From: Achromobacter deleyi
Lineage (GTDB): Bacteria; Pseudomonadota; Gammaproteobacteria; Burkholderiales; Burkholderiaceae_B
NCBI RefSeq assembly: GCF_016127315.1
Contig: NZ_CP065997.1
Span: 5,704,001 to 5,768,000 of the forward strand
Direction of reading: 5' to 3'
DNA: 64,000 bases
The position numbers were made by a program, and so were the translations under genes. Position 1 is the stretch's first letter. Every line of letters starts with the position of its first letter. Of this stretch, positions 1-64,000 are shown piece after piece. A model generated the notes under the pieces. The model saw nothing but the letters and a program-made list of their open reading frames with translations, was not told where the DNA came from and did not search any database.

Positions 1-882
1 CCCGACGAGGAAGCCGGCCGCGCCGCGCTGGCGCAGGGCCGGGTGCTGTTCGTGCTGACCATTCCGCCGGACTTCTCGCGCAAGCTGCTGCGCGGCGAAC
101 GGCCGGCGCTGCTGATCGAGGCCGACGCCACCGACCCGATGGCGACCGGGCTGGCGATCGGCTCGGCCACGCAGCTGGCGCAGGCGGTGGCGCAGAAGGA
201 CCTGACCGGCCCCTTGGCGCACCTGGCCGGCGGCCAGCCGCCGTTCGACGTGCGCGTGCACCAGCTCTACAACGAAGAGCAGATCTCGCAATACAACACC
301 GTGCCCGGGCTGATGGGCGTGATCCTGACCATGACACTGGTGATGATGACCGGCCTGGCCATGACGCGCGAACGCGAGCGCGGCACCATGGAAAACCTGC
401 TGGCCATGCCGGTGCGGCCGCTGGAGGTGATGACGGGCAAGATCGTGCCCTACATCGCCATCGGCCTGATCCAGGCCACCATCATCCTGCTGGCGGCGTA
501 TTTCGTGTTCCACGTGCCGTTCCTGGGCAACCTGGTGACGGTGTACCTGGGCGCGCTGATCTTCGTGGCGGCCAACCTGACCGTCGGCATCACACTGTCG
601 TCGCTGGCGCAGAACCAGCTCCAGGCGATGCAGCTGACGATGTTCTATTTCCTGCCCAACATGCTGCTGTCCGGCTTCATGTTCCCGTTCCTGGGCATGC
701 CCAAGTGGGCCCAGTACCTGGGCAACCTGCTGCCGCTGACGCACTTCAACCGGCTGATCCGCGGCATCCTGCTCAAGGGCAACGGCTGGTGGGACCTGTG
801 GCCCACCATCTGGCCCATGCTGCTGTTCACCGTGGTCGTGATGACCGCCGCCGTAAAGTTCTACCGCCGCACCCTGGATTGA
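1..882 (+). CDS. ABC-2 type drug-export permease (5' end outside the window)
   Basis: The reading frame is open to the left edge, so the N-terminus is missing. The visible part holds a periplasmic region followed by five or six hydrophobic helices typical of the ABC-2 membrane family (YhhJ/YbhR/YbhS type). Between the first two helices lies the family's cytoplasmic signature, seen here as RERERGTMENLLAMPV followed by EVMTGK. Such permeases dimerise with an ABC ATPase and export drugs or other hydrophobic compounds across the inner membrane. The next gene starts 8 bases downstream and encodes a NodT outer-membrane channel, so the two are probably one tripartite exporter operon whose ATPase and adaptor lie upstream of the window. 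The substrate cannot be read from the sequence. Confidence 0.9.
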   Translation, partial: PDEEAGRAALAQGRVLFVLTIPPDFSRKLLRGERPALLIEADATDPMATGLAIGSATQLAQAVAQKDLTGPLAHLAGGQPPFDVRVHQLYNEEQISQYNTVPGLMGVILTMTLVMMTGLAMTRERERGTMENLLAMPVRPLEVMTGKIVPYIAIGLIQATIILLAAYFVFHVPFLGNLVTVYLGALIFVAANLTVGITLSSLAQNQLQAMQLTMFYFLPNMLLSGFMFPFLGMPKWAQYLGNLLPLTHFNRLIRGILLKGNGWWDLWPTIWPMLLFTVVVMTAAVKFYRRTLD

Positions 883-890
883 AGGCCGCC

Positions 891-2366
891 ATGCCCCGCC
901 CCCACCTGCCCTTCGCCCGCCGCGCCGCGCTCGTGGCCGCCTGCGCCCTGCTGCCCGGCTGCGCCGTCGGGCCTGATTTCGAGCGTCCGGCCGCGCCGCC
1001 AGTCAGCGCCTACACGGCGCCAGCCGACGCCGCTGCCGGCGGCGCGCAGCCACGCCTCACCGACGCCGACATCCCGGCGCAATGGTGGCGCCTGTTCCGT
1101 TCCGACGCGCTGGACGCGCTGGTGCGGCAGGCGCTGGACGCCAGCCCGACGCTGGCACAGGCCCGTGCCCGGCTGCGCCAGGCCGGCGAGGACCTGAACG
1201 CCGAGACCGGCGGGCGCCTGCTGCCGGCGGTCGACGCCAACCTGTCGGCCACGCGGCAGAAGGTCGATCCGTCCGCCTACGGCGTGCCCGTCACCGAGCA
1301 GCCGGCGCCGTTCACGCTCTATAACGCCTCGATCGACGTGTCCTACACGCTGGACGTGTTCGGCGGCAACCGCCGCGCGCTGGAGGGACTGGCCGCGCAG
1401 GTCGACTACCAGTCGCACGAACTGCAGGCCGCGCGCATGACGCTGGCCGCCAACGTCGTCACCACCGCCATCCGCCAGGCCGACCTGGCCGGCCGCCTGG
1501 CCGACACGCGCGAGCTGCTGGCGGCCCAGCAGCGCCAGCGCGACATCATGGCGCAACGCCTGCGGGCCGGCGGCATCGCCGAGGCCGACCTGCGCAACCA
1601 GGAACTGCTGCTGGCGCAGACCGCCGCCACCGTGCCGCCGCTGGAGTACCAGCTGGCGCAGGCCACCCACCAGCTGGCCACCTACCTGGGCCAGCCGCCC
1701 GCCGCCTGGCAGGCGCCGCCATTGCGCCTGGCCGACCTGGCGCTGCCGGCCGAGATTCCCACCGGGGTGCCGTCGGCGCTGACCCGCCAGCGGCCCGACA
1801 TCCTGGCCGCCGAAGCCCTGCTGCACCAGGCCTCGGCCGATGTCGGCGTGGCCACGGCCAACCAGTACCCCCGGTTCACCCTGACCGCCAGCTTCGGGTC
1901 GCAACGCACCCGGGCCGGCGATATCACCGATGGCGTCAACGTATGGAACCTGGGACTGGGGCTGGTGCAACCGCTGTTCCATGGCGGTGAACTGCGCGCC
2001 CGCACGCGCTCGGCGCAGGCCGCCTACGAGGCCGCGGCGGCGGGTTACCGGCAGACCGTGCTCGACGGTTTCCGCCAGGTGGCCGACGCGCTGCGCGCGG
2101 TGCAGACCGACGCCCAGGCCTACGACGCCTATGACACCGCCTGGCGCCGCGCCGACGACGCCGCCCGCATCGCCCGCGACCGTTACCAGGCCGGCGGCAT
2201 CAGCCACCTGAGCCTGCTCGACAGCCAGCGCCAATTGCTGCAGACGCGCATCGCCCGCAGCGCGGCCGACGGCGCACGCCATGCCGACGTTGCCGCCTTG
2301 CTGCAAGCGCTCGGCGGCGGCTGGTGGAACGAGCCGCCGGCGCCCCCCGCCGACCCCGCGCCGTAG
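891..2366 (+). CDS. NodT-family outer-membrane efflux lipoprotein
   Basis: This is a 491-residue outer-membrane channel of the TolC/NodT family. The start at 891 was chosen because the protein then begins with a signal peptide ending in the lipobox ALLPGC (lipidated Cys24), followed by the family's AVGPDFERP. Two OEP repeats follow, with the usual GWWRLF-like segment (QWWRLFRSD) near residue 65 and a second-repeat RPDILAAEALL near residue 300. Length is normal for the family (450-510). It is expected to form the trimeric outer-membrane exit duct for the ABC-2 exporter encoded just upstream. A second NodT gene of this window, at 16026, belongs to a different pump. The longer open frame upstream of 891 overlaps the permease and is not used. 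Confidence 0.93.
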   Translation: MPRPHLPFARRAALVAACALLPGCAVGPDFERPAAPPVSAYTAPADAAAGGAQPRLTDADIPAQWWRLFRSDALDALVRQALDASPTLAQARARLRQAGEDLNAETGGRLLPAVDANLSATRQKVDPSAYGVPVTEQPAPFTLYNASIDVSYTLDVFGGNRRALEGLAAQVDYQSHELQAARMTLAANVVTTAIRQADLAGRLADTRELLAAQQRQRDIMAQRLRAGGIAEADLRNQELLLAQTAATVPPLEYQLAQATHQLATYLGQPPAAWQAPPLRLADLALPAEIPTGVPSALTRQRPDILAAEALLHQASADVGVATANQYPRFTLTASFGSQRTRAGDITDGVNVWNLGLGLVQPLFHGGELRARTRSAQAAYEAAAAGYRQTVLDGFRQVADALRAVQTDAQAYDAYDTAWRRADDAARIARDRYQAGGISHLSLLDSQRQLLQTRIARSAADGARHADVAALLQALGGGWWNEPPAPPADPAP

Positions 2367-2509
2367 CCCGAAAACCCGCGCCGATACAGGCCTTGCCGGA
2401 TCATGTCCGAGAATTCGGGTCAGAAAGTGGCGTTGTGCGACGTTTAGGAATCCGTTGTATCCGATGCATCATGCATGCGCTCAAGCTGCACTGATCTCGA
2501 CAACGATTC

Positions 2510-3229
2510 ATGAATGACCTACTAGACCTGATCGTCTTCTCGCCCGATACCCGCCAACGCGCCCGCCGCTGCGACGCGCTGGCGGGCATGGGCTTCTCGC
2601 CGCGCGGGTGCGAGGACTCCAACGGCCTGTTCCGCCTGTTCCAGGCGCGGCGCACGCCGCTGCTGGTGATGGAAGCCGAACTGACCGATCTCTGCATGGC
2701 CGTCGCCGGCCTGCGCGCCATGGACACCACCGCCGGCATCGTCGCCGTCTCCACCTTCGATTCGCCCGAAAACCGCATCCTCGGCCTGCACTGCGGCGCC
2801 GACGCCTGCTTTCCGCCCGACGTGGCGACCACCGAGATCGCCGCCGCGCTGCAGGCGCTGGTGCGTCGCGTGCCCGTCAGCGGCCGCCGGCCGGCCGACC
2901 CCGACGCGCGTCCGCCGGCCGCCGCCCCCGCCGAAGCCACCGGCAAATGGCAGTTCCAGGACGCCGCCTGGACCCTGGTCAGCCCGCGCGGCACGCGCCT
3001 GCCGCTGACCCAGGCCGAACGCGACTTCCTGCTCAAGCTGACCACCAGCCCCGACAAGCGCCTGCCGCGCGGCGACGTGCCGCCTGGCGATCCGCAGGCC
3101 GGCCGCGAATCCGTGCGCCGCACCGACGTGGTGGTCAGCCGGCTGCGCCGCAAGGCGCAGGAGACCAACATGGAGTTGCCGATCCGCACCGTCTGGGGCT
3201 GGGGCTACGCCTTCACCGGCGATATCTGA
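2510..3229 (+). CDS. OmpR-like response regulator with a degenerate receiver domain
   Basis: The C-terminal half (about residues 145-239) is a winged-helix DNA-binding domain of the OmpR/PhoB type, recognisable from LTQAERDFLLKL, the RRTDVVVSRLRRK recognition helix region and the closing RTVWGWGYAF. The N-terminal half has the size and pattern of a receiver domain. However, the acidic pair near the N-terminus is absent, and the phosphorylated aspartate at the end of strand 3 is replaced by Glu55 (LLVMEAEL). The protein is therefore probably not controlled by ordinary phosphorylation. No sensor kinase is adjacent. The gene stands alone between an efflux gene and ybaK. Target genes are unknown. 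Confidence 0.8.
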   Translation: MNDLLDLIVFSPDTRQRARRCDALAGMGFSPRGCEDSNGLFRLFQARRTPLLVMEAELTDLCMAVAGLRAMDTTAGIVAVSTFDSPENRILGLHCGADACFPPDVATTEIAAALQALVRRVPVSGRRPADPDARPPAAAPAEATGKWQFQDAAWTLVSPRGTRLPLTQAERDFLLKLTTSPDKRLPRGDVPPGDPQAGRESVRRTDVVVSRLRRKAQETNMELPIRTVWGWGYAFTGDI

Positions 3230-3339
3230 AACCAGGCCGGGCAGACCCGGACGCGGGCGGCGTATCATGCGGCATGGCCCGCCGGATCCCCGGCGGCCGG
3301 ATCCCCGGCGCCGGCCTTGCCAACCCACCGTTTCCCGCC

Positions 3340-3828
3340 ATGGAAGTCTACGACCGCCTGCAGGCCCTGCTGACCGAGCACCAGGCCCGCTACCGCCTCA
3401 TTTCCCACCCCGCCGCCGGCCGCTCGGTGGAAGTCGCCGCCGTGCGCGGCACCGCCGTCAGCCAGGGCGCCAAGGCGCTGGTGTGCCGCGTCAAGATCTC
3501 GTCCAACCAGCGCAAGAACGTGCTGGCGGTGTTCCCCGCCGACCAGCAGGCCGACCTGGAAGCCATCGCCCGCGCCGCCGGCGGCAAGAAGGCCTCGCTG
3601 GCCTCGCAGGACCTGGCGCGCGAGCTGACCGGCTGCGAGATCGGCGCGATCCCGCCCTTCAGCTTCAACCCCGACCTGCACCTGCTGGTGGATCCCACGC
3701 TGCGCCAGCGGCACGATGAAATCGTGTTCAACGCCGGCCGGCTCGACGCCTCCATCCTGATGGACACCGCCGATTATTTCCGCCTGGCCGCGCCGCAGGA
3801 AGCGCCGCTGATCAAGGGCCAGGGTTAA
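3340..3828 (+). CDS. ybaK: YbaK/EbsC-type aminoacyl-tRNA deacylase
   Basis: The 162-residue protein matches the YbaK/EbsC/ProX editing-domain family, which hydrolyses mischarged aminoacyl-tRNAs such as Cys-tRNA(Pro). Visible family features are the conserved lysine region GAKALVCRVK near residue 50, a run LAVFPADQQADLEAIA, and the C-terminal half with the motif EIGAIPPFSF followed by DPTLRQRHDEIVFNAGR. The start at 3340 was preferred over the long upstream extension, which only overlaps the regulator and has no family similarity. The protein is cytosolic. It is followed after 16 bases by a FUSC membrane protein, but no functional link is obvious. Confidence 0.88.
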   Translation: MEVYDRLQALLTEHQARYRLISHPAAGRSVEVAAVRGTAVSQGAKALVCRVKISSNQRKNVLAVFPADQQADLEAIARAAGGKKASLASQDLARELTGCEIGAIPPFSFNPDLHLLVDPTLRQRHDEIVFNAGRLDASILMDTADYFRLAAPQEAPLIKGQG

Positions 3829-3844
3829 CCGGCCCGGGGCCGCC

Positions 3845-5836
3845 GTGCCGCACTCACCGACCTCCCGCGAGAACCGCCGCGCGCGCGCCTCCAACATGCG
3901 CTGGCTGATGAGCCTGGCGCACATGGAGCCGTCGCCGGTCAGCCGCTGGGTGGCGTTGCGGGCGGCGCTGGCCATCGGCCTGCCGACCGCCGCCGGCCTG
4001 CTGCTGGACCAGAGCGCGGCGGCCGCGCTGGTGGCGCTGGGCGCGCTGCCCGCCATCACCGGCGACAACGGCGGCCCCTACCGCAACCGCGCGCTGTCCA
4101 TCGGCACCACCGTGTTCGGCGGCGCGCTGGGCTACTTCCTGGGCACGCTGCTGGCCGGCCACGGCCTGTTCAGCATCGCCGGCATGACGCTGCTGGTGCT
4201 GCTCGCCAGCCTGGTCGGCACCTTCAACAACATCGCCGCCGTCGCCACCCTGCAATTCGCCGTCTACGTGATCGTCGGCGCCAGCCTGACCTCGACCCTG
4301 CCGCCCTGGCTGCCGTCGGTGCTGGTGGGCGCGGGCGGCCTGTTCGGCCTGGCGCTGACGCTGCTGGGCTGGGTGGTGAACCCGACCGCGCCCGAGCGCG
4401 CGGCGGTGGCGCTGGCCTACCGCAAGCTGGCGGCCATGTTCGCCGCCATCGGCACCTCGCGCATCATGACCGCGCGGCGCGACATGGAAGCCGCCATGGC
4501 CACCGCCTACGACACCGTGCTGGCGGCCCGCCGCCGCGCCGCCGGCCCCTCGCCGCGGCTGGCGCGGCTGGCTGCCCAACTGCAGGCCTGCACCCCGCTG
4601 TCGGACGCCGCGCTGGCATTGGCGCGCGCCGGACGCACCTTGCCGCCGGACTGCGCGCGCGTCATGAACCTGCTGGCCGACCACGTCGAGAACGACACGC
4701 CGCCGTCCCCTGCCGCCGGCATCGCCGCGCTGCGCCAGGCCGGCGCCGACGCGCTGGCCGACGCCCTGACCCAGGCCCAGCCCCTGCTGGAAGGCAGCGG
4801 CCCGGCGCGGCCCGACGCCTTCCCGGCCCTGCCGCCGGCGCGCCCGCGCACCCCGTGGCGGGTGCTGGCGCGCACCTACCGCCCCGGACCGACCACCGTG
4901 CGCTACCTGGTGCGGCTGGGGCTGTGCCTGATCGTCGCCGAGGCCGTAGCGCGCGCCGTGGCGCTGCCACGCTCGTACTGGGTGCCGCTGATCGTGGTGG
5001 TGGTGTTCAAGCCCAACTTCGGCTCGGTCTTCGCCCGCGCGCTGCAAAGCTGCGCCGGCAGCGTGGTGGGGGTGGCGATCAGCGCCACCGTGATGGCGCT
5101 GGACCGCAGCGGCGTCACCAGCCTCATTACCGTGACCGCGCTGGCCGCCCTGCTGCCGTGGTCGATCCGCCGCAACTACGGCCTGTTCTCCGCCATCCTG
5201 CTGCCGATCCTGATGCTGCTGATCGGCGCGCTGCAACCCGGCAGCTGGCCGATCGCGCTGGCGCGGCTGGAGGACGTGGCGGTGGCCGCCGCCATCGTGC
5301 TGGCGGTCGGCTACCTGCCGTGGATGCGGATCGAGCGCCACAACCTGGACCAGGCCGTGGCCACCGCCATCGAGACCCTGGCCGCCTATCTCAACACCGT
5401 GTTCCAGGCCGACCCGGCCACCCGCCACGACCTGCGCACCCAGGCCTACGCGCGCCTGTCGGACCTGCGCATCGCCTTGCAGCGCGGCCTGTCGGAGCCG
5501 CGCCTGGTGAGCCGCCGGGCGCTGGCCTGGTGGCCGGTCGAAGTGGCCCTGGAACGGGTCGCCAACGCCATCTCCGACACCGCCTGGTCGCTGCCGGCCG
5601 GACAGCCGCCGCCCGAACCGGCGCAACTGGCGCGCCTGGCCGACGCATTGCGCGCCATGGCCCAGACCGTGACCCAGAGCGCGCCGGTCGGCGCCACGCC
5701 GGTGACGACCGATGCCGCCGCGCTGCGCGATGCCGCCGCCGCGATCGAGTCCCTGCGCGCCACGCTGGCGGGCCCGGGCTTCGCCACCGAACCGGGCCGG
5801 CCCGCGCCGCCCGCCCCTCTCACCCCCGCGGACTGA
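3845..5836 (+). CDS. FUSC-family inner-membrane protein
   Basis: This is a 663-residue membrane protein of the fusaric acid resistance (FUSC/YccS/AaeB) superfamily. It shows the duplicated layout of the family: a first block of hydrophobic helices (about residues 35-180), a cytoplasmic helical region, a second block (about 355-490) containing SYWVPLIVVVVFKPNFGSV, and a cytoplasmic tail. The start is either GTG at 3845 or ATG at 3896 (residue 18); the second gives a tighter N-terminus. Family members are implicated in export of aromatic acids. No HlyD partner is adjacent, unlike the operon at 12.3 kb, so this copy may act alone. It ends 3 bases before the NRDE gene and probably shares its transcript. 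Confidence 0.87.
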   Translation: MPHSPTSRENRRARASNMRWLMSLAHMEPSPVSRWVALRAALAIGLPTAAGLLLDQSAAAALVALGALPAITGDNGGPYRNRALSIGTTVFGGALGYFLGTLLAGHGLFSIAGMTLLVLLASLVGTFNNIAAVATLQFAVYVIVGASLTSTLPPWLPSVLVGAGGLFGLALTLLGWVVNPTAPERAAVALAYRKLAAMFAAIGTSRIMTARRDMEAAMATAYDTVLAARRRAAGPSPRLARLAAQLQACTPLSDAALALARAGRTLPPDCARVMNLLADHVENDTPPSPAAGIAALRQAGADALADALTQAQPLLEGSGPARPDAFPALPPARPRTPWRVLARTYRPGPTTVRYLVRLGLCLIVAEAVARAVALPRSYWVPLIVVVVFKPNFGSVFARALQSCAGSVVGVAISATVMALDRSGVTSLITVTALAALLPWSIRRNYGLFSAILLPILMLLIGALQPGSWPIALARLEDVAVAAAIVLAVGYLPWMRIERHNLDQAVATAIETLAAYLNTVFQADPATRHDLRTQAYARLSDLRIALQRGLSEPRLVSRRALAWWPVEVALERVANAISDTAWSLPAGQPPPEPAQLARLADALRAMAQTVTQSAPVGATPVTTDAAALRDAAAAIESLRATLAGPGFATEPGRPAPPAPLTPAD

Positions 5837-5839
5837 ACC

Positions 5840-6634
5840 ATGTGCCTTGCCGTCCTCGCCCTGCATACCGTGCCGGGCATTCCCGTCCTGATCGCCGCCA
5901 ACCGCGATGAATTTCATGCCCGGCCGACGCTGCCGGCGGCGCAATGGGCCGACGACGCCCGCGTCTACGGCGGCCGCGACGGCCTGGCCGGCGGCACCTG
6001 GATGGGCGCGACGCACGACGGCCGCTATGCGCTGGTCACGAACTTCCGCGAACCCGGCCGCCAGATCGCCGATGCGCCTTCGCGCGGCGCGCTGGTCGAG
6101 GACTTCCTGCGCGGCAATGCCGGCGCGGCCGACTACATCGCCGCCGCGCATGCCGCGGGCCAGGCCTACAACGGCTTCAACCTGATCGTGGGCGACGCCC
6201 GCGGCGCCTGGTACGCCAGCAACCGCGACGGCGCCCCGCGGCCCCTGGCGCCGGGCGTCTACGCCCTGTCGAACCACCTGCTGGACACGCCGTGGCCCAA
6301 GCTGGCCCGCACCAAGGCCGCGTTCGAGCGCGTGCTGCGGCATGCGCCGCAGCCCGACCTGCCCGCGCTGTTCCAGGCGCTGGCCGACCGCAGTCCGGCC
6401 GACGACGCCGACCTGCCCGCCACCGGTTTGGCGCCGGATCGCGAAAAACTATTGAGCAGCCCGTTCATCGTCAGTCCAAACTATGGCACCCGCAGCTCCA
6501 CCGTCCTGGCGCTATGCGACGACGGCAGCGGCCAGCTGACCGAAAAGCGCTTCGCGCCCGACGGCTCGGCCAGCGGCGAGAGCGCGCTGGCGTTCGCCTG
6601 GCGCGATGGCGCCGCCAGCGATATGCTCGGATAG
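5840..6634 (+). CDS. NRDE family protein (TANGO2-like)
   Basis: The 264-residue protein begins MCLAVLAL and carries the eponymous NRDE motif (AANRDEFHARPT) at about residues 19-30. It also has the family's GGTWMG, TNFREP and GFNLI segments and a late SSTVLAL block. NRDE proteins are related to Ntn-type hydrolases, with Cys2 as the expected N-terminal nucleophile. In eukaryotes (TANGO2) they are linked to haem and lipid handling, while bacterial roles are poorly defined. The gene lies 3 bases after the FUSC gene in the same direction. A hairpin at 6647-6668 follows and probably ends the transcript. Confidence 0.9.
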   Translation: MCLAVLALHTVPGIPVLIAANRDEFHARPTLPAAQWADDARVYGGRDGLAGGTWMGATHDGRYALVTNFREPGRQIADAPSRGALVEDFLRGNAGAADYIAAAHAAGQAYNGFNLIVGDARGAWYASNRDGAPRPLAPGVYALSNHLLDTPWPKLARTKAAFERVLRHAPQPDLPALFQALADRSPADDADLPATGLAPDREKLLSSPFIVSPNYGTRSSTVLALCDDGSGQLTEKRFAPDGSASGESALAFAWRDGAASDMLG

Positions 6635-6646
6635 GCCGGCCGCCCG

Positions 6647-6668
6647 GGGCCTGCCTGTCGGCAGGCCC
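6647..6668 (+). terminator. Hairpin after the NRDE gene
   Basis: A perfect 9-bp stem (GGGCCTGCC / GGCAGGCCC) closes a TGTC loop 13 bases after the NRDE stop. There is no T-tract, so termination efficiency is uncertain. Confidence 0.5.
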
Positions 6669-6779
6669 GCTCGGCAGGCCCCCTCATGAGCCCGGAAATA
6701 GTGGCCGCCAGCGACGAACTCGCCGCCAGCCCTGCGGTCGAAACCCTTGTTGCCCGATCATCCCTTGAAGGAGCTTCTC

Positions 6780-7214
6780 ATGAACAAGCGCATCGAACGC
6801 GCCACCCTGGCCGCCGCAATGGCCCTGGGCACGCTGGCCTTCGCCGGCGTGCTCTCCACCGCGCAGGCCGCCCTGCCGCCGGTCAAGCACCAGGGCACGG
6901 TGCAGTACGTCAGCGGCGGCATCGGCCTGGACGAATCCGAAGCCCTGAAAGCCGCCGCCAAGGACTACCCGCTGGCGCTGACCTTCGCCGCCCAGCGCGA
7001 CGGCAAGGCCGACTACGTCGCCAACGTCGCCGTCAGCATCCACGATGCGCACGGCAAGCAGGTGCTGCAGGCCGAGGCCGAAGGGCCCTACATGCTGGTC
7101 AAGCTGCCGGCCGGCAGCTACAAGGTGTCCGCCACCTACGGCGGCAAGGCGCAGGAACGCGAGGTCAACGTGCAGAACAGCGGCACCGCCCGCGCCGTGT
7201 TCGAGTGGAAGTGA
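6780..7214 (+). CDS. Secreted small beta-sandwich-like protein, function unknown
   Basis: The start at 6780 is supported by an AAGGAG ribosome site 7 bases upstream and by the signal peptide that results: a basic start, a hydrophobic core and cleavage near TAQA, at about residue 30. The mature part (about 115 residues) reads like a single carboxypeptidase-regulatory or transthyretin-like sandwich: VANVAVSIHDAHGKQVLQAEAEGPYMLVKLPAGSYKV is the typical 'metaphor of a modified strand and LPAGxYxV turn'. No catalytic residues are visible. It is probably a periplasmic protein. It converges on the MAPEG gene across a bidirectional hairpin. Confidence 0.75.
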   Translation: MNKRIERATLAAAMALGTLAFAGVLSTAQAALPPVKHQGTVQYVSGGIGLDESEALKAAAKDYPLALTFAAQRDGKADYVANVAVSIHDAHGKQVLQAEAEGPYMLVKLPAGSYKVSATYGGKAQEREVNVQNSGTARAVFEWK

Positions 7215-7235
7215 CGCGCGCCTGAGACGAGAAAC

Positions 7236-7255
7236 GCGCGGCGGGCACGCCGCGC
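7236..7255. terminator. Bidirectional hairpin between convergent genes
   Basis: The stem GCGCGGCG / CGCCGCGC with a GGCA loop sits exactly between two convergent stop codons (7214 on plus, 7263 on minus). Confidence 0.55.
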
Positions 7256-7262
7256 AACGGGC

Positions 7263-7637
7263 CTAGACGCCCGAGAACAGGATGGCGATCGTGAAGCCCA
7301 TGCTGATCGCCCAGACCAGCGAGCGCAACGCGCCCCAGCCGGCCAGGTACATCGCCAGGTAGCCCAGCCGCACGCCCAGCCAGCACGCCATCAGCGTGGC
7401 CACGTGCGCGGGCGGCGCCTGGTTGTAGAGCGCGAACAGCACCGCCGCGAAAAAGAACGGCAGGGCTTCAAACGTGTTGATCTGCGCGGCGTTGGCGCGC
7501 GCGCGCCAGCCTTCCTGCCGCGCCAGCCAGGCGCGCGGATCGTTGTTGTCGAACTTCTTGCCGCCGGCCTTGGCCACGATCGTGGACACGAACGGCAGGA
7601 TCGCCGCCGCCAACATCAACCATGCGATCAATTTCAT
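7263..7637 (-). CDS. MAPEG-family integral membrane protein
   Basis: This 124-residue protein has four hydrophobic helices. It has the arrangement of bacterial MAPEG (microsomal glutathione transferase-like) proteins: a first helix MKLIAWLMLAAAILPFVSTI, the loop region DPRAWLARQEGWRARANAAQINTFEALPFF with the conserved RAxxAxxNxFExLP pattern, then three more helices. The start at 7637 follows a good GGAGCA ribosome site on the minus strand. The longer frame upstream lacks any family similarity. Family members bind glutathione or lipid-like substrates, but a specific substrate is not evident. Confidence 0.88.
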   Translation of the reverse strand: MKLIAWLMLAAAILPFVSTIVAKAGGKKFDNNDPRAWLARQEGWRARANAAQINTFEALPFFFAAVLFALYNQAPPAHVATLMACWLGVRLGYLAMYLAGWGALRSLVWAISMGFTIAILFSGV

Positions 7638-7810
7638 TGCTGCTCCTTGCGGGCGGACCCCGCCACGGGGCGGCGGGCCGTCGCCGCCGCTGCGGCATGG
7701 TCGCCTGAAAGCGCGGAAATGAAAAGCCCGGGCGCTTACACTTGCCGCTTTGCGGCGGCGCCGCGCCAGCAAGCACGGGCCGGCGCCGCCGTCCGCGCCC
7801 TGGAAGAGTC

Positions 7811-8662
7811 ATGCCCCTCGCTTCACCCGGATCCCTGCTGTTCCTGGCCGCCGCCCTGCTGTGGCTGCCCGCCGCCCGCCCCTGGGCGCTGCTGCCGCTG
7901 GCGGCCGCCTACGCCTGGGCCTGGACCCAGGGCGGCATCGAACCCGTCGCGCTGGCCTGGCCGGCCCTGCTGGCGCTGGCCGCGCTGATGGTCCGGCCCG
8001 GCGGCGCGCCCGCCCTGCGGGCCGCCGGCCATGCGCTGTTCGTCACGCTGGCCGTACTGCTGTTCCTGCATTGGCTGCCGGGGTTCCACAATCCGCTGGT
8101 GATCCCGCGCGCGGCGCTGACGCCGGACGCGGTGCCCTTCGGCATGTACCTGAACCTGGACAAGCCGCTGGTGGCGTTCTGGGTGGTGCTGGCCGCCGCG
8201 CCCGCGATGGCCGGCGCCAACCCGCGCGCCACCATCGCGTCGGCGCTGGGCGCCTGCGCGGCCGCGGTCGTGGTCTGCCTGGGGTTGGCCCTGGCCTTGG
8301 GGGTGGTGGGATGGGCGCCGAAATGGCCCGACTCGGGCTGGCTCTGGCTGATCAACAACGCGCTGCTGGTGACGCTGGCCGAGGAAGCGCTGTTCCGCGG
8401 CTATGTGCAGCAACGGCTGGCGCGGTGCTGGCGCGACCGCCCCTGGGGCGCCACCGCCGCGCTGCTGGTCGCGGCGCTGCTGTTCGGGCTGGCGCACTAT
8501 GCCGGCGGCTGGCAGTGGGTCCTGCTGGCCGGCGTCGCCGGCGTGGCGTACGGCCTGGCCTATCGCCATGGCGGACTGGCGGCCGCGGTGCTGGCCCATC
8601 TGGGCCTGAACGCGGCGCACTACGGCCTGTTCACCTATCCGATGCGCGCCGCGCTGCATTGA
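7811..8662 (+). CDS. CPBP-family intramembrane metalloprotease
   Basis: The 283-residue polytopic membrane protein carries the CPBP (type II CAAX prenyl endopeptidase Rce1-like, Abi) motifs. These are EEALFRGYVQQR with Glu191-Glu192 and Arg196, then FGLAHYAGG and the final HLGLNAAHYG with the metal-binding histidine and asparagine. About eight hydrophobic helices are visible. Bacterial members are intramembrane proteases or bacteriocin-immunity-type proteins of mostly unknown target. ATG at 7811 was chosen because the earlier in-frame starts give an arginine-rich, non-membrane leader. The gene converges on the reductase gene across a strong hairpin. Confidence 0.9.
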   Translation: MPLASPGSLLFLAAALLWLPAARPWALLPLAAAYAWAWTQGGIEPVALAWPALLALAALMVRPGGAPALRAAGHALFVTLAVLLFLHWLPGFHNPLVIPRAALTPDAVPFGMYLNLDKPLVAFWVVLAAAPAMAGANPRATIASALGACAAAVVVCLGLALALGVVGWAPKWPDSGWLWLINNALLVTLAEEALFRGYVQQRLARCWRDRPWGATAALLVAALLFGLAHYAGGWQWVLLAGVAGVAYGLAYRHGGLAAAVLAHLGLNAAHYGLFTYPMRAALH

Positions 8663-8663
8663 C

Positions 8664-8699
8664 GCGCGGCGGCCCCGGCCGCGACCGGGACCGCCGCGC
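8664..8699. terminator. Bidirectional hairpin between convergent genes
   Basis: A 9-bp perfect stem GCGCGGCGG / CCGCCGCGC fills the gap between the CPBP stop (8662) and the reductase stop (8707). It is positioned to stop transcription from both sides. Confidence 0.55.
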
Positions 8700-8706
8700 T
8701 TCGGAC

Positions 8707-9762
8707 TCAGGCCGCCAGGGCCGGGTAGTCCGTGTAGCCGGTCGCGCCGGCGGCGTAGAAAGTCGACGAATCCGGCGCGTTCAGCGGCGCCTTCAAGGCG
8801 AAGCGCTGCGCCAGGTCGGGGTTGGCGATGTACTGCACGCCGAACGCCACCGCGTCGGCGCGGCCCGCGGCGATCGCCGCCTCGGCCGATTCGCGCGTGA
8901 AGCCTTCGTTGGCGATGTACACGCCGCCGAACGATTCCTTGAGCTGCGGACCGAGGCTGTCGGCGCCCTCGTGCTCCCGCGCGCACAGGAACGCCAGGCC
9001 GCGACGGCGCGCCGCGCGCGCCACATAGTTGAAGGTCGTGGCCGGATCCGAATCGCCCATCGTATGGGCATCGCCGCGCGGCGACAGATGCAGGCCGACC
9101 CGGCCCGCGCCCCACACGCCGACGCTGGCGTCCACCACTTCCAGCATCAGGCGGGCGCGCGCTTCGAGCGAGCCGCCGTAGCCGTCGGTGCGGTGGTTGG
9201 TGCTGTCCTGCAGGAACTGGTCCAGCAGATAGCCGTTGGCGCCGTGCACTTCGACGCCGTCGAAACCGGCTTCCTGCGCCAGTTGCGCGCCGCGGCGGTA
9301 GGCCTCGACGATGCCCGGGATCTCATCGGTCTCGAGCGCGCGCGGCACCACATAGCCGCGCTGCGGACGCACATGGCTGACATGGCCGCCCGCCGCGATC
9401 GCGCTCGGCGCCACCGGCAGCTCGCCATTCAGGAAGATCGGATCCGAAATGCGGCCCACGTGCCACAGCTGCGCGAAGATGCGGCCGCCGGCTTCATGCA
9501 CCGCCGACGTCACCTTGCGCCAGCCCTTGACCTGCTCCTGCGACCACAGCCCCGGCGTGTCGGCATACCCCACGCCCTGCGGCGTCACCGAGGTGGCCTC
9601 GGTCAGGATCAATCCGGCGCCGGCGCGCTGGACGTAATACTCGACCATCAGGTCGTTCGGCACCCGGCCTTCGCTGGCGCGCTGGCGCGTCAACGGGGCC
9701 ATGATGATGCGGTTGGGCAGGGTCAATTCCCCCACTTGCAAGGGTTCGAACAGCAGGCTCAT
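8707..9762 (-). CDS. Old yellow enzyme family alkene reductase
   Basis: This is a 351-residue FMN-dependent TIM-barrel ene-reductase of the OYE/NemA group. It opens with LFEPLQVGELTLPNRIIMAPLTRQRA, a flavin-binding start typical of the family. It carries the substrate-anchoring pair His173/Asn176 in EVHGANGYLLDQF and the SSxNxRxDxYGGS-type block (STNHRTDGYGGSLE). It uses NAD(P)H to reduce electron-poor C=C bonds or nitro compounds. The ArsR-type regulator gene starts to its right in the same direction, with its operator farther upstream. The pair looks like an electrophile-responsive detoxification unit, as with NemR-NemA in enterics, although the regulator family differs. Confidence 0.93.
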   Translation of the reverse strand: MSLLFEPLQVGELTLPNRIIMAPLTRQRASEGRVPNDLMVEYYVQRAGAGLILTEATSVTPQGVGYADTPGLWSQEQVKGWRKVTSAVHEAGGRIFAQLWHVGRISDPIFLNGELPVAPSAIAAGGHVSHVRPQRGYVVPRALETDEIPGIVEAYRRGAQLAQEAGFDGVEVHGANGYLLDQFLQDSTNHRTDGYGGSLEARARLMLEVVDASVGVWGAGRVGLHLSPRGDAHTMGDSDPATTFNYVARAARRRGLAFLCAREHEGADSLGPQLKESFGGVYIANEGFTRESAEAAIAAGRADAVAFGVQYIANPDLAQRFALKAPLNAPDSSTFYAAGATGYTDYPALAA

Positions 9763-9811
9763 ACAAACAATCCTTGTGCCCGGCGGGCGGGCGCTGGGTA
9801 GCGGCGGCAGG

Positions 9812-10153
9812 CTACATGTCTTGATTCAATTGCAGCAGGAACGCGGCAATCACGGGTTCATTGCGACGGAAGAACACCCACTGCCCCACCTTGGTGGCCG
9901 AAATCAGCCCCGCGCGCTGCAGCACCGCGAGGTGCGAAGACACGGTGGACTGCGACAGCCCGCAGCGCCCATCGATATGGCCCGCGCACACCCCGTGTTC
10001 GAAGGTATGCCCCGGCCGCTCCTCGAAGTGCGCCTGCGGCGTCTTCAACCACCCCAGGATCTCGCGGCGCACGGGATTGGCCAACGCCTTGAGAATGGCG
10101 TCGACATCAATGTCCGTGGTGGCCTCGATGGCGGTGGAAGCAGTGGTCGTCAT
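9812..10153 (-). CDS. ArsR-type winged-helix transcriptional repressor
   Basis: The 113-residue protein has a winged-helix ArsR/SmtB-like fold. The N-terminal helix DVDAILKALANPVRREILGWL and the recognition helix GLSQSTVSSHLAVLQRAGLI are plain. Between them lies an insertion with two cysteines (HGVCAGHIDGRCGLSQ). These could sense electrophiles or redox state, though this is inference. The start at 10153 was chosen because the protein then begins with a normal short N-terminus, and because the perfect inverted repeat at 10181-10202 lies just upstream, as expected for autoregulation. The gene precedes the alkene reductase by 49 bases in the same direction, so both are probably controlled together. 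Confidence 0.87.
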   Translation of the reverse strand: MTTTASTAIEATTDIDVDAILKALANPVRREILGWLKTPQAHFEERPGHTFEHGVCAGHIDGRCGLSQSTVSSHLAVLQRAGLISATKVGQWVFFRRNEPVIAAFLLQLNQDM

Positions 10154-10180
10154 ATTGAAATATCGCAATTTATCGAATCT

Positions 10181-10202
10181 TATATCGAGACATCCCGATA
10201 TA
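10181..10202. promoter_or_regulatory. Probable operator of the ArsR-type repressor
   Basis: The inverted repeat TATATCG-N8-CGATATA sits 28 bases upstream of the regulator's start codon in an AT-rich patch within otherwise GC-rich DNA. AT-rich 7-bp arms of this kind suit ArsR-family dimers. I infer that it controls the regulator-reductase pair. Confidence 0.6.
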
Positions 10203-10310
10203 TAGTCATACCCCTGCCGACAGAGGGGCCTTCTTCGGAACCGACTCCGCACCGGCCCCGCCCCCAATAACGGCCCGTCCACTACCGGCCGTCCGCAGGC
10301 AGGGAGACCG

Positions 10311-10727
10311 TCACTCCCCCTGCACCCGCCCCCGCAACCGCTTCACCTCGCCATGCGACACCTTGCGCTGCACCCGCCGCCGCTGCGACGCCCGCGTCGG
10401 CTTCGTCGCCCGCCGCGGCTTCTCCACCTTCGCCGCCGCCCGCACCATCCCCACCAGCCGCTCGATCGCCTCCGCCCGGTTCTTGTCCTGGCTGCGGAAC
10501 GACTGCGACTTGATGACGATCACCCCATCCTTGGAAATACGATGGTCGCTCATCGCGCCCAACGCATCCTTGATGTCGGCCGGCAACGACGACGCCCGCA
10601 CATCGAACCTCAGATGCACCGCGCTCGACACCTTGTTGACGTTCTGCCCGCCCGCGCCCTGCGCCCGGATCATCGAGAACTCAATCTCGCGCTCGTCGAT
10701 ATAGAGAGAATCTTGAACATGAAACAT
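10311..10727 (-). CDS. arfB: Peptidyl-tRNA hydrolase ArfB (ribosome rescue)
   Basis: This 138-residue protein is a stand-alone release-factor catalytic domain. The GGQ motif (RAQGAGGQNVNKV, residues 26-28) hydrolyses peptidyl-tRNA. The basic C-terminal tail (KPTRASQRRRVQRKVSHGEVKRLRGR) is the part that ArfB/YaeJ inserts into the empty mRNA channel of stalled ribosomes. Family length is about 140 residues, so the start at 10727 (MFHVQDSLYI) is right and the longer frame upstream is not. The gene is transcribed divergently from queE across a gap that contains a long palindrome. Confidence 0.93.
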   Translation of the reverse strand: MFHVQDSLYIDEREIEFSMIRAQGAGGQNVNKVSSAVHLRFDVRASSLPADIKDALGAMSDHRISKDGVIVIKSQSFRSQDKNRAEAIERLVGMVRAAAKVEKPRRATKPTRASQRRRVQRKVSHGEVKRLRGRVQGE

Positions 10728-10816
10728 AGCGCGAGAGTATATAAGCCTTCGCCAGGCCCAACGCCCCTCCGCGCATGCGCGCCGCGAACCCCATCCCAAC
10801 ACCCCACACCGCGTAT

Positions 10817-10850
10817 GCCTGGAGCGGCCGCCCGGGCGGCCACTCCAGGC
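10817..10850. repeat. Near-perfect 34-bp palindrome between arfB and queE
   Basis: Two 17-base arms (GCCTGGAGCGGCCGCCC and its complement with one mismatch) abut without a spacer. It lies in the divergent intergenic region, so it is not a terminator for either neighbour. It could form a cruciform or be a REP-like element. Confidence 0.6.
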
Positions 10851-10980
10851 GGGCCCCGCAAACCCGGAAAAGCAGAAAAAGCCCACGACATCAAGGACAT
10901 CCCCGACCCACATCCCCAAGAACGACTAAAATAACGCCCTTTTGCCCCACCCTAGGCGCTCGCCCCGAGCCCCTCCCCCC

Positions 10981-11613
10981 ATGACCTACACCGCCAAAGA
11001 AATCTTCAAAACCCTGCAAGGCGAAGGCGCCCACGCAGGCCGCGCGGCGGTCTTCTGCCGGTTCGCAGGCTGTAATCTCTGGACCGGCCGCGAAAGCGAC
11101 CGCGCCAGCGCCGCCTGCACCTTCTGCGACACCGACTTCATCGGCACCGACGGCGACGGCGGCGGTAAATTCGCCACCCCCGAACTGCTCGCCGACGCCA
11201 TCGAAGCCGCCTGGGGCCCCGACACCGCCAACCGCTACATCGTCTTCACCGGCGGCGAACCCCTGCTGCAACTCGACGCGCCCCTGCTCGCCGTCGTCCA
11301 CGCGCGCGGCTTCACCGTCGCCATCGAAACCAACGGCACCGTCCAGCCGCCCCCCGGCATCGACTGGATCTGCGTCAGCCCCAAAGGCACCGCGCCGGTC
11401 GTCATCGAACGCGGCAACGAACTCAAGCTGGTCTATCCCCAGGCCAACGCCCTGCCCCCGCGCTTCGAACACCTGGACTTCGAGCACTTCTTCCTGCAAC
11501 CCATGGACGGCCCCGCCCGCCTGGCCAACACCGAACAGGCCGTCCAATACTGCATGCAGCACCCGCAATGGCGCCTGAGCCTGCAGACCCATAAATACAT
11601 AGGCATTCCATGA
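10981..11613 (+). CDS. queE: 7-carboxy-7-deazaguanine synthase
   Basis: This is a 210-residue radical-SAM enzyme that rearranges 6-carboxytetrahydropterin to 7-carboxy-7-deazaguanine in queuosine biosynthesis. The iron-sulfur cysteines are Cys31, Cys46 and Cys49, giving the CX14CX2C spacing known from Burkholderiales QueE rather than the common CX3CX2C. The N-terminal EIFKTLQGEGAHAGRAAVFCRFAGC and the FTGGEPLLQ block (SAM binding) are typical. ATG 10981 was chosen because the protein then starts at the family's TYTAKEIF. It overlaps queD by 4 bases (ATGA), which indicates translational coupling. A weak -10 (TAAAAT at 10927) lies upstream. Confidence 0.95.
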   Translation: MTYTAKEIFKTLQGEGAHAGRAAVFCRFAGCNLWTGRESDRASAACTFCDTDFIGTDGDGGGKFATPELLADAIEAAWGPDTANRYIVFTGGEPLLQLDAPLLAVVHARGFTVAIETNGTVQPPPGIDWICVSPKGTAPVVIERGNELKLVYPQANALPPRFEHLDFEHFFLQPMDGPARLANTEQAVQYCMQHPQWRLSLQTHKYIGIP

Positions 11614-12053
11614 TTTCCGTGACCCGCAGGCTTGAATTCGACGCCGGCCACCGCATTCCCGACCACCGCAGCCAGTGCCGCAACATGCACGGCCACCGCT
11701 ATGTGCTCGAAATCACCCTGACCGGCGACATCGTCCAGGCCCCCGGCGAATCCGACAACGGCATGCTGATGGACTTCGCCGACATCAAGCGCATCGCCAA
11801 GGCGAATATCGTCGACGTCTGGGACCATGCCTTCCTGGTCTTCGAGGGCGACACCGCCGTGCGCGGTTTCCTGGACTCGATGCCCGGCCACAAGACCGTG
11901 GTGCTGGACCGCATCCCCACCGCCGAGAACCTGGCCGCCATCATCTTCGAGATCCTGGCGCCGCACTACCACGGCCACTACGGCGCCGACCTGCGCCTGA
12001 CCCGCGTGCGCCTGTACGAAACGCCCAATTGCTGGGCGGACTGCAACGGTTGA
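11610..12053 (+). CDS. queD: 6-carboxy-5,6,7,8-tetrahydropterin synthase
   Basis: The 147-residue protein of the 6-pyruvoyl-tetrahydropterin synthase fold makes the substrate used by QueE. The zinc ligands His14, His27 and His29 (FDAGHRI and MHGHRY) and the catalytic Cys23 (SQCRNMHGH) are all in place. The C-terminal half ends with the usual RVRLYETPNCWADC. It is coupled to queE by a 4-base overlap. Together they form the front half of the preQ0 pathway. QueC and QueF are not in this window. Confidence 0.95.
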   Translation: MISVTRRLEFDAGHRIPDHRSQCRNMHGHRYVLEITLTGDIVQAPGESDNGMLMDFADIKRIAKANIVDVWDHAFLVFEGDTAVRGFLDSMPGHKTVVLDRIPTAENLAAIIFEILAPHYHGHYGADLRLTRVRLYETPNCWADCNG

Positions 12054-12261
12054 TATCCCCGGGGCGGCCGGCATGGCTGCCCGCAAGTCGATGCGACCGC
12101 ATGCGCTTGCCGCCTGGCGCGGCCACGCATGCCGATCGCTTGTTCCCCCGGCAGGCATGGACGATGGCCGCCCGCCTTTCCATCCACGGAAAGCCCGCCC
12201 CTGATTTTCCCGATTGAAAAAATCAATGGAGATCTTCGCCATTTTCAATTAATAGTAAGCT

Positions 12262-12283
12262 AATAGATAGGATACAATCTATT
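12262..12283. promoter_or_regulatory. Operator-promoter of the marR efflux operon
   Basis: The perfect inverted repeat AATAGAT-N8-ATCTATT ends 3 bases before the marR start codon. It encloses a -10-like TACAAT (12273-12278). A second small repeat ATTGA-N5-TCAAT lies at 12213-12227. Both are in an AT-rich patch. Autorepression by the MarR protein encoded at 12287 is the natural reading. Confidence 0.62.
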
Positions 12284-12286
12284 TCC

Positions 12287-12760
12287 ATGGACACCCCCAC
12301 CGACTCCCAACTCATGGCCACCACCGCAAACCTGATGGTGCTGTCGCGCGCCTATCGCGGCGCCGCCGACAAGGCGCTGGCCGACTACGGCCTGTCGCAA
12401 GCCACCGCCTGGCCCGTGATCCTGGCCGGCCGGCTGGGCGACGGCGTGCGCCAGGGCGCGCTGGCCGAGGCCCTGGGGGTCGAAGGCCCGTCGCTGGTGC
12501 GCGTGCTGGACCAACTGGTCGCCGCCGGCCTGATGGAACGGCGCGAAGACGCGCACGACCGCCGCGCCAAGACCCTGCACCTGACCGAGGCCGGCCACAC
12601 CCTGCGCAAAGAGGTCGAGGACGTGCTGGTGGAACTGCGCCGCCACCTGTTCGACGGCGTCAGCGAAGCCGACCTGCAGGCCTGCCTGCGCGTGTTCGAT
12701 TCGCTCAAGGCCGCGCTGGGCCGCGGCGCCGCCGGCGCGCAAGAGGATCCGCGGCCATGA
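12287..12760 (+). CDS. MarR-family transcriptional regulator
   Basis: This 157-residue winged-helix protein has the MarR layout. It has an N-terminal dimer helix, then GDGVRQGALAEALGVEGPSLVRVLDQLVAAGLMERREDAHDRRAKTLHLTEAG, which spans the recognition helix and the wing with its conserved D-x-R-(A/S)-K pattern. MarR proteins bind aromatic ligands and then release DNA. The gene heads an operon with FUSC, DUF1656, HlyD and NodT genes and overlaps the FUSC gene by 4 bases. It therefore very likely represses this pump and is induced by a pump substrate such as an aromatic acid. Confidence 0.92.
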   Translation: MDTPTDSQLMATTANLMVLSRAYRGAADKALADYGLSQATAWPVILAGRLGDGVRQGALAEALGVEGPSLVRVLDQLVAAGLMERREDAHDRRAKTLHLTEAGHTLRKEVEDVLVELRRHLFDGVSEADLQACLRVFDSLKAALGRGAAGAQEDPRP

Positions 12761-14808
12761 AATACCTGCCCAACGTCCGCGAGACGATCTTCTCCCTCAA
12801 GAGCTACCTGAGCGCCATCATGGCGCTCTATCTTTCGTACAGCATCGGCCTGCCGCGTCCGTTCTGGGCCATGACCACCGCCTACATCGTGGCCCAGCCC
12901 TGGTCCGGCGCGGTGCGCTCCAAGGCGCTGTACCGCCTGGTCGGCACCTTCTGCGGCTCGGCCATGACCGTCTACATGGTGCCGCGCCTGTCGAACTCGC
13001 CGGTCGTCATGACCGCCGCCATGGTGGCCTGGGTCGGCTTCTGCCTGTACCTGTCGGTGCTGGACCGCACGCCGCGGTCGTACCTCTTCATGCTGGCCGG
13101 CTACACCGCCGCCATGATCGGCTTTCCCAGCGTCACCGACCCCTCGCAGGTGTTCGACACCGCGCTGGCGCGGGTCGAGGAAATCAGCCTGGGCATCGTC
13201 TGCGCCACGCTGATCCACAGCATCGTGCTGCCGCGCGGCCTGGCCCCGGCCCTGACGCTGCAGCTGGACAAGGCGGTGCGCGACGCCAAGCTCTGGATCC
13301 ACGACACCCTCAGCGGCCAGACGACCGAACAGAAAGACCGCGACCGCCGCGTGCTGGCCAACGACATCACCCAGCTGCGCCTGCTGTCGACGCACGTGCC
13401 GTTCGACACCGGCAACCTGCGCTGGACCGCCGGCGCCGTGCGCGCCATGCAGGACCAGATCGCCGCGCTCACGCCCGCCGTGTCCGCCGTCGAAGACCGC
13501 ATGCGCGCGCTGCAGGCCGACGGCCAGACCCTGCCCGAACCCGTGTCGCAAGTGCTGGCCGACATCTCCGAATGGATCAACGCCGGCGCCCAGGCCACCC
13601 ACGAAACCGCCGTGCAATTGCGCGCCGCCGTCTCGCGCCTGACGCCCGCCATCGACAGCCACTCCGGCTGGCGCGATGCGCTGCTGGCCAGCCTGATGAC
13701 GCGGCTGCGCGAACTGATCGACACCTATGACGAGTGCCTGGCGCTGCGCCGCGAGATCCGCGCCGGGCTGGCCGGCGCTCCGCTGCGCGCGCCGCGCGCC
13801 GCCACCAGCACGCCCAATCGCGCGCTGCACCGCGACCACGGCATGGCGCTGCTGTCGGCCGCCGCCGCCGGCGTCGCCATCTCGGTGGTCTGCGCCTTCT
13901 GGATCGGCACCGCCTGGAGCAACGGCGCCACCGCCGCGCTGATGGCCGCCATCTTCAGCTGTTTCTTCGCCTCGCAGGACAACCCGGTGCCGGGCATCAT
14001 GCAGTTCCTGACCTACACGGTCTATTCGATTCCGCTGTCGGCGCTGTACCTGCTGGGCATCATGCCGGCCATCCATTCGTTCGAGATGCTGGCGCTGGCG
14101 ATGCTGCCCACGGCCTTCGTCATCGGCATCTTCATTGCGCGCCCCACCTCCGCGGGCAAGGCCATGGCGATGCTGTTCGGCTTCCTTGGAACCATGGCGC
14201 TGCAGGACACCCACACCGCCGACCTGGTGTCGTTCCTGGACACCCAGGTGGCGCAGTGCATGGGCGTGGCCGCCGCCGCGATCATCGCCGCCATCTTCCG
14301 CACCGTCAGCGCCGACTGGAGCGCGCGCCGCATCCAGGCCGCCAACTGGCACGAACTGGCGATGCTGGCCAGCTCGCCGCGCACCCCGGCGCGCCACACC
14401 TACGCCGCCCGCATGCTCGACCGCATCGGCCTGCTGCAGCCGCGCCTGGCGCTGGCCAAGCGGCCCGACGACCTGGTCGCCGCCGACGCGCTCAAGGACC
14501 TGCGCGTGGGCCGCGACATCACCGAACTGCAACGCGCGCGCCGCCATCTGCCAATGGCCGACGCCAGCATCGCGCCGCTGCTCGACAGCCTGGCGCAGTT
14601 CTTCCGCGCCCGCTCGGCCTGGCGCGGCGGCGACAAGACGCCGGACATGCTGGCGCAGATCGACCGGGCCCTGGCCAGCGTCACCGCCACCCCCGGCACC
14701 GTCGCCGCGCGCGACCGCGCGGTGGTGGCCCTGGTGGGCCTGCGCCGCGCCTTCTTCCCCGACGCGGCCGACTATCAACCCGCCCATCCCACGCTGGAAA
14801 CACCATGA
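12757..14808 (+). CDS. FUSC-family efflux pump inner-membrane component (AaeB-like)
   Basis: The 683-residue membrane protein has two blocks of about five helices (about residues 20-165 and 365-510) separated and followed by cytoplasmic helical regions, as in AaeB of E. coli. The first block contains RPFWAMTTAYIVAQPWSGAVRSKALYRLVGT, a strongly conserved FUSC segment. Translation is coupled to marR and to the DUF1656 gene by 4-base overlaps on both sides. AaeB-type proteins export hydroxybenzoic and related aromatic acids with AaeA (HlyD family). The present operon has all the parts plus an outer-membrane channel. Confidence 0.92.
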   Translation: MKYLPNVRETIFSLKSYLSAIMALYLSYSIGLPRPFWAMTTAYIVAQPWSGAVRSKALYRLVGTFCGSAMTVYMVPRLSNSPVVMTAAMVAWVGFCLYLSVLDRTPRSYLFMLAGYTAAMIGFPSVTDPSQVFDTALARVEEISLGIVCATLIHSIVLPRGLAPALTLQLDKAVRDAKLWIHDTLSGQTTEQKDRDRRVLANDITQLRLLSTHVPFDTGNLRWTAGAVRAMQDQIAALTPAVSAVEDRMRALQADGQTLPEPVSQVLADISEWINAGAQATHETAVQLRAAVSRLTPAIDSHSGWRDALLASLMTRLRELIDTYDECLALRREIRAGLAGAPLRAPRAATSTPNRALHRDHGMALLSAAAAGVAISVVCAFWIGTAWSNGATAALMAAIFSCFFASQDNPVPGIMQFLTYTVYSIPLSALYLLGIMPAIHSFEMLALAMLPTAFVIGIFIARPTSAGKAMAMLFGFLGTMALQDTHTADLVSFLDTQVAQCMGVAAAAIIAAIFRTVSADWSARRIQAANWHELAMLASSPRTPARHTYAARMLDRIGLLQPRLALAKRPDDLVAADALKDLRVGRDITELQRARRHLPMADASIAPLLDSLAQFFRARSAWRGGDKTPDMLAQIDRALASVTATPGTVAARDRAVVALVGLRRAFFPDAADYQPAHPTLETP

Positions 14809-15017
14809 TCGGCGAATTCAATCTCTACGGCATCTACTTCCCCTGGCTGCTGGTGCTGGGCGTGGCCACCCTGGCCGTCGCCTGGGCCGTGCGCCGCGTG
14901 CTGGCGCGCGCCGGGCTGTATCGCCTGGTCTGGCACCCGGCGCTGTTCGACCTGGCGCTGTTCGTGGTGCTGTTGTATGGCGTCTCCCTGATTTCCCCTT
15001 ATTTTCTGCAGAGATAG
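14805..15017 (+). CDS. DUF1656 small membrane protein (AaeX-like)
   Basis: This 70-residue protein has two hydrophobic helices and begins MIGEFNLYGIYFPWLL, the conserved start of the DUF1656/AaeX family. It accompanies AaeA/AaeB-type pumps. Its exact role is unknown, but it is nearly always encoded between or beside the FUSC and HlyD genes, as here. It overlaps the FUSC gene by 4 bases and precedes the HlyD gene by 2 bases. Confidence 0.9.
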   Translation: MIGEFNLYGIYFPWLLVLGVATLAVAWAVRRVLARAGLYRLVWHPALFDLALFVVLLYGVSLISPYFLQR

Positions 15018-15019
15018 GT

Positions 15020-15970
15020 ATGAAACTCCCCAATGCCCTGCGCCCCGCCGCCATCGGCAAATTCGCGGTGACCGCCGCCGTCGTCGCGGCCGCCGTCTAC
15101 GCCGGCTGGCAGCTCTGGGTGCACTATGAAGTCGAACCCTGGACCCGCGACGGCCGCGTCAAGGCCTATGTGGTGCAGGTGGCGCCGGACGTGTCCGGCC
15201 TGGTCACCGCCGTGCCGGTGCGCGACAACCAGGACGTGAAGGCCGGCGACGTGCTGTTCGAGATCGACCGCGCCCGCTTCCAGCTGGCCTTCGACCAGGC
15301 CGAAGCGTCAGTGCGCTCGCAACAGGTGGCGCGCGAACAGGCGCTGCGCGACGCCAAGCGCAACCGCTCGCTGGGCCAGCTGGTGGCCGCCGAGACGCTG
15401 GAACAGAGCCAGACCAAGCTGCAGCAGACCGAGGCCGCGCTGGCCCAGGCCGAGGTGCAGCTGAACACCGCGCGCCTGAACCTGGAACGCAGCCGCGTGC
15501 TGGCCGTGACCGACGGCCGCGTCACCAACCTCGACCTGCGCGCCGGCTCGTACGCCAGCGCCGGCCACGGCGTGATGGCGCTGGTCGATGCCAGCTCGTT
15601 CTACGTCGAAGGCTATTTCGAGGAAACCAAGCTGCCCGGCATCCACGAAGGCGATCCCGTCACCGTCACGCTGATGGGCGACAGCCGCCACATCCGCGGC
15701 CACGTCGAGAGCATCGCGCTGGGCATCGCCGACCGCGACCGCAGCACTGGCGCCAACCTGCTGCCCAACGTCAACCCGACCTTCAACTGGGTGCGCCTGG
15801 CGCAGCGCATCCCGGTGCGCGTGAAGATCGACGAGGTGCCCGCCGGCGTGCGCCTGGTGGCCGGCCAGACCGCCACCGTCGCGGTCGGCGCGGCGGCCGC
15901 GCCCGCGCAAACGCAGGCAAAAACGCAAGCACAAACACGAACGCAAACCGACGCGCGCCAACCTTCTTGA
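15020..15970 (+). CDS. HlyD-family periplasmic adaptor of the efflux pump (AaeA-like)
   Basis: This is a 316-residue membrane-fusion protein. It has one N-terminal membrane helix (about residues 14-32), then the lipoyl-like half YVVQVAPDVSGLVTAVPVRDNQDVKAGDVLFEID. A helical hairpin (about 80-150) follows, then the second lipoyl half ending TDGRVTNLDLRAGSYASAG and a beta-barrel domain. The C-terminal tail is a low-complexity TQAKTQAQTRTQT run not seen in the core family. ATG 15020 follows a GAGATAGG ribosome site and starts cleanly after the DUF1656 stop. It links the FUSC protein to the NodT channel encoded next. Confidence 0.93.
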   Translation: MKLPNALRPAAIGKFAVTAAVVAAAVYAGWQLWVHYEVEPWTRDGRVKAYVVQVAPDVSGLVTAVPVRDNQDVKAGDVLFEIDRARFQLAFDQAEASVRSQQVAREQALRDAKRNRSLGQLVAAETLEQSQTKLQQTEAALAQAEVQLNTARLNLERSRVLAVTDGRVTNLDLRAGSYASAGHGVMALVDASSFYVEGYFEETKLPGIHEGDPVTVTLMGDSRHIRGHVESIALGIADRDRSTGANLLPNVNPTFNWVRLAQRIPVRVKIDEVPAGVRLVAGQTATVAVGAAAAPAQTQAKTQAQTRTQTDARQPS

Positions 15971-16025
15971 GCGCGCCCTTTCCGCAACCCCTCAACCTCC
16001 TAGACAACGCCAAGCCGTAATCGCC

Positions 16026-17447
16026 ATGAACACCAGATTCTTCCTGCCGCTGATGCTGTCCGCCGCGCTGGCCGGATGCGCCGCCGTGGGCCCTGACTAC
16101 CAGGTGCCCGCCGGATCGGCCGCCACCCGGCCCAGCGCGCAGGCGCCGTTCGCCGAGGCGCAGGCAAGCGTGTTCCAGCGCGACCAGGTGCCCGGCCACT
16201 GGTGGCGGCTTTATAACGATCCGGTGCTCGACGGGCTGGTGGAAAAGGCGCTGGGCGCCAACACCGACCTGCGCGTGGCCAGCGCCAACCTCGAACGGGC
16301 CCAGGCCGCCGTGCGCGAGACCGAGGCGCAGCAGCAGCCCAGCCTGGGCGTGAACGCCTCGCCCACCTTCGGCCACGTGTCCGGCATCCAGGAACTGGCG
16401 CCCGGCATCGATCCGCCCAACCGCTGGTCGTACTCGGCTGGCGCCAGCATGTCGTACCAGCTGGACCTGTTCGGCCAGATCCGGCGCGCCGTGGAAGCGG
16501 CCGGCGCCGACGCGCAGTCGGCGCAGGCGGCCTACGACGCCACCCGCGTCACGGTGGCGGCCGAGACCGCGCGCGCCTACGCCAACCTGTGTTCGGCCGG
16601 CATGCAGCTGGCCTCGGCCGAGCACTCGGTCAAGGTGCAGCAGGAATCGCTGGACGCGGTCAGCCGGCTGCAACGCGCCGGCCGCGGCACCGCGCTCGAC
16701 GTTACCCGCGCCCGCAGCCAGCTGGAACAGCTGCGCGCCAACCTGCCGCCGTTCCAGGCGCAGCAGCGCACCGCGCTGTATCGCCTGGCGGCCCTGACCG
16801 GCCAGACTCCCGGCGAGATCCCGACCTCGCTGCTGCAATGCGCCACCGCGCCGCGGCTGAGCCAGACGATTCCTGTAGGCGATGGCGCCGCGCTGCTGCG
16901 CCGCCGTCCCGACATCCGCCAGGCAGAGCGCACGCTGGCCGCCGCCACCGCGCGCATCGGCGTGGCCACGGCCGACCTCTACCCCAAGATCACGCTGGGC
17001 CTGTCCGGCGCCTCGGGCGGCCCGGCCGCCATGTTCGGCGACCGCGGCACCTTCAGCTGGAGCGTCGGTCCGCTGATCTCCTGGACCCTGCCCAACACCG
17101 GCGCGGTGCAGGCGCGCATCGCCGAAGCCGAGGCCAACACCAAGGCCGCGGTGGCGCGTTTCGACGCCTCGGTGCTGAACGCGCTGCGCGAAACCGAGAG
17201 CGCGCTGGTGGTGTACGCGCGCCAACTCGACCGCGAGACCTCGCTGCGCGCCGCGCGCGACCAGGCCGCCCAGGCCGCGTCGCAGGCGCGCCAACTGTTC
17301 CAGTACGGCAAGACCGACTACCTGACCGTGCTGGATGCCGAACGCACGCTGGCCGCCAGCGAAAGCGCGCTGGCCGCCAGCCAGGCCGAGCTCAGCAACG
17401 ACCAGATCGCCGTGTTCCTGGCGCTGGGCGGCGGCTGGGAAAAGTAA
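16026..17447 (+). CDS. NodT-family outer-membrane lipoprotein of the efflux pump
   Basis: This is a 473-residue TolC-like channel with signal peptide and lipobox LAGC (lipidated Cys18), then AAVGPDYQVP. The conserved HWWRLYNDPVLD lies near residue 60 and RRPDIRQAERTLAAATARIGVATADLYPKI near residue 295. It closes the marR-FUSC-DUF1656-HlyD operon and supplies the outer-membrane duct. It is similar in plan to the lipoprotein at 891-2366 but not a close copy. A small GC hairpin follows the stop, but there is no clear T-tract. Confidence 0.93.
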   Translation: MNTRFFLPLMLSAALAGCAAVGPDYQVPAGSAATRPSAQAPFAEAQASVFQRDQVPGHWWRLYNDPVLDGLVEKALGANTDLRVASANLERAQAAVRETEAQQQPSLGVNASPTFGHVSGIQELAPGIDPPNRWSYSAGASMSYQLDLFGQIRRAVEAAGADAQSAQAAYDATRVTVAAETARAYANLCSAGMQLASAEHSVKVQQESLDAVSRLQRAGRGTALDVTRARSQLEQLRANLPPFQAQQRTALYRLAALTGQTPGEIPTSLLQCATAPRLSQTIPVGDGAALLRRRPDIRQAERTLAAATARIGVATADLYPKITLGLSGASGGPAAMFGDRGTFSWSVGPLISWTLPNTGAVQARIAEAEANTKAAVARFDASVLNALRETESALVVYARQLDRETSLRAARDQAAQAASQARQLFQYGKTDYLTVLDAERTLAASESALAASQAELSNDQIAVFLALGGGWEK

Positions 17448-17741
17448 GCGCCGCGAGCGGCGTCCGGGCGGCCAGGCCGCCAGGGCGCCGCCGGCCTGTT
17501 GTCTTTTCTCCCTCCAGGGCGCGACCCGCCGGCTTGCCCGCAGCGGCCCTCGCGCACGCTTCCAGGGCATCACGCCCTTCCCCCCCTTTGCATGGATCGC
17601 GCCACGCCCCGGTGCGCGTGATCGTGTCGCGTCTCCATCTCCACGAACGAGCGACGTCTGCGGATGCCTCCCTGGCGGACGCACATCCTCCGCGCCTCCC
17701 CTTTGGCGAACCCGCCTCGCTCCTCCCGATTCAAATTAGTT

Positions 17742-17754
17742 TCCACAATATGGA
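17742..17754. promoter_or_regulatory. IclR-type operator candidate 1
   Basis: The core is TCCA-CAATA-TGGA, with outer bases extending the symmetry (GTTTCCA / TGGAGAC, one mismatch). It lies just upstream of a promoter-like pair (TTGAGA at 17765, TAGAAT at 17786), in an activator-like position. The identical 13-base core recurs at 17878. An IclR regulator is encoded at the far end of this cluster. Confidence 0.55.
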
Positions 17755-17764
17755 GACAGCATTG

Positions 17765-17791
17765 TTGAGACGAAGCCGCGCCTCTTAGAAT
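17765..17791 (+). promoter_or_regulatory. Putative promoter of the IclR-linked cluster
   Basis: The -35-like TTGAGA (17765-17770) and -10-like TAGAAT (17786-17791) are 15 bases apart, slightly short. Short spacers are common where an activator helps. Confidence 0.4.
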
Positions 17792-17877
17792 CAGCTCCAT
17801 ACGATTATTCCAATTCAAACAGAGACAAATCGATTTCCCTGAGAACGCCCGCACAGGCGAGGAAATCGAACCAAATA

Positions 17878-17890
17878 TCCACAATATGGA
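17878..17890. promoter_or_regulatory. IclR-type operator candidate 2, covering the start codon
   Basis: The same TCCACAATATGGA core as at 17742 contains the ATG (17886) of the following gene. Either repression acts as a roadblock, or translation starts farther downstream. Confidence 0.5.
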
Positions 17891-18749
17891 AAACAAGAAT
17901 CACACCGAGGCTGCCCGCATCCTCGACAGCATCACCAAGCTGGCGCCCGAAGACGTCGGCCGCGTGGTGATCGCCGCCTCGCACGGCGGCGACTACGCCG
18001 CCTATTGCGCGGCCCGCGGCCGGGTGCGCGCAGTGGTGCTGAACGACGCCGGCGTCGGCTGGCAGCGGGCCGGCATCGCCGGGCTGGACGACTTGCAGCA
18101 ATGGGGCGTGGCCGCCGCCACCGCCGACTACCGCAGTTGCCGCATCGGCGACGGCGCCGACATGGCGCGCCACGGCATCCTCAGCCACGTCAACGAACTT
18201 GCCCACGCGCTCGGCTGCCGGCCCGGCATGGCCGTGGCGCAGGCCGCCCAGCGGCTCGCCGCGGCCGACATGGCGCCGACCTGGCCGGCGCCGCGCCATG
18301 AAGCGCGCACAGTCCTGGTCGCGAACGCCGACGGCGCGCCCCTGGTGATCGGCGCCGACTCGGTCTCGCTGCTGGAAGCGGCCGACGACGGCCTGATCGC
18401 CGTCACCGCCTCGCACGGCGAACGGCTGGCTGGCCTGGCCACCGACGGCGTGCGCCCCGTGCCCCGGCTGGTGACCTTCAACGACGCCGGCATCGGCAAG
18501 GACAGCGCCGGCATCGGCCGCCTGCCGCTGCTGCAACGGCGCGGCATCGCCGCGCTGACGGTGTCGGCCCACAGCGCGCGCATCGGCGATGCCCGTTCCT
18601 GCTACGAGGACGGCCTGGTGTCGTGCACCAACGCCCGCGCCCGCGAACTCGGCTGCCGCATCGGCGCCCCCCTCAGAACCTTTATCGACGCCCTGCTCGC
18701 AGGGCGCGCAACCTGCCAGGAGCACCCTCCGCATGTCGGAAACCCTTGA
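17886..18749 (+). CDS. Unrecognised protein with two homologous halves
   Basis: I do not recognise this family. The 287-residue protein is built of two related halves. The first has VVIAASHGGDYAAYCA, then AVVLNDAGVG and SCRIGDGADM, then SHVNELAHALGC. The second has GLIAVTASHGERLAGLA, then LVTFNDAGIG, SARIGDARSCYEDG and TNARARELGC. The shared order is ASHG, NDAG, RIGD and a final ELGC/ALGC with a G-(M/A) end. The repeated acidic, serine and cysteine positions look like ligand or active-site residues, but no known catalytic set is evident. No signal peptide is present. It overlaps the ThDP-enzyme gene by 17 bases and heads the cluster. ATG 17886 lies inside a palindrome, so the true start could be later, for example GTG near residue 24. 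Confidence 0.75.
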   Translation: MENKNHTEAARILDSITKLAPEDVGRVVIAASHGGDYAAYCAARGRVRAVVLNDAGVGWQRAGIAGLDDLQQWGVAAATADYRSCRIGDGADMARHGILSHVNELAHALGCRPGMAVAQAAQRLAAADMAPTWPAPRHEARTVLVANADGAPLVIGADSVSLLEAADDGLIAVTASHGERLAGLATDGVRPVPRLVTFNDAGIGKDSAGIGRLPLLQRRGIAALTVSAHSARIGDARSCYEDGLVSCTNARARELGCRIGAPLRTFIDALLAGRATCQEHPPHVGNP

Positions 18750-20466
18750 AATCACCGGCGGCGAAGCCATCGCCCGCATGTTCGCGGCGCATGACGTCGG
18801 CCTGATGTTCGGCATGGGCGGCTTTCAGCTGCTGCCGTTCTACGACGCGGTGCGGCGCCTGAAGCTGAACCACAACCTGATCAACGACGAACGCTGCGCG
18901 GTGTTCGCCGCCGACGCCTACACCAAGGTCAGCGGCCGCCCCGCCGTGTGCGACGCCACGCTCGGCCCCGGCGCCACCAACCTGGTCACCGGCCTGGCCG
19001 AGGCCTACAACGCCGGCACCGCCATGGTGGCGCTGGTGGGCGACTCGCACCGCATGCATTCGTGGAAAAACATGACGCAGGAAGCGCGCCAGCTGGAAGT
19101 GCTGCGCCCGGTGGTCAAGGACGTGCTGCGGGTCGAGAAGATCGAGCGCATTCCCGAACTGGTGCGGCGCGCCTTCGCGGTCGCCACCAGCGGCCGGCCC
19201 GGCCCGGTAGTGCTGGACGTGCCCGAGGACATCGCCCACGAGGTCCATGCCTTCGACGCCGACGCCTTCCACGCCAGCGCCACCTATCGCCGCGCGCCCG
19301 CCCTGCGCTGCCGCCCCGATGCCGAGGCGCTGGCGCAAGCCGCCGCCATGCTGGCCGGCGCCGACCGCCCGCTGATGCTGTGCGGTGGCGGCGTGCACAT
19401 CAGCGAGGCCGCCGAGGCCGTGCAGGACTTCGCCCGGCGCTACAACATCCCGGTCGCTCACACCATGAGCGGCAAGGGCGCCATCGCCTGCGACGATCCG
19501 CTGAACGCGGGCCTGTTCGGCCGCTACAGCCGCATCGCCAACGACCTGATCGCCAAGTCCGACTGCCTGTTCGTGGTGGGCTGCAAGCTGGGCGAAGTGG
19601 CCACGCGCCGCTACGACCTGCTGGCCACCGGCGCGCCCATCATCCACCTGGACATCGTGGCCGAGGAATTCGACCGCACCACCACGCCCACGCTGCGGCT
19701 GTGGGGCGACGCCCGCGCCACGCTGGCCGAGCTGGACCAGGGCCTGGCCGCCCTGCCCGACCACGGCGCCGCCCGCCGGGAAGACTACGCCGCCGAAGTC
19801 GGCCAGGCGATGCACACCTGGCGCGAATCGGTGCACGCCAAGCTGACCTCGGCCGACCGGCCCATCGGCATGGCGCGCCTGATGCACGAGATCAACGCCA
19901 GCCTGCCCGCGGACGGCGTGCTGGTGGCCGACGGCGGTTTCGCCGCGCACTGGGGCGGCCTGCTGTTCGACACCAAGCGCGCCGGGCGCGGCTTCGTGCC
20001 GGACCGCGGCTTCGCGTCCATCGGCTACGGCATCCCCGGCGCCATCGGCGCGGCCGCGGCGGCGCCCGGACGGCAGGTGATCAGCCTGACCGGCGACGGC
20101 GGCTGCAACATGTCGCTGGGCGAACTGGAAACCGCGGTGCGCATGGGCCTGGCCTTCACCCTGGTGGTGGTCAACAATGCCGCCTCGGGCTATATCAAGG
20201 CCTTGCAGCACCTGATGTACGGCAGCGGCAGCTACCAGTCGTCGGACCTGGCCGAGACCAACTACGCCAACGTTGCCCGCGCGCTGGGCTGCAACGGTAT
20301 CCGGGTGGAGGACCCGGCCGAGATCCCGGCCGCGCTGGCCGCCGCCTACGCCTGCAAGGACCGCCCCACCGTGCTGGACGTGGTGGTGACGCGCGACCCC
20401 GCCCACATGCTGCCGGGCGTGGACAGCCGGGCCGCCAAGATCAAGCCGGGCGATCGCATCGCCTGA
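18733..20466 (+). CDS. Thiamine-diphosphate-dependent enzyme (acetolactate synthase-like)
   Basis: This is a 577-residue protein of the ThDP decarboxylase/ligase family. The N-terminal PYR domain has the catalytic Glu53 (NDERCAVFAADAY). The central domain contains PLMLCGGGVHISEA. The C-terminal PP domain carries the ThDP/Mg motif GDGGCNMSLGELETA, starting at residue 454, ending with VVNNAASGY. The nearest families are acetolactate synthase, benzoylformate decarboxylase and related alpha-keto-acid enzymes; the exact substrate is not evident. The start at 18733 gives the usual N-terminus (SETLEITGGEAIARMF). The cluster also encodes an SDR and a TTT-type binding protein, so it probably takes part in catabolism of a carboxylic acid. 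Confidence 0.88.
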   Translation: MSETLEITGGEAIARMFAAHDVGLMFGMGGFQLLPFYDAVRRLKLNHNLINDERCAVFAADAYTKVSGRPAVCDATLGPGATNLVTGLAEAYNAGTAMVALVGDSHRMHSWKNMTQEARQLEVLRPVVKDVLRVEKIERIPELVRRAFAVATSGRPGPVVLDVPEDIAHEVHAFDADAFHASATYRRAPALRCRPDAEALAQAAAMLAGADRPLMLCGGGVHISEAAEAVQDFARRYNIPVAHTMSGKGAIACDDPLNAGLFGRYSRIANDLIAKSDCLFVVGCKLGEVATRRYDLLATGAPIIHLDIVAEEFDRTTTPTLRLWGDARATLAELDQGLAALPDHGAARREDYAAEVGQAMHTWRESVHAKLTSADRPIGMARLMHEINASLPADGVLVADGGFAAHWGGLLFDTKRAGRGFVPDRGFASIGYGIPGAIGAAAAAPGRQVISLTGDGGCNMSLGELETAVRMGLAFTLVVVNNAASGYIKALQHLMYGSGSYQSSDLAETNYANVARALGCNGIRVEDPAEIPAALAAAYACKDRPTVLDVVVTRDPAHMLPGVDSRAAKIKPGDRIA

Positions 20467-20508
20467 GCCTGAATAAAAACACAGACATTCCAAGCGAGGA
20501 GACAACCC

Positions 20509-21486
20509 ATGAAGATCCGTACCTGGCTGACCGTGGCCGCGACCGCCGTGGCCACCGTGCTGGCCGCCCCCGCCAGCGCCCAGAGCAACTATCCCGACCG
20601 CCCGATCCGCCTGATCGTGCCCTTCCCGCCCGGCGGCACCTCCGACGTGGTCGGCCGCATCTTCGCCGAGGCGCTGGGCAAGCAGATCGGCCAGCCCGTG
20701 GTGGTGGAAAACCGCGGCGGCGCCGGCGGCACGGTCGGCTCGCGCGCGGTGGCCAGCGCCACGCCCGACGGCTACACGCTGCTGCTGGGCACCTCCAGCA
20801 CCAACGGCACCAACTCGGCGGTCTACAAGAACCTGCCGTACGACGCCATCAAGGACTTCACCCCGGTCACGCAGATCATCCGCGTGCCGGGCGTGATCGT
20901 GGTCAACAAGGACTTCCCGGCCAAGGACTACGCGGCGTTCGTGGCGCTGGTCAAGGGCGCGCCGGGCAAGTATTCGTACGCCTCGTCGGGCAACGGCGGC
21001 GCCACCCACATGGCGATGGAATACTACAAGTCGCTGTCGGGCCTGGACATGATGCACGTGCCCTACCGCGGCACCGGCCCGGCGCTCAACGACGTCATCG
21101 CCGGCCAGGTGCCGATCCTGTGGGACACGGCGGCCTCGTCGATGGCGCACATCCAGTCGGGCAGCCTGCGCGCCATCGTGGTGGCGGCCCGGAAGCGCCT
21201 CCCGCAACTGCCCGACGTGCCCACCTTCGCCGAAGTCGGCCTGCCGACGTATGACGCGGAGATGTGGAACGGCCTGCTGGCCCCGGCCGGCCTGCCCGCG
21301 CCGGTCCTGGCCAAGCTCAGCGAAGCCTCGCGCCGCGCGCTGGCCGACCCCGAAGTGCAGGCCAGGTACGCCGGCGTGGGCGCCTATGTGGTGGCCGACA
21401 AGCCGGAAGCTTTCGCCGCCATGATCAAGGAAGACGTGGCCAAGTGGAAGAAGGTGGCCGAGTTCGCGCACATCTCGGTGGACTGA
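20509..21486 (+). CDS. Tripartite tricarboxylate transporter binding protein (Bug family)
   Basis: This is a 325-residue periplasmic binding protein with signal peptide (cleavage after ASA, residue 24). It has the Bug/TctC hallmarks: YPDRPIRLIVPFPPGGTSDVVGR near the N-terminus, GQPVVVENRGGAGGTVGSRAVA and a VPYRGTGPALNDVIAGQVPILWD block. Bug proteins bind carboxylates and are often orphans in Bordetella relatives. No tctA or tctB membrane genes are present here, so the membrane partner must be elsewhere, or the protein has a sensing role. It starts after a GCGAGGAGA ribosome site, in line with the enzymes of the cluster. Confidence 0.94.
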   Translation: MKIRTWLTVAATAVATVLAAPASAQSNYPDRPIRLIVPFPPGGTSDVVGRIFAEALGKQIGQPVVVENRGGAGGTVGSRAVASATPDGYTLLLGTSSTNGTNSAVYKNLPYDAIKDFTPVTQIIRVPGVIVVNKDFPAKDYAAFVALVKGAPGKYSYASSGNGGATHMAMEYYKSLSGLDMMHVPYRGTGPALNDVIAGQVPILWDTAASSMAHIQSGSLRAIVVAARKRLPQLPDVPTFAEVGLPTYDAEMWNGLLAPAGLPAPVLAKLSEASRRALADPEVQARYAGVGAYVVADKPEAFAAMIKEDVAKWKKVAEFAHISVD

Positions 21487-21487
21487 C

Positions 21488-22282
21488 ATGGGCCAGCGCA
21501 TGCAAGGCAAGACCGCGCTGGTGTTCGGCGCGGGCTCGTCCGGACCGGGCTGGAGCAACGGCCGCGCCGCCGCCGCGCTCTATGCCCGCGAAGGCGCCCA
21601 CGTGTTCGCGGTCGACCTGCGCGCCGATTCGGCCGAGGAAACCCGCCGCATCATCATCGAGGAAGGCGGCCGCTGCACCGCGCTGGCGGCCGACGTGACC
21701 GACAGCGCGCAGATCCTGGCGGCGGTGCGAGCCATGCTGGCCGAGGCCGGCCGCATCGACGTGCTGCACAACAACGTCGGCATCACCGAGATGGGCGACC
21801 CGATCGAGGCCAGCGAAGACAGCTGGCACCGGGTCATGGACACCAACCTGACCGGCGTGTTCCTGACCTGCAAGCACGTGCTGCCGGCCATGCTGGCCCA
21901 GGGCGGCGGCAGCATCGTCAACATCTCGTCGCTGGCCTCGATCCAGGTCAACACCTATCCCTACACCTCGTACTACGCCGCCAAGGCCGGGCTGAACCAC
22001 CTGACCCGCGCCCTGGCGGTGCGCTACGCGCCCGACAACATCCGCGTCAACGCGGTGCTGCCGGGCGTGATGGACACGCCACTGATCTACACCCAGATCG
22101 CCGGCCAGTTCGAGGACGTGGAGGAAATGCGCCGGCGCCGCAACGCCGCCAGCCCGATGGGCCGCATGGGCGACGCCTGGGACGTGGCCCATGCCGCGCT
22201 GTTCCTGGCCAGCGACGAAGCGAAGTACATCACCGGCGTGTGCCTGCCGGTGGACGGCGGCAAGTCCTGCGCGGGACGATAG
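21488..22282 (+). CDS. Short-chain dehydrogenase/reductase
   Basis: The 264-residue SDR carries catalytic Ser148 and the Tyr162-x3-Lys166 motif (SYYAAK). NNVG at 95-98 takes the place of the common NNAG. The nucleotide-binding loop is unusual: GAGSSGPGWSNGRAAA in place of the compact TGxxxGIG, with a few extra residues. This variant occurs in a subgroup of SDRs but makes the cofactor hard to call. The C-terminus LASDEAKYITGVCLPVDGG is typical. It starts 1 base after the binding-protein gene, so it belongs to the same operon. It probably oxidises or reduces an intermediate of the same pathway. Confidence 0.9.
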   Translation: MGQRMQGKTALVFGAGSSGPGWSNGRAAAALYAREGAHVFAVDLRADSAEETRRIIIEEGGRCTALAADVTDSAQILAAVRAMLAEAGRIDVLHNNVGITEMGDPIEASEDSWHRVMDTNLTGVFLTCKHVLPAMLAQGGGSIVNISSLASIQVNTYPYTSYYAAKAGLNHLTRALAVRYAPDNIRVNAVLPGVMDTPLIYTQIAGQFEDVEEMRRRRNAASPMGRMGDAWDVAHAALFLASDEAKYITGVCLPVDGGKSCAGR

Positions 22283-22399
22283 CCGGCGTAGCAGGCCGGC
22301 CAGCGGGACGCCAGGACGCGCCGCCTGCCGGCCATCTCCCGATCGGTCCAATGCCTGTCGGATTGCCCGGATCCGAGACGCGCGCGGTCGCGCCGCGCG

Positions 22400-23206
22400 T
22401 CAGGCCGGGCGCGGCGCCAGCTCCGCGCCCAGTTCCGTGGCGGCGCGCTGCAGCGCCGCCACCACTTCCTGCAGCCGCGCCCCCGACAAGCGCGAGCGGA
22501 TCGCGGCCACGCTGAGCGCGGCCACCACGTGCTGCTCGCGGTCGTACACCGGCACGCCCACCCCCAGCATGTCCGGAATGATGCGGCCCGGGTTCAGCGC
22601 ATAGCCTTGCTTGCGGGCGGCGGCGATGTCCTCGCGCAGCATCGCGGTGGACGGCAGGTCGGGCGCGGCCGAGGCGTCGTAGCGCGCCAGCACCCGCTCG
22701 ATGTCGTCGTTGGGCAGGAACGCCAGCAGCGCCAGGCTGCCCGCCCCCACGCCCAGCGGCCGGCGGTGACCGACTTCCAGCGTCAGGATCTTGATGGGGA
22801 AATCGCCCGTCTTGCGGTCGACGCAAACGGCCTCGTGGCCCGAGCGCACCGACAGGAAGCTGGTGTCGCCGGTGGACTCGGCCAGCCGCAGCACCGCCGA
22901 TTCGGCGATCGCCTTGATGCCGTGGCGGCTTTCGGCCGCCAGCCCCAGGATGTACGACTCGCGTCCCAGGCTGTAGGTCTTGAGCTTGGGGTTGAGGGCC
23001 AGAAAGCCCTCTTGCAGCAGGGCCGACAGCATGCGGTGCGCGGTCGGCGGCGTCAGGCCCAGGTCGCGCGCCACGTCGGTCAGGCCGACGCCGCGCGCGG
23101 GCGCGGCGCCCACGTACTTGAGGATGCGCAACACCCGGAAGATGCTCTGCGCGCCGCCGACCGGATCGGCGTCGCGGGCGGCGGCGGAGGATTTGGCGGG
23201 ACTCAT
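22400..23206 (-). CDS. IclR-family transcriptional regulator
   Basis: This 268-residue regulator has an N-terminal winged helix (SIFRVLRILKYVGAAPARGVGLTDVARDLGLTPPTAHRMLSALLQEGFL) and the C-terminal IclR effector domain with SRHGIKAIAESAVLRLAESTGDTSFLSVRSG. It converges on the SDR gene and is the likely regulator of the ThDP enzyme/TTT cluster. The twin TCCACAATATGGA palindromes at 17742 and 17878 fit the symmetry expected for an IclR dimer-of-dimers. The hydrolase gene lies 10 bases upstream in the same direction, so the two are probably co-transcribed. Confidence 0.93.
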   Translation of the reverse strand: MSPAKSSAAARDADPVGGAQSIFRVLRILKYVGAAPARGVGLTDVARDLGLTPPTAHRMLSALLQEGFLALNPKLKTYSLGRESYILGLAAESRHGIKAIAESAVLRLAESTGDTSFLSVRSGHEAVCVDRKTGDFPIKILTLEVGHRRPLGVGAGSLALLAFLPNDDIERVLARYDASAAPDLPSTAMLREDIAAARKQGYALNPGRIIPDMLGVGVPVYDREQHVVAALSVAAIRSRLSGARLQEVVAALQRAATELGAELAPRPA

Positions 23207-23216
23207 CGGCGCGGCG

Positions 23217-23945
23217 TCAGTGCACCGTGGTGCCGTCCGGCGGCGACTGGTTCAGGCCCAGCGCCGCTTCCCAGCTGCGCAGCGGCACGCAGGTCTGCAG
23301 CCGCTCGATGGCGCGCTGGATCAGCGCCGGGTGCAGCTCGTGGCCGACCTGCGAGGCCACGTCGATGGTGGCGTCGCCATGCAGCTCGTCCAGCCGCGCC
23401 TGCGCCGCCTGGATGTGCGCCACCGGCATGATGCCGTCGGCGGCGCCATGCAGCAGATGCAGCGTGGTGTACTGCGGCGCGGCCTTGGGCAATTGCGCAT
23501 AGCGGCCCGAAAAGGCGATCACGCGGCCGGCCATGCCGTCATGCGCCTGCACCAGTTCGAGCGCCATGATGGCGCCCTGCGAGAAACCGGCCAGCGCGGT
23601 GTCGGACTGCAGCAGGCCGAAGCGGGCCTGGGCCTGCTTCACGTAGGCCTCCAGCGGCGGCAGGGCCCGGGCCACCCGTTCGGGGCGGTTTTCCTCGGTG
23701 ACGCCGCGCACCGAGAACCATTGCCGGCCGGCGCCGCCGCCATCGAAAGGCTCGAAGCCCTCGGGGATCAGGATCGCCGCCGCGGGAAACGCGGCGCGCA
23801 CGGCCTGGGCCAGCGGCAGCAGGTTGTCGGGCGCGCCGCCGACGCCGTGCAGCAGGATGAACAGTTGGCGCACCTCGGCGCCCGGCTCGGGCAGCAGTTC
23901 GATCGCGCGGGAAGATGGGGAGGAATCAGGGGAAGAAGCAGCCAT
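23217..23945 (-). CDS. Alpha/beta hydrolase, carboxylesterase/YpfH-like
   Basis: This is a 242-residue alpha/beta-hydrolase of the phospholipase/carboxylesterase (AB hydrolase 2) family. It has the nucleophile elbow GFSQGA (Ser122), the acid at Asp170 (LLHGAADGIMP) and His202 (QVGHELHP). The oxyanion segment is ILLHGVGG near residue 32. No signal peptide is seen, so it is cytosolic. The start at 23945 (MAASSPDSS) avoids an arginine-rich leader. It sits upstream of iclR on the same strand. Whether it acts in the adjoining pathway is unknown. Confidence 0.9.
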   Translation of the reverse strand: MAASSPDSSPSSRAIELLPEPGAEVRQLFILLHGVGGAPDNLLPLAQAVRAAFPAAAILIPEGFEPFDGGGAGRQWFSVRGVTEENRPERVARALPPLEAYVKQAQARFGLLQSDTALAGFSQGAIMALELVQAHDGMAGRVIAFSGRYAQLPKAAPQYTTLHLLHGAADGIMPVAHIQAAQARLDELHGDATIDVASQVGHELHPALIQRAIERLQTCVPLRSWEAALGLNQSPPDGTTVH

Positions 23946-24106
23946 GCAACGGCTCCGTACGGGCACTGGATGGCCCCATTGTAAAATGCCCGCCACACGC
24001 AATCCTAGGCAAGGCGCCCCCCGGGCCGGCTACTGCCCCCGGTGTCCACCAGGCGCTGACGGGCGTTCGTGGCCGGCGCAGCGCTTTGCATCAACCTGTG
24101 CATTCC

Positions 24107-25648
24107 ATGAAAACACCGACGACAGATTCGGGAACCCCTCCGGCCGACAAGAACCAGTTGCACCGCGTGCTCAAGGCGCGCCACCTGACCATGATAGCCC
24201 TGGGCGGCGCCATCGGCACCGGCCTGTTCATCGCCTCGGGCGCGGCCATCGCCCAGGCCGGCCCCGGCGGCGCGCTCACGGTCTACCTGCTGATCGGCCT
24301 GATGGTCTATTTCATCATGACCAGCCTGGGCGAACTGGCCACCTTCATGCCCGTATCGGGTTCGTTCTGCACCTACGCCTCGCGCTACGTCGACGGCGGC
24401 TTCGGCTTCGCGCTGGGTTGGAACTTCTGGCTCAGCTGGGCCACGGTGGTGGCGGTGGACGTGGTGGCCGCCCAGCTGGTGATGGCGTACTGGTTCCCCG
24501 ACACCCCCGGCTGGATCTGGAGCGTCCTCTTCCTGGCGCTGACCTTCGGCCTGAACGCCTTCTCGGCGCGCAGCTTCGGCGAGGCCGAGTACTGGTTCGC
24601 CATCATCAAGGTGGTGGCGGTGCTGTGCTTCATCGTGCTGGGCGTGGCCATGCTGGTCGGCATCATCCACAGCGACGCGCCGGTCGGCCTGCGCAACTGG
24701 ACCGTGGGCGAGGCGCCGTTCGTCGGCAACGCCGCCACCTGGGTCGGGGTGGCCATGGTGGTGGCCTATTCGTTCCAGGGCACCGAGCTGGTCGGCGTGG
24801 CCGCCGGCGAGTCCGAGAACCCGCGCCGCAACGTGCCGCGCGCCATCAACCACGTGTTCTGGCGCATCCTGCTGTTCTACGTGCTGGCGATCCTGATCAT
24901 CGGCCTGCTGATTCCCTATACCGACCCGCAGCTGCTGCGCAACGAAGTCGAGGACATCGCCGTCAGCCCGTTCACGCTGGTGTTCCAGCACGCCGGGCTG
25001 CTGTCGGCGGCCACCATCATGAACGCGGTGATCCTGACCTCGGTGCTGTCGGCCGGCAACTCGGGCATGTACGCCGCCACCCGCATGCTGTTCAACATGG
25101 CGGTCGAGGGCCAGGCGCCGGCCGTGTTCAAGCGCCTGACCGGCAACGGCGTGCCGCTGTACGCGCTGCTGGCCACCACCGCGCTGGCCTGCCTGTGCAT
25201 GTTCAGCGTGGTCTACAGCCCCAAGGCGGTCTACATCTGGCTGCTGAATTTCGCCGGCATGACCGAGTTCATCGTCTGGCTCAGCATCGCGGTCAGCCAC
25301 TACCGCTTCCGCCAGGGCTACTTGAAGCACGGCTACGACACCGCCAACCTGCCCTACAAGGCCGGCCTGTTCCCGTTCGGCCCGCTGCTGGCCTTCGTGC
25401 TGTGCCTGCTGGTCACGCTGGGCCAGAACTACCAGGCCTTCCTGGACGAGCGCATCGACTGGATCGGGGTGGTCTCGACCTACCTGGCGATCCCGCTGTT
25501 CCTGGCGTTCTGGATCGGCCACCGGCTGGTCAGGAAGTCGCGCTGGATCCGCTACGAAGACATGCAGTTCTACGGCTTCGAGGCCGACCGCGCCGCCGGC
25601 GTCGGCCAGGACGCGCCAGTCGCCGCCAGCGCCGCCGCGCGCCCCTGA
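24107..25648 (+). CDS. APC-family amino-acid permease (LysP-like)
   Basis: This is a 513-residue proton-coupled amino-acid permease with twelve hydrophobic helices. The first helix has the hallmark HLTMIALGGAIGTGLFIASGAAI, followed by the AAT-family block LGELATFMPVSGSFCTYASRYVDGGFGFALGWNFW. Late helices contain SVLSAGNSGMYAATRMLFNMA. The FMPVSGSF-xTYA variant resembles lysine-specific permeases, so a basic or polar amino acid is likely, but the substrate is not proven. ATG 24107 gives the typical short cytoplasmic N-terminus. A strong hairpin at 25655 ends the transcript. Confidence 0.91.
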   Translation: MKTPTTDSGTPPADKNQLHRVLKARHLTMIALGGAIGTGLFIASGAAIAQAGPGGALTVYLLIGLMVYFIMTSLGELATFMPVSGSFCTYASRYVDGGFGFALGWNFWLSWATVVAVDVVAAQLVMAYWFPDTPGWIWSVLFLALTFGLNAFSARSFGEAEYWFAIIKVVAVLCFIVLGVAMLVGIIHSDAPVGLRNWTVGEAPFVGNAATWVGVAMVVAYSFQGTELVGVAAGESENPRRNVPRAINHVFWRILLFYVLAILIIGLLIPYTDPQLLRNEVEDIAVSPFTLVFQHAGLLSAATIMNAVILTSVLSAGNSGMYAATRMLFNMAVEGQAPAVFKRLTGNGVPLYALLATTALACLCMFSVVYSPKAVYIWLLNFAGMTEFIVWLSIAVSHYRFRQGYLKHGYDTANLPYKAGLFPFGPLLAFVLCLLVTLGQNYQAFLDERIDWIGVVSTYLAIPLFLAFWIGHRLVRKSRWIRYEDMQFYGFEADRAAGVGQDAPVAASAAARP

Positions 25649-25654
25649 CGCGGT

Positions 25655-25682
25655 GCCGGGCCGCCCCTTGCGGCGGCCCGGC
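25655..25682 (+). terminator. Strong hairpin after the permease gene
   Basis: A perfect 11-bp stem GCCGGGCCGCC / GGCGGCCCGGC with a 6-base loop begins 7 bases after the permease stop. The run of Ts after it is poor. Confidence 0.6.
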
Positions 25683-25756
25683 CTTCCGGCCTGAATCCCC
25701 CTTTATGGCAGTGCAATCCCGGGATACATACCGGCGCTTTCGCGTCGGGTAAAATA

Positions 25757-25772
25757 CTGTATATTCATACAG
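25757..25772. promoter_or_regulatory. LexA (SOS) box upstream of imuA
   Basis: The sequence CTGTATATTCATACAG fits the CTGT-N8-ACAG consensus exactly. It overlaps -10-like elements (TAAAAT at 25750, TATATT at 25760), so bound LexA would block the promoter of the mutagenesis cassette starting at 25840. Confidence 0.92.
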
Positions 25773-25839
25773 CAATCATTGATTTCCCAGGGCGGCCCGA
25801 CTGCCCTCCACCCCAGGAGAACCGGGTCGTCCAGCCGCC

Positions 25840-26538
25840 ATGCCGTCCCCAGAACAGATCCATCCCGCGTTGTGGCGCGCCACCCAGCTGGCCCGGGGCG
25901 CCGCCCGCAGCCTGCCCACCGGCCACGCCGCCCTGTCGGCCGAGCTGCCGGACGGCGGCTGGCCGCTGGGTTCGCTGATCGAGCTGCTGTCGCCGCAACC
26001 CGGCATCGGCGAAATCCGCCTGCTGCGCCCGGCCCTGGCGCAGCTCGAAACGCGCCGCGCCATCGCCCTGGTGCAGCCGCCGCACGCGCCGCACATCGCC
26101 AGCTGGATGAGCTGGCGGCTCGATCCGCGCCAATTGCTCTGGGTCGCCCCCGAAAAACCCCTGGACGCCCTCTGGGCCGCCGAGCAGATCCTGAAAAACG
26201 GCAGCTGCGGCGCCCTGCTCTGCTGGCTGCCGCACGTGCGCCCCGAATCGCTGCGCCGGCTGCACCTGGCGGCCCAGGCCAGCGACCTGCTGTTCGTCGC
26301 CCTGCGCCCGGCCAGCGCGGCGCAGCACGCCACCCCCGCCCCGTTGCGCCTGGCGCTCGCGCCCGCGCCGGGCGGGCTGTCCGTCCATATTCTCAAGCGC
26401 CGGGGACCGGTCTGCGAGGCCCCGCTGTACGTGGGCCTGGAGCCCGGCGTCCTCGCGCCTACCCGCCATGCGCCTCTGGATCGCCGCCTGCCTGCGCTGC
26501 CTGCCGCTGGACGCACTGCGCCCGCACTGGCCGCATGA
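25840..26538 (+). CDS. imuA: ImuA, RecA-like component of the SOS mutagenesis cassette
   Basis: This is a 232-residue protein related to RecA/SulA. The opening IHPALWRATQLA, the GWPLGSLIELLS segment and LLWVAPEKPLDALWAAEQILKNGSCGALLCWL are typical of ImuA. It lacks a full Walker A motif. ImuA works with ImuB and DnaE2 in translesion synthesis after DNA damage. The gene follows a LexA box and overlaps imuB by 71 bases in another frame, the compact arrangement usual for this cassette. Confidence 0.92.
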   Translation: MPSPEQIHPALWRATQLARGAARSLPTGHAALSAELPDGGWPLGSLIELLSPQPGIGEIRLLRPALAQLETRRAIALVQPPHAPHIASWMSWRLDPRQLLWVAPEKPLDALWAAEQILKNGSCGALLCWLPHVRPESLRRLHLAAQASDLLFVALRPASAAQHATPAPLRLALAPAPGGLSVHILKRRGPVCEAPLYVGLEPGVLAPTRHAPLDRRLPALPAAGRTAPALAA

Positions 26539-27937
26539 GGCGCAGGCCTGCGCGGTCCTCGACCAGGAACGCGTCGCCGCCCTCACGCCCGCCGCGCGCC
26601 AGGCCGGCGTGCGGCCGGGCATGCGCCGCGGCGGCGCGGCCGCCATCGCGCCCGAGGTCGAGCTGCTGACGCGCGACCCGGTGGCCGAGGCCGACACCCT
26701 GCAGGGCGCGGCGCTGGCGCTGCTGCAATACACCCCCGAGGTCGCGCTGTCCGGCGACGACACCGTGCTGCTCAGCGTCGGCGCCAGCCTGCTGTTCTTT
26801 GGCGGGCCGCACGCGCTGCACCGGCGCGTGGCCGCCACGCTGGCCGCGCTGGACCTGCGCGTGTCGCTGGGCATGGCGCCCACCGCCGCCGGCGCCTGGC
26901 TGCTGGCGCATCGCGGCGGGCGCCGGCCGCCGCGCCGGGCGCTGACCCCGCGCACGCTGGCCCGCCGGCTCGACGCCCTGCCCGTGGCCCTGCTGCCCCA
27001 GGCCCAACCGCGCCTGGACTGGCTCAACGACATCGGCTGCCACACCCTGGCCGACCTGCGCGCCCTGCCGCGCGCCGGCCTGCAACGGCGCAGCGCGCCC
27101 GACCTGCTGCAGGCGCTGGACGCGGCCTATGGCCAGTCGCCCGAACTGCATCGCTGGATCGAGCCGCCGCCGCGCTTCGAGCGCCGCATCGAGCTGATGG
27201 AATACCTCGAGCACACCGACGCCGTGCTGGCCGTGGCGCGGCGCCTGGCCGAGCAGCTGGGCGGCTGGCTGGCGGCCCGACAGCTGGCGGTGCGGCGCGT
27301 GCTGCTGCGCATGGACCACGAGCGCGGCCGCCATGCGCGCCCGCCCACCGAACTCGAACTGGCGCTGGCCCAGCCCGTCTGGCAGGCGCCGCAGATTCTC
27401 AACCTGCTGCGGGAAAAGCTCGGCCGCCTCACGCTCGAAGCGCCCGTCATCGCCGTATCCCTATTGGCGCCCGACACCACCGAACAACCCGCCGCCAGCA
27501 CCACGCTGTTCCCCGAGCCCGGCGGCACCGCCGCCGACCACGCCCGCCTGCTGGACCTGCTGACGGCGCGGCTGGGCCGCGACCACGTCCGCCACGCCTG
27601 TCCCACCCCCGACCACCGGCCCGAAGCCGCCAACGCCTGGGGCGACGCGCTGGAGCCGCCGCAGCGCCCCGAGCCGCTGCCCGACCAGCTGGACCGCCCC
27701 TTCTGGCTGCTCGACCCGCCGCTGCCGCTGAAGCTGGCCGGCCACCGGCCGCAATACGCCGGCCAGGCGCTGCGGCTGATGCGCGGCCCCGAGCGCATCG
27801 AAAGCGGCTGGTGGGACCCGGCGCTGACCGTGCGCGACTACTTCGTCGCCGAGGACGCCGCCAGCGCGCGCTACTGGATCTACCGCGAACGCGACGACGA
27901 GCACGCGCGCTGGTACCTGCACGGGCTGTACGCCTGA
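26468..27937 (+). CDS. imuB: ImuB, catalytically inactive Y-family polymerase homologue
   Basis: This is a 489-residue Y-family-like protein that serves as a hub between ImuA, DnaE2 and the sliding clamp. The palm has lost the catalytic acids: the position of the usual D-x-x-x-F is ACLRCLPLDAL, and the S-x-D-E motif is replaced by LSVGASLLFFGG. This is as known for ImuB, so the protein is structural rather than a polymerase. The helix-hairpin-helix region (LDWLNDIGCHTLADLRALPRAGL) and little-finger domain are recognisable. It is followed by dnaE2 after 7 bases. Confidence 0.93.
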   Translation: MRLWIAACLRCLPLDALRPHWPHEAQACAVLDQERVAALTPAARQAGVRPGMRRGGAAAIAPEVELLTRDPVAEADTLQGAALALLQYTPEVALSGDDTVLLSVGASLLFFGGPHALHRRVAATLAALDLRVSLGMAPTAAGAWLLAHRGGRRPPRRALTPRTLARRLDALPVALLPQAQPRLDWLNDIGCHTLADLRALPRAGLQRRSAPDLLQALDAAYGQSPELHRWIEPPPRFERRIELMEYLEHTDAVLAVARRLAEQLGGWLAARQLAVRRVLLRMDHERGRHARPPTELELALAQPVWQAPQILNLLREKLGRLTLEAPVIAVSLLAPDTTEQPAASTTLFPEPGGTAADHARLLDLLTARLGRDHVRHACPTPDHRPEAANAWGDALEPPQRPEPLPDQLDRPFWLLDPPLPLKLAGHRPQYAGQALRLMRGPERIESGWWDPALTVRDYFVAEDAASARYWIYRERDDEHARWYLHGLYA

Positions 27938-27944
27938 CCCCGCC

Positions 27945-30900
27945 ATGCAAGCGCCCGACGATCCCCATGACGACGCCCCCGGCCCGCCCGCCGGACTGCC
28001 CGGCTACGCCGAACTGCAATGCCAGTCGAATTTCTCGTTCCTGCAGGGCGCCTCGCACCCCGAGGAACTGGCCGCCCGCGCCGCCGAACTGGGCTACGCC
28101 GCCCTGGCCATCACCGACGAATGCAGCCTGGCCGGCGTGGTGCGCGCCCACATGGAGGCCAAGACCCAGAAGCTGCCGCTTCTCATCGGCGCCACCTTCC
28201 GGCTGCGCGCCGGCCCCGACGCCGCCCCGCTCGACCTGACCCTGCTGGCGCAGACCCGCGAGGGCTACGGCAACCTGTCCGAACTCATCACCCTGGCCCG
28301 CACCCGCGCCCCCAAGGGCGAATACCGGCTGGCGCCCGAGGACTTCACCGCCCCGCCGCCGGGCTACGAACACCTGCGCCACCTGCCCGAGTGCCTGGCG
28401 ATCCTGTCGCCCGTCTACGGCGACGACCCCGACCGCATGGCGCAGCAGGCGCGCTGGCTGGCCGCCACCTTCCCGCACCGCGCCTGGGTCGGCCTGACCC
28501 TGCTGTACCGCTCGCGCGACGACCTGCACCGCGCCGCCGTCGACCACGCCGCGCGCGCCGCCGAACTGCCCGTGGTGGCCCTGGGCCAGGTGCAGATGCA
28601 CGTGCGTTCGCGCAAGCCGCTGCACGACACCCTGACCGGCATCCGCACCCACCAGCCCGTTTCCCAATGCGGCTACGCGCTGTCCGGCAACGCCGAGCAG
28701 CACCTGCGCACCCGCATGCGGCTGGCCAACCTGTACCCGCCCGAGGCGCTGGCTCAGACCCTGGTGGTGGCGCGGCGCTGCGCCTTCTCGCTGGACGAGC
28801 TGCGCTACGAATACCCCGACGAGATCATCCCGCGCGGCCACACACCCGCCACCTTCCTGCGCCAGGAAACCCTGGCGGGCGCCGCGCGGCGCTTTCCGGC
28901 CGGCACGCCGGCCCACGTCACCGAACAGATCGAAAAGGAACTGGCGCTGATCGCCGACCTGCAATACGAGGCCTACTTCCTCACGGTCTACGACATCGTC
29001 CTGTTCGCCCGCAACAACGGCATCCTGTGCCAGGGGCGCGGCTCGGCCGCCAACTCGGCGGTGTGCTACTGCCTGGGCATCACCGAAGTCGACCCGCGCC
29101 GCGGCAACAACCTGTTCGAACGCTTCATCAGCAAGGAACGCAACGAGCCGCCCGACATCGACGTCGACTTCGAGCACCAGCGGCGCGAGGAAGTGATCCA
29201 GTACATCTACGGCAAATACGGCCGCCAGCGCGCCGCCCTGACCGCCGTGGTGATTTCCTACCGGCCCCGCAGCGTGCTGCGCGACACCGGCCGCGCGCTG
29301 GGCGTGGACGCGGGCGTGATCGACGCCGTGGCGCGCGCCCACCAGTGGTGGGACGGCAAAAAGGAAATGCTGCGCACGCTGGGCGCCTGCGGCCTCGACC
29401 CGGAATCGCAGGTGGCGCGGCAATGGGCCGCGCTGGCCCAGACCCTGATGGGCTTTCCACGCCACCTCTCGCAGCACCCCGGCGGCTTCGTCATCTCGCG
29501 CGGCAAGCTGTCGCGGCTGGTGCCGATCGAGAACGCCGCCATGGCCGACCGCAGCGTGGTGCAGTGGGACAAGGACGACCTGGACGCGCTCAAGCTGCTC
29601 AAGGTCGACGTGCTGGCCCTGGGCATGCTGTCGGCGCTGCGCCGCACCCTGGAGCTGGCCGGCCAGCGCCGCGGCCAGCCGCTGCGGCTGCAGGACATCC
29701 CCGAGGGCGACACCCCCACCTACGACATGATCTGCGAGGCCGACACCATCGGCGTGTTCCAGATCGAATCGCGCGCCCAGATGACCATGCTGCCGCGCCT
29801 GCGGCCGCGCGAATACTACGACCTGGTGGTGCAGGTGGCGATCGTGCGGCCCGGCCCGATCCAGGGCGGCATGGTGCATCCCTACCTGCGCCGCCGCCAG
29901 GGCAAGGAAGACATCGACTACCCCAGCGACAAGGTGCGCGGCGTGCTCAGCCGCACCATGGGGGTGCCGATCTTCCAGGAACAGGTGATGCAGATCGCGG
30001 TGGTGGCGGCCGGCTTCACGCCGGGCGACGCCGACCAGTTGCGGCGCTCCATGGCCGCCTGGAAGCGCAAGGGCGGCGTCGACAAATACCGCGTCAAGCT
30101 GGTGGGCGGCCTGCTGGCCCACGGCTACACGCTGGAATTCGCCGAGGCGCTGTTCCGCCAGGTCGAGGGCTTTGGCGAATACGGCTTCCCCGAAAGCCAC
30201 GCCGCCAGCTTCGCGCTGCTGGCCTACGCCAGTTCCTGGCTCAAGCGCCACGAGCCCGAGGCCTTCCTGGCCGCGCTGCTCAACTCCCAGCCCATGGGCT
30301 TCTATCCCCCCGCGCAACTGGTGCAGGACGCGCGCCGCCACGGCGTGCGGGTCCTGGCGGCCGACGTGACCGTCAGCGGCTGGGACGCCGCGCTGGAAAC
30401 CGCGCCGGACGACGCCGCGCCGCGCCCGGCGCACCGCCACGCCCCGGCGCCGGACGAAATCCGCCCCGCCGTGCGCCTGGGCCTGAGCCTGATCCAGGGC
30501 CTGCACGAAGACAGCGCCCGCCGCATCGAGGCCGCCCGCGCCGACGCCCCCTTCACCAGCACCGGCGACCTGGCGCGCCGCGCCGCCCTGACGCGCCACG
30601 ACCTGAACGCGCTGGCCGCCGGCGACGCCCTGCTGACCCTGGCCGGCCACCGCCGCCAGGCCAGCTGGGAAGCCGCCGCCAGCGTCCACAGCCGCGACCT
30701 GCTGCGCGACGCCGCCATCCACGAAACCGAGGCGCCGCGACTGGCCGCGCCGACCGAGAACCAGACCGTGGCGGCCGACTACCGCAGCGTCGGCCTGACC
30801 CTGCGGCGCCACCCCGTCGAACTGCTGCGGCCGCAACTGGCGGCGCGCAACTTCCAGCCCGCCAGCGTGCTCAACGGCTACCCCGACAAGCGCGTGGCCC

Positions 30901-31172
30901 GCGCCTGTGGCATCGTCACCGTGCGCCAACGGCCGCAGACCTCCAAGGGCGTGATCTTCGTCACCCTCGAGGACGAGACCGGCCCGGTCAACGTGGTGGT
31001 GCGCCCCGAGCTGATCGAACGCCAGCGCCGCGAACTGCTCGCCTCCTCCCTGCTGGGCGTATACGGCAGCTGGCAGAGCGTGGACGGCGTGCGCCACCTG
31101 ATCGCGCAGCGGCTGGTGGACCTGTCCGAGTTGCTGGGCGGCCTGAGCATGCCCAGCCGCAACTTCCACTGA
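27945..31172 (+). CDS. dnaE2: Error-prone DNA polymerase DnaE2 (ImuC)
   Basis: This is a 1075-residue C-family polymerase. It has an N-terminal PHP domain (YAELQCQSNFSFLQGASHPEEL), the palm with the catalytic Asp residues in PPDIDVDFEHQRREEV (PDIDVD at 403-408), and the PESHAASFALLAYASSWLK block. A C-terminal OB-like region (GIVTVRQRPQTSKGVIFVTLEDE) follows. Length is that of DnaE2, shorter than DnaE1 (about 1160). It extends DNA across lesions and is the mutagenic polymerase of the SOS-induced imuA-imuB-dnaE2 operon. All three genes are intact here. Confidence 0.96.
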   Translation: MQAPDDPHDDAPGPPAGLPGYAELQCQSNFSFLQGASHPEELAARAAELGYAALAITDECSLAGVVRAHMEAKTQKLPLLIGATFRLRAGPDAAPLDLTLLAQTREGYGNLSELITLARTRAPKGEYRLAPEDFTAPPPGYEHLRHLPECLAILSPVYGDDPDRMAQQARWLAATFPHRAWVGLTLLYRSRDDLHRAAVDHAARAAELPVVALGQVQMHVRSRKPLHDTLTGIRTHQPVSQCGYALSGNAEQHLRTRMRLANLYPPEALAQTLVVARRCAFSLDELRYEYPDEIIPRGHTPATFLRQETLAGAARRFPAGTPAHVTEQIEKELALIADLQYEAYFLTVYDIVLFARNNGILCQGRGSAANSAVCYCLGITEVDPRRGNNLFERFISKERNEPPDIDVDFEHQRREEVIQYIYGKYGRQRAALTAVVISYRPRSVLRDTGRALGVDAGVIDAVARAHQWWDGKKEMLRTLGACGLDPESQVARQWAALAQTLMGFPRHLSQHPGGFVISRGKLSRLVPIENAAMADRSVVQWDKDDLDALKLLKVDVLALGMLSALRRTLELAGQRRGQPLRLQDIPEGDTPTYDMICEADTIGVFQIESRAQMTMLPRLRPREYYDLVVQVAIVRPGPIQGGMVHPYLRRRQGKEDIDYPSDKVRGVLSRTMGVPIFQEQVMQIAVVAAGFTPGDADQLRRSMAAWKRKGGVDKYRVKLVGGLLAHGYTLEFAEALFRQVEGFGEYGFPESHAASFALLAYASSWLKRHEPEAFLAALLNSQPMGFYPPAQLVQDARRHGVRVLAADVTVSGWDAALETAPDDAAPRPAHRHAPAPDEIRPAVRLGLSLIQGLHEDSARRIEAARADAPFTSTGDLARRAALTRHDLNALAAGDALLTLAGHRRQASWEAAASVHSRDLLRDAAIHETEAPRLAAPTENQTVAADYRSVGLTLRRHPVELLRPQLAARNFQPASVLNGYPDKRVARACGIVTVRQRPQTSKGVIFVTLEDETGPVNVVVRPELIERQRRELLASSLLGVYGSWQSVDGVRHLIAQRLVDLSELLGGLSMPSRNFH

Positions 31173-31382
31173 CGGCGGCGCGCCGGCGCTGGCCCCGGCG
31201 TCGCGGGGCGCACGCGGATCGAGACGAGCGGGTGCGACAACCGGACCCGGCGACCCGGAGCGATGGCCGCACGCCAAGGCCAAGCGCGGCGCGGGCGGCT
31301 GGTCTATGATGGATTTTCCGCGCCGCCCGCCAGCCCTCGCGCCGGCCGCGCCGTGGAAACGTTTTCTTTTTCAGGAGTGATC

Positions 31383-31766
31383 ATGATCCGCAAGCTGATT
31401 CCCGTTCTGCTGGTAGCCACGCTGAGCGCCTGCGCCAATTCCGGAGCCCCGCGTTCCTCTTCCCCGTCCGCCGCCTCCAGTTCCTCCAGCTCGCCCGCCG
31501 CCTCCGACAGCACGTCCGGCACGTCGTACGGATCGCCCTCCGCCATCCCCTCCTCCTCTGGCAAGACCTGCGACGCCGGCGCGCTGCAATCGCAGATCGG
31601 CCAGAAAGCCACCCAATCCGTCCTGGAAGACCTGCGCACCCGCAGCGGCGCCACCACCGCCCGCATCCTGCGCCCCGGCCAACTGGTCACCATGGAATAC
31701 AACGACACCCGCCTGAACCTGATCGTCGACGACAAGGACGTGATGACGGCGATCCGCTGCGGCTGA
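31383..31766 (+). CDS. I78-family peptidase inhibitor-like lipoprotein
   Basis: This is a 127-residue lipoprotein. The signal peptide ends in lipobox LSAC (Cys17). A serine-rich low-complexity linker follows (about residues 20-60), then a C-terminal domain of the I78 family (potato-inhibitor-like): CDAGALQSQIGQKATQSVLEDLR, RILRPGQLVTMEYNDTRLNLIVDDKD and a final RCG. The two cysteines of the domain probably form a disulfide. Family members inhibit serine peptidases, here presumably in the periplasm. ATG 31383 follows an AGGAGTG ribosome site. Confidence 0.85.
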   Translation: MIRKLIPVLLVATLSACANSGAPRSSSPSAASSSSSSPAASDSTSGTSYGSPSAIPSSSGKTCDAGALQSQIGQKATQSVLEDLRTRSGATTARILRPGQLVTMEYNDTRLNLIVDDKDVMTAIRCG

Positions 31767-31885
31767 ACGTCCCGCGTGAACCGCAAAACGGGCGCGACGG
31801 GCGCGACCACCCCGCGCCCGATTTTTCAGGATGGCGCCGATGTCCCGCCATCCCTCATGGAATCTTCGTGAAGGCTCGCCTGCCC

Positions 31886-32224
31886 ATGGATCTCCATACT
31901 CTCAGCAAGCAAGTCGCCAGCCTGCCGACCATCATGGACCTGGCCCAGGAAATGAAGCTGATCCGGGCCCTGATGCAGGTGCCGCCGCGTCACATCGCGG
32001 CCCATCCCACGCAATTCCAGCGCATCGTCGCCGCCCTGGCGCTGACCCACACCGATTCCGGCGTGTTCGAGCTGACGCCGGCCACCGACGCGTTCTTCGC
32101 CGCCTTCCACCAATGGTTGCAACAGATGCGGGGCAGCGTCTGCCCGGAACTGAACCCGGCCTTGATCGAGGATTTCAGCCTGTCGGCGCAGGCGTTCGCC
32201 GATCGCATGCCGCCGCCGGGTTGA
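31886..32224 (+). CDS. Small helical protein of unknown function
   Basis: This is a 112-residue, mostly helical protein with no signal peptide, cysteine cluster or known motif that I recognise. ATG 31886 (MDLHTLSKQV) is preferred; a GTG at 31868 would add six residues. Codon usage is normal for the chromosome, so it is probably a real gene. It precedes a convergent LysR gene. No functional clue comes from the neighbours. Confidence 0.6.
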   Translation: MDLHTLSKQVASLPTIMDLAQEMKLIRALMQVPPRHIAAHPTQFQRIVAALALTHTDSGVFELTPATDAFFAAFHQWLQQMRGSVCPELNPALIEDFSLSAQAFADRMPPPG

Positions 32225-32248
32225 TGGCCAAGGCCGCGCCAACGCCCG

Positions 32249-33148
32249 CTACCAGCGCGTCGCCTGGACGAAATCCACGAACGCGCGCAGCGGCGCCGGC
32301 AGATAGCGCCGCCCCGGAAAATACAGCAACGGCCCGGTGAAACTCGGCCACCAATCCTGCAGCACCGGCTCCAGCTCGCCGCGGTCCAGATAGGGCTGCA
32401 GCCATTCCTCGAACAGGAACACCACCCCCGCGCCCGCCACCGCCGCATCGACCGCCAGGTCCACCGCCTCTCCCAGGCTGACGATCAGCGGGCCGTCCAC
32501 CTCCACCGTGATCGACTTGCCGTCCTTGGCGAACTCCCACGGCGGCATGGCGCCGCTGGCGAAGCGGCCACGCAGGCAGAGATGCTGGCGCAGGTCTTCC
32601 GGATGCTGCGGCCGCCCATGCCGGGCCAGGTAGGCCGGCGCGGCGGCCACCCCCATGCGCTGGCGCCGGGGCCCGATGGGAATGGCCACCATGTCCTGGT
32701 CCATGCTTTCCTCGTACCGGATGCCCGCATCGCAACCGGACTGCAGCAGTTCGACGAAGCGATCATCAACGATCACCTCCAGCCGGATCTCCGGATACTG
32801 GGCCAGGAAAGGCGGCACGATGCGCGGCAGCACCAGCCGGGACGCCGACAGCGGCACATTCAGCCGCAGCCGGCCCGCCGGCCGGTCGCGAAAGCTGTTG
32901 GCCACGTCCAGCGCCGACTCGACCGCGTCCAGCGCGGGCGCCAGTTGCTCCAGCAGGCGCTGCCCGGCCGCCGTGGTCGCCACGCTACGCGTGGTGCGGT
33001 TCAGCAGCCGCACGCCCAGCCGGGCTTCCAGCCGGCGCACGGCTTCGCTCAACTGCGACGCGCTGGTCCCCGTCTGGCGCGCCGCGCCGCGGAATCCCCC
33101 GTGCGTCGCCACCGCGACAAAGGCGCTGATGTCTTGAAGATTGGACAT
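32249..33148 (-). CDS. LysR-family transcriptional regulator
   Basis: This is a 299-residue LysR regulator. The N-terminal winged helix (DISAFVAVATHGGFRGAARQTGTSASQLSEAVRRLEARLGVRLLNRTTRSVATTAAG) is followed by the periplasmic-binding-like effector domain. The start at 33148 (MSNLQDIS) is the family's usual N-terminus; the longer frame would run through the divergent promoter. It is divergent from pdxI and probably controls it through the inverted repeats between them. Confidence 0.92.
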   Translation of the reverse strand: MSNLQDISAFVAVATHGGFRGAARQTGTSASQLSEAVRRLEARLGVRLLNRTTRSVATTAAGQRLLEQLAPALDAVESALDVANSFRDRPAGRLRLNVPLSASRLVLPRIVPPFLAQYPEIRLEVIVDDRFVELLQSGCDAGIRYEESMDQDMVAIPIGPRRQRMGVAAAPAYLARHGRPQHPEDLRQHLCLRGRFASGAMPPWEFAKDGKSITVEVDGPLIVSLGEAVDLAVDAAVAGAGVVFLFEEWLQPYLDRGELEPVLQDWWPSFTGPLLYFPGRRYLPAPLRAFVDFVQATRW

Positions 33149-33170
33149 GGCCGGCCTCGATTGTTCGCCA

Positions 33171-33228
33171 TTGTGCACAAGCTGTGCGATTACCAAGGAT
33201 TGTCGCACGCCCCGCGCCGCCCTAGACT
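33171..33228 (+). promoter_or_regulatory. Divergent LysR/pdxI control region
   Basis: It holds the palindrome TTGTGCACAA (33171-33180) and the repeat GTGCGA-N13-TCGCAC (33184-33208). A promoter for pdxI follows: TTGTCG (33200-33205), a 17-base spacer and TAGACT (33223-33228). The repeats overlap the -35 region. Confidence 0.5.
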
Positions 33229-33256
33229 CGCTGTCATTCCCTCCCTGGAGCACCTC

Positions 33257-34129
33257 ATGACCTCGATTCAACAAGCCGGCGCCTATTCACTGGGCGACCT
33301 GACCGTCAACCGCCTGGGCTACGGCGCCATGCAACTGGCCGGTCCCCACGTCTTCGGACCGCCCAAGGACAAGGCGCAAGCCATCGCCGTCCTGCGCGAG
33401 GCCCTCGCGCTGGGCATCAACCACATCGACACCAGCGATTTCTACGGCCCGCACATCACCAACCAACTGATCCGCGAAGCCCTGCACCCCTACCGCGACG
33501 ATCTGGTCATCGTCACCAAAGTCGGCGCGCGACGCGGCGACGATGCCTCGTGGCTGCTGGCCAATTCGCCCGCCGAACTCGAATCGGCGGTGCACGACAA
33601 CCTGCGCAACCTGGGCCTGGACGTCCTGGACGTGGTCAACCTGCGGCTCATGTTCGACGTGGCCGGTCCCGCCGAGGGCGACATCGAGCAGTCCTTCACC
33701 ACCCTGGCCGAACTGCAGCGCAAGGGCCTGATACGCCATCTGGGCCTGAGCAACGCCACCGCGCGCCAGGTGGCGCAGGCGCGCGGCATCGCCGACATCG
33801 TCTGCGTGCAGAACCAGTACAACATCGCGCACCGCGCCGACGACGCGCTGATCGGGCAGTTGGCGCAAGACGGCATCGCCTACGTGCCGTTCTTCCCGCT
33901 GGGCGGCTTCTCGCCGCTGCAATCGGCCACGCTGGAGCGCGTGGCCGCCGAGTGCCAGGCCACGCCGATGCAGACCGCGCTGGCCTGGCTGCTGCAACGC
34001 TCGCCCAACATCCTGCTGATCCCGGGCACCTCGTCGCTGGCGCACCTGCGGCAGAACGTCGCCGCGGCCAGCCTGGCGCTGCCGCCGCAGGCCGTGGCCG
34101 AGCTGGACGGGATCGGCGCCGCGGGCTAG
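33257..34129 (+). CDS. pdxI: Pyridoxal reductase PdxI (aldo/keto reductase)
   Basis: This is a 290-residue aldo/keto reductase very like E. coli YdbC/PdxI throughout, for example in NRLGYGAMQLAGP, NHIDTSDFYGPH and LLIPGTSSLAHLR. Catalytic Asp58, Tyr63 and Lys88 are present. As in PdxI, the usual catalytic histidine is replaced (DVVNLRLM, Arg at its position). PdxI reduces pyridoxal to pyridoxine with NADPH and so serves vitamin B6 salvage. The start follows a CTGGAG ribosome site. It lies divergent from a LysR regulator. Confidence 0.9.
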   Translation: MTSIQQAGAYSLGDLTVNRLGYGAMQLAGPHVFGPPKDKAQAIAVLREALALGINHIDTSDFYGPHITNQLIREALHPYRDDLVIVTKVGARRGDDASWLLANSPAELESAVHDNLRNLGLDVLDVVNLRLMFDVAGPAEGDIEQSFTTLAELQRKGLIRHLGLSNATARQVAQARGIADIVCVQNQYNIAHRADDALIGQLAQDGIAYVPFFPLGGFSPLQSATLERVAAECQATPMQTALAWLLQRSPNILLIPGTSSLAHLRQNVAAASLALPPQAVAELDGIGAAG

Positions 34130-34162
34130 TTCGACGGGCGCGGTTGACCAATCCGCTGCATA

Positions 34163-34852
34163 GTGGCACCTTACCCCGAAGTGCCACGCCCGGAACCCCA
34201 CTTGGACCACCCACAGCCCCTCGTCACCGTCGACGCCGTCCTGCTCACCCTGCGCGCGACCGGCCTGGAAATCGCCCTGCACCCGCGCGACCGCGCGCCG
34301 TTCAAGGGCGCCATGGCCTTGCCCGGCGGCGTGGTGCACGTGGACGAAGACGCCAGCACCGAGGCCAGCATCCGCCGCGTGCTGCGCGACAAGACCGGCT
34401 TCGAGCCGCGCTACCTGGAGCAGTTGCAGGTGTTCTCGGGACCGGACCGCGATCCGCGCAAGTGGTCGCTGTCCGTCTCTTACGTGGCGCTGGTGCCGGC
34501 CACCGAGCTTGAGGCCGCGCCCGCCGGCTTTCGCTTCGTCAGCGTGGACGCGCTGCCGCCGCTGGCCTTCGACCACGCCGACATCGTCACCGCCGCCGTG
34601 GCCCGCCTGCGCGGCAAGTCGAGCTACTCGACCCTGCCGTTCTTCCTGCTGCCGGAACGCTTCACCCTGACCGAGCTGCAGCGCACCTACGAAGCCATCC
34701 TGCAGACCACGCTCGAGAAATCGAACTTCCGCCGCAAGATGGAAGCCTGGGGCGTGCTCGAAGCCACCGACGACCACGTGCACGGCGCCCAGCGCCCGGC
34801 GCGCCTCTACCGCCTGAAAGACTTCACCCTGTTCGACCGCAGCGTCGGATAA
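34163..34852 (+). CDS. nrtR: NrtR, Nudix-related regulator of NAD metabolism
   Basis: This is a 229-residue two-domain protein with an N-terminal Nudix-like domain (about residues 20-145) and a C-terminal winged helix (ERFTLTELQRTYEAILQTTLEKSNFRRKMEAWGVLE). The Nudix box is degenerate: GGVVHVDEDASTEASIRRVLRDKTG keeps the first Gly and Glu but loses the REUxEExGU glutamates, as expected for the non-catalytic repressor NrtR. NrtR senses ADP-ribose and controls NAD synthesis genes. The two genes that follow are prs and nadV, exactly the type of regulon known for NrtR. It may start a little downstream of 34163. Confidence 0.9.
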   Translation: MAPYPEVPRPEPHLDHPQPLVTVDAVLLTLRATGLEIALHPRDRAPFKGAMALPGGVVHVDEDASTEASIRRVLRDKTGFEPRYLEQLQVFSGPDRDPRKWSLSVSYVALVPATELEAAPAGFRFVSVDALPPLAFDHADIVTAAVARLRGKSSYSTLPFFLLPERFTLTELQRTYEAILQTTLEKSNFRRKMEAWGVLEATDDHVHGAQRPARLYRLKDFTLFDRSVG

Positions 34853-34874
34853 CTCCACGCCGAACTCGCCTTAG

Positions 34875-34904
34875 TTGCAAAGAAACAATAAGCAGGCTTA
34901 TACT
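34875..34904 (+). promoter_or_regulatory. prs-nadV promoter with candidate NrtR operator
   Basis: The -35-like TTGCAA (34875-34880) and -10-like TATACT (34899-34904) are 18 bases apart. The palindrome ATAAGCAGGCTTAT (34888-34901) lies between them and overlaps the -10, a classic repressor position. Confidence 0.55.
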
Positions 34905-34942
34905 TGCCTCACTTAGTTTTAATTTGCCACCAAGGCTCGATC

Positions 34943-35848
34943 ATGTTCACCCTCACTGCGGTAGTAGAAGAACAACGCCAAACCGAAACGCCCCGCGCGT
35001 TCGTGTTCCCCGGCGGCGAAAGCCAGGTCACCGTGCCCGCCGCCTTGCAGGCCTGCGCCGACGCGGCCAGCGAATTCCGCATCCACGCCCTGCTGAAGTC
35101 GGCCGACGACGTCATGCAGTTGCTGCTGCTGACCGACGCCTTGCGCCGCCTGAACCCGGCCGCGCCCGTGCACCTGGACATGCCCTACGTGCCCTACGCC
35201 CGCCAGGACCGCGTCTGCAACTCCGGCGAGGCGCTGGGTGCGGCCGTGTTCTGCAAGCTGATCAACGACCAGCAATACACCACCGTCACCGTGGTCGAAC
35301 CGCACAGCGACGTCACCCCCGCCCTGCTGCAACGCGTCCGCGTGATCGACGCCGCCGCCTTCCTGAAGAACGCGCTGGCCAACCCCGCCTTCGCCAACGG
35401 CGTGACCCTGATGGCCCCCGACGCCGGCGCCCGCAAGCGCGTGCAGGCCCTGGCCAAAAAGCTCGGCGTGGCCGACGTGCGCTACGCCGAAAAGGTCCGC
35501 GACCCGCAAACCGGCCGCATCACCGAGACCCGCGTGCCCGACGACATCCCCGCGCAACCGGTGCTGGTGGTCGACGACATCTGCGACGGCGGCCGCACCT
35601 TCCTGGAACTGGCCAACGCCCTGCGCGACAAGACCCGCCAGCCCCTCTATCTGTACGTGACCCACGGTCTCTTCAGCAAAGGCCTGACCGAGTTGAACGC
35701 CCGCTACACCGGGATCTACACCGCCTATGACTGGACCGCCAGCGAAGGCGTCGGCGCGCCCATTCTGGTCAACGACGCCAACTCCCCCTTGCCCGCCAAC
35801 ACGATCAAAGCCGCCAGCGCCCCCGCGCTCGCCAACCCGGCCAACTGA
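34943..35848 (+). CDS. prs: Ribose-phosphate pyrophosphokinase of the NAD salvage operon
   Basis: This is a 301-residue PRPP synthetase-like protein with an N-terminal half (ALLKSADDVMQLLLLTDALRRL, PYVPYARQDRV) and the PRPP-binding loop VLVVDDICDGGRTF near residue 215. It is diverged from housekeeping Prs and of the type found beside nadV, where it supplies PRPP for nicotinamide phosphoribosyltransferase. ATG 34943 was chosen over an upstream start that lies inside the promoter. It precedes nadV by 22 bases. Confidence 0.9.
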   Translation: MFTLTAVVEEQRQTETPRAFVFPGGESQVTVPAALQACADAASEFRIHALLKSADDVMQLLLLTDALRRLNPAAPVHLDMPYVPYARQDRVCNSGEALGAAVFCKLINDQQYTTVTVVEPHSDVTPALLQRVRVIDAAAFLKNALANPAFANGVTLMAPDAGARKRVQALAKKLGVADVRYAEKVRDPQTGRITETRVPDDIPAQPVLVVDDICDGGRTFLELANALRDKTRQPLYLYVTHGLFSKGLTELNARYTGIYTAYDWTASEGVGAPILVNDANSPLPANTIKAASAPALANPAN

Positions 35849-35870
35849 ACCTCAAGCAGGAGTCCCCATC

Positions 35871-37595
35871 ATGAATGCCCCCGTCCCCACCACCAAGAAC
35901 GGCATCAACCCCTTGCTGCAAGCCGACTTCTACAAGACCGGCCACCCCTTCCAATATCCCAGGGGCACCAACAAGATCCTGGCCAACTTCACCCCGCGCT
36001 CGGCCCGGCTGGCGCCGGTGCTGCCCGAACTGTTCGACAACAAGATCGTCTGGTTCGGCCTGCAAGGCTTCATCAAGGAAATCCTGATCGACCTGTTCAA
36101 CCGCGAATTCTTCGGCAAGCCCGCCGGCGCCGCCGTGCGCCAGTACCAGCGCCGCGTCGACAATGCGCTCGGCAAGGGCGCGGTCACCGTCGATCACCTG
36201 CAAGCGCTGTACGAGCTGGGCTATCTGCCGCTGGAGATCCGTTCCCTGCCCGAAGGCGCCCGCGTCGACATCCGCGTGCCGCCCGTCACCTTCGTCAACA
36301 CCAAGCCGGAATTCGCCTGGCTGGTCACCTACATCGAAACGCTGTTCAGCTGCGAATCGTGGAAGCCGTCCACCGTGGCCACCATCGCCTTCGAATATCG
36401 CAAGCTCCTGACCTACTTCGCCCGCCTGACCGGCAGCCCGATGGACTTCGTCAACTGGCAAGGCCACGACTTCTCGATGCGCGGCATGTCGGGCCTGTAC
36501 GACGCCCGCAAGAGCGGCGCTGGCCACTTGCTGTCGTTCACCGGCACCGACACCATCCCGGCCATCGACTACCTGGAAGACATCTACGGCGCCGACTCCG
36601 ACCGCGAACTGGTCGGCGGCTCGGTGCCCGCCACCGAACACTCGGTCATGTGCCTGGGCAGCAAGGAAGGCGAAATCGAAACCATCCGCCGCCTGGTCAC
36701 GCAGGTCTATCCGGCCGGTATCGTGTCGGTGGTGTCGGACACCTGGGACTTCTGGCAAGTGGTCACCGACTTCGCCGCCGCATTGAAGTCGGAAATCCTG
36801 GCGCGCCAGCCTGATCCCTTCGGCAACGCCAAGGTCGTGTTCCGCCCCGACTCGGGCGACCCGGTGAAGATCCTGACCGGCTACTTCTGCACGGACGTGT
36901 CCAGCGTGGAAGACGCTCCGGCCCTGGCCGCCGCCCGCCGCGACGGATTCGAGGCCGTGCGAGATATCGCGACCGGCCGCTACTGGCGTCTGGACGACGA
37001 CGCCCGCCCCAGCCAGACGCTGCGCGAGGCCGAAGTCAACGGCGCGGTGCAATGCCTGTGGGACATCTTCGGCGGCGTGGTGACCGAGCGCGGCTACAAG
37101 CTGCTGGACCCGCACGTCGGCCTGATCTACGGCGATTCGATCACGCTGGCGCGTGGCCGCGACATCCTGGTGCGGTTGGAGAAAAAGGGCTTCGCGTCCG
37201 GCAACGTGGTCCTGGGCATCGGCTCCTACACCTACCAATACCTGACCCGCGACAGCTTCGGCTGGGCACTCAAGGCGACGTACGCCGAGGTCAATGGCGA
37301 ACCGCAGGAACTGGTTAAGGACCCGGTGACCGACTCGGGCGTGAAGCGTTCGGCCAAGGGGTTGCTGCGGGTGGATGAAACGGCGACGGGGTATGTGCTG
37401 CGCGACCAGCAGACGCAGGAACAGGCGGAAGGCGGGGCGTTGGTGCCGGTGTTTCGGGATGGGCAACTGCTGGTGGAACAGAGACTGGCGCAGATCCGGG
37501 AACGGTTGCAGGGGTCGTGGGTGTGCCCGGAACCGGGGAGCATTGACTGGATGAGAAATATGAAAAAAATGGAAAAAGTGGAAAAAATAGACTAA
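35871..37595 (+). CDS. nadV: Nicotinamide phosphoribosyltransferase NadV
   Basis: This 574-residue protein matches the bacterial NadV/human NAMPT family: LLQADFYKTGHPFQYP at the start, FSMRGMSGLYDARKSGAGHLLSFTGTDTI and VVSDTWDFWQVV in the middle. It also has VVFRPDSGDPVKILTG and LIYGDSITLARGRDIL later. It makes NMN from nicotinamide and PRPP. Family length is about 460-490, so this protein has a longer C-terminal part. Its last 14 residues (MRNMKKMEKVEKID) are lysine-rich and encoded by AT-rich DNA unlike the rest of the gene, right at the border of the lower-GC module that follows. The tail may have been acquired at that junction. Confidence 0.92.
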   Translation: MNAPVPTTKNGINPLLQADFYKTGHPFQYPRGTNKILANFTPRSARLAPVLPELFDNKIVWFGLQGFIKEILIDLFNREFFGKPAGAAVRQYQRRVDNALGKGAVTVDHLQALYELGYLPLEIRSLPEGARVDIRVPPVTFVNTKPEFAWLVTYIETLFSCESWKPSTVATIAFEYRKLLTYFARLTGSPMDFVNWQGHDFSMRGMSGLYDARKSGAGHLLSFTGTDTIPAIDYLEDIYGADSDRELVGGSVPATEHSVMCLGSKEGEIETIRRLVTQVYPAGIVSVVSDTWDFWQVVTDFAAALKSEILARQPDPFGNAKVVFRPDSGDPVKILTGYFCTDVSSVEDAPALAAARRDGFEAVRDIATGRYWRLDDDARPSQTLREAEVNGAVQCLWDIFGGVVTERGYKLLDPHVGLIYGDSITLARGRDILVRLEKKGFASGNVVLGIGSYTYQYLTRDSFGWALKATYAEVNGEPQELVKDPVTDSGVKRSAKGLLRVDETATGYVLRDQQTQEQAEGGALVPVFRDGQLLVEQRLAQIRERLQGSWVCPEPGSIDWMRNMKKMEKVEKID

Positions 37596-37633
37596 GCTAT
37601 GAACCAACTCGGATGTTCACCCATGAGGGTCGC

Positions 37634-38044
37634 ATGACCGCCACCGTATCGTCTCGCTCAGAAAGCAACCTGCTCACTTGCAGGGAAATCATGGCGCTCG
37701 GCCTGGACGAGGCTACAAGCCAGGCGTACCAAGAAGCGGTCGAACGCTATGAGCAGACCCATCCGACAAGCAATAGTCGTGACTTTCTTGAATATGCGTT
37801 TGATGTGCTTCGTGGCATCGCCTATCAAGAGGAAGAACGCTACGGCATCCACAAACTTGAGCTCGGCCGGCTCAGGGAAAGATTGATCTGGGTCGTCCGA
37901 CGCTTGTTGGGCGAGCGGCGCATTCGACTTCTTGCTCGAATCGCAACGGGCTCTCCCCCCACGTCCAGAAACAACACGACGCGCAGTAGCGCCACCACTC
38001 GACGGCAAATGGCCCCGGTCGCAGCACCGCCGCTATTCGCCTGA
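37634..38044 (+). CDS. Small helical protein, first gene of the RES toxin module
   Basis: I do not recognise this 136-residue protein. It has a helical, acidic N-terminal two-thirds (REIMALGLDEATSQAYQEAVERYEQ, LEYAFDVLRGIAYQEEERYGIHKLELGRLRERL), a basic patch and a Ser/Thr/Arg-rich tail. ATG 37634 has a GAGGG ribosome site 6 bases upstream; an ATG at 37613 would add seven residues. It lies 38 bases after nadV and 10 bases before the next gene, all on one strand. GC content is visibly lower than in nadV. It is probably part of the toxin-antitoxin-like unit, as a third component or antitoxin partner. Confidence 0.6.
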   Translation: MTATVSSRSESNLLTCREIMALGLDEATSQAYQEAVERYEQTHPTSNSRDFLEYAFDVLRGIAYQEEERYGIHKLELGRLRERLIWVVRRLLGERRIRLLARIATGSPPTSRNNTTRSSATTRRQMAPVAAPPLFA

Positions 38045-38054
38045 GGAGGTAACC

Positions 38055-38711
38055 ATGGGACTGGTCTCACTTAAGTACCAAGCAACCCCCAAAGATGTCC
38101 GGGCGATTGTCAATGGAAGCTATCCAGGCGATCCCCACGCAGTGATCAAAAGCATGGCGTCCACGCTGGCCAAGGAGCTCTCCCCGCTCCAGAAACCTGG
38201 CCGCACGGACGACCTGCTGAACATCCTTGTGCGACAGCTCGAAGATTGGTTGGTATGTGACGCAAATGTAGCGCTGCCCGAAGAAAAGGCGGCCGCTCTG
38301 CCAGTTACCATGTGGTCTCCCGCCGAGGTGGTTGCGAAGCAAAAGCTGAGCGCGTTGACGACCCTGTATCGATACGACAAGGCCGGCAAGCTCTATTGCG
38401 TGAAGCCGTCAGCGAAACAGAACGGGCGCATGTTCCCGGCCTGGCAGTTCGTTGATCCGGTTCCCAGCCTTTTGCCGCACGTCATCACCGAGTTGCGTGG
38501 AGTGTTGCAGTTCGAGCTTCATGCTTTTTTCGTTACCCAGCAAGACGACCTCAACGAACTGTCGCCCGCGGAAATGTTGGCGGGCCTGCCGTTTGAAAAT
38601 CGAGGCGCAGCATCGCCCGCACAGGCGCGACTGCTTTCGCTGTCGACGGCAGAACGGTTGCAGCGGGTTCTGGCGCTTGCAAGGTATGCAGGAAGGGGCA
38701 TGACTGATTGA
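38055..38711 (+). CDS. Putative antitoxin paired with the RES toxin
   Basis: This 218-residue protein starts 10 bases after the previous gene behind an excellent GAGGAGGT ribosome site. The C-terminal segment (about residues 150-215: LHAFFVTQQDDLNELSPAEMLAGLPF, then LLSLSTAERLQRVLALARYAG) is arranged like the toxin-binding domain of Xre/MbcA/ParS antitoxins, with L-x-(E/G)-x-(S/T)-P-x-(E/D)-M-L-x-G. The N-terminal part does not look like the usual Xre helix-turn-helix. It ends 13 bases before the RES gene. Gene order antitoxin then RES toxin is the common one. The assignment rests on position and this weak domain match. Confidence 0.65.
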   Translation: MGLVSLKYQATPKDVRAIVNGSYPGDPHAVIKSMASTLAKELSPLQKPGRTDDLLNILVRQLEDWLVCDANVALPEEKAAALPVTMWSPAEVVAKQKLSALTTLYRYDKAGKLYCVKPSAKQNGRMFPAWQFVDPVPSLLPHVITELRGVLQFELHAFFVTQQDDLNELSPAEMLAGLPFENRGAASPAQARLLSLSTAERLQRVLALARYAGRGMTD

Positions 38712-38724
38712 AATCGGTCGTGGT

Positions 38725-39444
38725 ATGCCATTCGATGAACAAGCGCGTTACGAGCCGCCGTCTCACCTACAGGCACTAGTTCCCAGTACCGCCGCCCTGC
38801 TGGCCGCGCTGACCCATTCCGTCGAGCGGCTGGCGGCGGGCACCGTTCTATACCGCACGGCCGGCGACGCAAAATACCTGCTGCCGGAAGTCCTGATCAA
38901 TCCCTATCGGTTCGGCCCACCGATGGCGTTGCGTCAGGAAGATGAACCGCTGCCCTACGCTTGGCTCTACCTCGCTCGGGACCTCTCCACCGCTCTCTGG
39001 GAAGGCCAACTCGTCCGACACGACGCCACGCGCGCGGGGCATTTCTATATACATCCATCGGCGGTTGAAACCGGTGTCATCGGCACCCTGGCCTTCGGCC
39101 GTGATCTCCGCCTTTGGAACCTGTCGGGTGAAGCGTGTGCCAAGCTTGGCATTCACGACACGATTTCATCGAGCGACTACGAAGCGTGCCATTGGATCGG
39201 GCATCGTCTTCGCGAAGCCATGATGAGCCGTGAACCGGATGCAATACCCGATGGTTTCTGCTATCCCTCCAGACGGATGCGAGGGCATCAGGCGATCGCC
39301 ATCCGAAGCGACATTCTGTCCGACCTCAAGGCAGGCGCAACGATCACGCACGAGCCGTTCGGGCAGAGCGCCGCCTATGAAGCCTTGCGCGCCGATGCAC
39401 TGTACGCACCCGCGCCAAGCGCAACGCGGCCCATGCCACGGTAG
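38725..39444 (+). CDS. RES-domain toxin (NAD-targeting)
   Basis: This 239-residue protein has a RES domain with the three name-giving residues in order. Arg44 is in TVLYRTAG, with NPYRFGPP (Arg62) after it. Glu93 is in YLARDLSTALWEGQL, and Ser182 is in GFCYPSRRMRG. Characterised RES toxins act on NAD: MbcT phosphorolyses NAD+, Res depletes it, and ParT ADP-ribosylates PRPP synthetase. The gene lies directly downstream of prs and nadV, whose products make PRPP and NMN, and behind a likely antitoxin. No good ribosome site precedes 38725, so its translation may depend on coupling to the antitoxin gene. A 17-bp perfect hairpin follows at 39484. Confidence 0.85.
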   Translation: MPFDEQARYEPPSHLQALVPSTAALLAALTHSVERLAAGTVLYRTAGDAKYLLPEVLINPYRFGPPMALRQEDEPLPYAWLYLARDLSTALWEGQLVRHDATRAGHFYIHPSAVETGVIGTLAFGRDLRLWNLSGEACAKLGIHDTISSSDYEACHWIGHRLREAMMSREPDAIPDGFCYPSRRMRGHQAIAIRSDILSDLKAGATITHEPFGQSAAYEALRADALYAPAPSATRPMPR

Positions 39445-39483
39445 AGTCCGAGGGCGGGAAAGTAAACCCGTTCTTTGGGCAAC

Positions 39484-39523
39484 GTTCCGTCCTGGCAGGC
39501 GTGCAGGCCTGCCAGGACGGAAC
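39484..39523. terminator. Perfect 17-bp hairpin after the RES gene
   Basis: The arms GTTCCGTCCTGGCAGGC / GCCTGCCAGGACGGAAC enclose a GTGCAG loop between the RES stop and the convergent LysR stop. No T-tract follows on either strand. It is longer and more perfect than other hairpins of the window. Confidence 0.6.
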
Positions 39524-39562
39524 TGCCTCAATAGCCACGGATCGTTGTAACGCCGCCCCGCC

Positions 39563-40528
39563 CTACTCCCCGCCCTGCCGCAACGCCGGCGGCACATGCG
39601 GCAGGAACGCCCCCGCCACCTCGAACGCGCATTCTTCCCGCGCGATATCGATCACCCGCGACACCACCGGATTGACGATGCTCTTCTTGTGCACCGCGTA
39701 GTAGTTGATCGTCGGCAGATCCGGCTGGACATCCAGCTGGCACAGCGCCCCGCGCTCGACCAGCGGCGCGAAATACGCTCCCGGCAGGTAGCTGATGCCC
39801 AGCCCCAGCATGGTCAGTTGCGCCATCATGCCCAGGCTGTTGCAGGTCAGCACCCGCTTGACCGACAGGCCCTGCTCGGCGAACCAGGCATCGTACAGAT
39901 GCGACAGCGCCGAATTGGTCGGTTGCGAGATCACCGGATACGGCGCCAGGTCCTGCGGCGCCAACCGAGCCGAGAAATCGATGTCCAGCGACGGGCTGGC
40001 CATCCAGACGTTGGTCACCGCGCCCAGGTGGACGCAGTCGTACTGGTAGCTCCAGAACGGCCCCGGCATGATGGCCAGGTCCAGCTGGTCCTGCTCCAGC
40101 CGTTCATACAGCGTGATGCCGCCGTCGATCTCCGGCATCAGCTGCACCTTGGGATAGCGCAGGCTGATCTGGCTGACCAGCCGCGCCAGCCAGGTCATGC
40201 CGACCAGCTCGGTCACGCCCAGCCGCACCACGCCCTCGAAGCTGGCCGGGTCGGCCATGTTCTGCACGATGCGGCTGTTCAGGTCCAGCATCTCGCGCGC
40301 CAGTTCGAACAGCTTGCGGCCCTGGGCCGTCATCACCAGCTTCTTGGCGCGGCGCTCGAACAGCGGCGCGCCGGCGAAGGCTTCAAGTTCCCCTACCCGC
40401 TTGGCGACCGCCGACTGGGTGGTGTGCAGCTTGCGCGAGGACGCGCTGAAGCTGCCCAGTTGCGAGCTCCAGTAGAACGCCTCCAGCTGTTTGAGGGTGT
40501 ACATCGCGGCGGTGGACGTGAAATGCAT
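39563..40528 (-). CDS. LysR-family transcriptional regulator
   Basis: This is a 321-residue LysR regulator with N-terminal winged helix TLKQLEAFYWSSQLGSFSASSRKLHTTQSAVAKRVGELEAFAGAPLFERRAKKLVMTAQG and the usual effector domain. The start at 40528 has a GAGGG ribosome site 6 bases upstream; an internal ATG at 40504 is the other option. It is the last gene of the minus-strand group that encodes an amino-acid importer, an aminotransferase and an aldolase-like enzyme, and may regulate them. The inverted repeat at 45672-45693 upstream of that operon is a possible site. Confidence 0.92.
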   Translation of the reverse strand: MHFTSTAAMYTLKQLEAFYWSSQLGSFSASSRKLHTTQSAVAKRVGELEAFAGAPLFERRAKKLVMTAQGRKLFELAREMLDLNSRIVQNMADPASFEGVVRLGVTELVGMTWLARLVSQISLRYPKVQLMPEIDGGITLYERLEQDQLDLAIMPGPFWSYQYDCVHLGAVTNVWMASPSLDIDFSARLAPQDLAPYPVISQPTNSALSHLYDAWFAEQGLSVKRVLTCNSLGMMAQLTMLGLGISYLPGAYFAPLVERGALCQLDVQPDLPTINYYAVHKKSIVNPVVSRVIDIAREECAFEVAGAFLPHVPPALRQGGE

Positions 40529-40577
40529 GAAGAACCCTCACATTATCGTCGACAGCAGCGCGGCTGCGCGCCCCGCC

Positions 40578-41312
40578 CTACCCTCGCGGATGCAAGATAT
40601 CCGCCAGAAACCGCTGCGCCCGCGGATGCCGCGGCGCGCTGAAGAAGCGCTCCGGCGTATCCACTTCCAGGATCTCGCCCGCATCCATGAACACCACCCG
40701 GTCGCACACGTCCCGCGCGAACCCCATCTCGTGCGTCACGCAGACCATGGTCATGCCGTCCTTGGCCAGGCCCTTCATCACCTGCAGCACCTCGCCCACC
40801 ATCTCCGGGTCGAGCGCGCTGGTGGGCTCGTCGAACAGCATCACCGGCGGTTGCAGCGCCAGCGCGCGGGCGATCGCCACGCGCTGCTGCTGGCCGCCCG
40901 ACAGCGAGCCGGGATAGGCGTCGATCTTGTGCTCCAGCCCCACCCGCGCCAGCAGCTGGCGCGCCAGCTCGGTGGCCTGCTTGCGCGGCTGCTTGCGGAT
41001 GTTGACCGGCGCGAACACCACATTGTCCAGCACGCTCATGTGCGGAAACAGGTTGAACTGCTGGAACACGAAACCGATCTTCTGGCGCAGCGCGTTCAGG
41101 TTGACGCCCTTGCCGTAGATGTCGGCGTCGTCGATCAGGATGCGGCCCTTCTCGATCGGTTCCAACCGGTTGATGGTGCGGATCATGGTGGACTTGCCCG
41201 AGCCCGACGGCCCGCACACCACCAGCACCTCGCCGCGCTCCACCGACAGGTCCACGTCCTTCAGGACGTGGTGCTCGCCGTACCATTTATTGACTTTCTC
41301 AAGCTTGATCAT
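40578..41312 (-). CDS. Polar amino-acid ABC importer, ATPase (GlnQ-like)
   Basis: This is a 244-residue ABC ATPase of the polar-amino-acid importer class (GlnQ/GltL). It has Walker [10 protein letters not shown], signature [15 protein letters not shown] and Walker [21 protein letters not shown], then the switch histidine in [11 protein letters not shown]. It starts 62 bases after the second permease gene. With the two permeases and the binding protein it forms a complete type I importer. Confidence 0.95.
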
Positions 41313-41374
41313 GATGAATTCCGATAAGCGCCGGCTCAGGGCCTGTTCGCGCTAAAAGGGGCCTCGCACGGGCC

Positions 41375-42064
41375 CTAGGCCATGGCGCGCTGGCGGCGGA
41401 TGCGCAGGTCCAGCCAGGACAGGCCGCGGCTCAGGCTGAAGCACACCAGGAAATAGATGATGGCCAGGATGCCGAACACCTGCAGCGGCTTGGTCAGCAC
41501 CAGGTTGTTGACCTGGTTGGCGGCAAACGTCAGTTCGTTCACGCTGATCACATACCCCAGCGAGGTCTCCTTGATGGTCGAGACGAACTGGCTGGTCATG
41601 CTGGGCAGCACGTTGAACAGCGCCTGCGGCAGCACCACCCGGCGCATCGTGGTCCAGTAGCCCACGCCCAGCGAACGCGAGGCCTCGATCTGGCCGCGCG
41701 GCACCGCCTCGATGCCCGAGCGGATCACCTCCGACAGATACGCGCTCTCGTACACCACCAGCGCCGCGATCAGCGTCCAGAAGCCGCTGATCACCTGCCC
41801 CGTCAGCTTCGGAATGACGAAATAGGCCCAGAAGATCAGCATCAGCAGCGGCATGCCGCGCACCACGTTGACCAGCGTCTTGCTGGCCACGCGCAGCCAG
41901 CCAAACGGACTGACCCGCGCCAGCGCGATGGCCAGCGCCAGCGGCAGCGACAACGCCAGGCCGCACAACGCCAGGATCAGCGTCAGCGCCAGGCCGCCCA
42001 GCGGCCCATTGGGGTATTGGCCAACCAGCAGCGTCGGCCAGTATTGCGACAGGAGATCAAGCAC
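41375..42064 (-). CDS. Polar amino-acid ABC importer, permease 2
   Basis: This is a 229-residue HisMQ-type permease with five to six helices and the ATPase-coupling EAA loop (YLSEVIRSGIEAVPRGQIEASRSLG). It starts with GTG at 42064 and overlaps permease 1 by 8 bases, so translation is coupled. It is closest in plan to GltK, the second permease of glutamate/aspartate importers. Confidence 0.94.
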   Translation of the reverse strand: MLDLLSQYWPTLLVGQYPNGPLGGLALTLILALCGLALSLPLALAIALARVSPFGWLRVASKTLVNVVRGMPLLMLIFWAYFVIPKLTGQVISGFWTLIAALVVYESAYLSEVIRSGIEAVPRGQIEASRSLGVGYWTTMRRVVLPQALFNVLPSMTSQFVSTIKETSLGYVISVNELTFAANQVNNLVLTKPLQVFGILAIIYFLVCFSLSRGLSWLDLRIRRQRAMA

Positions 42065-42746
42065 CGTGGCCTCCCCGGTTCAGGCGGTAGCGCGCATAGA
42101 TGCGCGATCCGATCAGCATGATCAGGAAGGATCCCAGCAGATACATGAGGGTCGCCGCGCCAAACGTGGCGAACGTGCGGTAGGTCTCGTTCTCGATCTC
42201 GCGCGCCTGGTAGGTCAGCTCCATCACGCCGATGGCCATGGCCACGCTGGTGTTCTTGAACAGCAGCAAGGCGCGCCCCACCAGCGGCGGAATGGAAATC
42301 CGTACCGCCTGCGGCACGATCACGAAGCGCATGCATTGCAGATAGCTGGCGCCCAGCGCCCGGGCCGCCTCGAACTGCGTGCCGGGAATGGCGCGCAGCC
42401 CGCTGCGGATGTCCTCGGCGATATAGGCGGCCGACCCCAGCGCCAGCGCGATCGCCGCCAGCGACATCTCGGCGTTGTGCTGGTACAGCCACATCCGGAA
42501 CCCCTCCGGCAGCAGCTCGGGCATGCCGAAGTACCAGAACAGCACCTGCACCAGCAGCGGCACGTTGCGGTGGTATTCCACATAGGCGTCGACCAGCCAG
42601 CGGCACGGCGCCAGGTTGGTGGCGCGCACCACGACCAGCGTCACCGCGATCGTGAACGCCATCACCCAGGACACCAGGAACAGCTGCAGCGTCACCCCCA
42701 TGCCGCTGAGCAGCAGCTGGTATTGCGAAGCGTCAAGTAAGCTCAT
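42057..42746 (-). CDS. Polar amino-acid ABC importer, permease 1
   Basis: This is a 229-residue HisMQ-type permease beginning MSLLDASQYQLLLSGMGVTLQLF with the EAA loop YIAEDIRSGLRAIPGTQFEAARALG. The start at 42746 gives the family's normal length; the longer frame is a shadow of the binding-protein gene. It lies 17 bases after the binding-protein gene and overlaps permease 2. It is GltJ-like. Confidence 0.94.
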   Translation of the reverse strand: MSLLDASQYQLLLSGMGVTLQLFLVSWVMAFTIAVTLVVVRATNLAPCRWLVDAYVEYHRNVPLLVQVLFWYFGMPELLPEGFRMWLYQHNAEMSLAAIALALGSAAYIAEDIRSGLRAIPGTQFEAARALGASYLQCMRFVIVPQAVRISIPPLVGRALLLFKNTSVAMAIGVMELTYQAREIENETYRTFATFGAATLMYLLGSFLIMLIGSRIYARYRLNRGGHGA

Positions 42747-42763
42747 TGCACGGGCACCGGCGC

Positions 42764-43585
42764 TCAGCCCGCGATGGGGCCGATCTTGAAACCGCGTTCG
42801 AGCTTGTACGGCGTCTGCGCGCCGAACCACTTGTCGAACAGCTGCGCGGCCACGCCCGAGCTTTCCGCCTCGTCCAGCGCCTGGTTCACCACCGTCAGCA
42901 TGCCCGGCTCCGACTTGCGCACGCCCAGGCCCCACGGCTCGTCGAACACCGACTTGGCGATCACGCTGACCGGCGCCGTCGGCGGGCTCTGCAGCACCAG
43001 GCGCACCAGCACCAGTTCCGACGCGAACTGCGCGTCCACCTTCTTCTGCTGCAGGGCCAGATACGTTGCCGAGCTGTCGCCGTAACCGATCACCTGCGAC
43101 TTATCGAGAATGCGCTTGATCTCGCGCTCCGAACTGGAACCCTTGGTCGCGCCGACGCGGCGGCCGTTCAGCGACTCGATCGTGTCCAGCCCCGAATCCT
43201 TGCGCACCAGCAGCTTCTGCGGGCTGACGTAGTACGCGTGGCTGAAAGCGATCTGCTCGGCGCGGTCCGGCGAATAGCCCAGGTTCGCCGCCAGGATATC
43301 GACGCGCCCCTCGTTCAGCTCCGGCACGCGCGCCGCCACCGACAGCAGCTTGTAGCTGACCTTCACGCCCAGCTTGTCGGCCACCAGCTTGCACATGTCG
43401 ACGTCATAGCCCACCAGCTGGCGCGTCGCCGCGTCCTGGAAGCTGAACGGCTGCGACGTGCCCAGCGTGCCGCAGATCAATTCGCCGCGGGCCTTGATGT
43501 CCGCGACCTGGTCGGCATGGGCGCCCGCGCCCAGCGACAGCGCGGCCAGGCCCAGGCAGACGGCCAGGAAAGATTGGCGTTTCAT
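42764..43585 (-). CDS. Polar amino-acid ABC importer, periplasmic binding protein
   Basis: This is a 273-residue binding protein of family 3 (SBP_bac_3). It has a signal peptide ending AHA (about residue 24), then the core GELICGTLGTSQPFSFQDAATRQLVGYDVDMCKLVADKLGVK. The ligand-binding features of glutamate/aspartate-type proteins are recognisable (SHAYYVSPQKLLVRKD, GATKGSSSE). The gene lies downstream of an intrinsic terminator (43626-43649) that separates it from the aminotransferase gene. It probably binds the amino acid that the enzymes of this operon degrade. Confidence 0.94.
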   Translation of the reverse strand: MKRQSFLAVCLGLAALSLGAGAHADQVADIKARGELICGTLGTSQPFSFQDAATRQLVGYDVDMCKLVADKLGVKVSYKLLSVAARVPELNEGRVDILAANLGYSPDRAEQIAFSHAYYVSPQKLLVRKDSGLDTIESLNGRRVGATKGSSSEREIKRILDKSQVIGYGDSSATYLALQQKKVDAQFASELVLVRLVLQSPPTAPVSVIAKSVFDEPWGLGVRKSEPGMLTVVNQALDEAESSGVAAQLFDKWFGAQTPYKLERGFKIGPIAG

Positions 43586-43625
43586 GGTGATTCCCCTTGT
43601 GTTGTGGTTTGAACAAAAAACAGAA

Positions 43626-43649
43626 CCGGCCCGCTCGTTGGCGGGCCGG
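43626..43649 (-). terminator. Intrinsic terminator/attenuator inside the operon
   Basis: On the minus strand a perfect 9-bp stem CCGGCCCGC / GCGGGCCGG is followed by TTCTGTTTTTTG. This is a textbook intrinsic terminator. It lies between the aminotransferase and the importer genes, so it may set their relative expression. Confidence 0.75.
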
Positions 43650-43656
43650 GGAACAA

Positions 43657-44910
43657 TCAGGCGAGCTTGGCGCAGGCCTCGCGGATCGCCGCGCAGCCTT
43701 GCCGGATATCGTCCAGCGACGCCGCGAACGACAGCCGGAACGTGCCCGGCGCGCCATAGGCATGGCCGTCGATCACCGCCACGCCAGCCTCGCGCAGCAG
43801 GTAATGCGTCAGGTCGGTATCGGTGCGGATCACATCGCCTGCCGGCGTGCGCTTGCCCAGCAGCCCCGAGCAATCCGGAAACACGTAGAACGCGCCCTGC
43901 GGCACCACGATCGCCAGCCCCGGCGTGCCGGACAGCTCCGCCACCGCCAGATCGCGGCGCTCGCGGAACACCCGCGCAAACTCCGTCACGCAGTCCTGCG
44001 GCCCCGACAGCGCCGCCAGCGCTGCCGCCTGGCTCACCGACGACGCGCCCGACGTGCTCTGCGACTGCAGAATCGCCATCGCCTTGATCAGCTCGTCCGG
44101 CCCGGCGCCGTAACCGATGCGCCAGCCCGTCATCGCATAGGCCTTGGACACGCCATTGACCACCAGCGTGCGCGCCGCCAGCGCCGGCGCCACCTGCAAC
44201 GGATGCACCGTCGGCGCGTCGGTGAAGTTCAACCGCGCATAAATATCGTCCGTCATCAGCCAGACATGCGGATGGCGCTCGAGCACCGCGGTCAGCCCGC
44301 GCAGCTCGTCGGCAGTGTAGACCGAGCCCGTCGGATTGCTGGGCGCGTTCATCATCAGCCACTTGGTGCGCGGCGTGATGGCGCGCTCCAGCGCCTCCGG
44401 CGTCAGCTTGTAATCCGTGGCCGGCGTGGTCGGCACCGTCACCGGCACCCCGCCGTTGACCAGCACCATGTCCGGATACGACACCCAGAACGGCGCCGGA
44501 ATCAGCACCTCGTCGCCCTCGTTCAGCGTCGCCGCCAGCCCGTTGAAGATCACCTGCTTGGCGCCCGTGCTGACAATGATGCGCGCCGCCGGGTAATCGA
44601 TGCCGGTCGCTTCCAGCAAATGCGTCCGCGCCGCCTTCCGCAGCGCCACCGTGCCCTGGGCCGGCGGATACTTGGTCTCGCCCCGGTTCATCGCGGCCGT
44701 GGCTGCCTGGCGGATATGCTCCGGCGTCGAGAAATCCGGCTCGCCGATCGTCAGGTCGATGATGCGCCGGCCCTGCTCGCGCAGCTCGGCGATGATGGCG
44801 CGCGCCGCCACGCTGGGCGACAGCTTGATGCGCTTGATGCGGTCGGCGACGATGCTGGCGGCTTGCGAGGGCTGAGTCTGAGCCTGGGTTTGCGTCGGGG
44901 TTTGGTTCAC
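43657..44910 (-). CDS. PLP-dependent aminotransferase (aspartate aminotransferase-like)
   Basis: This is a 417-residue fold-type I aminotransferase of subgroup I-gamma. The PLP lysine is Lys256 in VNGVSKAYAMTGWRIGYG. NAPSNPTGS (Asn192) and DDIYARLNF (Tyr224) hold the cofactor. The start is a GTG at 44910 overlapping the previous stop by 4 bases, so it is coupled to the RraA-like gene. A threonine/glutamine-rich N-terminal tail (about 20 residues) precedes the core. With the importer and the aldolase-like enzyme it suggests degradation of an imported amino acid through its 2-oxo acid. Confidence 0.93.
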   Translation of the reverse strand: MNQTPTQTQAQTQPSQAASIVADRIKRIKLSPSVAARAIIAELREQGRRIIDLTIGEPDFSTPEHIRQAATAAMNRGETKYPPAQGTVALRKAARTHLLEATGIDYPAARIIVSTGAKQVIFNGLAATLNEGDEVLIPAPFWVSYPDMVLVNGGVPVTVPTTPATDYKLTPEALERAITPRTKWLMMNAPSNPTGSVYTADELRGLTAVLERHPHVWLMTDDIYARLNFTDAPTVHPLQVAPALAARTLVVNGVSKAYAMTGWRIGYGAGPDELIKAMAILQSQSTSGASSVSQAAALAALSGPQDCVTEFARVFRERRDLAVAELSGTPGLAIVVPQGAFYVFPDCSGLLGKRTPAGDVIRTDTDLTHYLLREAGVAVIDGHAYGAPGTFRLSFAASLDDIRQGCAAIREACAKLA

Positions 44911-45587
44911 TTCGCGGCTCCCGTCTTCTCGGCCAGGGTCTTCTCCAGCCAGGGCTTGGTGTAGGTGCCGGCGCGCAGCTTCTCCTTGGCCACCGCCTCG
45001 TCGGCTTCCTTCTTGGTCGCCAGCGCCAACACCGCCGCCGCATGCTCGGCGGGAATCACCACCACACCGTCGGCATCGCCGACCACTACATCGCCCGGGT
45101 TGACCACCTGGCCGCCCACCGACACCGGCACATTGATCTCGCCCGGACCATCCTTGTACGGCCCCTTGTGCGACACCGCGCGCGCAAAGCAGCCGAACTG
45201 CCCCTGCGCGAACACATCCAGGTCACGCACCGCGCCGTCGATCACGAACCCGGCGATGCCGCGCCCCTGCGCGTCCATCATCATCAACTCGCCCACCAGC
45301 GCATTGCTGGTATCGCCGGCGCCATCGACCACGATCACGTCACCCGCGCCACCCAGCGAAATCGCCTTGTGGATCATCAGGTTATCGCCGGGCCGCGTCT
45401 TCACGGTCAGCGCCAGGCCAACCGTGCGCTGGTTGCCGGCATGCAGCGGACGCAGCCCGCTGACGCCGTACAGGCGGTTCATGCAATCGCTGATCTGGGC
45501 CGAGCCAATGGCGGCAAAACCGGCCAGCACGTCAGCAGCGACGGCCGGCGCGGGCCGGGGAAGAATGCGGTATCCGATGGGATTCAT
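44907..45587 (-). CDS. RraA-like / 4-hydroxy-4-methyl-2-oxoglutarate aldolase-like enzyme
   Basis: This 226-residue protein belongs to the RraA/HMG-aldolase family. It has the G-E-L near residue 99-101 (ALVGELMMMDAQGRG) and the metal/substrate pair Arg121-Asp122 in GFVIDGAVRDLD. HMG/CHA aldolases cleave 4-hydroxy-4-methyl-2-oxoglutarate to two pyruvates. True RraA regulators of RNase E lack enzyme context. The setting with an aminotransferase and an amino-acid importer favours the aldolase role. The start at 45587 (MNPIGYRIL) is the family's N-terminus. It is the first gene of the operon. Confidence 0.87.
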   Translation of the reverse strand: MNPIGYRILPRPAPAVAADVLAGFAAIGSAQISDCMNRLYGVSGLRPLHAGNQRTVGLALTVKTRPGDNLMIHKAISLGGAGDVIVVDGAGDTSNALVGELMMMDAQGRGIAGFVIDGAVRDLDVFAQGQFGCFARAVSHKGPYKDGPGEINVPVSVGGQVVNPGDVVVGDADGVVVIPAEHAAAVLALATKKEADEAVAKEKLRAGTYTKPWLEKTLAEKTGAAK

Positions 45588-45671
45588 AGCGAGGAATTTT
45601 CTTGAAGGCGTGAACGGCAATAAGCGAACACGCATTACAAGGCCTCGCGGGGCGATCCTCAAAACGATATA

Positions 45672-45693
45672 AATTCCCGGTTATGTAGGAATT
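45672..45693. promoter_or_regulatory. Inverted repeat upstream of the aldolase-aminotransferase operon
   Basis: AATTCC-N10-GGAATT lies 85 bases upstream of the operon's first start codon in an AT-rich stretch. The length and spacing suit a LysR-type site, possibly for the regulator at 39563. Confidence 0.4.
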
Positions 45694-45706
45694 ATTTTCG
45701 TGGATG

Positions 45707-46036
45707 TTATTGGATCGAGGGGGGAGCGTTGTGGGTGGGGTTGGGGGCTTCCCTGTCGTCGTCGGGTTGCAGGGCCTGGTCGAGCATGGCTTCGGTCAGG
45801 GTGCCGAGGTGCTCGCAGAGGCTTTCGACGCCGCCCATCAGAGCGGTGACTGCCCAGGGGTCCAGCGGTGGGGAGCCGGTGGCGTCGGGTTCGGACGCGC
45901 TGTTGCCGACCACGCGGGCGATGGTCTGGATGGCGTAGCGGGTGCGGTCTAGTTGGTGGAGGTGGGAGAGGGAGACGGGGCCGGATTCGCGGTCGGTGTC
46001 GACTTGCCAGGGGTTTTGGGTTAGGGGGTGCGGCAT
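45707..46036 (-). CDS. Small acidic protein of unknown function with structured leader
   Basis: This is a 109-residue protein without signal peptide. Its core LDRTRYAIQTIARVVGNSA and DPWAVTALMGGVESLCEHLGTLTEAMLDQAL is helical, and it has a proline-rich acidic tail. It resembles the small DUF3077/DUF6124-like proteins of pseudomonads and burkholderias, whose role is unknown; this link is tentative. A strong AGGAGG ribosome site precedes ATG 46036. That site is next to one strand of a 7-bp stem in the upstream leader, so translation is probably controlled by RNA structure. It borders the AT-rich island. Confidence 0.65.
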   Translation of the reverse strand: MPHPLTQNPWQVDTDRESGPVSLSHLHQLDRTRYAIQTIARVVGNSASEPDATGSPPLDPWAVTALMGGVESLCEHLGTLTEAMLDQALQPDDDREAPNPTHNAPPSIQ

Positions 46037-46044
46037 GGGGGCTG

Positions 46045-46140
46045 CCTCCTATAGGGTGAAATCAGGCCGCGATGCGTTGCGGCTATCTACGCCTATAGCT
46101 TTCCGGCTTCCAAACCGGACTACCGATAGAAAGGTAGGGG
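46045..46140 (-). promoter_or_regulatory. Structured mRNA leader that abuts the ribosome site
   Basis: On the minus strand four stems can form in the 5' leader of the 45707-46036 gene. CTACC/GGTAG is at 46120-46137 and TCCGG/CCGGA at 46102-46119. A long-range 7-bp stem CTATAGG (46092-46098) pairs with CCTATAG (46049-46055). It encloses a GCCGC/GCGGC hairpin (46066-46083). The long stem ends directly at the AGGAGG ribosome site. Confidence 0.55.
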
Positions 46141-46348
46141 TGCAGTATACGACGAGAGACGGAGAGGAAGTGCAGAGTGGGACGTTTGCGCGACTAAAGA
46201 AGAAGCACTACAGCCAACAAAATTTCTTACCTCAACTTGAGGCAAACAGTCCGGCTTGGTGGAAGCGTCAGTTTTTTGTTTGAAGCGCTAAAAGGCTGAC
46301 CGTTGTTTGGGTCAAGTTTGCAAATACTATTGCAGCGGGAAGCCAGGC

Positions 46349-46377
46349 TTGCAGAGCCACGACAAGCCCAATATCAT
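46349..46377 (+). promoter_or_regulatory. Putative promoter of the reverse transcriptase gene
   Basis: TTGCAG (46349-46354) and TATCAT (46372-46377) are 17 bases apart, about 50 bases before the start codon. An inverted repeat TGCAA-N6-TTGCA lies just upstream at 46319-46334. Confidence 0.4.
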
Positions 46378-46428
46378 TACCTGAAAAATCAAAAAATTCA
46401 ATTTCAACAACAGAATTGAGCTTATAAA

Positions 46429-49400
46429 ATGAAATCAATTAAAGATAAGTATAATATTTTATCCCCAAAAATAGACTCAATTACCGACATAATCGTACTT
46501 TCCCACGCTTGGAAGAAAGCTCACACTTATATTAGAAATCACAATTCTTATGCAGACAATTTGCATTTAGATTGCTCGGCAATCGAGCTGGAGCACCACC
46601 TAATTCAGTTGGCAAACTCAGTACGCGACGGAAGCTACAAGACCTTTCCGCTGAGGATGATACCGGCCCCCAAGTCCGCACTTTGGGCCTTTTCCGCGGA
46701 CGATTGGGTACCGGATAATCAAAGCGAGTCTGCGATCATGAGGCCCCTAGCTCATGTTCTCATGCGAGATCAAGTCATTTCCACTGCCCTCATGCTTTGC
46801 GTTGCAGAATGCATTGAGTCTGCCCAGGGCGAACCCGGAACAAATGACAACTATAAAAAACACAAAACCTATAGCTATGGAAATCGATTGCACTGCAAAT
46901 ACGATAAAGAAGGACTCGCGGAATTTTCCTGGGGAAATTCTGAAACTTATAGCAAATTTTCAGAAGATTATAAGAGCTTCGTATCCAGACCAGCCGCAAC
47001 CGCAGAAGCCCTTACGATAAAAAGCGAAGAAAACACATACGTTATAAAACTAGACATATCTTCATTCTACGACAACATTGATATTGAATTTCTCATAAAT
47101 ACAATAAAATCAGAGTATGATTTCTTTCGACTAAAACATCAACGACCGGAGGCAGATGAAGATTTCTGGAACATTGCAAGAGCAATTCTTAAATTCGAAT
47201 GGAATAAATATGCAAAGACCTACATTCCTATATTAAGAAATAAAAAACTCCCAAAGGGCTTGCCGCAAGGATTAACCTCCTCCGGCTTCTTCGCAAACGC
47301 ATATTTACTAAAATTTGACAGGGCTATAGCCTCATCTTTAAATACGACGCTATACCACGACAACACCAGAATAGAAATTATTGACTATTGCCGATATGTC
47401 GACGACTTAAGACTGGTAGTTTCCACATCGGCAAAGATCAGCGAACCTTCGCTAGGTGCTCTGGTAGAAAACTGGGCTCAAGATTTTTTGGATAAACAAA
47501 CATCTCAGACCCAACGACTGTCTTTTAATTCCTCTAAGACCGAAGCTGAATTGTTCTCCTACTCCGGACGACTAACTGGTGTTGCGGCGACAATGAATGC
47601 TCTACAGGCTCAGTTAAGCGGGCCATTTGATCTCAACTCTCTCGTCCAGACAGAAGCAGGGCTAAATGGACTGTTGGCCACTGCGGAACTAGGATTTCAT
47701 ATACAGGCCAACAAAAGTCTCCACAATTCCCGCTCCCCTCTTGCAGCGATAGCTCGCCCCAAAAATGAAGTCAAAGACGACACACTGACACGATTCTCCG
47801 CCTATCGCCTCTCCAAGGTTCTCAGAGAAAAGCGTATTTTTAGTGATTTAAGCAGTGAAGTAGATGGAGTTAGCGCAAGGAGGGCTCTAGAATATGAATT
47901 TGAAGCTCTTTCGAGAAGGCTGATAGGAATTTGGTTATTCAATCCTTCTCAAGTTCAAGTTCTTAAATACGCACTAAATACCTTCCCCTCAGCAGAACTT
48001 ATCGAACCAATTCTGACTGAATTGAAAAATGCGGCATTTATAAATACGCATTTACACGCAAAATGTCACGCATTTTATATTATCACCGAAATATTTAGAG
48101 CCGCTGCAACAGAAACGGGATTTTGGATAGAAGAGGACTCAAGTTTCTCCGTTGGAGATTTACCTGAGTACAGAAATACACTAATCAATTGCGCACGGGA
48201 ACTGCTATCCAATGAGCAAACCCCTTGGTATGCAGTACAACAAGCCTCATTTTTCCTAAGCACAAGAAAAATACGGCACACTCTCCCTAGAAAATCAATT
48301 TACAGAAACCACATCCTACTACAAGGATACCTATTTCCGAGCTATAGGATACATTTCAAACCCGATCCGAACAGATTCTCCGGAATATCTATAATCGGTC
48401 ACCAGATAAAACAAGATACGCATCATCACCAAAAATGGTTTGAAAATTATTCAAAATCCATAACCGCCGACGACCTATCCTCGGCGATGAAGACCATATG
48501 TGATCTCGATTACTCTCTAGCAGAAGAAATAATTACATCACATCAAAATAGAATTATATCTTTACCTCACGAAGTTCCAGAACATCTCAAAATCTATGCA
48601 GAGTCCCGATGGTTTGCCATGAAAGACCAACTCCCTACAGGAGAGTGGATATCTCTAGCAGATGCCATGATGCATATCTCGTCGCCCTTCGGCTCTGAAA
48701 ATGCGTTACTCACGCTAGCCCTCGGAATATGTCGATCAGATTTTTTTGAGACCCATGATTACTCAAATCTAAGTCCCATATCCATCGAAATAAGAGTAAA
48801 AAAATGGGCAGACCTTGAGAGACTAAATTCTCGAACCTTAGAAGTTCAAAAAAAATCACATTTCGTACCTATTGACCCACATTACATCACTCCGTCGTGG
48901 ATAAAAAAGACGCATGAGTGGCAATACGCGTTGGGCCGAATTCTTAGATCACTGGCAATAGGAGAGCCTGACTTTACAGCGCGATCATGGATTCTACGAG
49001 CGGATCATCAAAAATATCACGGGCTGAAAACTAGCTGGGACAAACGCCGGATTGGTATATCACATGACCCCTACAATCTGGGTGCCACCACATCTGCTTT
49101 TACCCCATGGATTTCTGAATTAATTACCAATCTTTTGGCGTGGCCAGGAAGAATGAGCTCACCTAGAGAAATTCCCAATCTCGCGGGAGACTTTAGCAAG
49201 GATGAACTCATATCGGTATTAAGGAAACGCATCGCACACCAACGAGCACTATTTGGAAAAAGTTCCAACCTACCCGTTTATGAATACCCTATTTCCTGGA
49301 AACTCCGAGATTCCAGAAAGCTGCGGATCCTAATGATCCAAGGATTAATGCCGGCAGTCGCAGATTTTTCGAGCGGTTTGAGCACGTTAGACACCGACTC

Positions 49401-50229
49401 ATATAGGGGTCGGCATCGGGACCATTTAGCTAGTATCCTGAAGATTGCTCACAATAAAATATTGGCCCGACAAGCCATATTGAAGAAAGAAGACGGCCCA
49501 GATATTGATCTAGTTCTAATTCCAGAGTATGGGGTTCACCCCGATGATCAAGACCTTTTGCGATCATTCTCTGATGCAACTGGGGCGATAATTTTCTTCG
49601 GAATTGTTGGCGCCAAGCACCCAAGAAATTCCGACACATATATAAACACGGCCAGATGGTTAATCCCAAACAGAGCGGGCACCCGCCGCTCCTGGATTCG
49701 TATAGACCAAGGAAAGAAAACTCTAACGCCCGAAGAAGCAAAATTACCCCAAATAATTGGATGGCGACCTCACCAAGTTCTAGTGAAGTTAGTTTTCTCC
49801 GACCAGGATTTTTATCGCATAAGTGGGGCTATCTGCTACGATGCGACCGACCTTTCTCTAGCTGCCGACTTGCGCGATCTCACGCACACTTTTGTCGTAC
49901 TTGCGATGAACAACGACATAAAAACCTTCGATGGTATGGTCAGCGCTCTCCGATATCACATGTATCAACATATCGTTATTGCGAATACTGGTGAGTTCGG
50001 AGGGTCTACAGCGCAAGCTCCCTATGACTTGGAGCACAAGCGACAGATTGCTCACATACACGGCTCGGGCCACATCACGGCAACCATTTTTGATATACCT
50101 ATTGACGATTTTGGCCCAAAATCTCAGATGGGACAGACAACGGTATCCAAAGAGGAAATCAAAATAAAAATTGGAAAAACGCCACCCGCAGGACTAAATA
50201 TTCGTAAAAGATCTGCGCAAGAGCTCTGA
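46429..50229 (+). CDS. Reverse transcriptase-nitrilase fusion, DRT type 1 (UG1)-like defence protein
   Basis: This is a 1266-residue fusion protein. The N-terminal third is a reverse transcriptase. Motif A is VIKLDISSFYDNID (Asp209), motif B is LPKGLPQGLTSSGFFAN (Gln280-Gly281) and motif C is CRYVDDLRLVV (YVDD, residues 323-326). A long helical middle region (about 340-950) has no motif I recognise. The C-terminal region from about residue 963 is a carbon-nitrogen hydrolase (nitrilase) domain with a plausible Glu-Lys-Cys triad: Glu1033 (LIPEYGVHP), Lys1096 or Lys1097 (DQGKKTLTPEE) and Cys1136 (GAICYDATD). RT plus C-terminal nitrilase is the known architecture of defence-associated RT type 1 (UG1 clade), which protects against phage. 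The DNA is strikingly AT-rich compared with both sides, so it was acquired. No integrase is adjacent. No msr-like RNA is evident, and DRT1 is not known to need one. Confidence 0.92.
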   Translation: MKSIKDKYNILSPKIDSITDIIVLSHAWKKAHTYIRNHNSYADNLHLDCSAIELEHHLIQLANSVRDGSYKTFPLRMIPAPKSALWAFSADDWVPDNQSESAIMRPLAHVLMRDQVISTALMLCVAECIESAQGEPGTNDNYKKHKTYSYGNRLHCKYDKEGLAEFSWGNSETYSKFSEDYKSFVSRPAATAEALTIKSEENTYVIKLDISSFYDNIDIEFLINTIKSEYDFFRLKHQRPEADEDFWNIARAILKFEWNKYAKTYIPILRNKKLPKGLPQGLTSSGFFANAYLLKFDRAIASSLNTTLYHDNTRIEIIDYCRYVDDLRLVVSTSAKISEPSLGALVENWAQDFLDKQTSQTQRLSFNSSKTEAELFSYSGRLTGVAATMNALQAQLSGPFDLNSLVQTEAGLNGLLATAELGFHIQANKSLHNSRSPLAAIARPKNEVKDDTLTRFSAYRLSKVLREKRIFSDLSSEVDGVSARRALEYEFEALSRRLIGIWLFNPSQVQVLKYALNTFPSAELIEPILTELKNAAFINTHLHAKCHAFYIITEIFRAAATETGFWIEEDSSFSVGDLPEYRNTLINCARELLSNEQTPWYAVQQASFFLSTRKIRHTLPRKSIYRNHILLQGYLFPSYRIHFKPDPNRFSGISIIGHQIKQDTHHHQKWFENYSKSITADDLSSAMKTICDLDYSLAEEIITSHQNRIISLPHEVPEHLKIYAESRWFAMKDQLPTGEWISLADAMMHISSPFGSENALLTLALGICRSDFFETHDYSNLSPISIEIRVKKWADLERLNSRTLEVQKKSHFVPIDPHYITPSWIKKTHEWQYALGRILRSLAIGEPDFTARSWILRADHQKYHGLKTSWDKRRIGISHDPYNLGATTSAFTPWISELITNLLAWPGRMSSPREIPNLAGDFSKDELISVLRKRIAHQRALFGKSSNLPVYEYPISWKLRDSRKLRILMIQGLMPAVADFSSGLSTLDTDSYRGRHRDHLASILKIAHNKILARQAILKKEDGPDIDLVLIPEYGVHPDDQDLLRSFSDATGAIIFFGIVGAKHPRNSDTYINTARWLIPNRAGTRRSWIRIDQGKKTLTPEEAKLPQIIGWRPHQVLVKLVFSDQDFYRISGAICYDATDLSLAADLRDLTHTFVVLAMNNDIKTFDGMVSALRYHMYQHIVIANTGEFGGSTAQAPYDLEHKRQIAHIHGSGHITATIFDIPIDDFGPKSQMGQTTVSKEEIKIKIGKTPPAGLNIRKRSAQEL

Positions 50230-50356
50230 ATCCAACAACAGCAACTACGGCAGCAACCTCCCTGAATCACTCCGCCGTCCATGAACACAGATAATACTCG
50301 GACGAGGAGCTTCGTGGATAAGTCGAAACCCAGTAGCAATCAGACCAACCGAGTGC

Positions 50357-50373
50357 TAGAAGCAATGCTTCTA
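50357..50373. other. Hairpin between the RT and HNH genes
   Basis: TAGAAGC-AAT-GCTTCTA is a perfect 7-bp inverted repeat in the 187-bp gap. It could be a weak terminator or an operator for the HNH gene, whose TATAAT lies 40 bases on. Confidence 0.4.
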
Positions 50374-50416
50374 AGTTACCCTCCCATCCAAAGCCCAATA
50401 ATTTATATTTATTATA

Positions 50417-50995
50417 ATGATAGATCCAGCTCAACAAATACACGACTCACGATCAAAGCTTATACGCGCGCTAGCAACTAACCAGTCCCATCTAACTTGC
50501 ATACGGCTTTGGAGCATCTTCATCCGAATGCGTGACGGAACTAACTGCCTGCAATGTGGAAGCAAGCAGGACCTTGCAGCCCATCATATTTTCCGCAAGA
50601 GCTTCCTTCCGTCTGCCCGGTATGAACCGGGAAATGGAATCACTCTCTGCCGCAGATGCCACAAGGAACTGCATAGCGGCTTCAATGGTAGGCCCAACAT
50701 GCAACTACCTATGGATGCGCAGGGGGGAGAAAAAGCTGAAGATATTTCGCTGATGTTGAACCTTCTCGTCATGAAGAGCCGCGAACACAAGCATCATGTC
50801 GAAGAATGGTATTATTTAAGCAAGTCGACTTTGAGTACGATTAACATGCTTCAAGGATTCGATAGTGATGTGCGGCTTGACACTTCGCGAATAGAACAGG
50901 CATACATAGTGTGGAACCAAGCATCACTGCCCACAAGAAATGCAATCCTTAAAGCTAACGGCTTTGCGTCAACAAATGATGCCACTGCACCCTGA
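50417..50995 (+). CDS. HNH endonuclease
   Basis: This is a 192-residue protein with an HNH nuclease core at about residues 42-90. It has the zinc cysteines CLQC and CRRC, the AHHIFRKSF histidine pair, GNGITLC with the Asn and a final HKELH. The part after about residue 110 is helical and unassigned. HNH proteins cut DNA and are frequent in phage-defence islands. The start is unsure. ATG 50417 has no ribosome site and overlaps a perfect TATAAT (50413-50418), so translation may begin farther down, for example at ATG 50528. Its AT-rich DNA matches that of the RT gene. Confidence 0.82.
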   Translation: MIDPAQQIHDSRSKLIRALATNQSHLTCIRLWSIFIRMRDGTNCLQCGSKQDLAAHHIFRKSFLPSARYEPGNGITLCRRCHKELHSGFNGRPNMQLPMDAQGGEKAEDISLMLNLLVMKSREHKHHVEEWYYLSKSTLSTINMLQGFDSDVRLDTSRIEQAYIVWNQASLPTRNAILKANGFASTNDATAP

Positions 50996-51101
50996 CATCC
51001 CTATCGTATATTGCAATTAATCAAGCCCCCCCGCAAGGGTACACGTAGAATCCAAACTGTGATCTTGCTGATGATTTTAGTTGCAATGCAAAAAGGTAGC
51101 C

Positions 51102-51719
51102 ATGAATGAGGAAAAATTACTAATACATCTGAGCTCCGAACAGATTTCCAGGTTGAAGCTTGAGGCTGTCCGAGATCGCCCTTATGCAGGGCGCATCAGT
51201 GTTGTACTGGCCATTCGCTTGCTGGACAGGTCAAACCCTTATTTCGATAAATTTGCAGTGTTAGATGAGTTGGATTATTTGGAAGGCATACGCTCAACAA
51301 CACGAACAAAGCCAGAAGCATCCTTTAAGCACTCTGCTCTTAAACCGTTTCTCCACAAGCATTTCTCTTCTAGCAAGCACCTTTTCAAGAATATTGAGAT
51401 CCGATGGAATTTAGTGGCAGGAGGAAATAAGGACTTTGACCGACTTATTAGCGAAGTGGCGCAGGAGCATGGTGATAATTTTGACCAATGGGTAGGTAAT
51501 CTGACGCATCGCTTGGTTATCGACGGCTACGAGGAAAGAGCAAAGCGGGGGCTAACTGGAGACTGGATAATATATACGCAGCACGAAAGTATGAATTATT
51601 ATTTAGATCTCGCTACGCACGAAGAGGGCATTGGTGAACGCGCAAACGATTTGGCTAGGAAACTGCGAGATGGATGTGAAGCAGAGTTCCCATTTCTTTT
51701 CGATTCGCCCCTAGCCTAA
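51102..51719 (+). CDS. Unrecognised island protein
   Basis: I do not recognise this 205-residue protein. ATG 51102 has an AAAAGG ribosome site 5-6 bases upstream. The protein is mixed helical and charged with no signal peptide or membrane helix. Notable are a His-rich stretch (SALKPFLHKHFSSSKHLF, about residues 85-102) and WIIYTQHESMNYYLDLATHEEG near residue 160. It is AT-rich like the RT and HNH genes and is the last gene of the island before GC-rich DNA resumes about 15 bases after its stop. It may be a third defence component or a separate cargo gene. Confidence 0.7.
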   Translation: MNEEKLLIHLSSEQISRLKLEAVRDRPYAGRISVVLAIRLLDRSNPYFDKFAVLDELDYLEGIRSTTRTKPEASFKHSALKPFLHKHFSSSKHLFKNIEIRWNLVAGGNKDFDRLISEVAQEHGDNFDQWVGNLTHRLVIDGYEERAKRGLTGDWIIYTQHESMNYYLDLATHEEGIGERANDLARKLRDGCEAEFPFLFDSPLA

Positions 51720-51737
51720 ACAGCAATTCCATTAATT

Positions 51738-51880
51738 CCCGGCGCGGCCGCCTTCTGAATCGGCTCGATCTGCCCCAGTGCATTGCCCCTGATGCGCGGC
51801 TCGCGCGCCAACGCCTGCCGGCGCAATGCACCGGCTGGCGGAATCGGTGGCAGTTCGGGCAGTCGCGTGCTGCTTCGCGC
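51738..51880 (-). pseudogene. Decayed fragment of a ParB-like gene
   Basis: On the minus strand this encodes PPIPPAGALRRQALAREP, then RIRGNALGQIEPIQKAAAPG. This aligns with PPIPPAATFSRQALAREARISSNTLGQIERIQKAAAPE of the intact ParB-like gene at 60380-61204 (about residues 127-165). Nothing before or after this piece is kept. The fragment starts right where the AT-rich island ends, so it marks the island's right border. Confidence 0.75.
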
Positions 51881-51896
51881 CCCGCCCCAAGAAGCC

Positions 51897-52448
51897 TCAA
51901 CGCCGCCCCGGCAACATCCGCACCAACGTGTTATCCCGAAACACATAATGATGCAACAACGCCGCAGCAGCATGCAGCCCCACCAGGAAATACCCCACCG
52001 TAGCCAAGGTCTCATGCAGCTCCTTGACCTGATCCGCCAAGGCCTGGTCCGGCCCCACCAGCGCCGGAACCTCCAACCCAAACAACGGAATCACCTTCCC
52101 CCCCGCGCTGAGCGTCAGCCACCCCAGAATCGGCGTGACGATCATGAACGCATACAGCGCGTAATGCATCAGCCGTGAAAGCACATCCTGCCACCTCGGC
52201 ATCGGCGGACGCACGCCAGGCGCCGCACCCGAAGCCACCCGAATAGCCGCCCGCAGAACCACCAACCCGATCACACACAACCCCAGCGAGAAATGCAGCG
52301 CCTTGATGTTGTCGTACAGATCGGTGCCTTTGGTGGCCAGCCCTCGCAATTCCATACAGGCGTAGACCAATGCCAGGACGACGAGCATGAGCCAGTGCAT
52401 GGCGATCACCAGGCCTGCGTACTGAGTATCGGAGCTCTTGATTTTCAT
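51897..52448 (-). CDS. Cytochrome b561-family protein
   Basis: This is a 183-residue membrane protein with four helices and haem-ligand histidines at the expected places: His18 (VIAMHWLM), His52 (KALHFSLGL), then LHETLATVGYFLVGLHAAAALLHHYVFRDNTLVRML. The latter is the conserved C-terminal signature of bacterial cytochrome b561. These proteins move electrons in the inner membrane, for example quinol to superoxide in CybB. It starts the GC-rich DNA right of the island. Confidence 0.93.
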   Translation of the reverse strand: MKIKSSDTQYAGLVIAMHWLMLVVLALVYACMELRGLATKGTDLYDNIKALHFSLGLCVIGLVVLRAAIRVASGAAPGVRPPMPRWQDVLSRLMHYALYAFMIVTPILGWLTLSAGGKVIPLFGLEVPALVGPDQALADQVKELHETLATVGYFLVGLHAAAALLHHYVFRDNTLVRMLPGRR

Positions 52449-52473
52449 GTTTCTTCCTTGTCGTCAAAGCGCG

Positions 52474-52791
52474 CTACGGACAGCCTGGTTCGAGATTCGC
52501 CCTGCCCTCGGCGCCCTGCATGGGCGCGTCGGGAGGTCTCCAGGGATCAACATGGGTCATCACGTTCAATACACGATGCCGCTGCATGACGCGCTGGCGC
52601 GCTTGCACGGCGATCTTGTGGCCTTCGTCGACGGTCAGCCCGGCGTCGATTTCCAGGTGAGCGTCGACGACGATCATCTCCCCCATTTTTCGGGTGCGAA
52701 TATCGTGTACGCCTTGAACGCCTGAGGTGTCCAGCAAGGTGCGCTGGATCGCGGCGGCTTCGTCCCGAAGCCTGAACGGTTGATGAACATG
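52474..52791 (-). pseudogene. Remnant of a cation diffusion facilitator (C-terminal domain)
   Basis: The minus-strand frame reads QPFRLRDEAAAIQRTLLDT, SGVQGVHDIRTRKMGEMIVV, DAHLEIDAGLTVDEGHKIA and VLNVMTHVDPW. This is the cytoplasmic dimerisation domain of CDF metal exporters (YiiP/FieF type). All membrane helices are missing and a stop codon precedes the fragment. It is therefore a 5'-truncated relic, probably without function. Confidence 0.75.
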
Positions 52792-52795
52792 GATT

Positions 52796-52816
52796 AGCGG
52801 GGCATTGCGCCCCGCT
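52796..52816. terminator. Hairpin downstream of the broken chemoreceptor gene
   Basis: The perfect 8-bp stem AGCGGGGC / GCCCCGCT with a 5-base loop lies 30 bases past the chemoreceptor stop on the minus strand. No T-tract follows. Confidence 0.45.
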
Positions 52817-52846
52817 CATGGTCCGGCCCGTAATGAGACGTACTGA

Positions 52847-54172
52847 TCAGGTCAACATCAACGCGCCGCGCTCACGCGGCTGGGCGGCAACGTCCCCGCG
52901 TCGCGCGGCATCCTCGCTCAAGCGGAACACACCGACCGCTCTCACCAACGCATGCGCCTGGTCCTGCATCGAGCCCGCTGCAGCCGCGGCCTCTTCGACC
53001 AGCGCGGCATTCTGCTGGGTCACTTCGTCCATCTGCGACACCGCGCGGTTGACTTGCTCGATGCCGGAGGCCTGTTCCTGCGATGCCGCGGCGATCTCGC
53101 CCATGATGTCCGTCACGCGCTTCACCGAGGCGACCACATCCTGCATCGTGGTGCCTGCGTTTTCCGCGTGGTTGGCGCCTTCGGCCACTTTGCTGACGGA
53201 CGCTTCGATCAGCGTCTTGACCTCGCGCGCGGCCTGCGCGCTGCGTTGCGCCAACGATCGCACCTCGCCCGCGACCACCGCGAAGCCCTTGCCCTGCTCG
53301 CCCGCCCTGGCCGCTTCAACGGCGGCGTTCAGCGCCAGGATATTGGTCTGGAACGCGATCCCATCGATCACCGAAACAATCTCGGAAATCTTGCGCGAGC
53401 TGGCGGAAATATCCCCCAGTATCCTCCATCGTGCTGACCACCGCCGACACCACGGCGCCGCCCCGCTGGGCCACTTCGGAAGCGCTTGCCGCCAGTTGAT
53501 TGGCCTGGCGCGCGTTGTCGGCATTCTGCTTGACGGTCGACGCCAGTTCTTCCATCGATGCAGCGGTTTCTTCCAGCGACGCGGCCTGCTCTTCGGTTCG
53601 GCTGGACAAGTCCGTGTTGCCGGCCGCAATCTGCCCCGCTGCGCTGGATATGGTCTCAGACCCCGCCCGAATGGTCCGAACAGCGCCGGCCAGCTTGCCC
53701 TGCATGTCATGCAACGCACGCAGCAGTCGGCCGGTTTCATCCCGGGTGCCCGCGTGGATGGGTTGACCCAGGTCGCCACGCGCCACCGTCTCGGCCACCG
53801 ACACTGCCTGCGCAAGCGGCGCCGTGATCGACTTGGACACCCTCCACGCGAACAGGCCGCCCAGCACCACGGCCATGGCCGACAGGATCAGGTTCAACAT
53901 GCCCGCGTTGTCGATCACCCGCTGGCTGTCGGCGCCGGCGTCCACCATCTCGGCGGATTGAATCCGGGAAATCTCCACGACGCGGTCTTGCAGGCTGTCC
54001 AGAAGCGGAAGGGTCTCTTCCAGCAAGCGCTGGCGAGCGGCGTCGCGCTCATTACTCTTGAGGAGTGCGCCCACGCCCTGGAATGACTTCACATAGCGAC
54101 CGCGCACGTCTTCCAATAACCGCAACTGCAGGCGTTCATCGTCGGTGCGGAACAACGGCCGCAGGGTCTCCA
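52847..54172 (-). pseudogene. Truncated, frameshifted chemotaxis receptor copy
   Basis: Nearly all of this region matches the intact receptor gene at 55511-57145, in the same direction. It is broken twice. The 5' end is lost: similarity begins at ETLRPLF, about residue 108 of the intact copy, and the upstream DNA is unrelated. A 10-base insertion near 53411-53420 (atcccccagt) shifts the frame inside the signalling domain, so the second membrane helix/HAMP part and the tip are in different frames. It is not expected to make a working receptor. It probably arose by tandem duplication followed by decay. Confidence 0.88.
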
Positions 54173-54189
54173 CGACAACGAGGTATGCC

Positions 54190-54342
54190 CTACGTTGCGT
54201 TCATTTCCTTCTCTTTCTCCTTCTTCATCTTCTCCTTGTCCTTCTTGGCTCCATCGTGATGAGACTTGATGGCGAGAAACATGCCCGTGCCCAACACCAG
54301 GAGCTTGAACGTACCGAAGATTACAGGGACCCAAAAATTCAT
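54190..54342 (-). CDS. Small membrane protein with Lys/Glu-rich tail
   Basis: This 50-residue protein has one hydrophobic helix (VPVIFGTFKLLVLGTGMFLAI) followed by a highly charged tail (KKDKEKMKKEKEKE). A GAGGA ribosome site lies just before two adjacent ATG codons (54345 and 54342). The function is unknown. It sits next to the broken end of the chemoreceptor relic, so it came with the DNA that replaced the receptor's 5' part. Confidence 0.5.
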   Translation of the reverse strand: MNFWVPVIFGTFKLLVLGTGMFLAIKSHHDGAKKDKEKMKKEKEKEMNAT

Positions 54343-54638
54343 CATTTCCTCAAAACGCTGCGGCGGCAGCTGCATGTACTGCGCGAGGGCCAGTCAAGGC
54401 CGAACGGGCGATGGCCGTGAGGACCACGAAGCGCATCAGCCCGATTCAGCGCGGTGAGCGCCCTACTCCCTACAAGCGTCGAATTCTACCGCCGAATCCA
54501 TACAAACTCTTGAATGATTATTTATGTATGTTTTTTATTCCCATACAAAGGATATAAAAACCATACATAAAGCTCGCGCGGCGAAGGGGCACGGCTCAAC
54601 CCGCGCCTGGCGCGCCGCCTGGGGACACCACCCACCGT
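54343..54638. other. 296-bp gap with an AT-rich inverted repeat
   Basis: No gene is supported. The left half is GC-rich. Between 54495 and 54575 the sequence is very AT-rich and carries the large inverted repeat and CCATACA motifs described separately. Confidence 0.6.
54521..54571. repeat. 18-bp AT-rich inverted repeat with CCATACA motifs
   Basis: The left arm TTTATGTATGTTTTTTAT (54521-54538) and the right arm ATAAAAACCATACATAAA (54554-54571) are complementary except for one base, with a 15-base loop. CCATACA occurs at 54498, 54541 and 54561. No gene starts immediately beside it. It could be a regulatory site, an element end or a cruciform. Confidence 0.65.
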
Positions 54639-55208
54639 TCAGCTCAGGGCGGTTAACAGTGCGTCTGTGGTGACGACGGTGCAGTACTCACCGTCCAGGT
54701 TGGCAAGCGACATGGCGTGGACATCTTCGGCGCTTCGCGGTGTCCCGTTCCAGTCTGTCCGAGCGAACGTGAAACAGCCGTCAGCCACCAGCCACGCCTG
54801 CAAGCCAAGGTTGCCGGCCATGCGGACCGTTGCCTCGACTGAATTGTTCGTGATGACGCCCGCCACGACCAACGTGTCGTGGCCATGGGCGCGAAGCCTC
54901 TTTTCCAGGTCGGTGCCGAGGAACGCGCTGTTCGTCTGCTTGGGAATGATCGGCTCGCCAGCGATGGGCGCTATCTCGGGCTTGAATTCATGCCCTGGCT
55001 GGCCCGGCCGATAGTGAGACGCGGGATCCGTGGAGTCATGCCGGACGTGCCAGACCGGCCACCCCAGGGCGCGCCAATGGGCAAGGAGCCGACCGACTTG
55101 GCGCTCGGCATCGGGATTGTTTCGTTCGCCCCAGCTTGGGTGGTCAATCGCGCGCTGCAGGTCAATCAGCAGAAGCACGGCACCGCGTGGGGAAAGTGGG
55201 GAGCGCAT
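54639..55208 (-). CDS. Isochorismatase-fold hydrolase lacking the catalytic cysteine
   Basis: This is a 189-residue protein of the isochorismatase/nicotinamidase superfamily. Asp16 (LLLIDLQRA) and Lys90 (IIPKQTNSAF) of the catalytic triad are in place. At the position of the nucleophile the usual T-x-x-C-V reads TNNSVEATVR, so Ser123 replaces Cys. Cysteine hydrolases of this fold need that residue, whereas true isochorismatases such as PhzD work without it. The protein is either a vinyl-ether hydrolase, a serine variant or inactive. A TATAGT -10-like element lies upstream on the minus strand at 55277-55282. Confidence 0.87.
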   Translation of the reverse strand: MRSPLSPRGAVLLLIDLQRAIDHPSWGERNNPDAERQVGRLLAHWRALGWPVWHVRHDSTDPASHYRPGQPGHEFKPEIAPIAGEPIIPKQTNSAFLGTDLEKRLRAHGHDTLVVAGVITNNSVEATVRMAGNLGLQAWLVADGCFTFARTDWNGTPRSAEDVHAMSLANLDGEYCTVVTTDALLTALS

Positions 55209-55510
55209 GTGGACAGGCCGGAGGTTTTCGAATCGATCGGCGGGTCGAGACGGGGCCGAAAAGCCGAGCGAAGCCGACTATACCGCAGGACCACCACGGT
55301 CGCCGCGCGACATTTTCGGACGCGCCCGATGGTCTCTCGCGACAAGTCCAGGACCTTCATCGGCTGCGCCCGCGCCTGCGTGGCAGCGCTGCCTTGCAGG
55401 CGCGTGGGCCAGGTTCGGCCGACGATTTACGTTCGCGGCTTATGTTCGCGATTGCCCATCGCGCGGCGCGCAAGCAACGGCCCACGCATCGGGGCCATTG
55501 AGCCAGGAGA
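55209..55510. other. 302-bp intergenic region without a recognisable gene
   Basis: It is GC-rich with no convincing reading frame in codon usage. Apart from a possible minus-strand -10 (TATAGT) for the isochorismatase-fold gene I see no feature. Confidence 0.5.
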
Positions 55511-57145
55511 TCAGGTCAGCATCAGGGCACCGCGCTCGCGCGGCGGGGCGCCGGCGTCCTCGCGCCGCGCGGCATCCTCGCTCAAGCGGAACACGCCGAC
55601 CGCGCCCACCAATGCATGAGCCTGGTCCTGCATCGCGCCCGCCGCCGCCGCGGCTTCTTCGACCAGCGCGGCATTCTGCTGGGTCACTTCGTCCATCTGC
55701 GACACCGCGCGGTTGACCTGCTCGATGCCGGTGGCCTGTTCTTGCGATGCCGCGGCGATCTCGCCCATGATGTCCGTCACTCGCTTCACCGAGGCGACCA
55801 CCTCGTGCATCGTGGTGCCTGCGTTCTCCGCCTGGCCAGCGCCCTCGGCCACCTTGCTCACGGACGCTTCGATCAGCGTCTTGACCTCGCGCGCGGCCTG
55901 CGCGCTGCGTTGCGCCAACGACCGCACCTCGCCCGCGACCACCGCAAAGCCCTTGCCCTGCTCGCCCGCCCTGGCCGCTTCAACGGCGGCGTTCAGCGCC
56001 AGGATATTGGTCTGGAACGCAATCCCGTCGATGACCGAGACAATCTCGGAAATCTTGCGCGAACTGGCGGAAATATCCTCCATCGTGCTGACCACCGCCG
56101 ACACCACGACGCCGCCCCGCTGGGCCACTTCGGAAGCGCTTGCCGCCAGTTGATTGGCCTGGCGCGCGTTGTCGGCATTCTGCTTGACGGTGGACGCCAG
56201 TTCTTCCATCGATGCGGCGGTTTCTTCCAGTGACGCGGCCTGCTCTTCGGTCCGGCTGGACAAGTCCGTGTTGCCGGCCGCAATCTGCCCTGCTGCGCTG
56301 GATATGGTTTCGGACCCGGCCCGAATGGTCCGAACCGCGCCGGCCAGCTTGTCCTGCATGTCGTGCAGCGCGCGCAGCAGTCGGCCGGTTTCATCCCGGG
56401 TGCCCGCGTGGATGGGTTGACCCAGGTCGCCACGCGCCACGGTCTCCGCCACCGCAACTGCCTGGGCAAGCGGCGCCGTAATCGACTTGGCCACCCGCCA
56501 CGCGAAAAAGCCGCCCAGCACGATGGCCATGGCCGACAAGATCAGATTCAACGTGCCCGCGTTGTCGATGACCGTCTGGCTGGCGGCGCCGGCGTCCACC
56601 ATCTCGGCAGATTGAATCCGGGAGATCTCGATGACGCGGTCTTGCAGGCCGTCCAGCAGCGGGAGGGTCTCTTCCAGCAAGCGCTGGCGAGCGGCGTCGC
56701 GCTCGCCGCTCTTGAGGAGCGCGCCCACTCCCTGGAATGACTTCACGTAGCGGCCGCGCACGTCTTCCAATAGCCGCAACTTCAGGCGTTCATCTTCGGT
56801 GTGGAACAACGGCCGCAGGGTCTCCAGCGCCTGGTCGATCGCCTTACGGTTGGTGTCGATGCGAGCAAACAGCGTTTCGGCGGCGCGGGGGTCTGTGTTG
56901 ACGATCAGCTCGAGATTCGCGCGGGCATTGGCGCGGGTCGTCACGTCAATAATGTTGATGGCGTTTGCTTTGGCCCAAGTCTGTTCTGTGATGGCTCGGT
57001 TGATGGCGCCGATGTTGGACAGTTCGTATTGCGACAGGCCGGTTAGCGCCAGTAATAGGGCTAGTACGGTGCCGAAACCCAGGGTCAGGCGGGTGCCAAT
57101 GGAGAGATTGCTAAACAGGTTGCCAATAGTGAAACGCGAGCGCAT
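55511..57145 (-). CDS. Methyl-accepting chemotaxis protein
   Basis: This is a 544-residue chemoreceptor. It has a first membrane helix at about residues 18-40, a periplasmic four-helix (Tar-like) sensor with many alanines and arginines, a second helix near 195-215, HAMP and methylation helices. It also has the hairpin tip [49 protein letters not shown]. The C-terminus has no NWETF pentapeptide, so CheR/CheB are not tethered. The ligand is unknown. A broken copy lies 1.3 kb downstream in the same direction. Confidence 0.95.
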
Positions 57146-57388
57146 GAATTTGTATTACGACGAAGGGAAAACCCTAGTGTAAAAATCATGGCGTATATCG
57201 CAACGAGGTTATGAGGGAGATTTGAGATTTCGCATGGCGGGGGGAAATTTTTTGTGGCTGCCAGGCCTGTCGGGGTCGTGAGGAGGTCAAATGCCTTCAG
57301 TAGCCATTCCACGCAAGGACGGAATACCGGCGCTGAAAATATGGCGCCAGACTGCAATACCATAGATGCCCCACTCGAGGAAACCGAC

Positions 57389-57868
57389 ATGACATCGCAG
57401 GCACAACGCTTCCTGGACCATCTCGCCGTTCATGGCTGGACGGTGCTGCGCACCACGCCCACCGCGACGCCAGCGGCCGTGCCGTTCGAAGCGTACGGCT
57501 ATGGCGCTTTCCTGGCGACATTCACCGAATTGCACAACGCGGATCAAACACGCTGGTTCCTGAGCGCAGCCGACCATGACGGCACGGCGAACAGCGCCTT
57601 TCCTTGGCACACCCTGCGCGATATCAGCCTGGAGGCTGCGCTGGACGACGCCGGCCGGCACGCGGTCCTGGACTTCTGGCAACAGCACACACCGATCTAC
57701 ATGAGCGTTGCCGGCGATTACGAATTCCTGGCGATAGAACACGACTCGGGCCGCATCGTGCACGGCATCGAGCCGGAATTCGAGGACATCCGCGTCGTTT
57801 CCCCGAATCTCGAGGCCCTGTTCGAAGACATGATTGCCGGCCGTGCCACGGCGGCGTTTCTGGCGTAA
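57389..57868 (+). CDS. SMI1/KNR4 (SUKH)-like immunity protein candidate
   Basis: This 159-residue protein starts at ATG 57389 after a GAGGAAA ribosome site. The segment AYGYGAFLATFTELHNADQTRWFLSAADH and the late YEFLAIEHDSGRIVHGIEPEFEDIRVVSPNLEALFEDMI follow the pattern of SUKH domains, many of which neutralise polymorphic or contact-dependent toxins. No signal peptide is present, so it would act in the cytosol. It is followed after 6 bases by another small gene. No toxin gene adjoins it, so it may be an orphan immunity gene. Confidence 0.65.
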   Translation: MTSQAQRFLDHLAVHGWTVLRTTPTATPAAVPFEAYGYGAFLATFTELHNADQTRWFLSAADHDGTANSAFPWHTLRDISLEAALDDAGRHAVLDFWQQHTPIYMSVAGDYEFLAIEHDSGRIVHGIEPEFEDIRVVSPNLEALFEDMIAGRATAAFLA

Positions 57869-57874
57869 CACCGT

Positions 57875-58309
57875 ATGCAACAGCCTACGCAGCCCCATAT
57901 GCCGCCCGATCTGAAGGCGTATACCCACGACGGCATTCCCGCTCAGGAAACTTGGCTGGATTGTGCAATCGCCGACGGCGGCCGGCTGCGCGTGGTGCTG
58001 CTTGCGGCCGATCCGCAGGCGGCGATACCGTTGCTGGCGCGAGCCCGCTCGATCGCCCAAGCTTTGGCCGCGCACCGCGACGCGGCGCTGCATTTCCTCT
58101 GGCGCGCGGGGCGCGACAGCGGCGACCCCGAAGATGCCCCCGCGGCGTTCCTCGAACACTTCGTGCCATCGGACTTGGTCGTCTCGACTGACGGGGGTTA
58201 CGTGCTGCACCTGGCGACGCGCGACGCTACCTGGTTCATGGATGGCTATTGGCCGTCCGTGCAGTTTGCCGTAGACGATGTGCCGATAGCCTGGGTCTGC
58301 GAATCCTGA
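57875..58309 (+). CDS. Small protein co-transcribed with the SUKH-like gene
   Basis: I do not recognise this 144-residue protein with confidence. It begins with a proline-rich stretch, then DGIPAQETWLDCAIADGGRLRVVLLAADPQAA and ends with LATRDATWFMDGYWPSVQFAVDDVPIAWVCES. It has the look of small immunity-like proteins with alternating strands and helices. It lies 6 bases after the SUKH-like gene and is surely in the same operon. There is no signal peptide. Its role is probably linked to that of its neighbour. Confidence 0.6.
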   Translation: MQQPTQPHMPPDLKAYTHDGIPAQETWLDCAIADGGRLRVVLLAADPQAAIPLLARARSIAQALAAHRDAALHFLWRAGRDSGDPEDAPAAFLEHFVPSDLVVSTDGGYVLHLATRDATWFMDGYWPSVQFAVDDVPIAWVCES

Positions 58310-58731
58310 CCTAGGCCGTCGCTTTTCGCTGACGTTTTCTGACCCTTTGTTCGAGCTGTCGACGTTCAATGGCGGCACTTACGGGATCGATTATCTATAC
58401 AGATTTGCAGGCCCATTCGCCAGATGGCCGCTCATGGCCGGCAAGCGTCCGCTCGCCGGCCGGGATACATCAAACCTCTGTTTGTTCAGCCATCTCAACA
58501 GCATCGTCGACCTGGATGCCAAGGTAGCGAACTGCGCTTTCCACGGGCGTTGTCGCCCCACCTTCTGAACCCTGAGCAATGGCACAAATGGCCATAAAGG
58601 TCGGCGTTATTCGTGCATTCATATTTCTCGGAGATTCGTAGAATTTCCCTGATTGATGGATCAGGCCGTTTCAACAGTCGGGCGGCTTTTTCGGTGATTG
58701 CAAATCACTTTAACAGACCGAGATTTATTCC
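58310..58731. other. 422-bp region holding a recombinase relic and little else
   Basis: No intact gene is supported. It contains the C-terminal relic of a tyrosine recombinase (58470-58560, minus strand) and a GGCCGGC/GCCGGCC repeat near 58437-58462. The last 150 bases are AT-richer and probably hold the promoter of the gene at 58732. Confidence 0.6.
58470..58560 (-). pseudogene. C-terminal relic of a tyrosine recombinase/integrase
   Basis: The minus-strand frame ending at 58470 reads TTPVESAVRYLGIQVDD then AVEMAEQTEV and stop. This matches the conserved end of a group of tyrosine recombinases (ES-x-VRYLGI-x-VDDAL-E-x-AEQTE), including the catalytic tyrosine in VRYLG. Everything upstream of about TTPVES is unrelated, so only some 30 codons survive. 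It is a scar of a mobile element. Confidence 0.65.
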
Positions 58732-59157
58732 ATGGACATTTCCAAAGGCATACCTTTGACGACGACGTCGCGCAGCATTGCGGACTTGAATCGTCCGCTC
58801 GTGAAACCGCCCGCTAACTTTGCTCATGATTTAGCAGCCTCGGCTGAAGCTCTGCGCAAAGCGGAAGCAGTGGAACGAGGCATAGGTCGCCTTGAGGCCG
58901 ACAACTCCCCCCAAAATGCCGTTCAGGTTGTCATGAAGGGCGATCAACGCGTCGCGACAATATATAAGTCTGGCGTCGTAGAGGTTACCGATCAATACGC
59001 GGAACAATTAAAAGGCTTGAATCTTCCTGGTGATGCATCCAGCAATTTGGGGTCGATTCGTGCAGCAATAATCGCGAAGGCCGTGAACGGGGAGATTTTG
59101 GATTTAAAAGCATCTCCTCCTGTCTCTTCACAATCTCGGTTTTCAATAACGGCATAG
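58732..59157 (+). CDS. Small hypothetical protein, lower GC
   Basis: I do not recognise this 141-residue protein. It is soluble, begins MDISKGIPLTTTSRSIADLNRP and has a helical segment (FAHDLAASAEALRKAEAVERGIGRLEAD). Then comes a strand-rich part (QVVMKGDQRVATIYKSGVVEVTDQYAEQL). Codon usage is clearly less GC-biased than in the chromosomal genes around it, which suggests transfer. It lies between a recombinase relic and a Rap1a-like immunity gene, so it may belong to a toxin-immunity or secretion-effector cassette. Confidence 0.6.
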   Translation: MDISKGIPLTTTSRSIADLNRPLVKPPANFAHDLAASAEALRKAEAVERGIGRLEADNSPQNAVQVVMKGDQRVATIYKSGVVEVTDQYAEQLKGLNLPGDASSNLGSIRAAIIAKAVNGEILDLKASPPVSSQSRFSITA

Positions 59158-59219
59158 GATAGAGCCGGTTTGATTTATTTTAAGAGTGCCGCCCGGGGGG
59201 CGTATTGGCGCAAAGAATC

Positions 59220-59579
59220 CTACCGGCAAGCGAAAGACTGATGGAGTGCCTCGCTCACCAGCGGGCCGGCATTTTCCGCGAGACGGCTGGTCGGCAGCTT
59301 GGACAAGTAGCTGTACACCCTGTCCTTCAATTCGTGAGGAAGGACGCCGGTGGGGGTGCACCAGACCGTGCCTTGTGTCTGGTCGGCGATGCCGACCACG
59401 TAGGCCTGCGCATAGGAGGAAGAAAATTGGCGGCGAAGCGATGCATCGCGGAGCTCTGAGGGCATCCGGCCTTCAAGGGCCGCGACCAGCTCGGCACCCG
59501 TAAAGTGCCAGGTCCTGGTTCCCTGTGCCTGGCAGACCGCGCAAGCGGACAGCATGATAACCAGTGGTAGCAATCGCAT
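59220..59579 (-). CDS. Rap1a/Tai-like periplasmic immunity protein
   Basis: This 119-residue secreted protein has a signal peptide and begins MRLLPLVIMLSAC. Cleavage may be at CQA (about residue 18), or the LSAC may serve as a lipobox. The mature part fits the Rap1a/Tai family: GAELVAALEG near the start, AYVVGIADQTQGTVWCTP in the middle and LVSEALHQSFACR at the end. Cys74 and Cys118 are the likely disulfide pair. These proteins protect against amidase effectors of type VI secretion. The start gives the family's usual length. It is encoded downstream of the gene at 59657. Confidence 0.75.
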   Translation of the reverse strand: MRLLPLVIMLSACAVCQAQGTRTWHFTGAELVAALEGRMPSELRDASLRRQFSSSYAQAYVVGIADQTQGTVWCTPTGVLPHELKDRVYSYLSKLPTSRLAENAGPLVSEALHQSFACR

Positions 59580-59656
59580 TGGAAATTCTGCCTCTTTGGC
59601 CCGCCTGGCGGCCCTGTCGTGTGCACGCTGTTGTCCTGCTGGACGCAGGTCTGGTC

Positions 59657-60286
59657 TCAAAGATGCTCGAGTTGATTGCGCGGCTGGAACTCCGGATCCT
59701 CTTTGCCTTCCAGCATCGCGTCCACCATGGCCTCGAATGTGCCAGCTGCTTGGCCGAGTGCTTCGGACGCCAGGAATACGGAGCCGCCGTTTCCGACGAG
59801 TTCCAGCGCAGCCACCGTTTCTCGTTCGTCTTCCTCGCCCCAGAGATAGTCGTGGACCACTGCCAGGCCACGACCATCCGCCTCGAAAAAATCGGCCGCT
59901 CCACGCGCTATCGAAAAAAAGACGATGAGGTCGTGGAGATTCTCTGAATAGGTCAGCGAGCCTGCAACGAAGCGCGTTCCTGTACGATCGTAGGCCGCAA
60001 CTTTGATGTTCTCGGCCTCCGCGGATGTCAGGATGGCCCCCAGCGCCGCGCGGTTGTCCGCATGGCGAGCCAGCATGGCGTCGCATTCCGCAATGAGCCT
60101 GCCCAGATCCTGATTGCTGGAGGCGGCCAGATCCTTGCCTTCGGAGAGATACCACTGGCCGCCGATGGCACGCCAGTCCGACCATCTTGATGCCGCCGGC
60201 GCCGGGGCCGCGAGCCATCTGGCAAGATTCTCGCGGGGCATCTGGAGGTTGAGAAAGGCAGAATAGGGTTCGGACATGGCAGCCAT
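59657..60286 (-). CDS. Hypothetical cytosolic protein upstream of the Rap1a-like gene
   Basis: I do not recognise this 209-residue protein. It is acidic and mostly helical, with no signal peptide. Noticeable segments are WRAIGGQWYLSEGKDLAASSNQDLGRLIAECDAML and NLHDLIVFFSIARGAADFFEADGRGLAVVHDYLWGEEDERE. ATG 60286 or 60277 may be used. It precedes the Rap1a/Tai-like gene by 77 bases on the same strand. Proteins of this size beside immunity genes are sometimes immunity proteins themselves, but nothing proves it here. Confidence 0.6.
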   Translation of the reverse strand: MAAMSEPYSAFLNLQMPRENLARWLAAPAPAASRWSDWRAIGGQWYLSEGKDLAASSNQDLGRLIAECDAMLARHADNRAALGAILTSAEAENIKVAAYDRTGTRFVAGSLTYSENLHDLIVFFSIARGAADFFEADGRGLAVVHDYLWGEEDERETVAALELVGNGGSVFLASEALGQAAGTFEAMVDAMLEGKEDPEFQPRNQLEHL

Positions 60287-60379
60287 CGACTCTCAGGTTC
60301 TGATCAACTTTGCTTTTACCAAATAAGGGGTGTCAGGCCAATTCTCGACAAGATTCGTTCAGTTGAGAGGAGGCCCCCA

Positions 60380-61204
60380 TCAATCATCCCCTCCCCCCGC
60401 CGACGCATTCCTGGCCTCAGCCAACGCCACCGTCAGATGCATCACCTTCTTCTTCAACTGATCCCTTTCATCCGTCAACCGCGCCAGCAACTCCCGTAGC
60501 CGCGCCACCTCGGCAGGCAAATCCGCGATATTCTCGATCGGAATATCCGGCACCGCCTCTTTCGGCGGCGGCGCCTTGGCCTGGCGCACTTCGCGCGCCG
60601 CCTGCTGCAATTCCTTCCTGCCCCCCGCCACCGCAGCCGCCTGCCGCTCCTGCGGCAAGGTCGCGACCGCCGCCGCGGCGTTGATGGAGATCGCCCCATC
60701 CTTCACCGCCCGCACCAATTCCGGCGCGGCGGCCTTCTGAATCCGCTCGATCTGTCCCAGCGTGTTGCTGCTGATGCGCGCCTCACGCGCCAACGCCTGG
60801 CGGCTGAAGGTGGCGGCGGGCGGAATCGGCGGTGGTTCGGGCGGCGGCGTGCTGCCGTCGTCTTCCCATGGCGGCACGCTGCGCGATTGCAGGATCTCCT
60901 TCTTGCGCAGCGCCAGCACGCCGCGCTGGAAATCCGACACGCTGCGCCGGCCCAGGTGGTTCTCGATCATCCACAGGTGCACGTCGTCCATGGATTTGAA
61001 CGAGGTGTTCTGCCGCGTCTCGAAGGGTATGCCGTGCTTCATGCACAGCGCATAGCGGTTGTGGCCGTCGATCAGCAGATCGCCCCACAGCACCAGCGCG
61101 TCGCGGCAGCCTTCGGCCAGCAGGCTGCGTTCGAGCGCCTCGCGCTCGTCGTCGGTCAAGGGGTCAATATAGGCGCGCAGGCCTTCGTCAATCCTGATAT
61201 CCAT
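60380..61204 (-). CDS. ParB/Spo0J-like DNA-binding protein
   Basis: This 274-residue protein has a ParB N-terminal-like domain at about residues 8-75. It shows IDPLTDDEREALERSLLAEGCRDALVLWGDLLIDGHNRYALC, with the NR-containing loop of ParB/Srx folds. A KorB-like helix-turn-helix segment follows (SRQALAREARISSNTLGQIERIQKAAAPELVRAVKDGAISINAAAAVATL). A coiled coil closes the protein (LPAEVARLRELLARLTDERDQLKKKVMHL). It starts at ATG 61204; an upstream TTG is unlikely. No parA adjoins it. It is a plasmid- or island-type regulator/partition homologue. A fragment of a second copy lies at 51738-51880. Confidence 0.85.
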   Translation of the reverse strand: MDIRIDEGLRAYIDPLTDDEREALERSLLAEGCRDALVLWGDLLIDGHNRYALCMKHGIPFETRQNTSFKSMDDVHLWMIENHLGRRSVSDFQRGVLALRKKEILQSRSVPPWEDDGSTPPPEPPPIPPAATFSRQALAREARISSNTLGQIERIQKAAAPELVRAVKDGAISINAAAAVATLPQERQAAAVAGGRKELQQAAREVRQAKAPPPKEAVPDIPIENIADLPAEVARLRELLARLTDERDQLKKKVMHLTVALAEARNASAGGGDD

Positions 61205-61240
61205 GGTGTCCAAAAAAATTCAAGCGCCGCCTGTCGCTGG

Positions 61241-61849
61241 CTAGGCTTGCGGCCCTTCCAGCGCGATGCGCACGGCTTCGAGGCGAGCACGCGGATCCGT
61301 TAACGCCAGCAGCCGGACCTTGTCCGCCGCCGGCAGCGGCAGCAGTTCGCACCAGCGGTCAGCGACCCAGGCGCATTCATCCAGCCGGTACGGCGGCGCC
61401 ACCGGCATGCGATCGGCGGGCACGCCCTCCTGCTGCCATTGCGCCACCAGGCGCCCCAGCGCATCGGCGCAGGGTTGCAGCGGCGCCGGCACGGGGAGCG
61501 GCGGGTCATCGTCGATGGGCTCGGTTTCGCCCATCCAAAGACCGTATTTTGCCAGTTGGCTGGAGACCAGGCGAAAGCGGCTCGTCCCCACGCAGCGCAG
61601 CTGCAGCAAGGCGGGCATGGGCGCGTCCCAGGCGTCGATGCGGGCCAGGGTGCCGGTGTCGGCCAGGGTTTCCTGGCCTTCGGGCGAGCGGACTTCGTTG
61701 CCGGACAGCAGCGCGACCACGCCGAACTCGGTGCCGTCGGCGATGCAGCGGCGGATCATGTCCAGGTAGCGCACTTCGAAGATGCGCAGGTGCAGCACGC
61801 CGGCGGGGAACAGCGCGTTGGACAGCGGGAACAGCGGAATGGTCGCCAT
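61241..61849 (-). CDS. LON peptidase substrate-binding domain protein
   Basis: This 202-residue protein consists of the LON N-terminal domain only. It begins ATIPLFPLSNALFPAGVLHLRIFEVRYLDMIRRC, continues EFGVVALLSGNEVR and LARIDAWD, and ends in helices. The ATPase and protease domains of Lon are absent, as usual for this stand-alone family. The function is unknown, perhaps in substrate recognition. It lies 9 bases downstream of the AhpD-like gene on the same strand. Confidence 0.93.
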   Translation of the reverse strand: MATIPLFPLSNALFPAGVLHLRIFEVRYLDMIRRCIADGTEFGVVALLSGNEVRSPEGQETLADTGTLARIDAWDAPMPALLQLRCVGTSRFRLVSSQLAKYGLWMGETEPIDDDPPLPVPAPLQPCADALGRLVAQWQQEGVPADRMPVAPPYRLDECAWVADRWCELLPLPAADKVRLLALTDPRARLEAVRIALEGPQA

Positions 61850-61858
61850 GGCGGCGCC

Positions 61859-62266
61859 CTATTTCACGGTGAAGGCGTCGTCGACGGGCACCTGCATGGC
61901 GGTGACCAGCGCGTTGGTCTGGGCGGCCATGCCGATGACGGCGAGCAGTTCGGCGTGCTGGCCGTCGGTCATGCCCTTGGCGCGGGCGGCGGCGGTGTGG
62001 GAATGGATGCAGTAGGCGCAGCCGTTGGCCGTCGATACCGCGATGTAGATCATCTCGCGCACCAGCGGCGGGATTTCGCCGTCGGCCATCATGACCTGCT
62101 TGAGCTGTTCCCAGACGCGCTTGAGCTGGGGCGGGTCGTTGGCCAGGGCGCGCCAGAAGTTATTGACGAAATCGGATTTGCGGGTGACGCGGATGTCTTC
62201 AAACACCGCCCACGCCTCGGGGATCTTGCGCGCTTCTTCATCCGACAGCAGATGCACCGTAGCCAT
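61859..62266 (-). CDS. Carboxymuconolactone decarboxylase/AhpD-like protein
   Basis: This 135-residue protein has the AhpD-type redox motif CAYCIHSH (Cys83, Cys86, His90), with the helical context EMIYIAVSTANG before it and MTDGQHAELLAVIGMAAQTN after it. AhpD-like proteins use the CxxC pair to reduce peroxides or act as disulfide reductants. The start at 62266 (MATVHLL) gives a normal N-terminus. It shares the transcript with the LON-domain gene. Confidence 0.92.
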   Translation of the reverse strand: MATVHLLSDEEARKIPEAWAVFEDIRVTRKSDFVNNFWRALANDPPQLKRVWEQLKQVMMADGEIPPLVREMIYIAVSTANGCAYCIHSHTAAARAKGMTDGQHAELLAVIGMAAQTNALVTAMQVPVDDAFTVK

Positions 62267-62363
62267 ATGCCACTCCAACGGGTAAGGGGCCGGGCGGCGG
62301 CGTGCCGCCCGCGCAATGTCCCATTGAACTGGAAAGCCCGGCGCGGTTCAAGGCGCGGGGCGT

Positions 62364-63544
62364 TCAGTAATAGGTCACCCTGACGAGCACCTGGGTCGAG
62401 TATTTGCCGATTTTCAGTTCCTTGCCTGGGTCCGGCATCAGCAATGCGGTATAGGTGTGGACCGCCGCGGCGGGGTGGTAGCCGACCAGTTGGCCGAAAG
62501 TGCCGATGTCGGCGCGTGAAGGCGGCGCCGGGGCGGGCAGAATGGTGACGGGCAGGTTCGCATTGTCGGCATCGAGTATCTGCATCTTCAGTCCGTTATC
62601 GACGCCGTCGTCATTGCTCAGGATGATGGACTGGCCGCCATCGTCGAGGCGCCCTGCCCCTTGCAGGACGAACTGCGCCGCGAGCGGCATCAGGAATTGG
62701 GTTTGAGCGTTATCGGGACTGGCGGGCGCGGTCAGGGAGCCGATAGCGCAGGACGGGTTGATTCGGGCGGTGACCGTGAAGGGGTGCTGTTGTGGCAGGG
62801 TGCCCGCATAGCCCGTCACCGCCATGACCCCGCCGAACTGCACCAGATTGTCCACACTGACATCGCCGATGCACTGCGGGACGTACTGCATGCGCGTGGC
62901 GGAACTGGTGATGAATGGACCGGGCGAACCCCCCGCCCCATAAGCTGCGGCCAGTTTGAATATGGTTGTCGAGGGAACCGGGTAACGCGCCGCTGGAGGG
63001 TTATCGTTTACCACCGACAGCTTGGCGACAAGGCTGACGGTTCGCGGGCCCGAAGTCCCTGTGTAAGGAGGGCCGGCCTCGTGGGTTTCCGATATCGGCA
63101 TAGTCCCCGCGACCAGGTTCGGATACCACGGGTTGCTCTCGTCGCCATTGACGATGATTGCCAGGGCAATCCCGCCTTGGACAAGGCATCGTTCAGCTTG
63201 CTGTAGTCGGCGAGCGCGTACAGCTGGGGCGTGGCGGTAACGGCATTACCTAACCTGTCAAAGTAGTGGCATTCATAGTTGATGACATAGGTGATCGTTC
63301 TATAGATTTCGGCGCCGACCGGCGGCAGCTTGCCAAGCGTGAAATTCACGGAAGGGATCAACGGGATATTGAAGCCGCCGGAGGAAGTGCATCCTCTTCC
63401 CGAGGTCTGTGCCTGCGCCAGGCCCGGCAGTCCCATCAACGCCGCGCAGGAGATGACCAGCATCCCTGCCCTTCGCCTGCCCTTGCGGGCCCAAAGACTC
63501 CCGCCGCGGCGAGGGGTTTGCGCCGTGATTGTCGTGTTGTTCAT
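62364..63544 (-). pseudogene. Fimbrial tip adhesin, frameshifted
   Basis: The gene encodes a secreted protein with a signal peptide (LVISCAALMGLPGLAQA), then a fimbrial-adhesin-like chain. Near 63180 the frame is lost: KLNDALSK is followed in another frame by GGIALAIIVNGDESNPWYPNLVAGT and the rest of the protein to the end GKYSTQVLVRVTYY, a typical fimbrial C-terminal strand. Restoring one base near there would give a protein of about 390 residues. The break may be a true mutation, a phase-variable site or a sequence error. No chaperone or usher gene is seen directly beside it. Confidence 0.78.
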
Positions 63545-63927
63545 TGATGCGTTCCATTGCCCAGGCTACAGGGTGAAGTCGGCGTCGAGGGCGCGTGCCG
63601 ATGCCGCAGGCAGATGCCTACCTTGGGATTCTGGGGGAGCCCGGCGGTTGCAGTCGGCGTGACCCATGGCCTGATTTATGCGATCGCGGTTGTTTCGCTA
63701 TCGCTGGCGCGGTGACGATGCGCCGGCAGACCTGGGCACGACGTCTTTATGCGTTGGGATTTTGCATAGGAAGGATTATCCGAACGTTAACTCCGCGTCG
63801 GATCGATCTTGAGCGTGTCCCTGTCTGATCGGACACGTCATCGCGGCGGGCGGCGGCGCGCTGCGATGACCGCTATTGAACGGGAAAGTCCGGCGCCGAT
63901 CAAGGCGCGGGCAACATCCGCCCCACC
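63545..63927. other. 383-bp region without a supported gene
   Basis: A minus-strand frame ends at about 63569 with DADFTL and stop, which could be the tail of a decayed fimbrial gene, but it is too short to call. Otherwise nothing is recognised. Confidence 0.4.
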
Positions 63928-64000
63928 CTACGCCGACCTCTGCGCCGGCTTGAACGGATCGAGCGGATAGCGCGGCCGATTGCGCCGCTGGTACGGGAAC
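63928..64000 (-). CDS. Possible C-terminal end of a gene beyond the window
   Basis: A minus-strand frame ends at TAG (63928-63930) with the residues RRNRPRYPLDPFKPAQRSA. The basic, proline-rich tail looks like a real C-terminus, but only 23 codons are visible and the family cannot be told. Confidence 0.3.
   Translation of the reverse strand, partial: FPYQRRNRPRYPLDPFKPAQRSA

Follow-up and report, generated by a model that had tools for sequence, protein, structure and literature searches.

Analysis of a 64,000-nucleotide stretch of Achromobacter deleyi DNA (here called the window) revealed a gene for a full-length defense-associated reverse transcriptase 1 (DRT1; UG1, a class 3 UG/Abi reverse transcriptase [RT]), an assignment that is confirmed at the level of sequence. 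Probably, the encoded protein is an abortive-infection protein that is carried as exchangeable defense cargo and works by the published DRT1 cycle. The gene is a recognized kind of defense system, and what it adds is a test case that is divergent and differs in its tail. The structure of DRT1 was explained in 2026 from one lineage, according to the accessible text of Neville et al. (PMC13275509), and the window protein is far from that lineage. It helps to separate family-wide from lineage-specific parts of the published model and offers a second case for the question whether DNA adducts always act via the same filament.

The gene, here named drt1, reads from an ATG at 46429 to a stop at 50229 with zero internal stops:

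46429..50229, + strand, drt1 gene, encoding a fusion of RT, helical repeat, and nitrilase (1266 amino acids)

An earlier reading of this DNA (the original prediction) had proposed one 1266-residue protein at these positions and AT-rich coding DNA within a GC-rich chromosome. The frame proved to be exact, and the GC content of drt1 is 43.2%, versus 68.0% for the window outside positions 46119 to 51872. A start 35 residues further upstream, as in the database protein P0001 (98% identical), was considered and rejected. An in-frame TGA (positions 46417 to 46419) lies four codons 5' of the ATG, and position 46429 was therefore retained as the start of drt1.

Profile searches placed the protein clearly among the Drt1a proteins. 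The PADLOC model Drt1a (PDLC03745) matched residues 10 to 1256 with 1291 bits (E = 0), and a second Drt1a model (PDLC02171) gave a full-length match of 605 bits; judging from these scores, the window's lineage likely belongs to PDLC03745, the closer model. Among the PADLOC matches listed (25 of 59 families), the highest-scoring RT class other than Drt1a was UG5-nitrilase, whose score the Drt1a match exceeds about ninefold. UG5-nitrilase RTs (DRT5) likewise consist of an RT with a nitrilase, and this identity was rejected at 140 bits versus 1291 bits for Drt1a. According to the accessible text of PMC13275509, DRT5 also synthesizes DNA without a template, and conservation of S402, the priming serine of the published DRT1, does not extend to other class 3 DRTs.

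A search of the PDB returned 9YFD ("Defense-associated reverse transcriptase 1"; E = 4e-158, residues 1 to 1231) as the sole match at an E value of ≤1. In Pfam, RVT_1 (PF00078; E = 5e-10, 39.8 bits versus a cutoff of 29.6) alone was seen, with no nitrilase match at an E value of 1, and no NCBIfam model scored at or above its cutoff for the protein. The nitrilase assignment is based on the PADLOC RTasNitrilase model (320 bits, residues 746 to 1256) and on 9YFD. Given the 1291-bit Drt1a match and the alignment with 9YFD, UG1/DRT1 is therefore the right family, a class call based on profile scores and 9YFD, with the tree described below covering DRT1 relatives only. The DRT1/UG1 architecture had been called in the original prediction, with searches by DRT1 and nitrilase profiles suggested as a check; both the profile scores and the full-length alignment with 9YFD support that call.

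In the accessible text of PMC13275509, DRT1 is described as making DNA without a template, primed on S402, and as carrying short, A-rich, protein-linked DNA adducts. Its tetramers stack into dormant filaments, and a neighbor's C-terminal residues lie over the nitrilase active site. Defense was lost in the D324N/D325N, C1116A, and S402A mutants and strongly reduced in K1219A and A1223F, and charge reversal at E333 also cost defense. The protein acts by abortive infection, and T4 escapes via the helicase gene dda. Both the RT product and the nitrilase substrate had been called poorly understood when the window was first read; with regard to the product this is now outdated, and with regard to the substrate it still holds, since the same text leaves both that substrate and the complete trigger open.

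Over its whole length, the window protein has the same domain order as 9YFD, and it shares the YVDD, the priming serine, the nitrilase Cys, and an identically spaced lid Lys and Ala. The following features were located upstream of the tail:

47020..47550, + strand, RVT_1 core match, residues 198 to 374 (Pfam PF00078)
47395..47406, + strand, YVDD, residues 323 to 326, with D325/D326 corresponding to D324/D325 of 9YFD (D in 88/88 rows)
47617..47619, + strand, S397, in the alignment column of S402, the DNA-priming serine of 9YFD (S in 88/88 and 121/121 rows)
47866..49278, + strand, middle region, about residues 480 to 950 (limits approximate), a helical-repeat domain by alignment with 9YFD
49330..50088, + strand, nitrilase domain, about residues 968 to 1220 (PADLOC and 9YFD alignment)
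49525..49527, + strand, E1033, presumed nitrilase Glu (E in 88/88 rows)
49714..49716, + strand, K1096, presumed nitrilase Lys (K in 88/88 rows)
49735..49737, + strand, E1103, candidate second Glu of the tetrad (E in 87/88 rows, D in one)
49834..49836, + strand, C1136, corresponding to C1116 of 9YFD, nitrilase nucleophile (C in 88/88 rows)

Row counts refer to an alignment of 76 loci, 10 database proteins, residues 1 to 1212 of 9YFD, and the window protein. These 88 rows hold 86 different sequences and two duplicate rows, with P0001 nearly identical to the window protein; 10 of the 86 loci with a DRT1 relative had a frame of <1150 amino acids and were excluded. D325, D326, S397, E1033, K1096, and C1136 are identical in all rows. 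When 120 database proteins were aligned with the window protein, S397 and C1136 were present in 121/121 rows and D325 and D326 in 120, with one gap. The roles of E1033, K1096, and E1103 as nitrilase Glu, Lys, and Glu are those that we take to be general in the nitrilase superfamily.

The RT motifs of the original prediction are all present, with LDISSFYDNI at residues 208 to 217, PQGLTSSGFF at residues 279 to 288, and the YVDD listed above. Its nitrilase residues, Glu1033, Lys1096/1097, and Cys1136, were found as well, but conservation is limited to the first lysine, K1096, with K in 13/88 rows at K1097. The middle region, for which no motif could initially be named, aligns with the alpha-helical repeat domain of 9YFD. 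The priming serine (S397), the C-terminal lid, and the cargo-exchange site do not figure in the original prediction.

For the priming serine, pairwise alignment put S402 of 9YFD opposite N403, and the many-sequence alignment puts it in the column of S397. 9YFD and four relatives have two additional residues directly before the serine (a GT in 9YFD that the window protein lacks), and the shift was resolved by the many-sequence alignment. S404, a possible candidate from the pairwise alignment, was rejected, with Ser in 38/88 rows versus 88/88 for S397. Taken by its residues, the window protein appears to carry all of the YxDD, priming serine, and nitrilase Cys/Lys/Glu features of DRT1. Since mutants of the equivalent 9YFD residues lose defense, as described in the accessible text of PMC13275509, this conservation supports the DRT1 model.

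Priming, assembly, trigger, and abortive infection are transferred here by analogy from a homolog with 30% identity over 1175 aligned columns. Working template-free and with S397 as the primer, the RT would extend its own protein by a short, semirandom stretch of DNA. This DNA adduct would drive assembly of the tetramer, thought to be necessary for the nitrilase, and would also drive a higher-order assembly that is dormant, its active site covered by the C-terminal K-x-x-P-A lid. Phage replication proteins would free the dormant nitrilase, which, by means of E1033, K1096, E1103, and C1136, would attack some essential molecule, and the cell would stop before phage release.

Relatives of the protein were found in several collections. 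A database protein search yielded 178 relatives, of which 120 were listed; 27 of these were aligned with the window protein in one set and all 120 in another. A scan of species genomes with an alignment as the query gave 78 loci, from the best 80 of 145 stretches encoding relatives, and the same scan with the window protein alone as the query gave no match. Matches occurred in seven plasmid records (with query coverage of at least 80% in four), one DRT1 relative was present among viral contigs, and phage records had no DRT1 match. At the level of the order, 10/399 genomes matched at an E value of 1e-3; clear relatives are encoded in the window's own genome, G258, G374, and G341 and, as a piece, in G408, and the remaining five matches are weak, at the level of the nitrilase or the RT. 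In the class, 4/369 genomes matched, the own one included, and the others are weak. No publication on the window's lineage turned up in the literature searched, which is not proof of absence.

Among the genomes of relatives, DRT1 was present in 1 of 61 searched, namely, the window's own, in a single copy, and the 36 other species searched within the genus gave no match (the collection holds 42 others). Such isolation would fit a decayed or nondefense relic, but this is very unlikely in view of the full-length stop-free frame, the retention of every catalytic residue, and the relatives elsewhere with 98% (P0001) and 75% identity.

A tree of the DRT1 relatives, obtained by a quick, short search with SH-aLRT support only, resolved a clade of 20 that includes the window protein, a clade of 10 that contains 9YFD, and a third clade of 10, with a support of 100 each. 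9YFD thereby falls into a deep clade separate from that of the window, and the tails of the proteins were compared by clade. In the window, the tail comprises the following parts:

50113..50175, + strand, C-terminal linker, residues 1229 to 1249, without the pseudoknot tyrosine (alignment-based lengths)
50176..50190, + strand, lid motif K1250-T-P-P-A1254, corresponding to K1219...A1223 of 9YFD (88-row alignment)

The K-x-x-P-A lid is near-invariant, with K1250 in 85/88 rows, P1253 in 85/88, and A1254 in 86/88, one gap being that of the cut 9YFD row. For the other tail counts, 85 of the 88 rows were used, omitting 9YFD and two rows gapped at the Phe or Lys column, and linker lengths were measured from the alignment. 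Between a conserved Phe (F1228) and the lid Lys, the distance amounts to 21 to 24 residues in 20/20 rows of the window clade and to 11 in 9/9 rows of the 9YFD clade (not counting 9YFD); the linker is 22 residues in the window protein versus 11 in 9YFD. In the third clade, the distance is 14 to 17 residues (10/10 rows), and in the 46 other rows it is 8 to 24, mostly 13. An aromatic residue four positions before the lid Lys (K-4) was found in 0/20 rows of the window clade, 8/9 of the 9YFD clade, 0/10 of the third clade, and 1/46 of the others, and in none of 90 K..PA-bearing proteins among P0001 to P0091. A basic residue at most three positions after the Phe is present in 7/20, 9/9, 9/10, and 37/46 rows, respectively. 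Because such basic residues occur across clades, the arginine side of the clasp is, by this comparison, less lineage-bound than the tyrosine side.

The tail of L150, which is 82% identical to 9YFD, agrees with R1210, Y1215, K1219, and A1223 of the published DRT1. In the window protein, R1210 aligns with P1230, and there is no aromatic residue at the position of Y1215. The R1210-Y1215 contact therefore has no counterpart there; it is also missing from most DRT1 rows outside the 9YFD clade and is hence not a defining feature. The inter-tetramer contact residues of 9YFD are not retained either, among them E333, which aligns with S334.

Self-priming and the lid thus look family-wide, as do the RT and the nitrilase residues, and the tyrosine clasp looks confined to one branch, with tail length and some inter-tetramer contacts seemingly lineage-specific as well. 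With a linker of about twice the length and no pseudoknot tyrosine, the window's lineage probably has a dormant clasp that differs in its details. Tentatively, the window clade may even be a DRT1 subtype with a dormant state other than the R/Y-clasped, domain-swapped pseudoknot filament. The longer tail, without the clasp residues, would then guide the lid onto the nitrilase along another route, and the DNA adduct would silence the effector via another assembly, possibly with another trigger. It is likewise possible, if rather doubtful, that the protein is a DRT1 by descent in which priming and effector are unchanged and the long tail closes the nitrilase in another way than in the 9YFD filament, within the same protomer or from a neighbor in the same tetramer. 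The clade-wide linker length and the lack of an aromatic residue at K-4 argue for such a closure. On the other hand, the lid motif is conserved, the contact may come from other residues, a basic residue just after the Phe persists in the 7 window-clade rows mentioned, and changes at nonconserved tail residues cost the published DRT1 tenfold or less, as given in the accessible text of PMC13275509.

The preferred reading, a DRT1 working by the published cycle, includes its carriage as exchangeable cargo, and drt1 has two neighbors within an AT-rich segment:

46119..51871, no strand, AT-rich cargo of 5.75 kb between flanks common to three congeners (homology breakpoints)
50417..50995, + strand, HNH protein of 192 amino acids, neighboring cargo gene, unlikely to belong to the system (PF01844, 28.8 bits)
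51081..51719, + strand, 212-amino-acid protein, neighboring cargo gene (no Pfam match at an E value of 1)

That the HNH protein, and perhaps the 212-amino-acid protein too, serves as a further effector or regulator in a multigene system is improbable. The three genes lie on the same strand, with gaps of 187 bases (drt1 to the HNH gene) and 85 bases (HNH gene to the third gene), and the two neighbors have similarly low GC contents (47.8% and 45.1%). Since P0001 (DRT1, 98%) and P0121 (HNH, 96%) share a largest-contig figure of 27,191 bases, the DRT1-HNH pair probably also occurs elsewhere as one transferred segment, and a Pseudoalteromonas plasmid DRT1 has an HNH gene two genes downstream. However, neither neighbor was matched by tblastn (E value of 1e-3) in the 86 DRT1 loci, some of which have short flanks, so that the Pseudoalteromonas gene is not a detectable relative of the window's HNH gene either. 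With matches in 0/86 loci, a role of the two genes as system parts is not supported; the published DRT1 also defends by itself, according to the accessible text of PMC13275509. The HNH protein matched 4/399 genomes of the order, at full length only in its own, and had no relative among viral contigs; the 212-amino-acid protein was found in 1/43 genomes of the genus.

A small gene lies directly 3' of drt1 in 9/86 loci, two of these being query loci, and its location, together with a hydrophobic segment noted by visual inspection, suggests that it is drt1b. The combination of DRT1 with drt1b, a small transmembrane partner, involves an RT-nitrilase of the same family, but no such gene lies directly behind drt1 in the window, where the next same-strand open reading frame of at least 80 amino acids is the HNH gene. 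Rfam gave no family at the gathering score in window positions 36000 to 64000.

In three congeners, homology on the left extends up to position 46118 and resumes on the right at 51872, 51884, or 51875. In a fourth (G031), left homology stops at 46125, and the right flank was not found within the 8 kb examined; in G014, one of the three, both contigs break within the site. From these sequences, the site is a place of defense-gene exchange, and drt1 was probably acquired recently. Two congeners keep other defense systems where drt1 sits in the window, and this context supports an anti-phage role. One of them (G026) holds 5.8 kb with SIR2 (478 bits), HerA (813 bits), and a KAP-type NTPase. The other (G025) holds 6.6 kb, including an AAA_13/PrrC-like ATPase (PADLOC PDC-S06, 961 bits) and also an HNH protein whose N terminus resembles SAVED-HNH effectors (97 bits).

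The AT-rich cargo carrying the DRT1 gene lies between conserved flanks, and comparison of the window with the congeneric genomes G025 and G026 revealed that the contents of this site differ among species of the genus. The site in the three species, together with neighboring features, is laid out as follows:

Cargo site in the window: flanks end at 46118 and 51872; cargo, DRT1 (RT-nitrilase fusion)
Cargo site in the compared stretches: L062, 5587-12217; L064, 5424-11187
Same site in G026: cargo, SIR2-HerA
Same site in G025: cargo, AAA_13/PrrC-like ATPase and an HNH protein
45707-46036, minus strand: gene for a 109-aa protein, just left of the cargo
51734-51873: 140-base piece, located where the cargo ends on the right
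52845-54172 and 55509-57145, minus strand: two copies of a putative chemotaxis receptor gene (assigned by eye)

In two further congeners, G021 and G008, sequence to the left of 45705 runs on almost directly into the sequence that starts at ~60414-60431. This near-direct junction indicates that the cargo site is nested in a stretch of ~15 kb (45706-60414) that is missing from both genomes.

The 109-aa protein had no Pfam match, and DNA resembling its gene was found at more places in the same genome and in many congeneric genomes. The 140-base piece shows 82% identity to 60717-60855, part of an open reading frame at 60380-61213, and similar pieces are present in many congeners. The two putative receptor copies share 92% identity across 1328 bases; the one at 55509-57145 is intact (544 aa), and the one at 52845-54172 is broken into two overlapping frames. 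Within the stretches compared, G025 and G026 each harbor a single copy.

Relatives of DRT1 were also found on plasmids (loci L076, L077, and L078), adjoining a viperin gene in Pseudoalteromonas, Qat genes in Vibrio tubiashii, and a type I-F CRISPR system with TniQ in Photobacterium toruni. A small gene immediately follows drt1 in all three of these loci.
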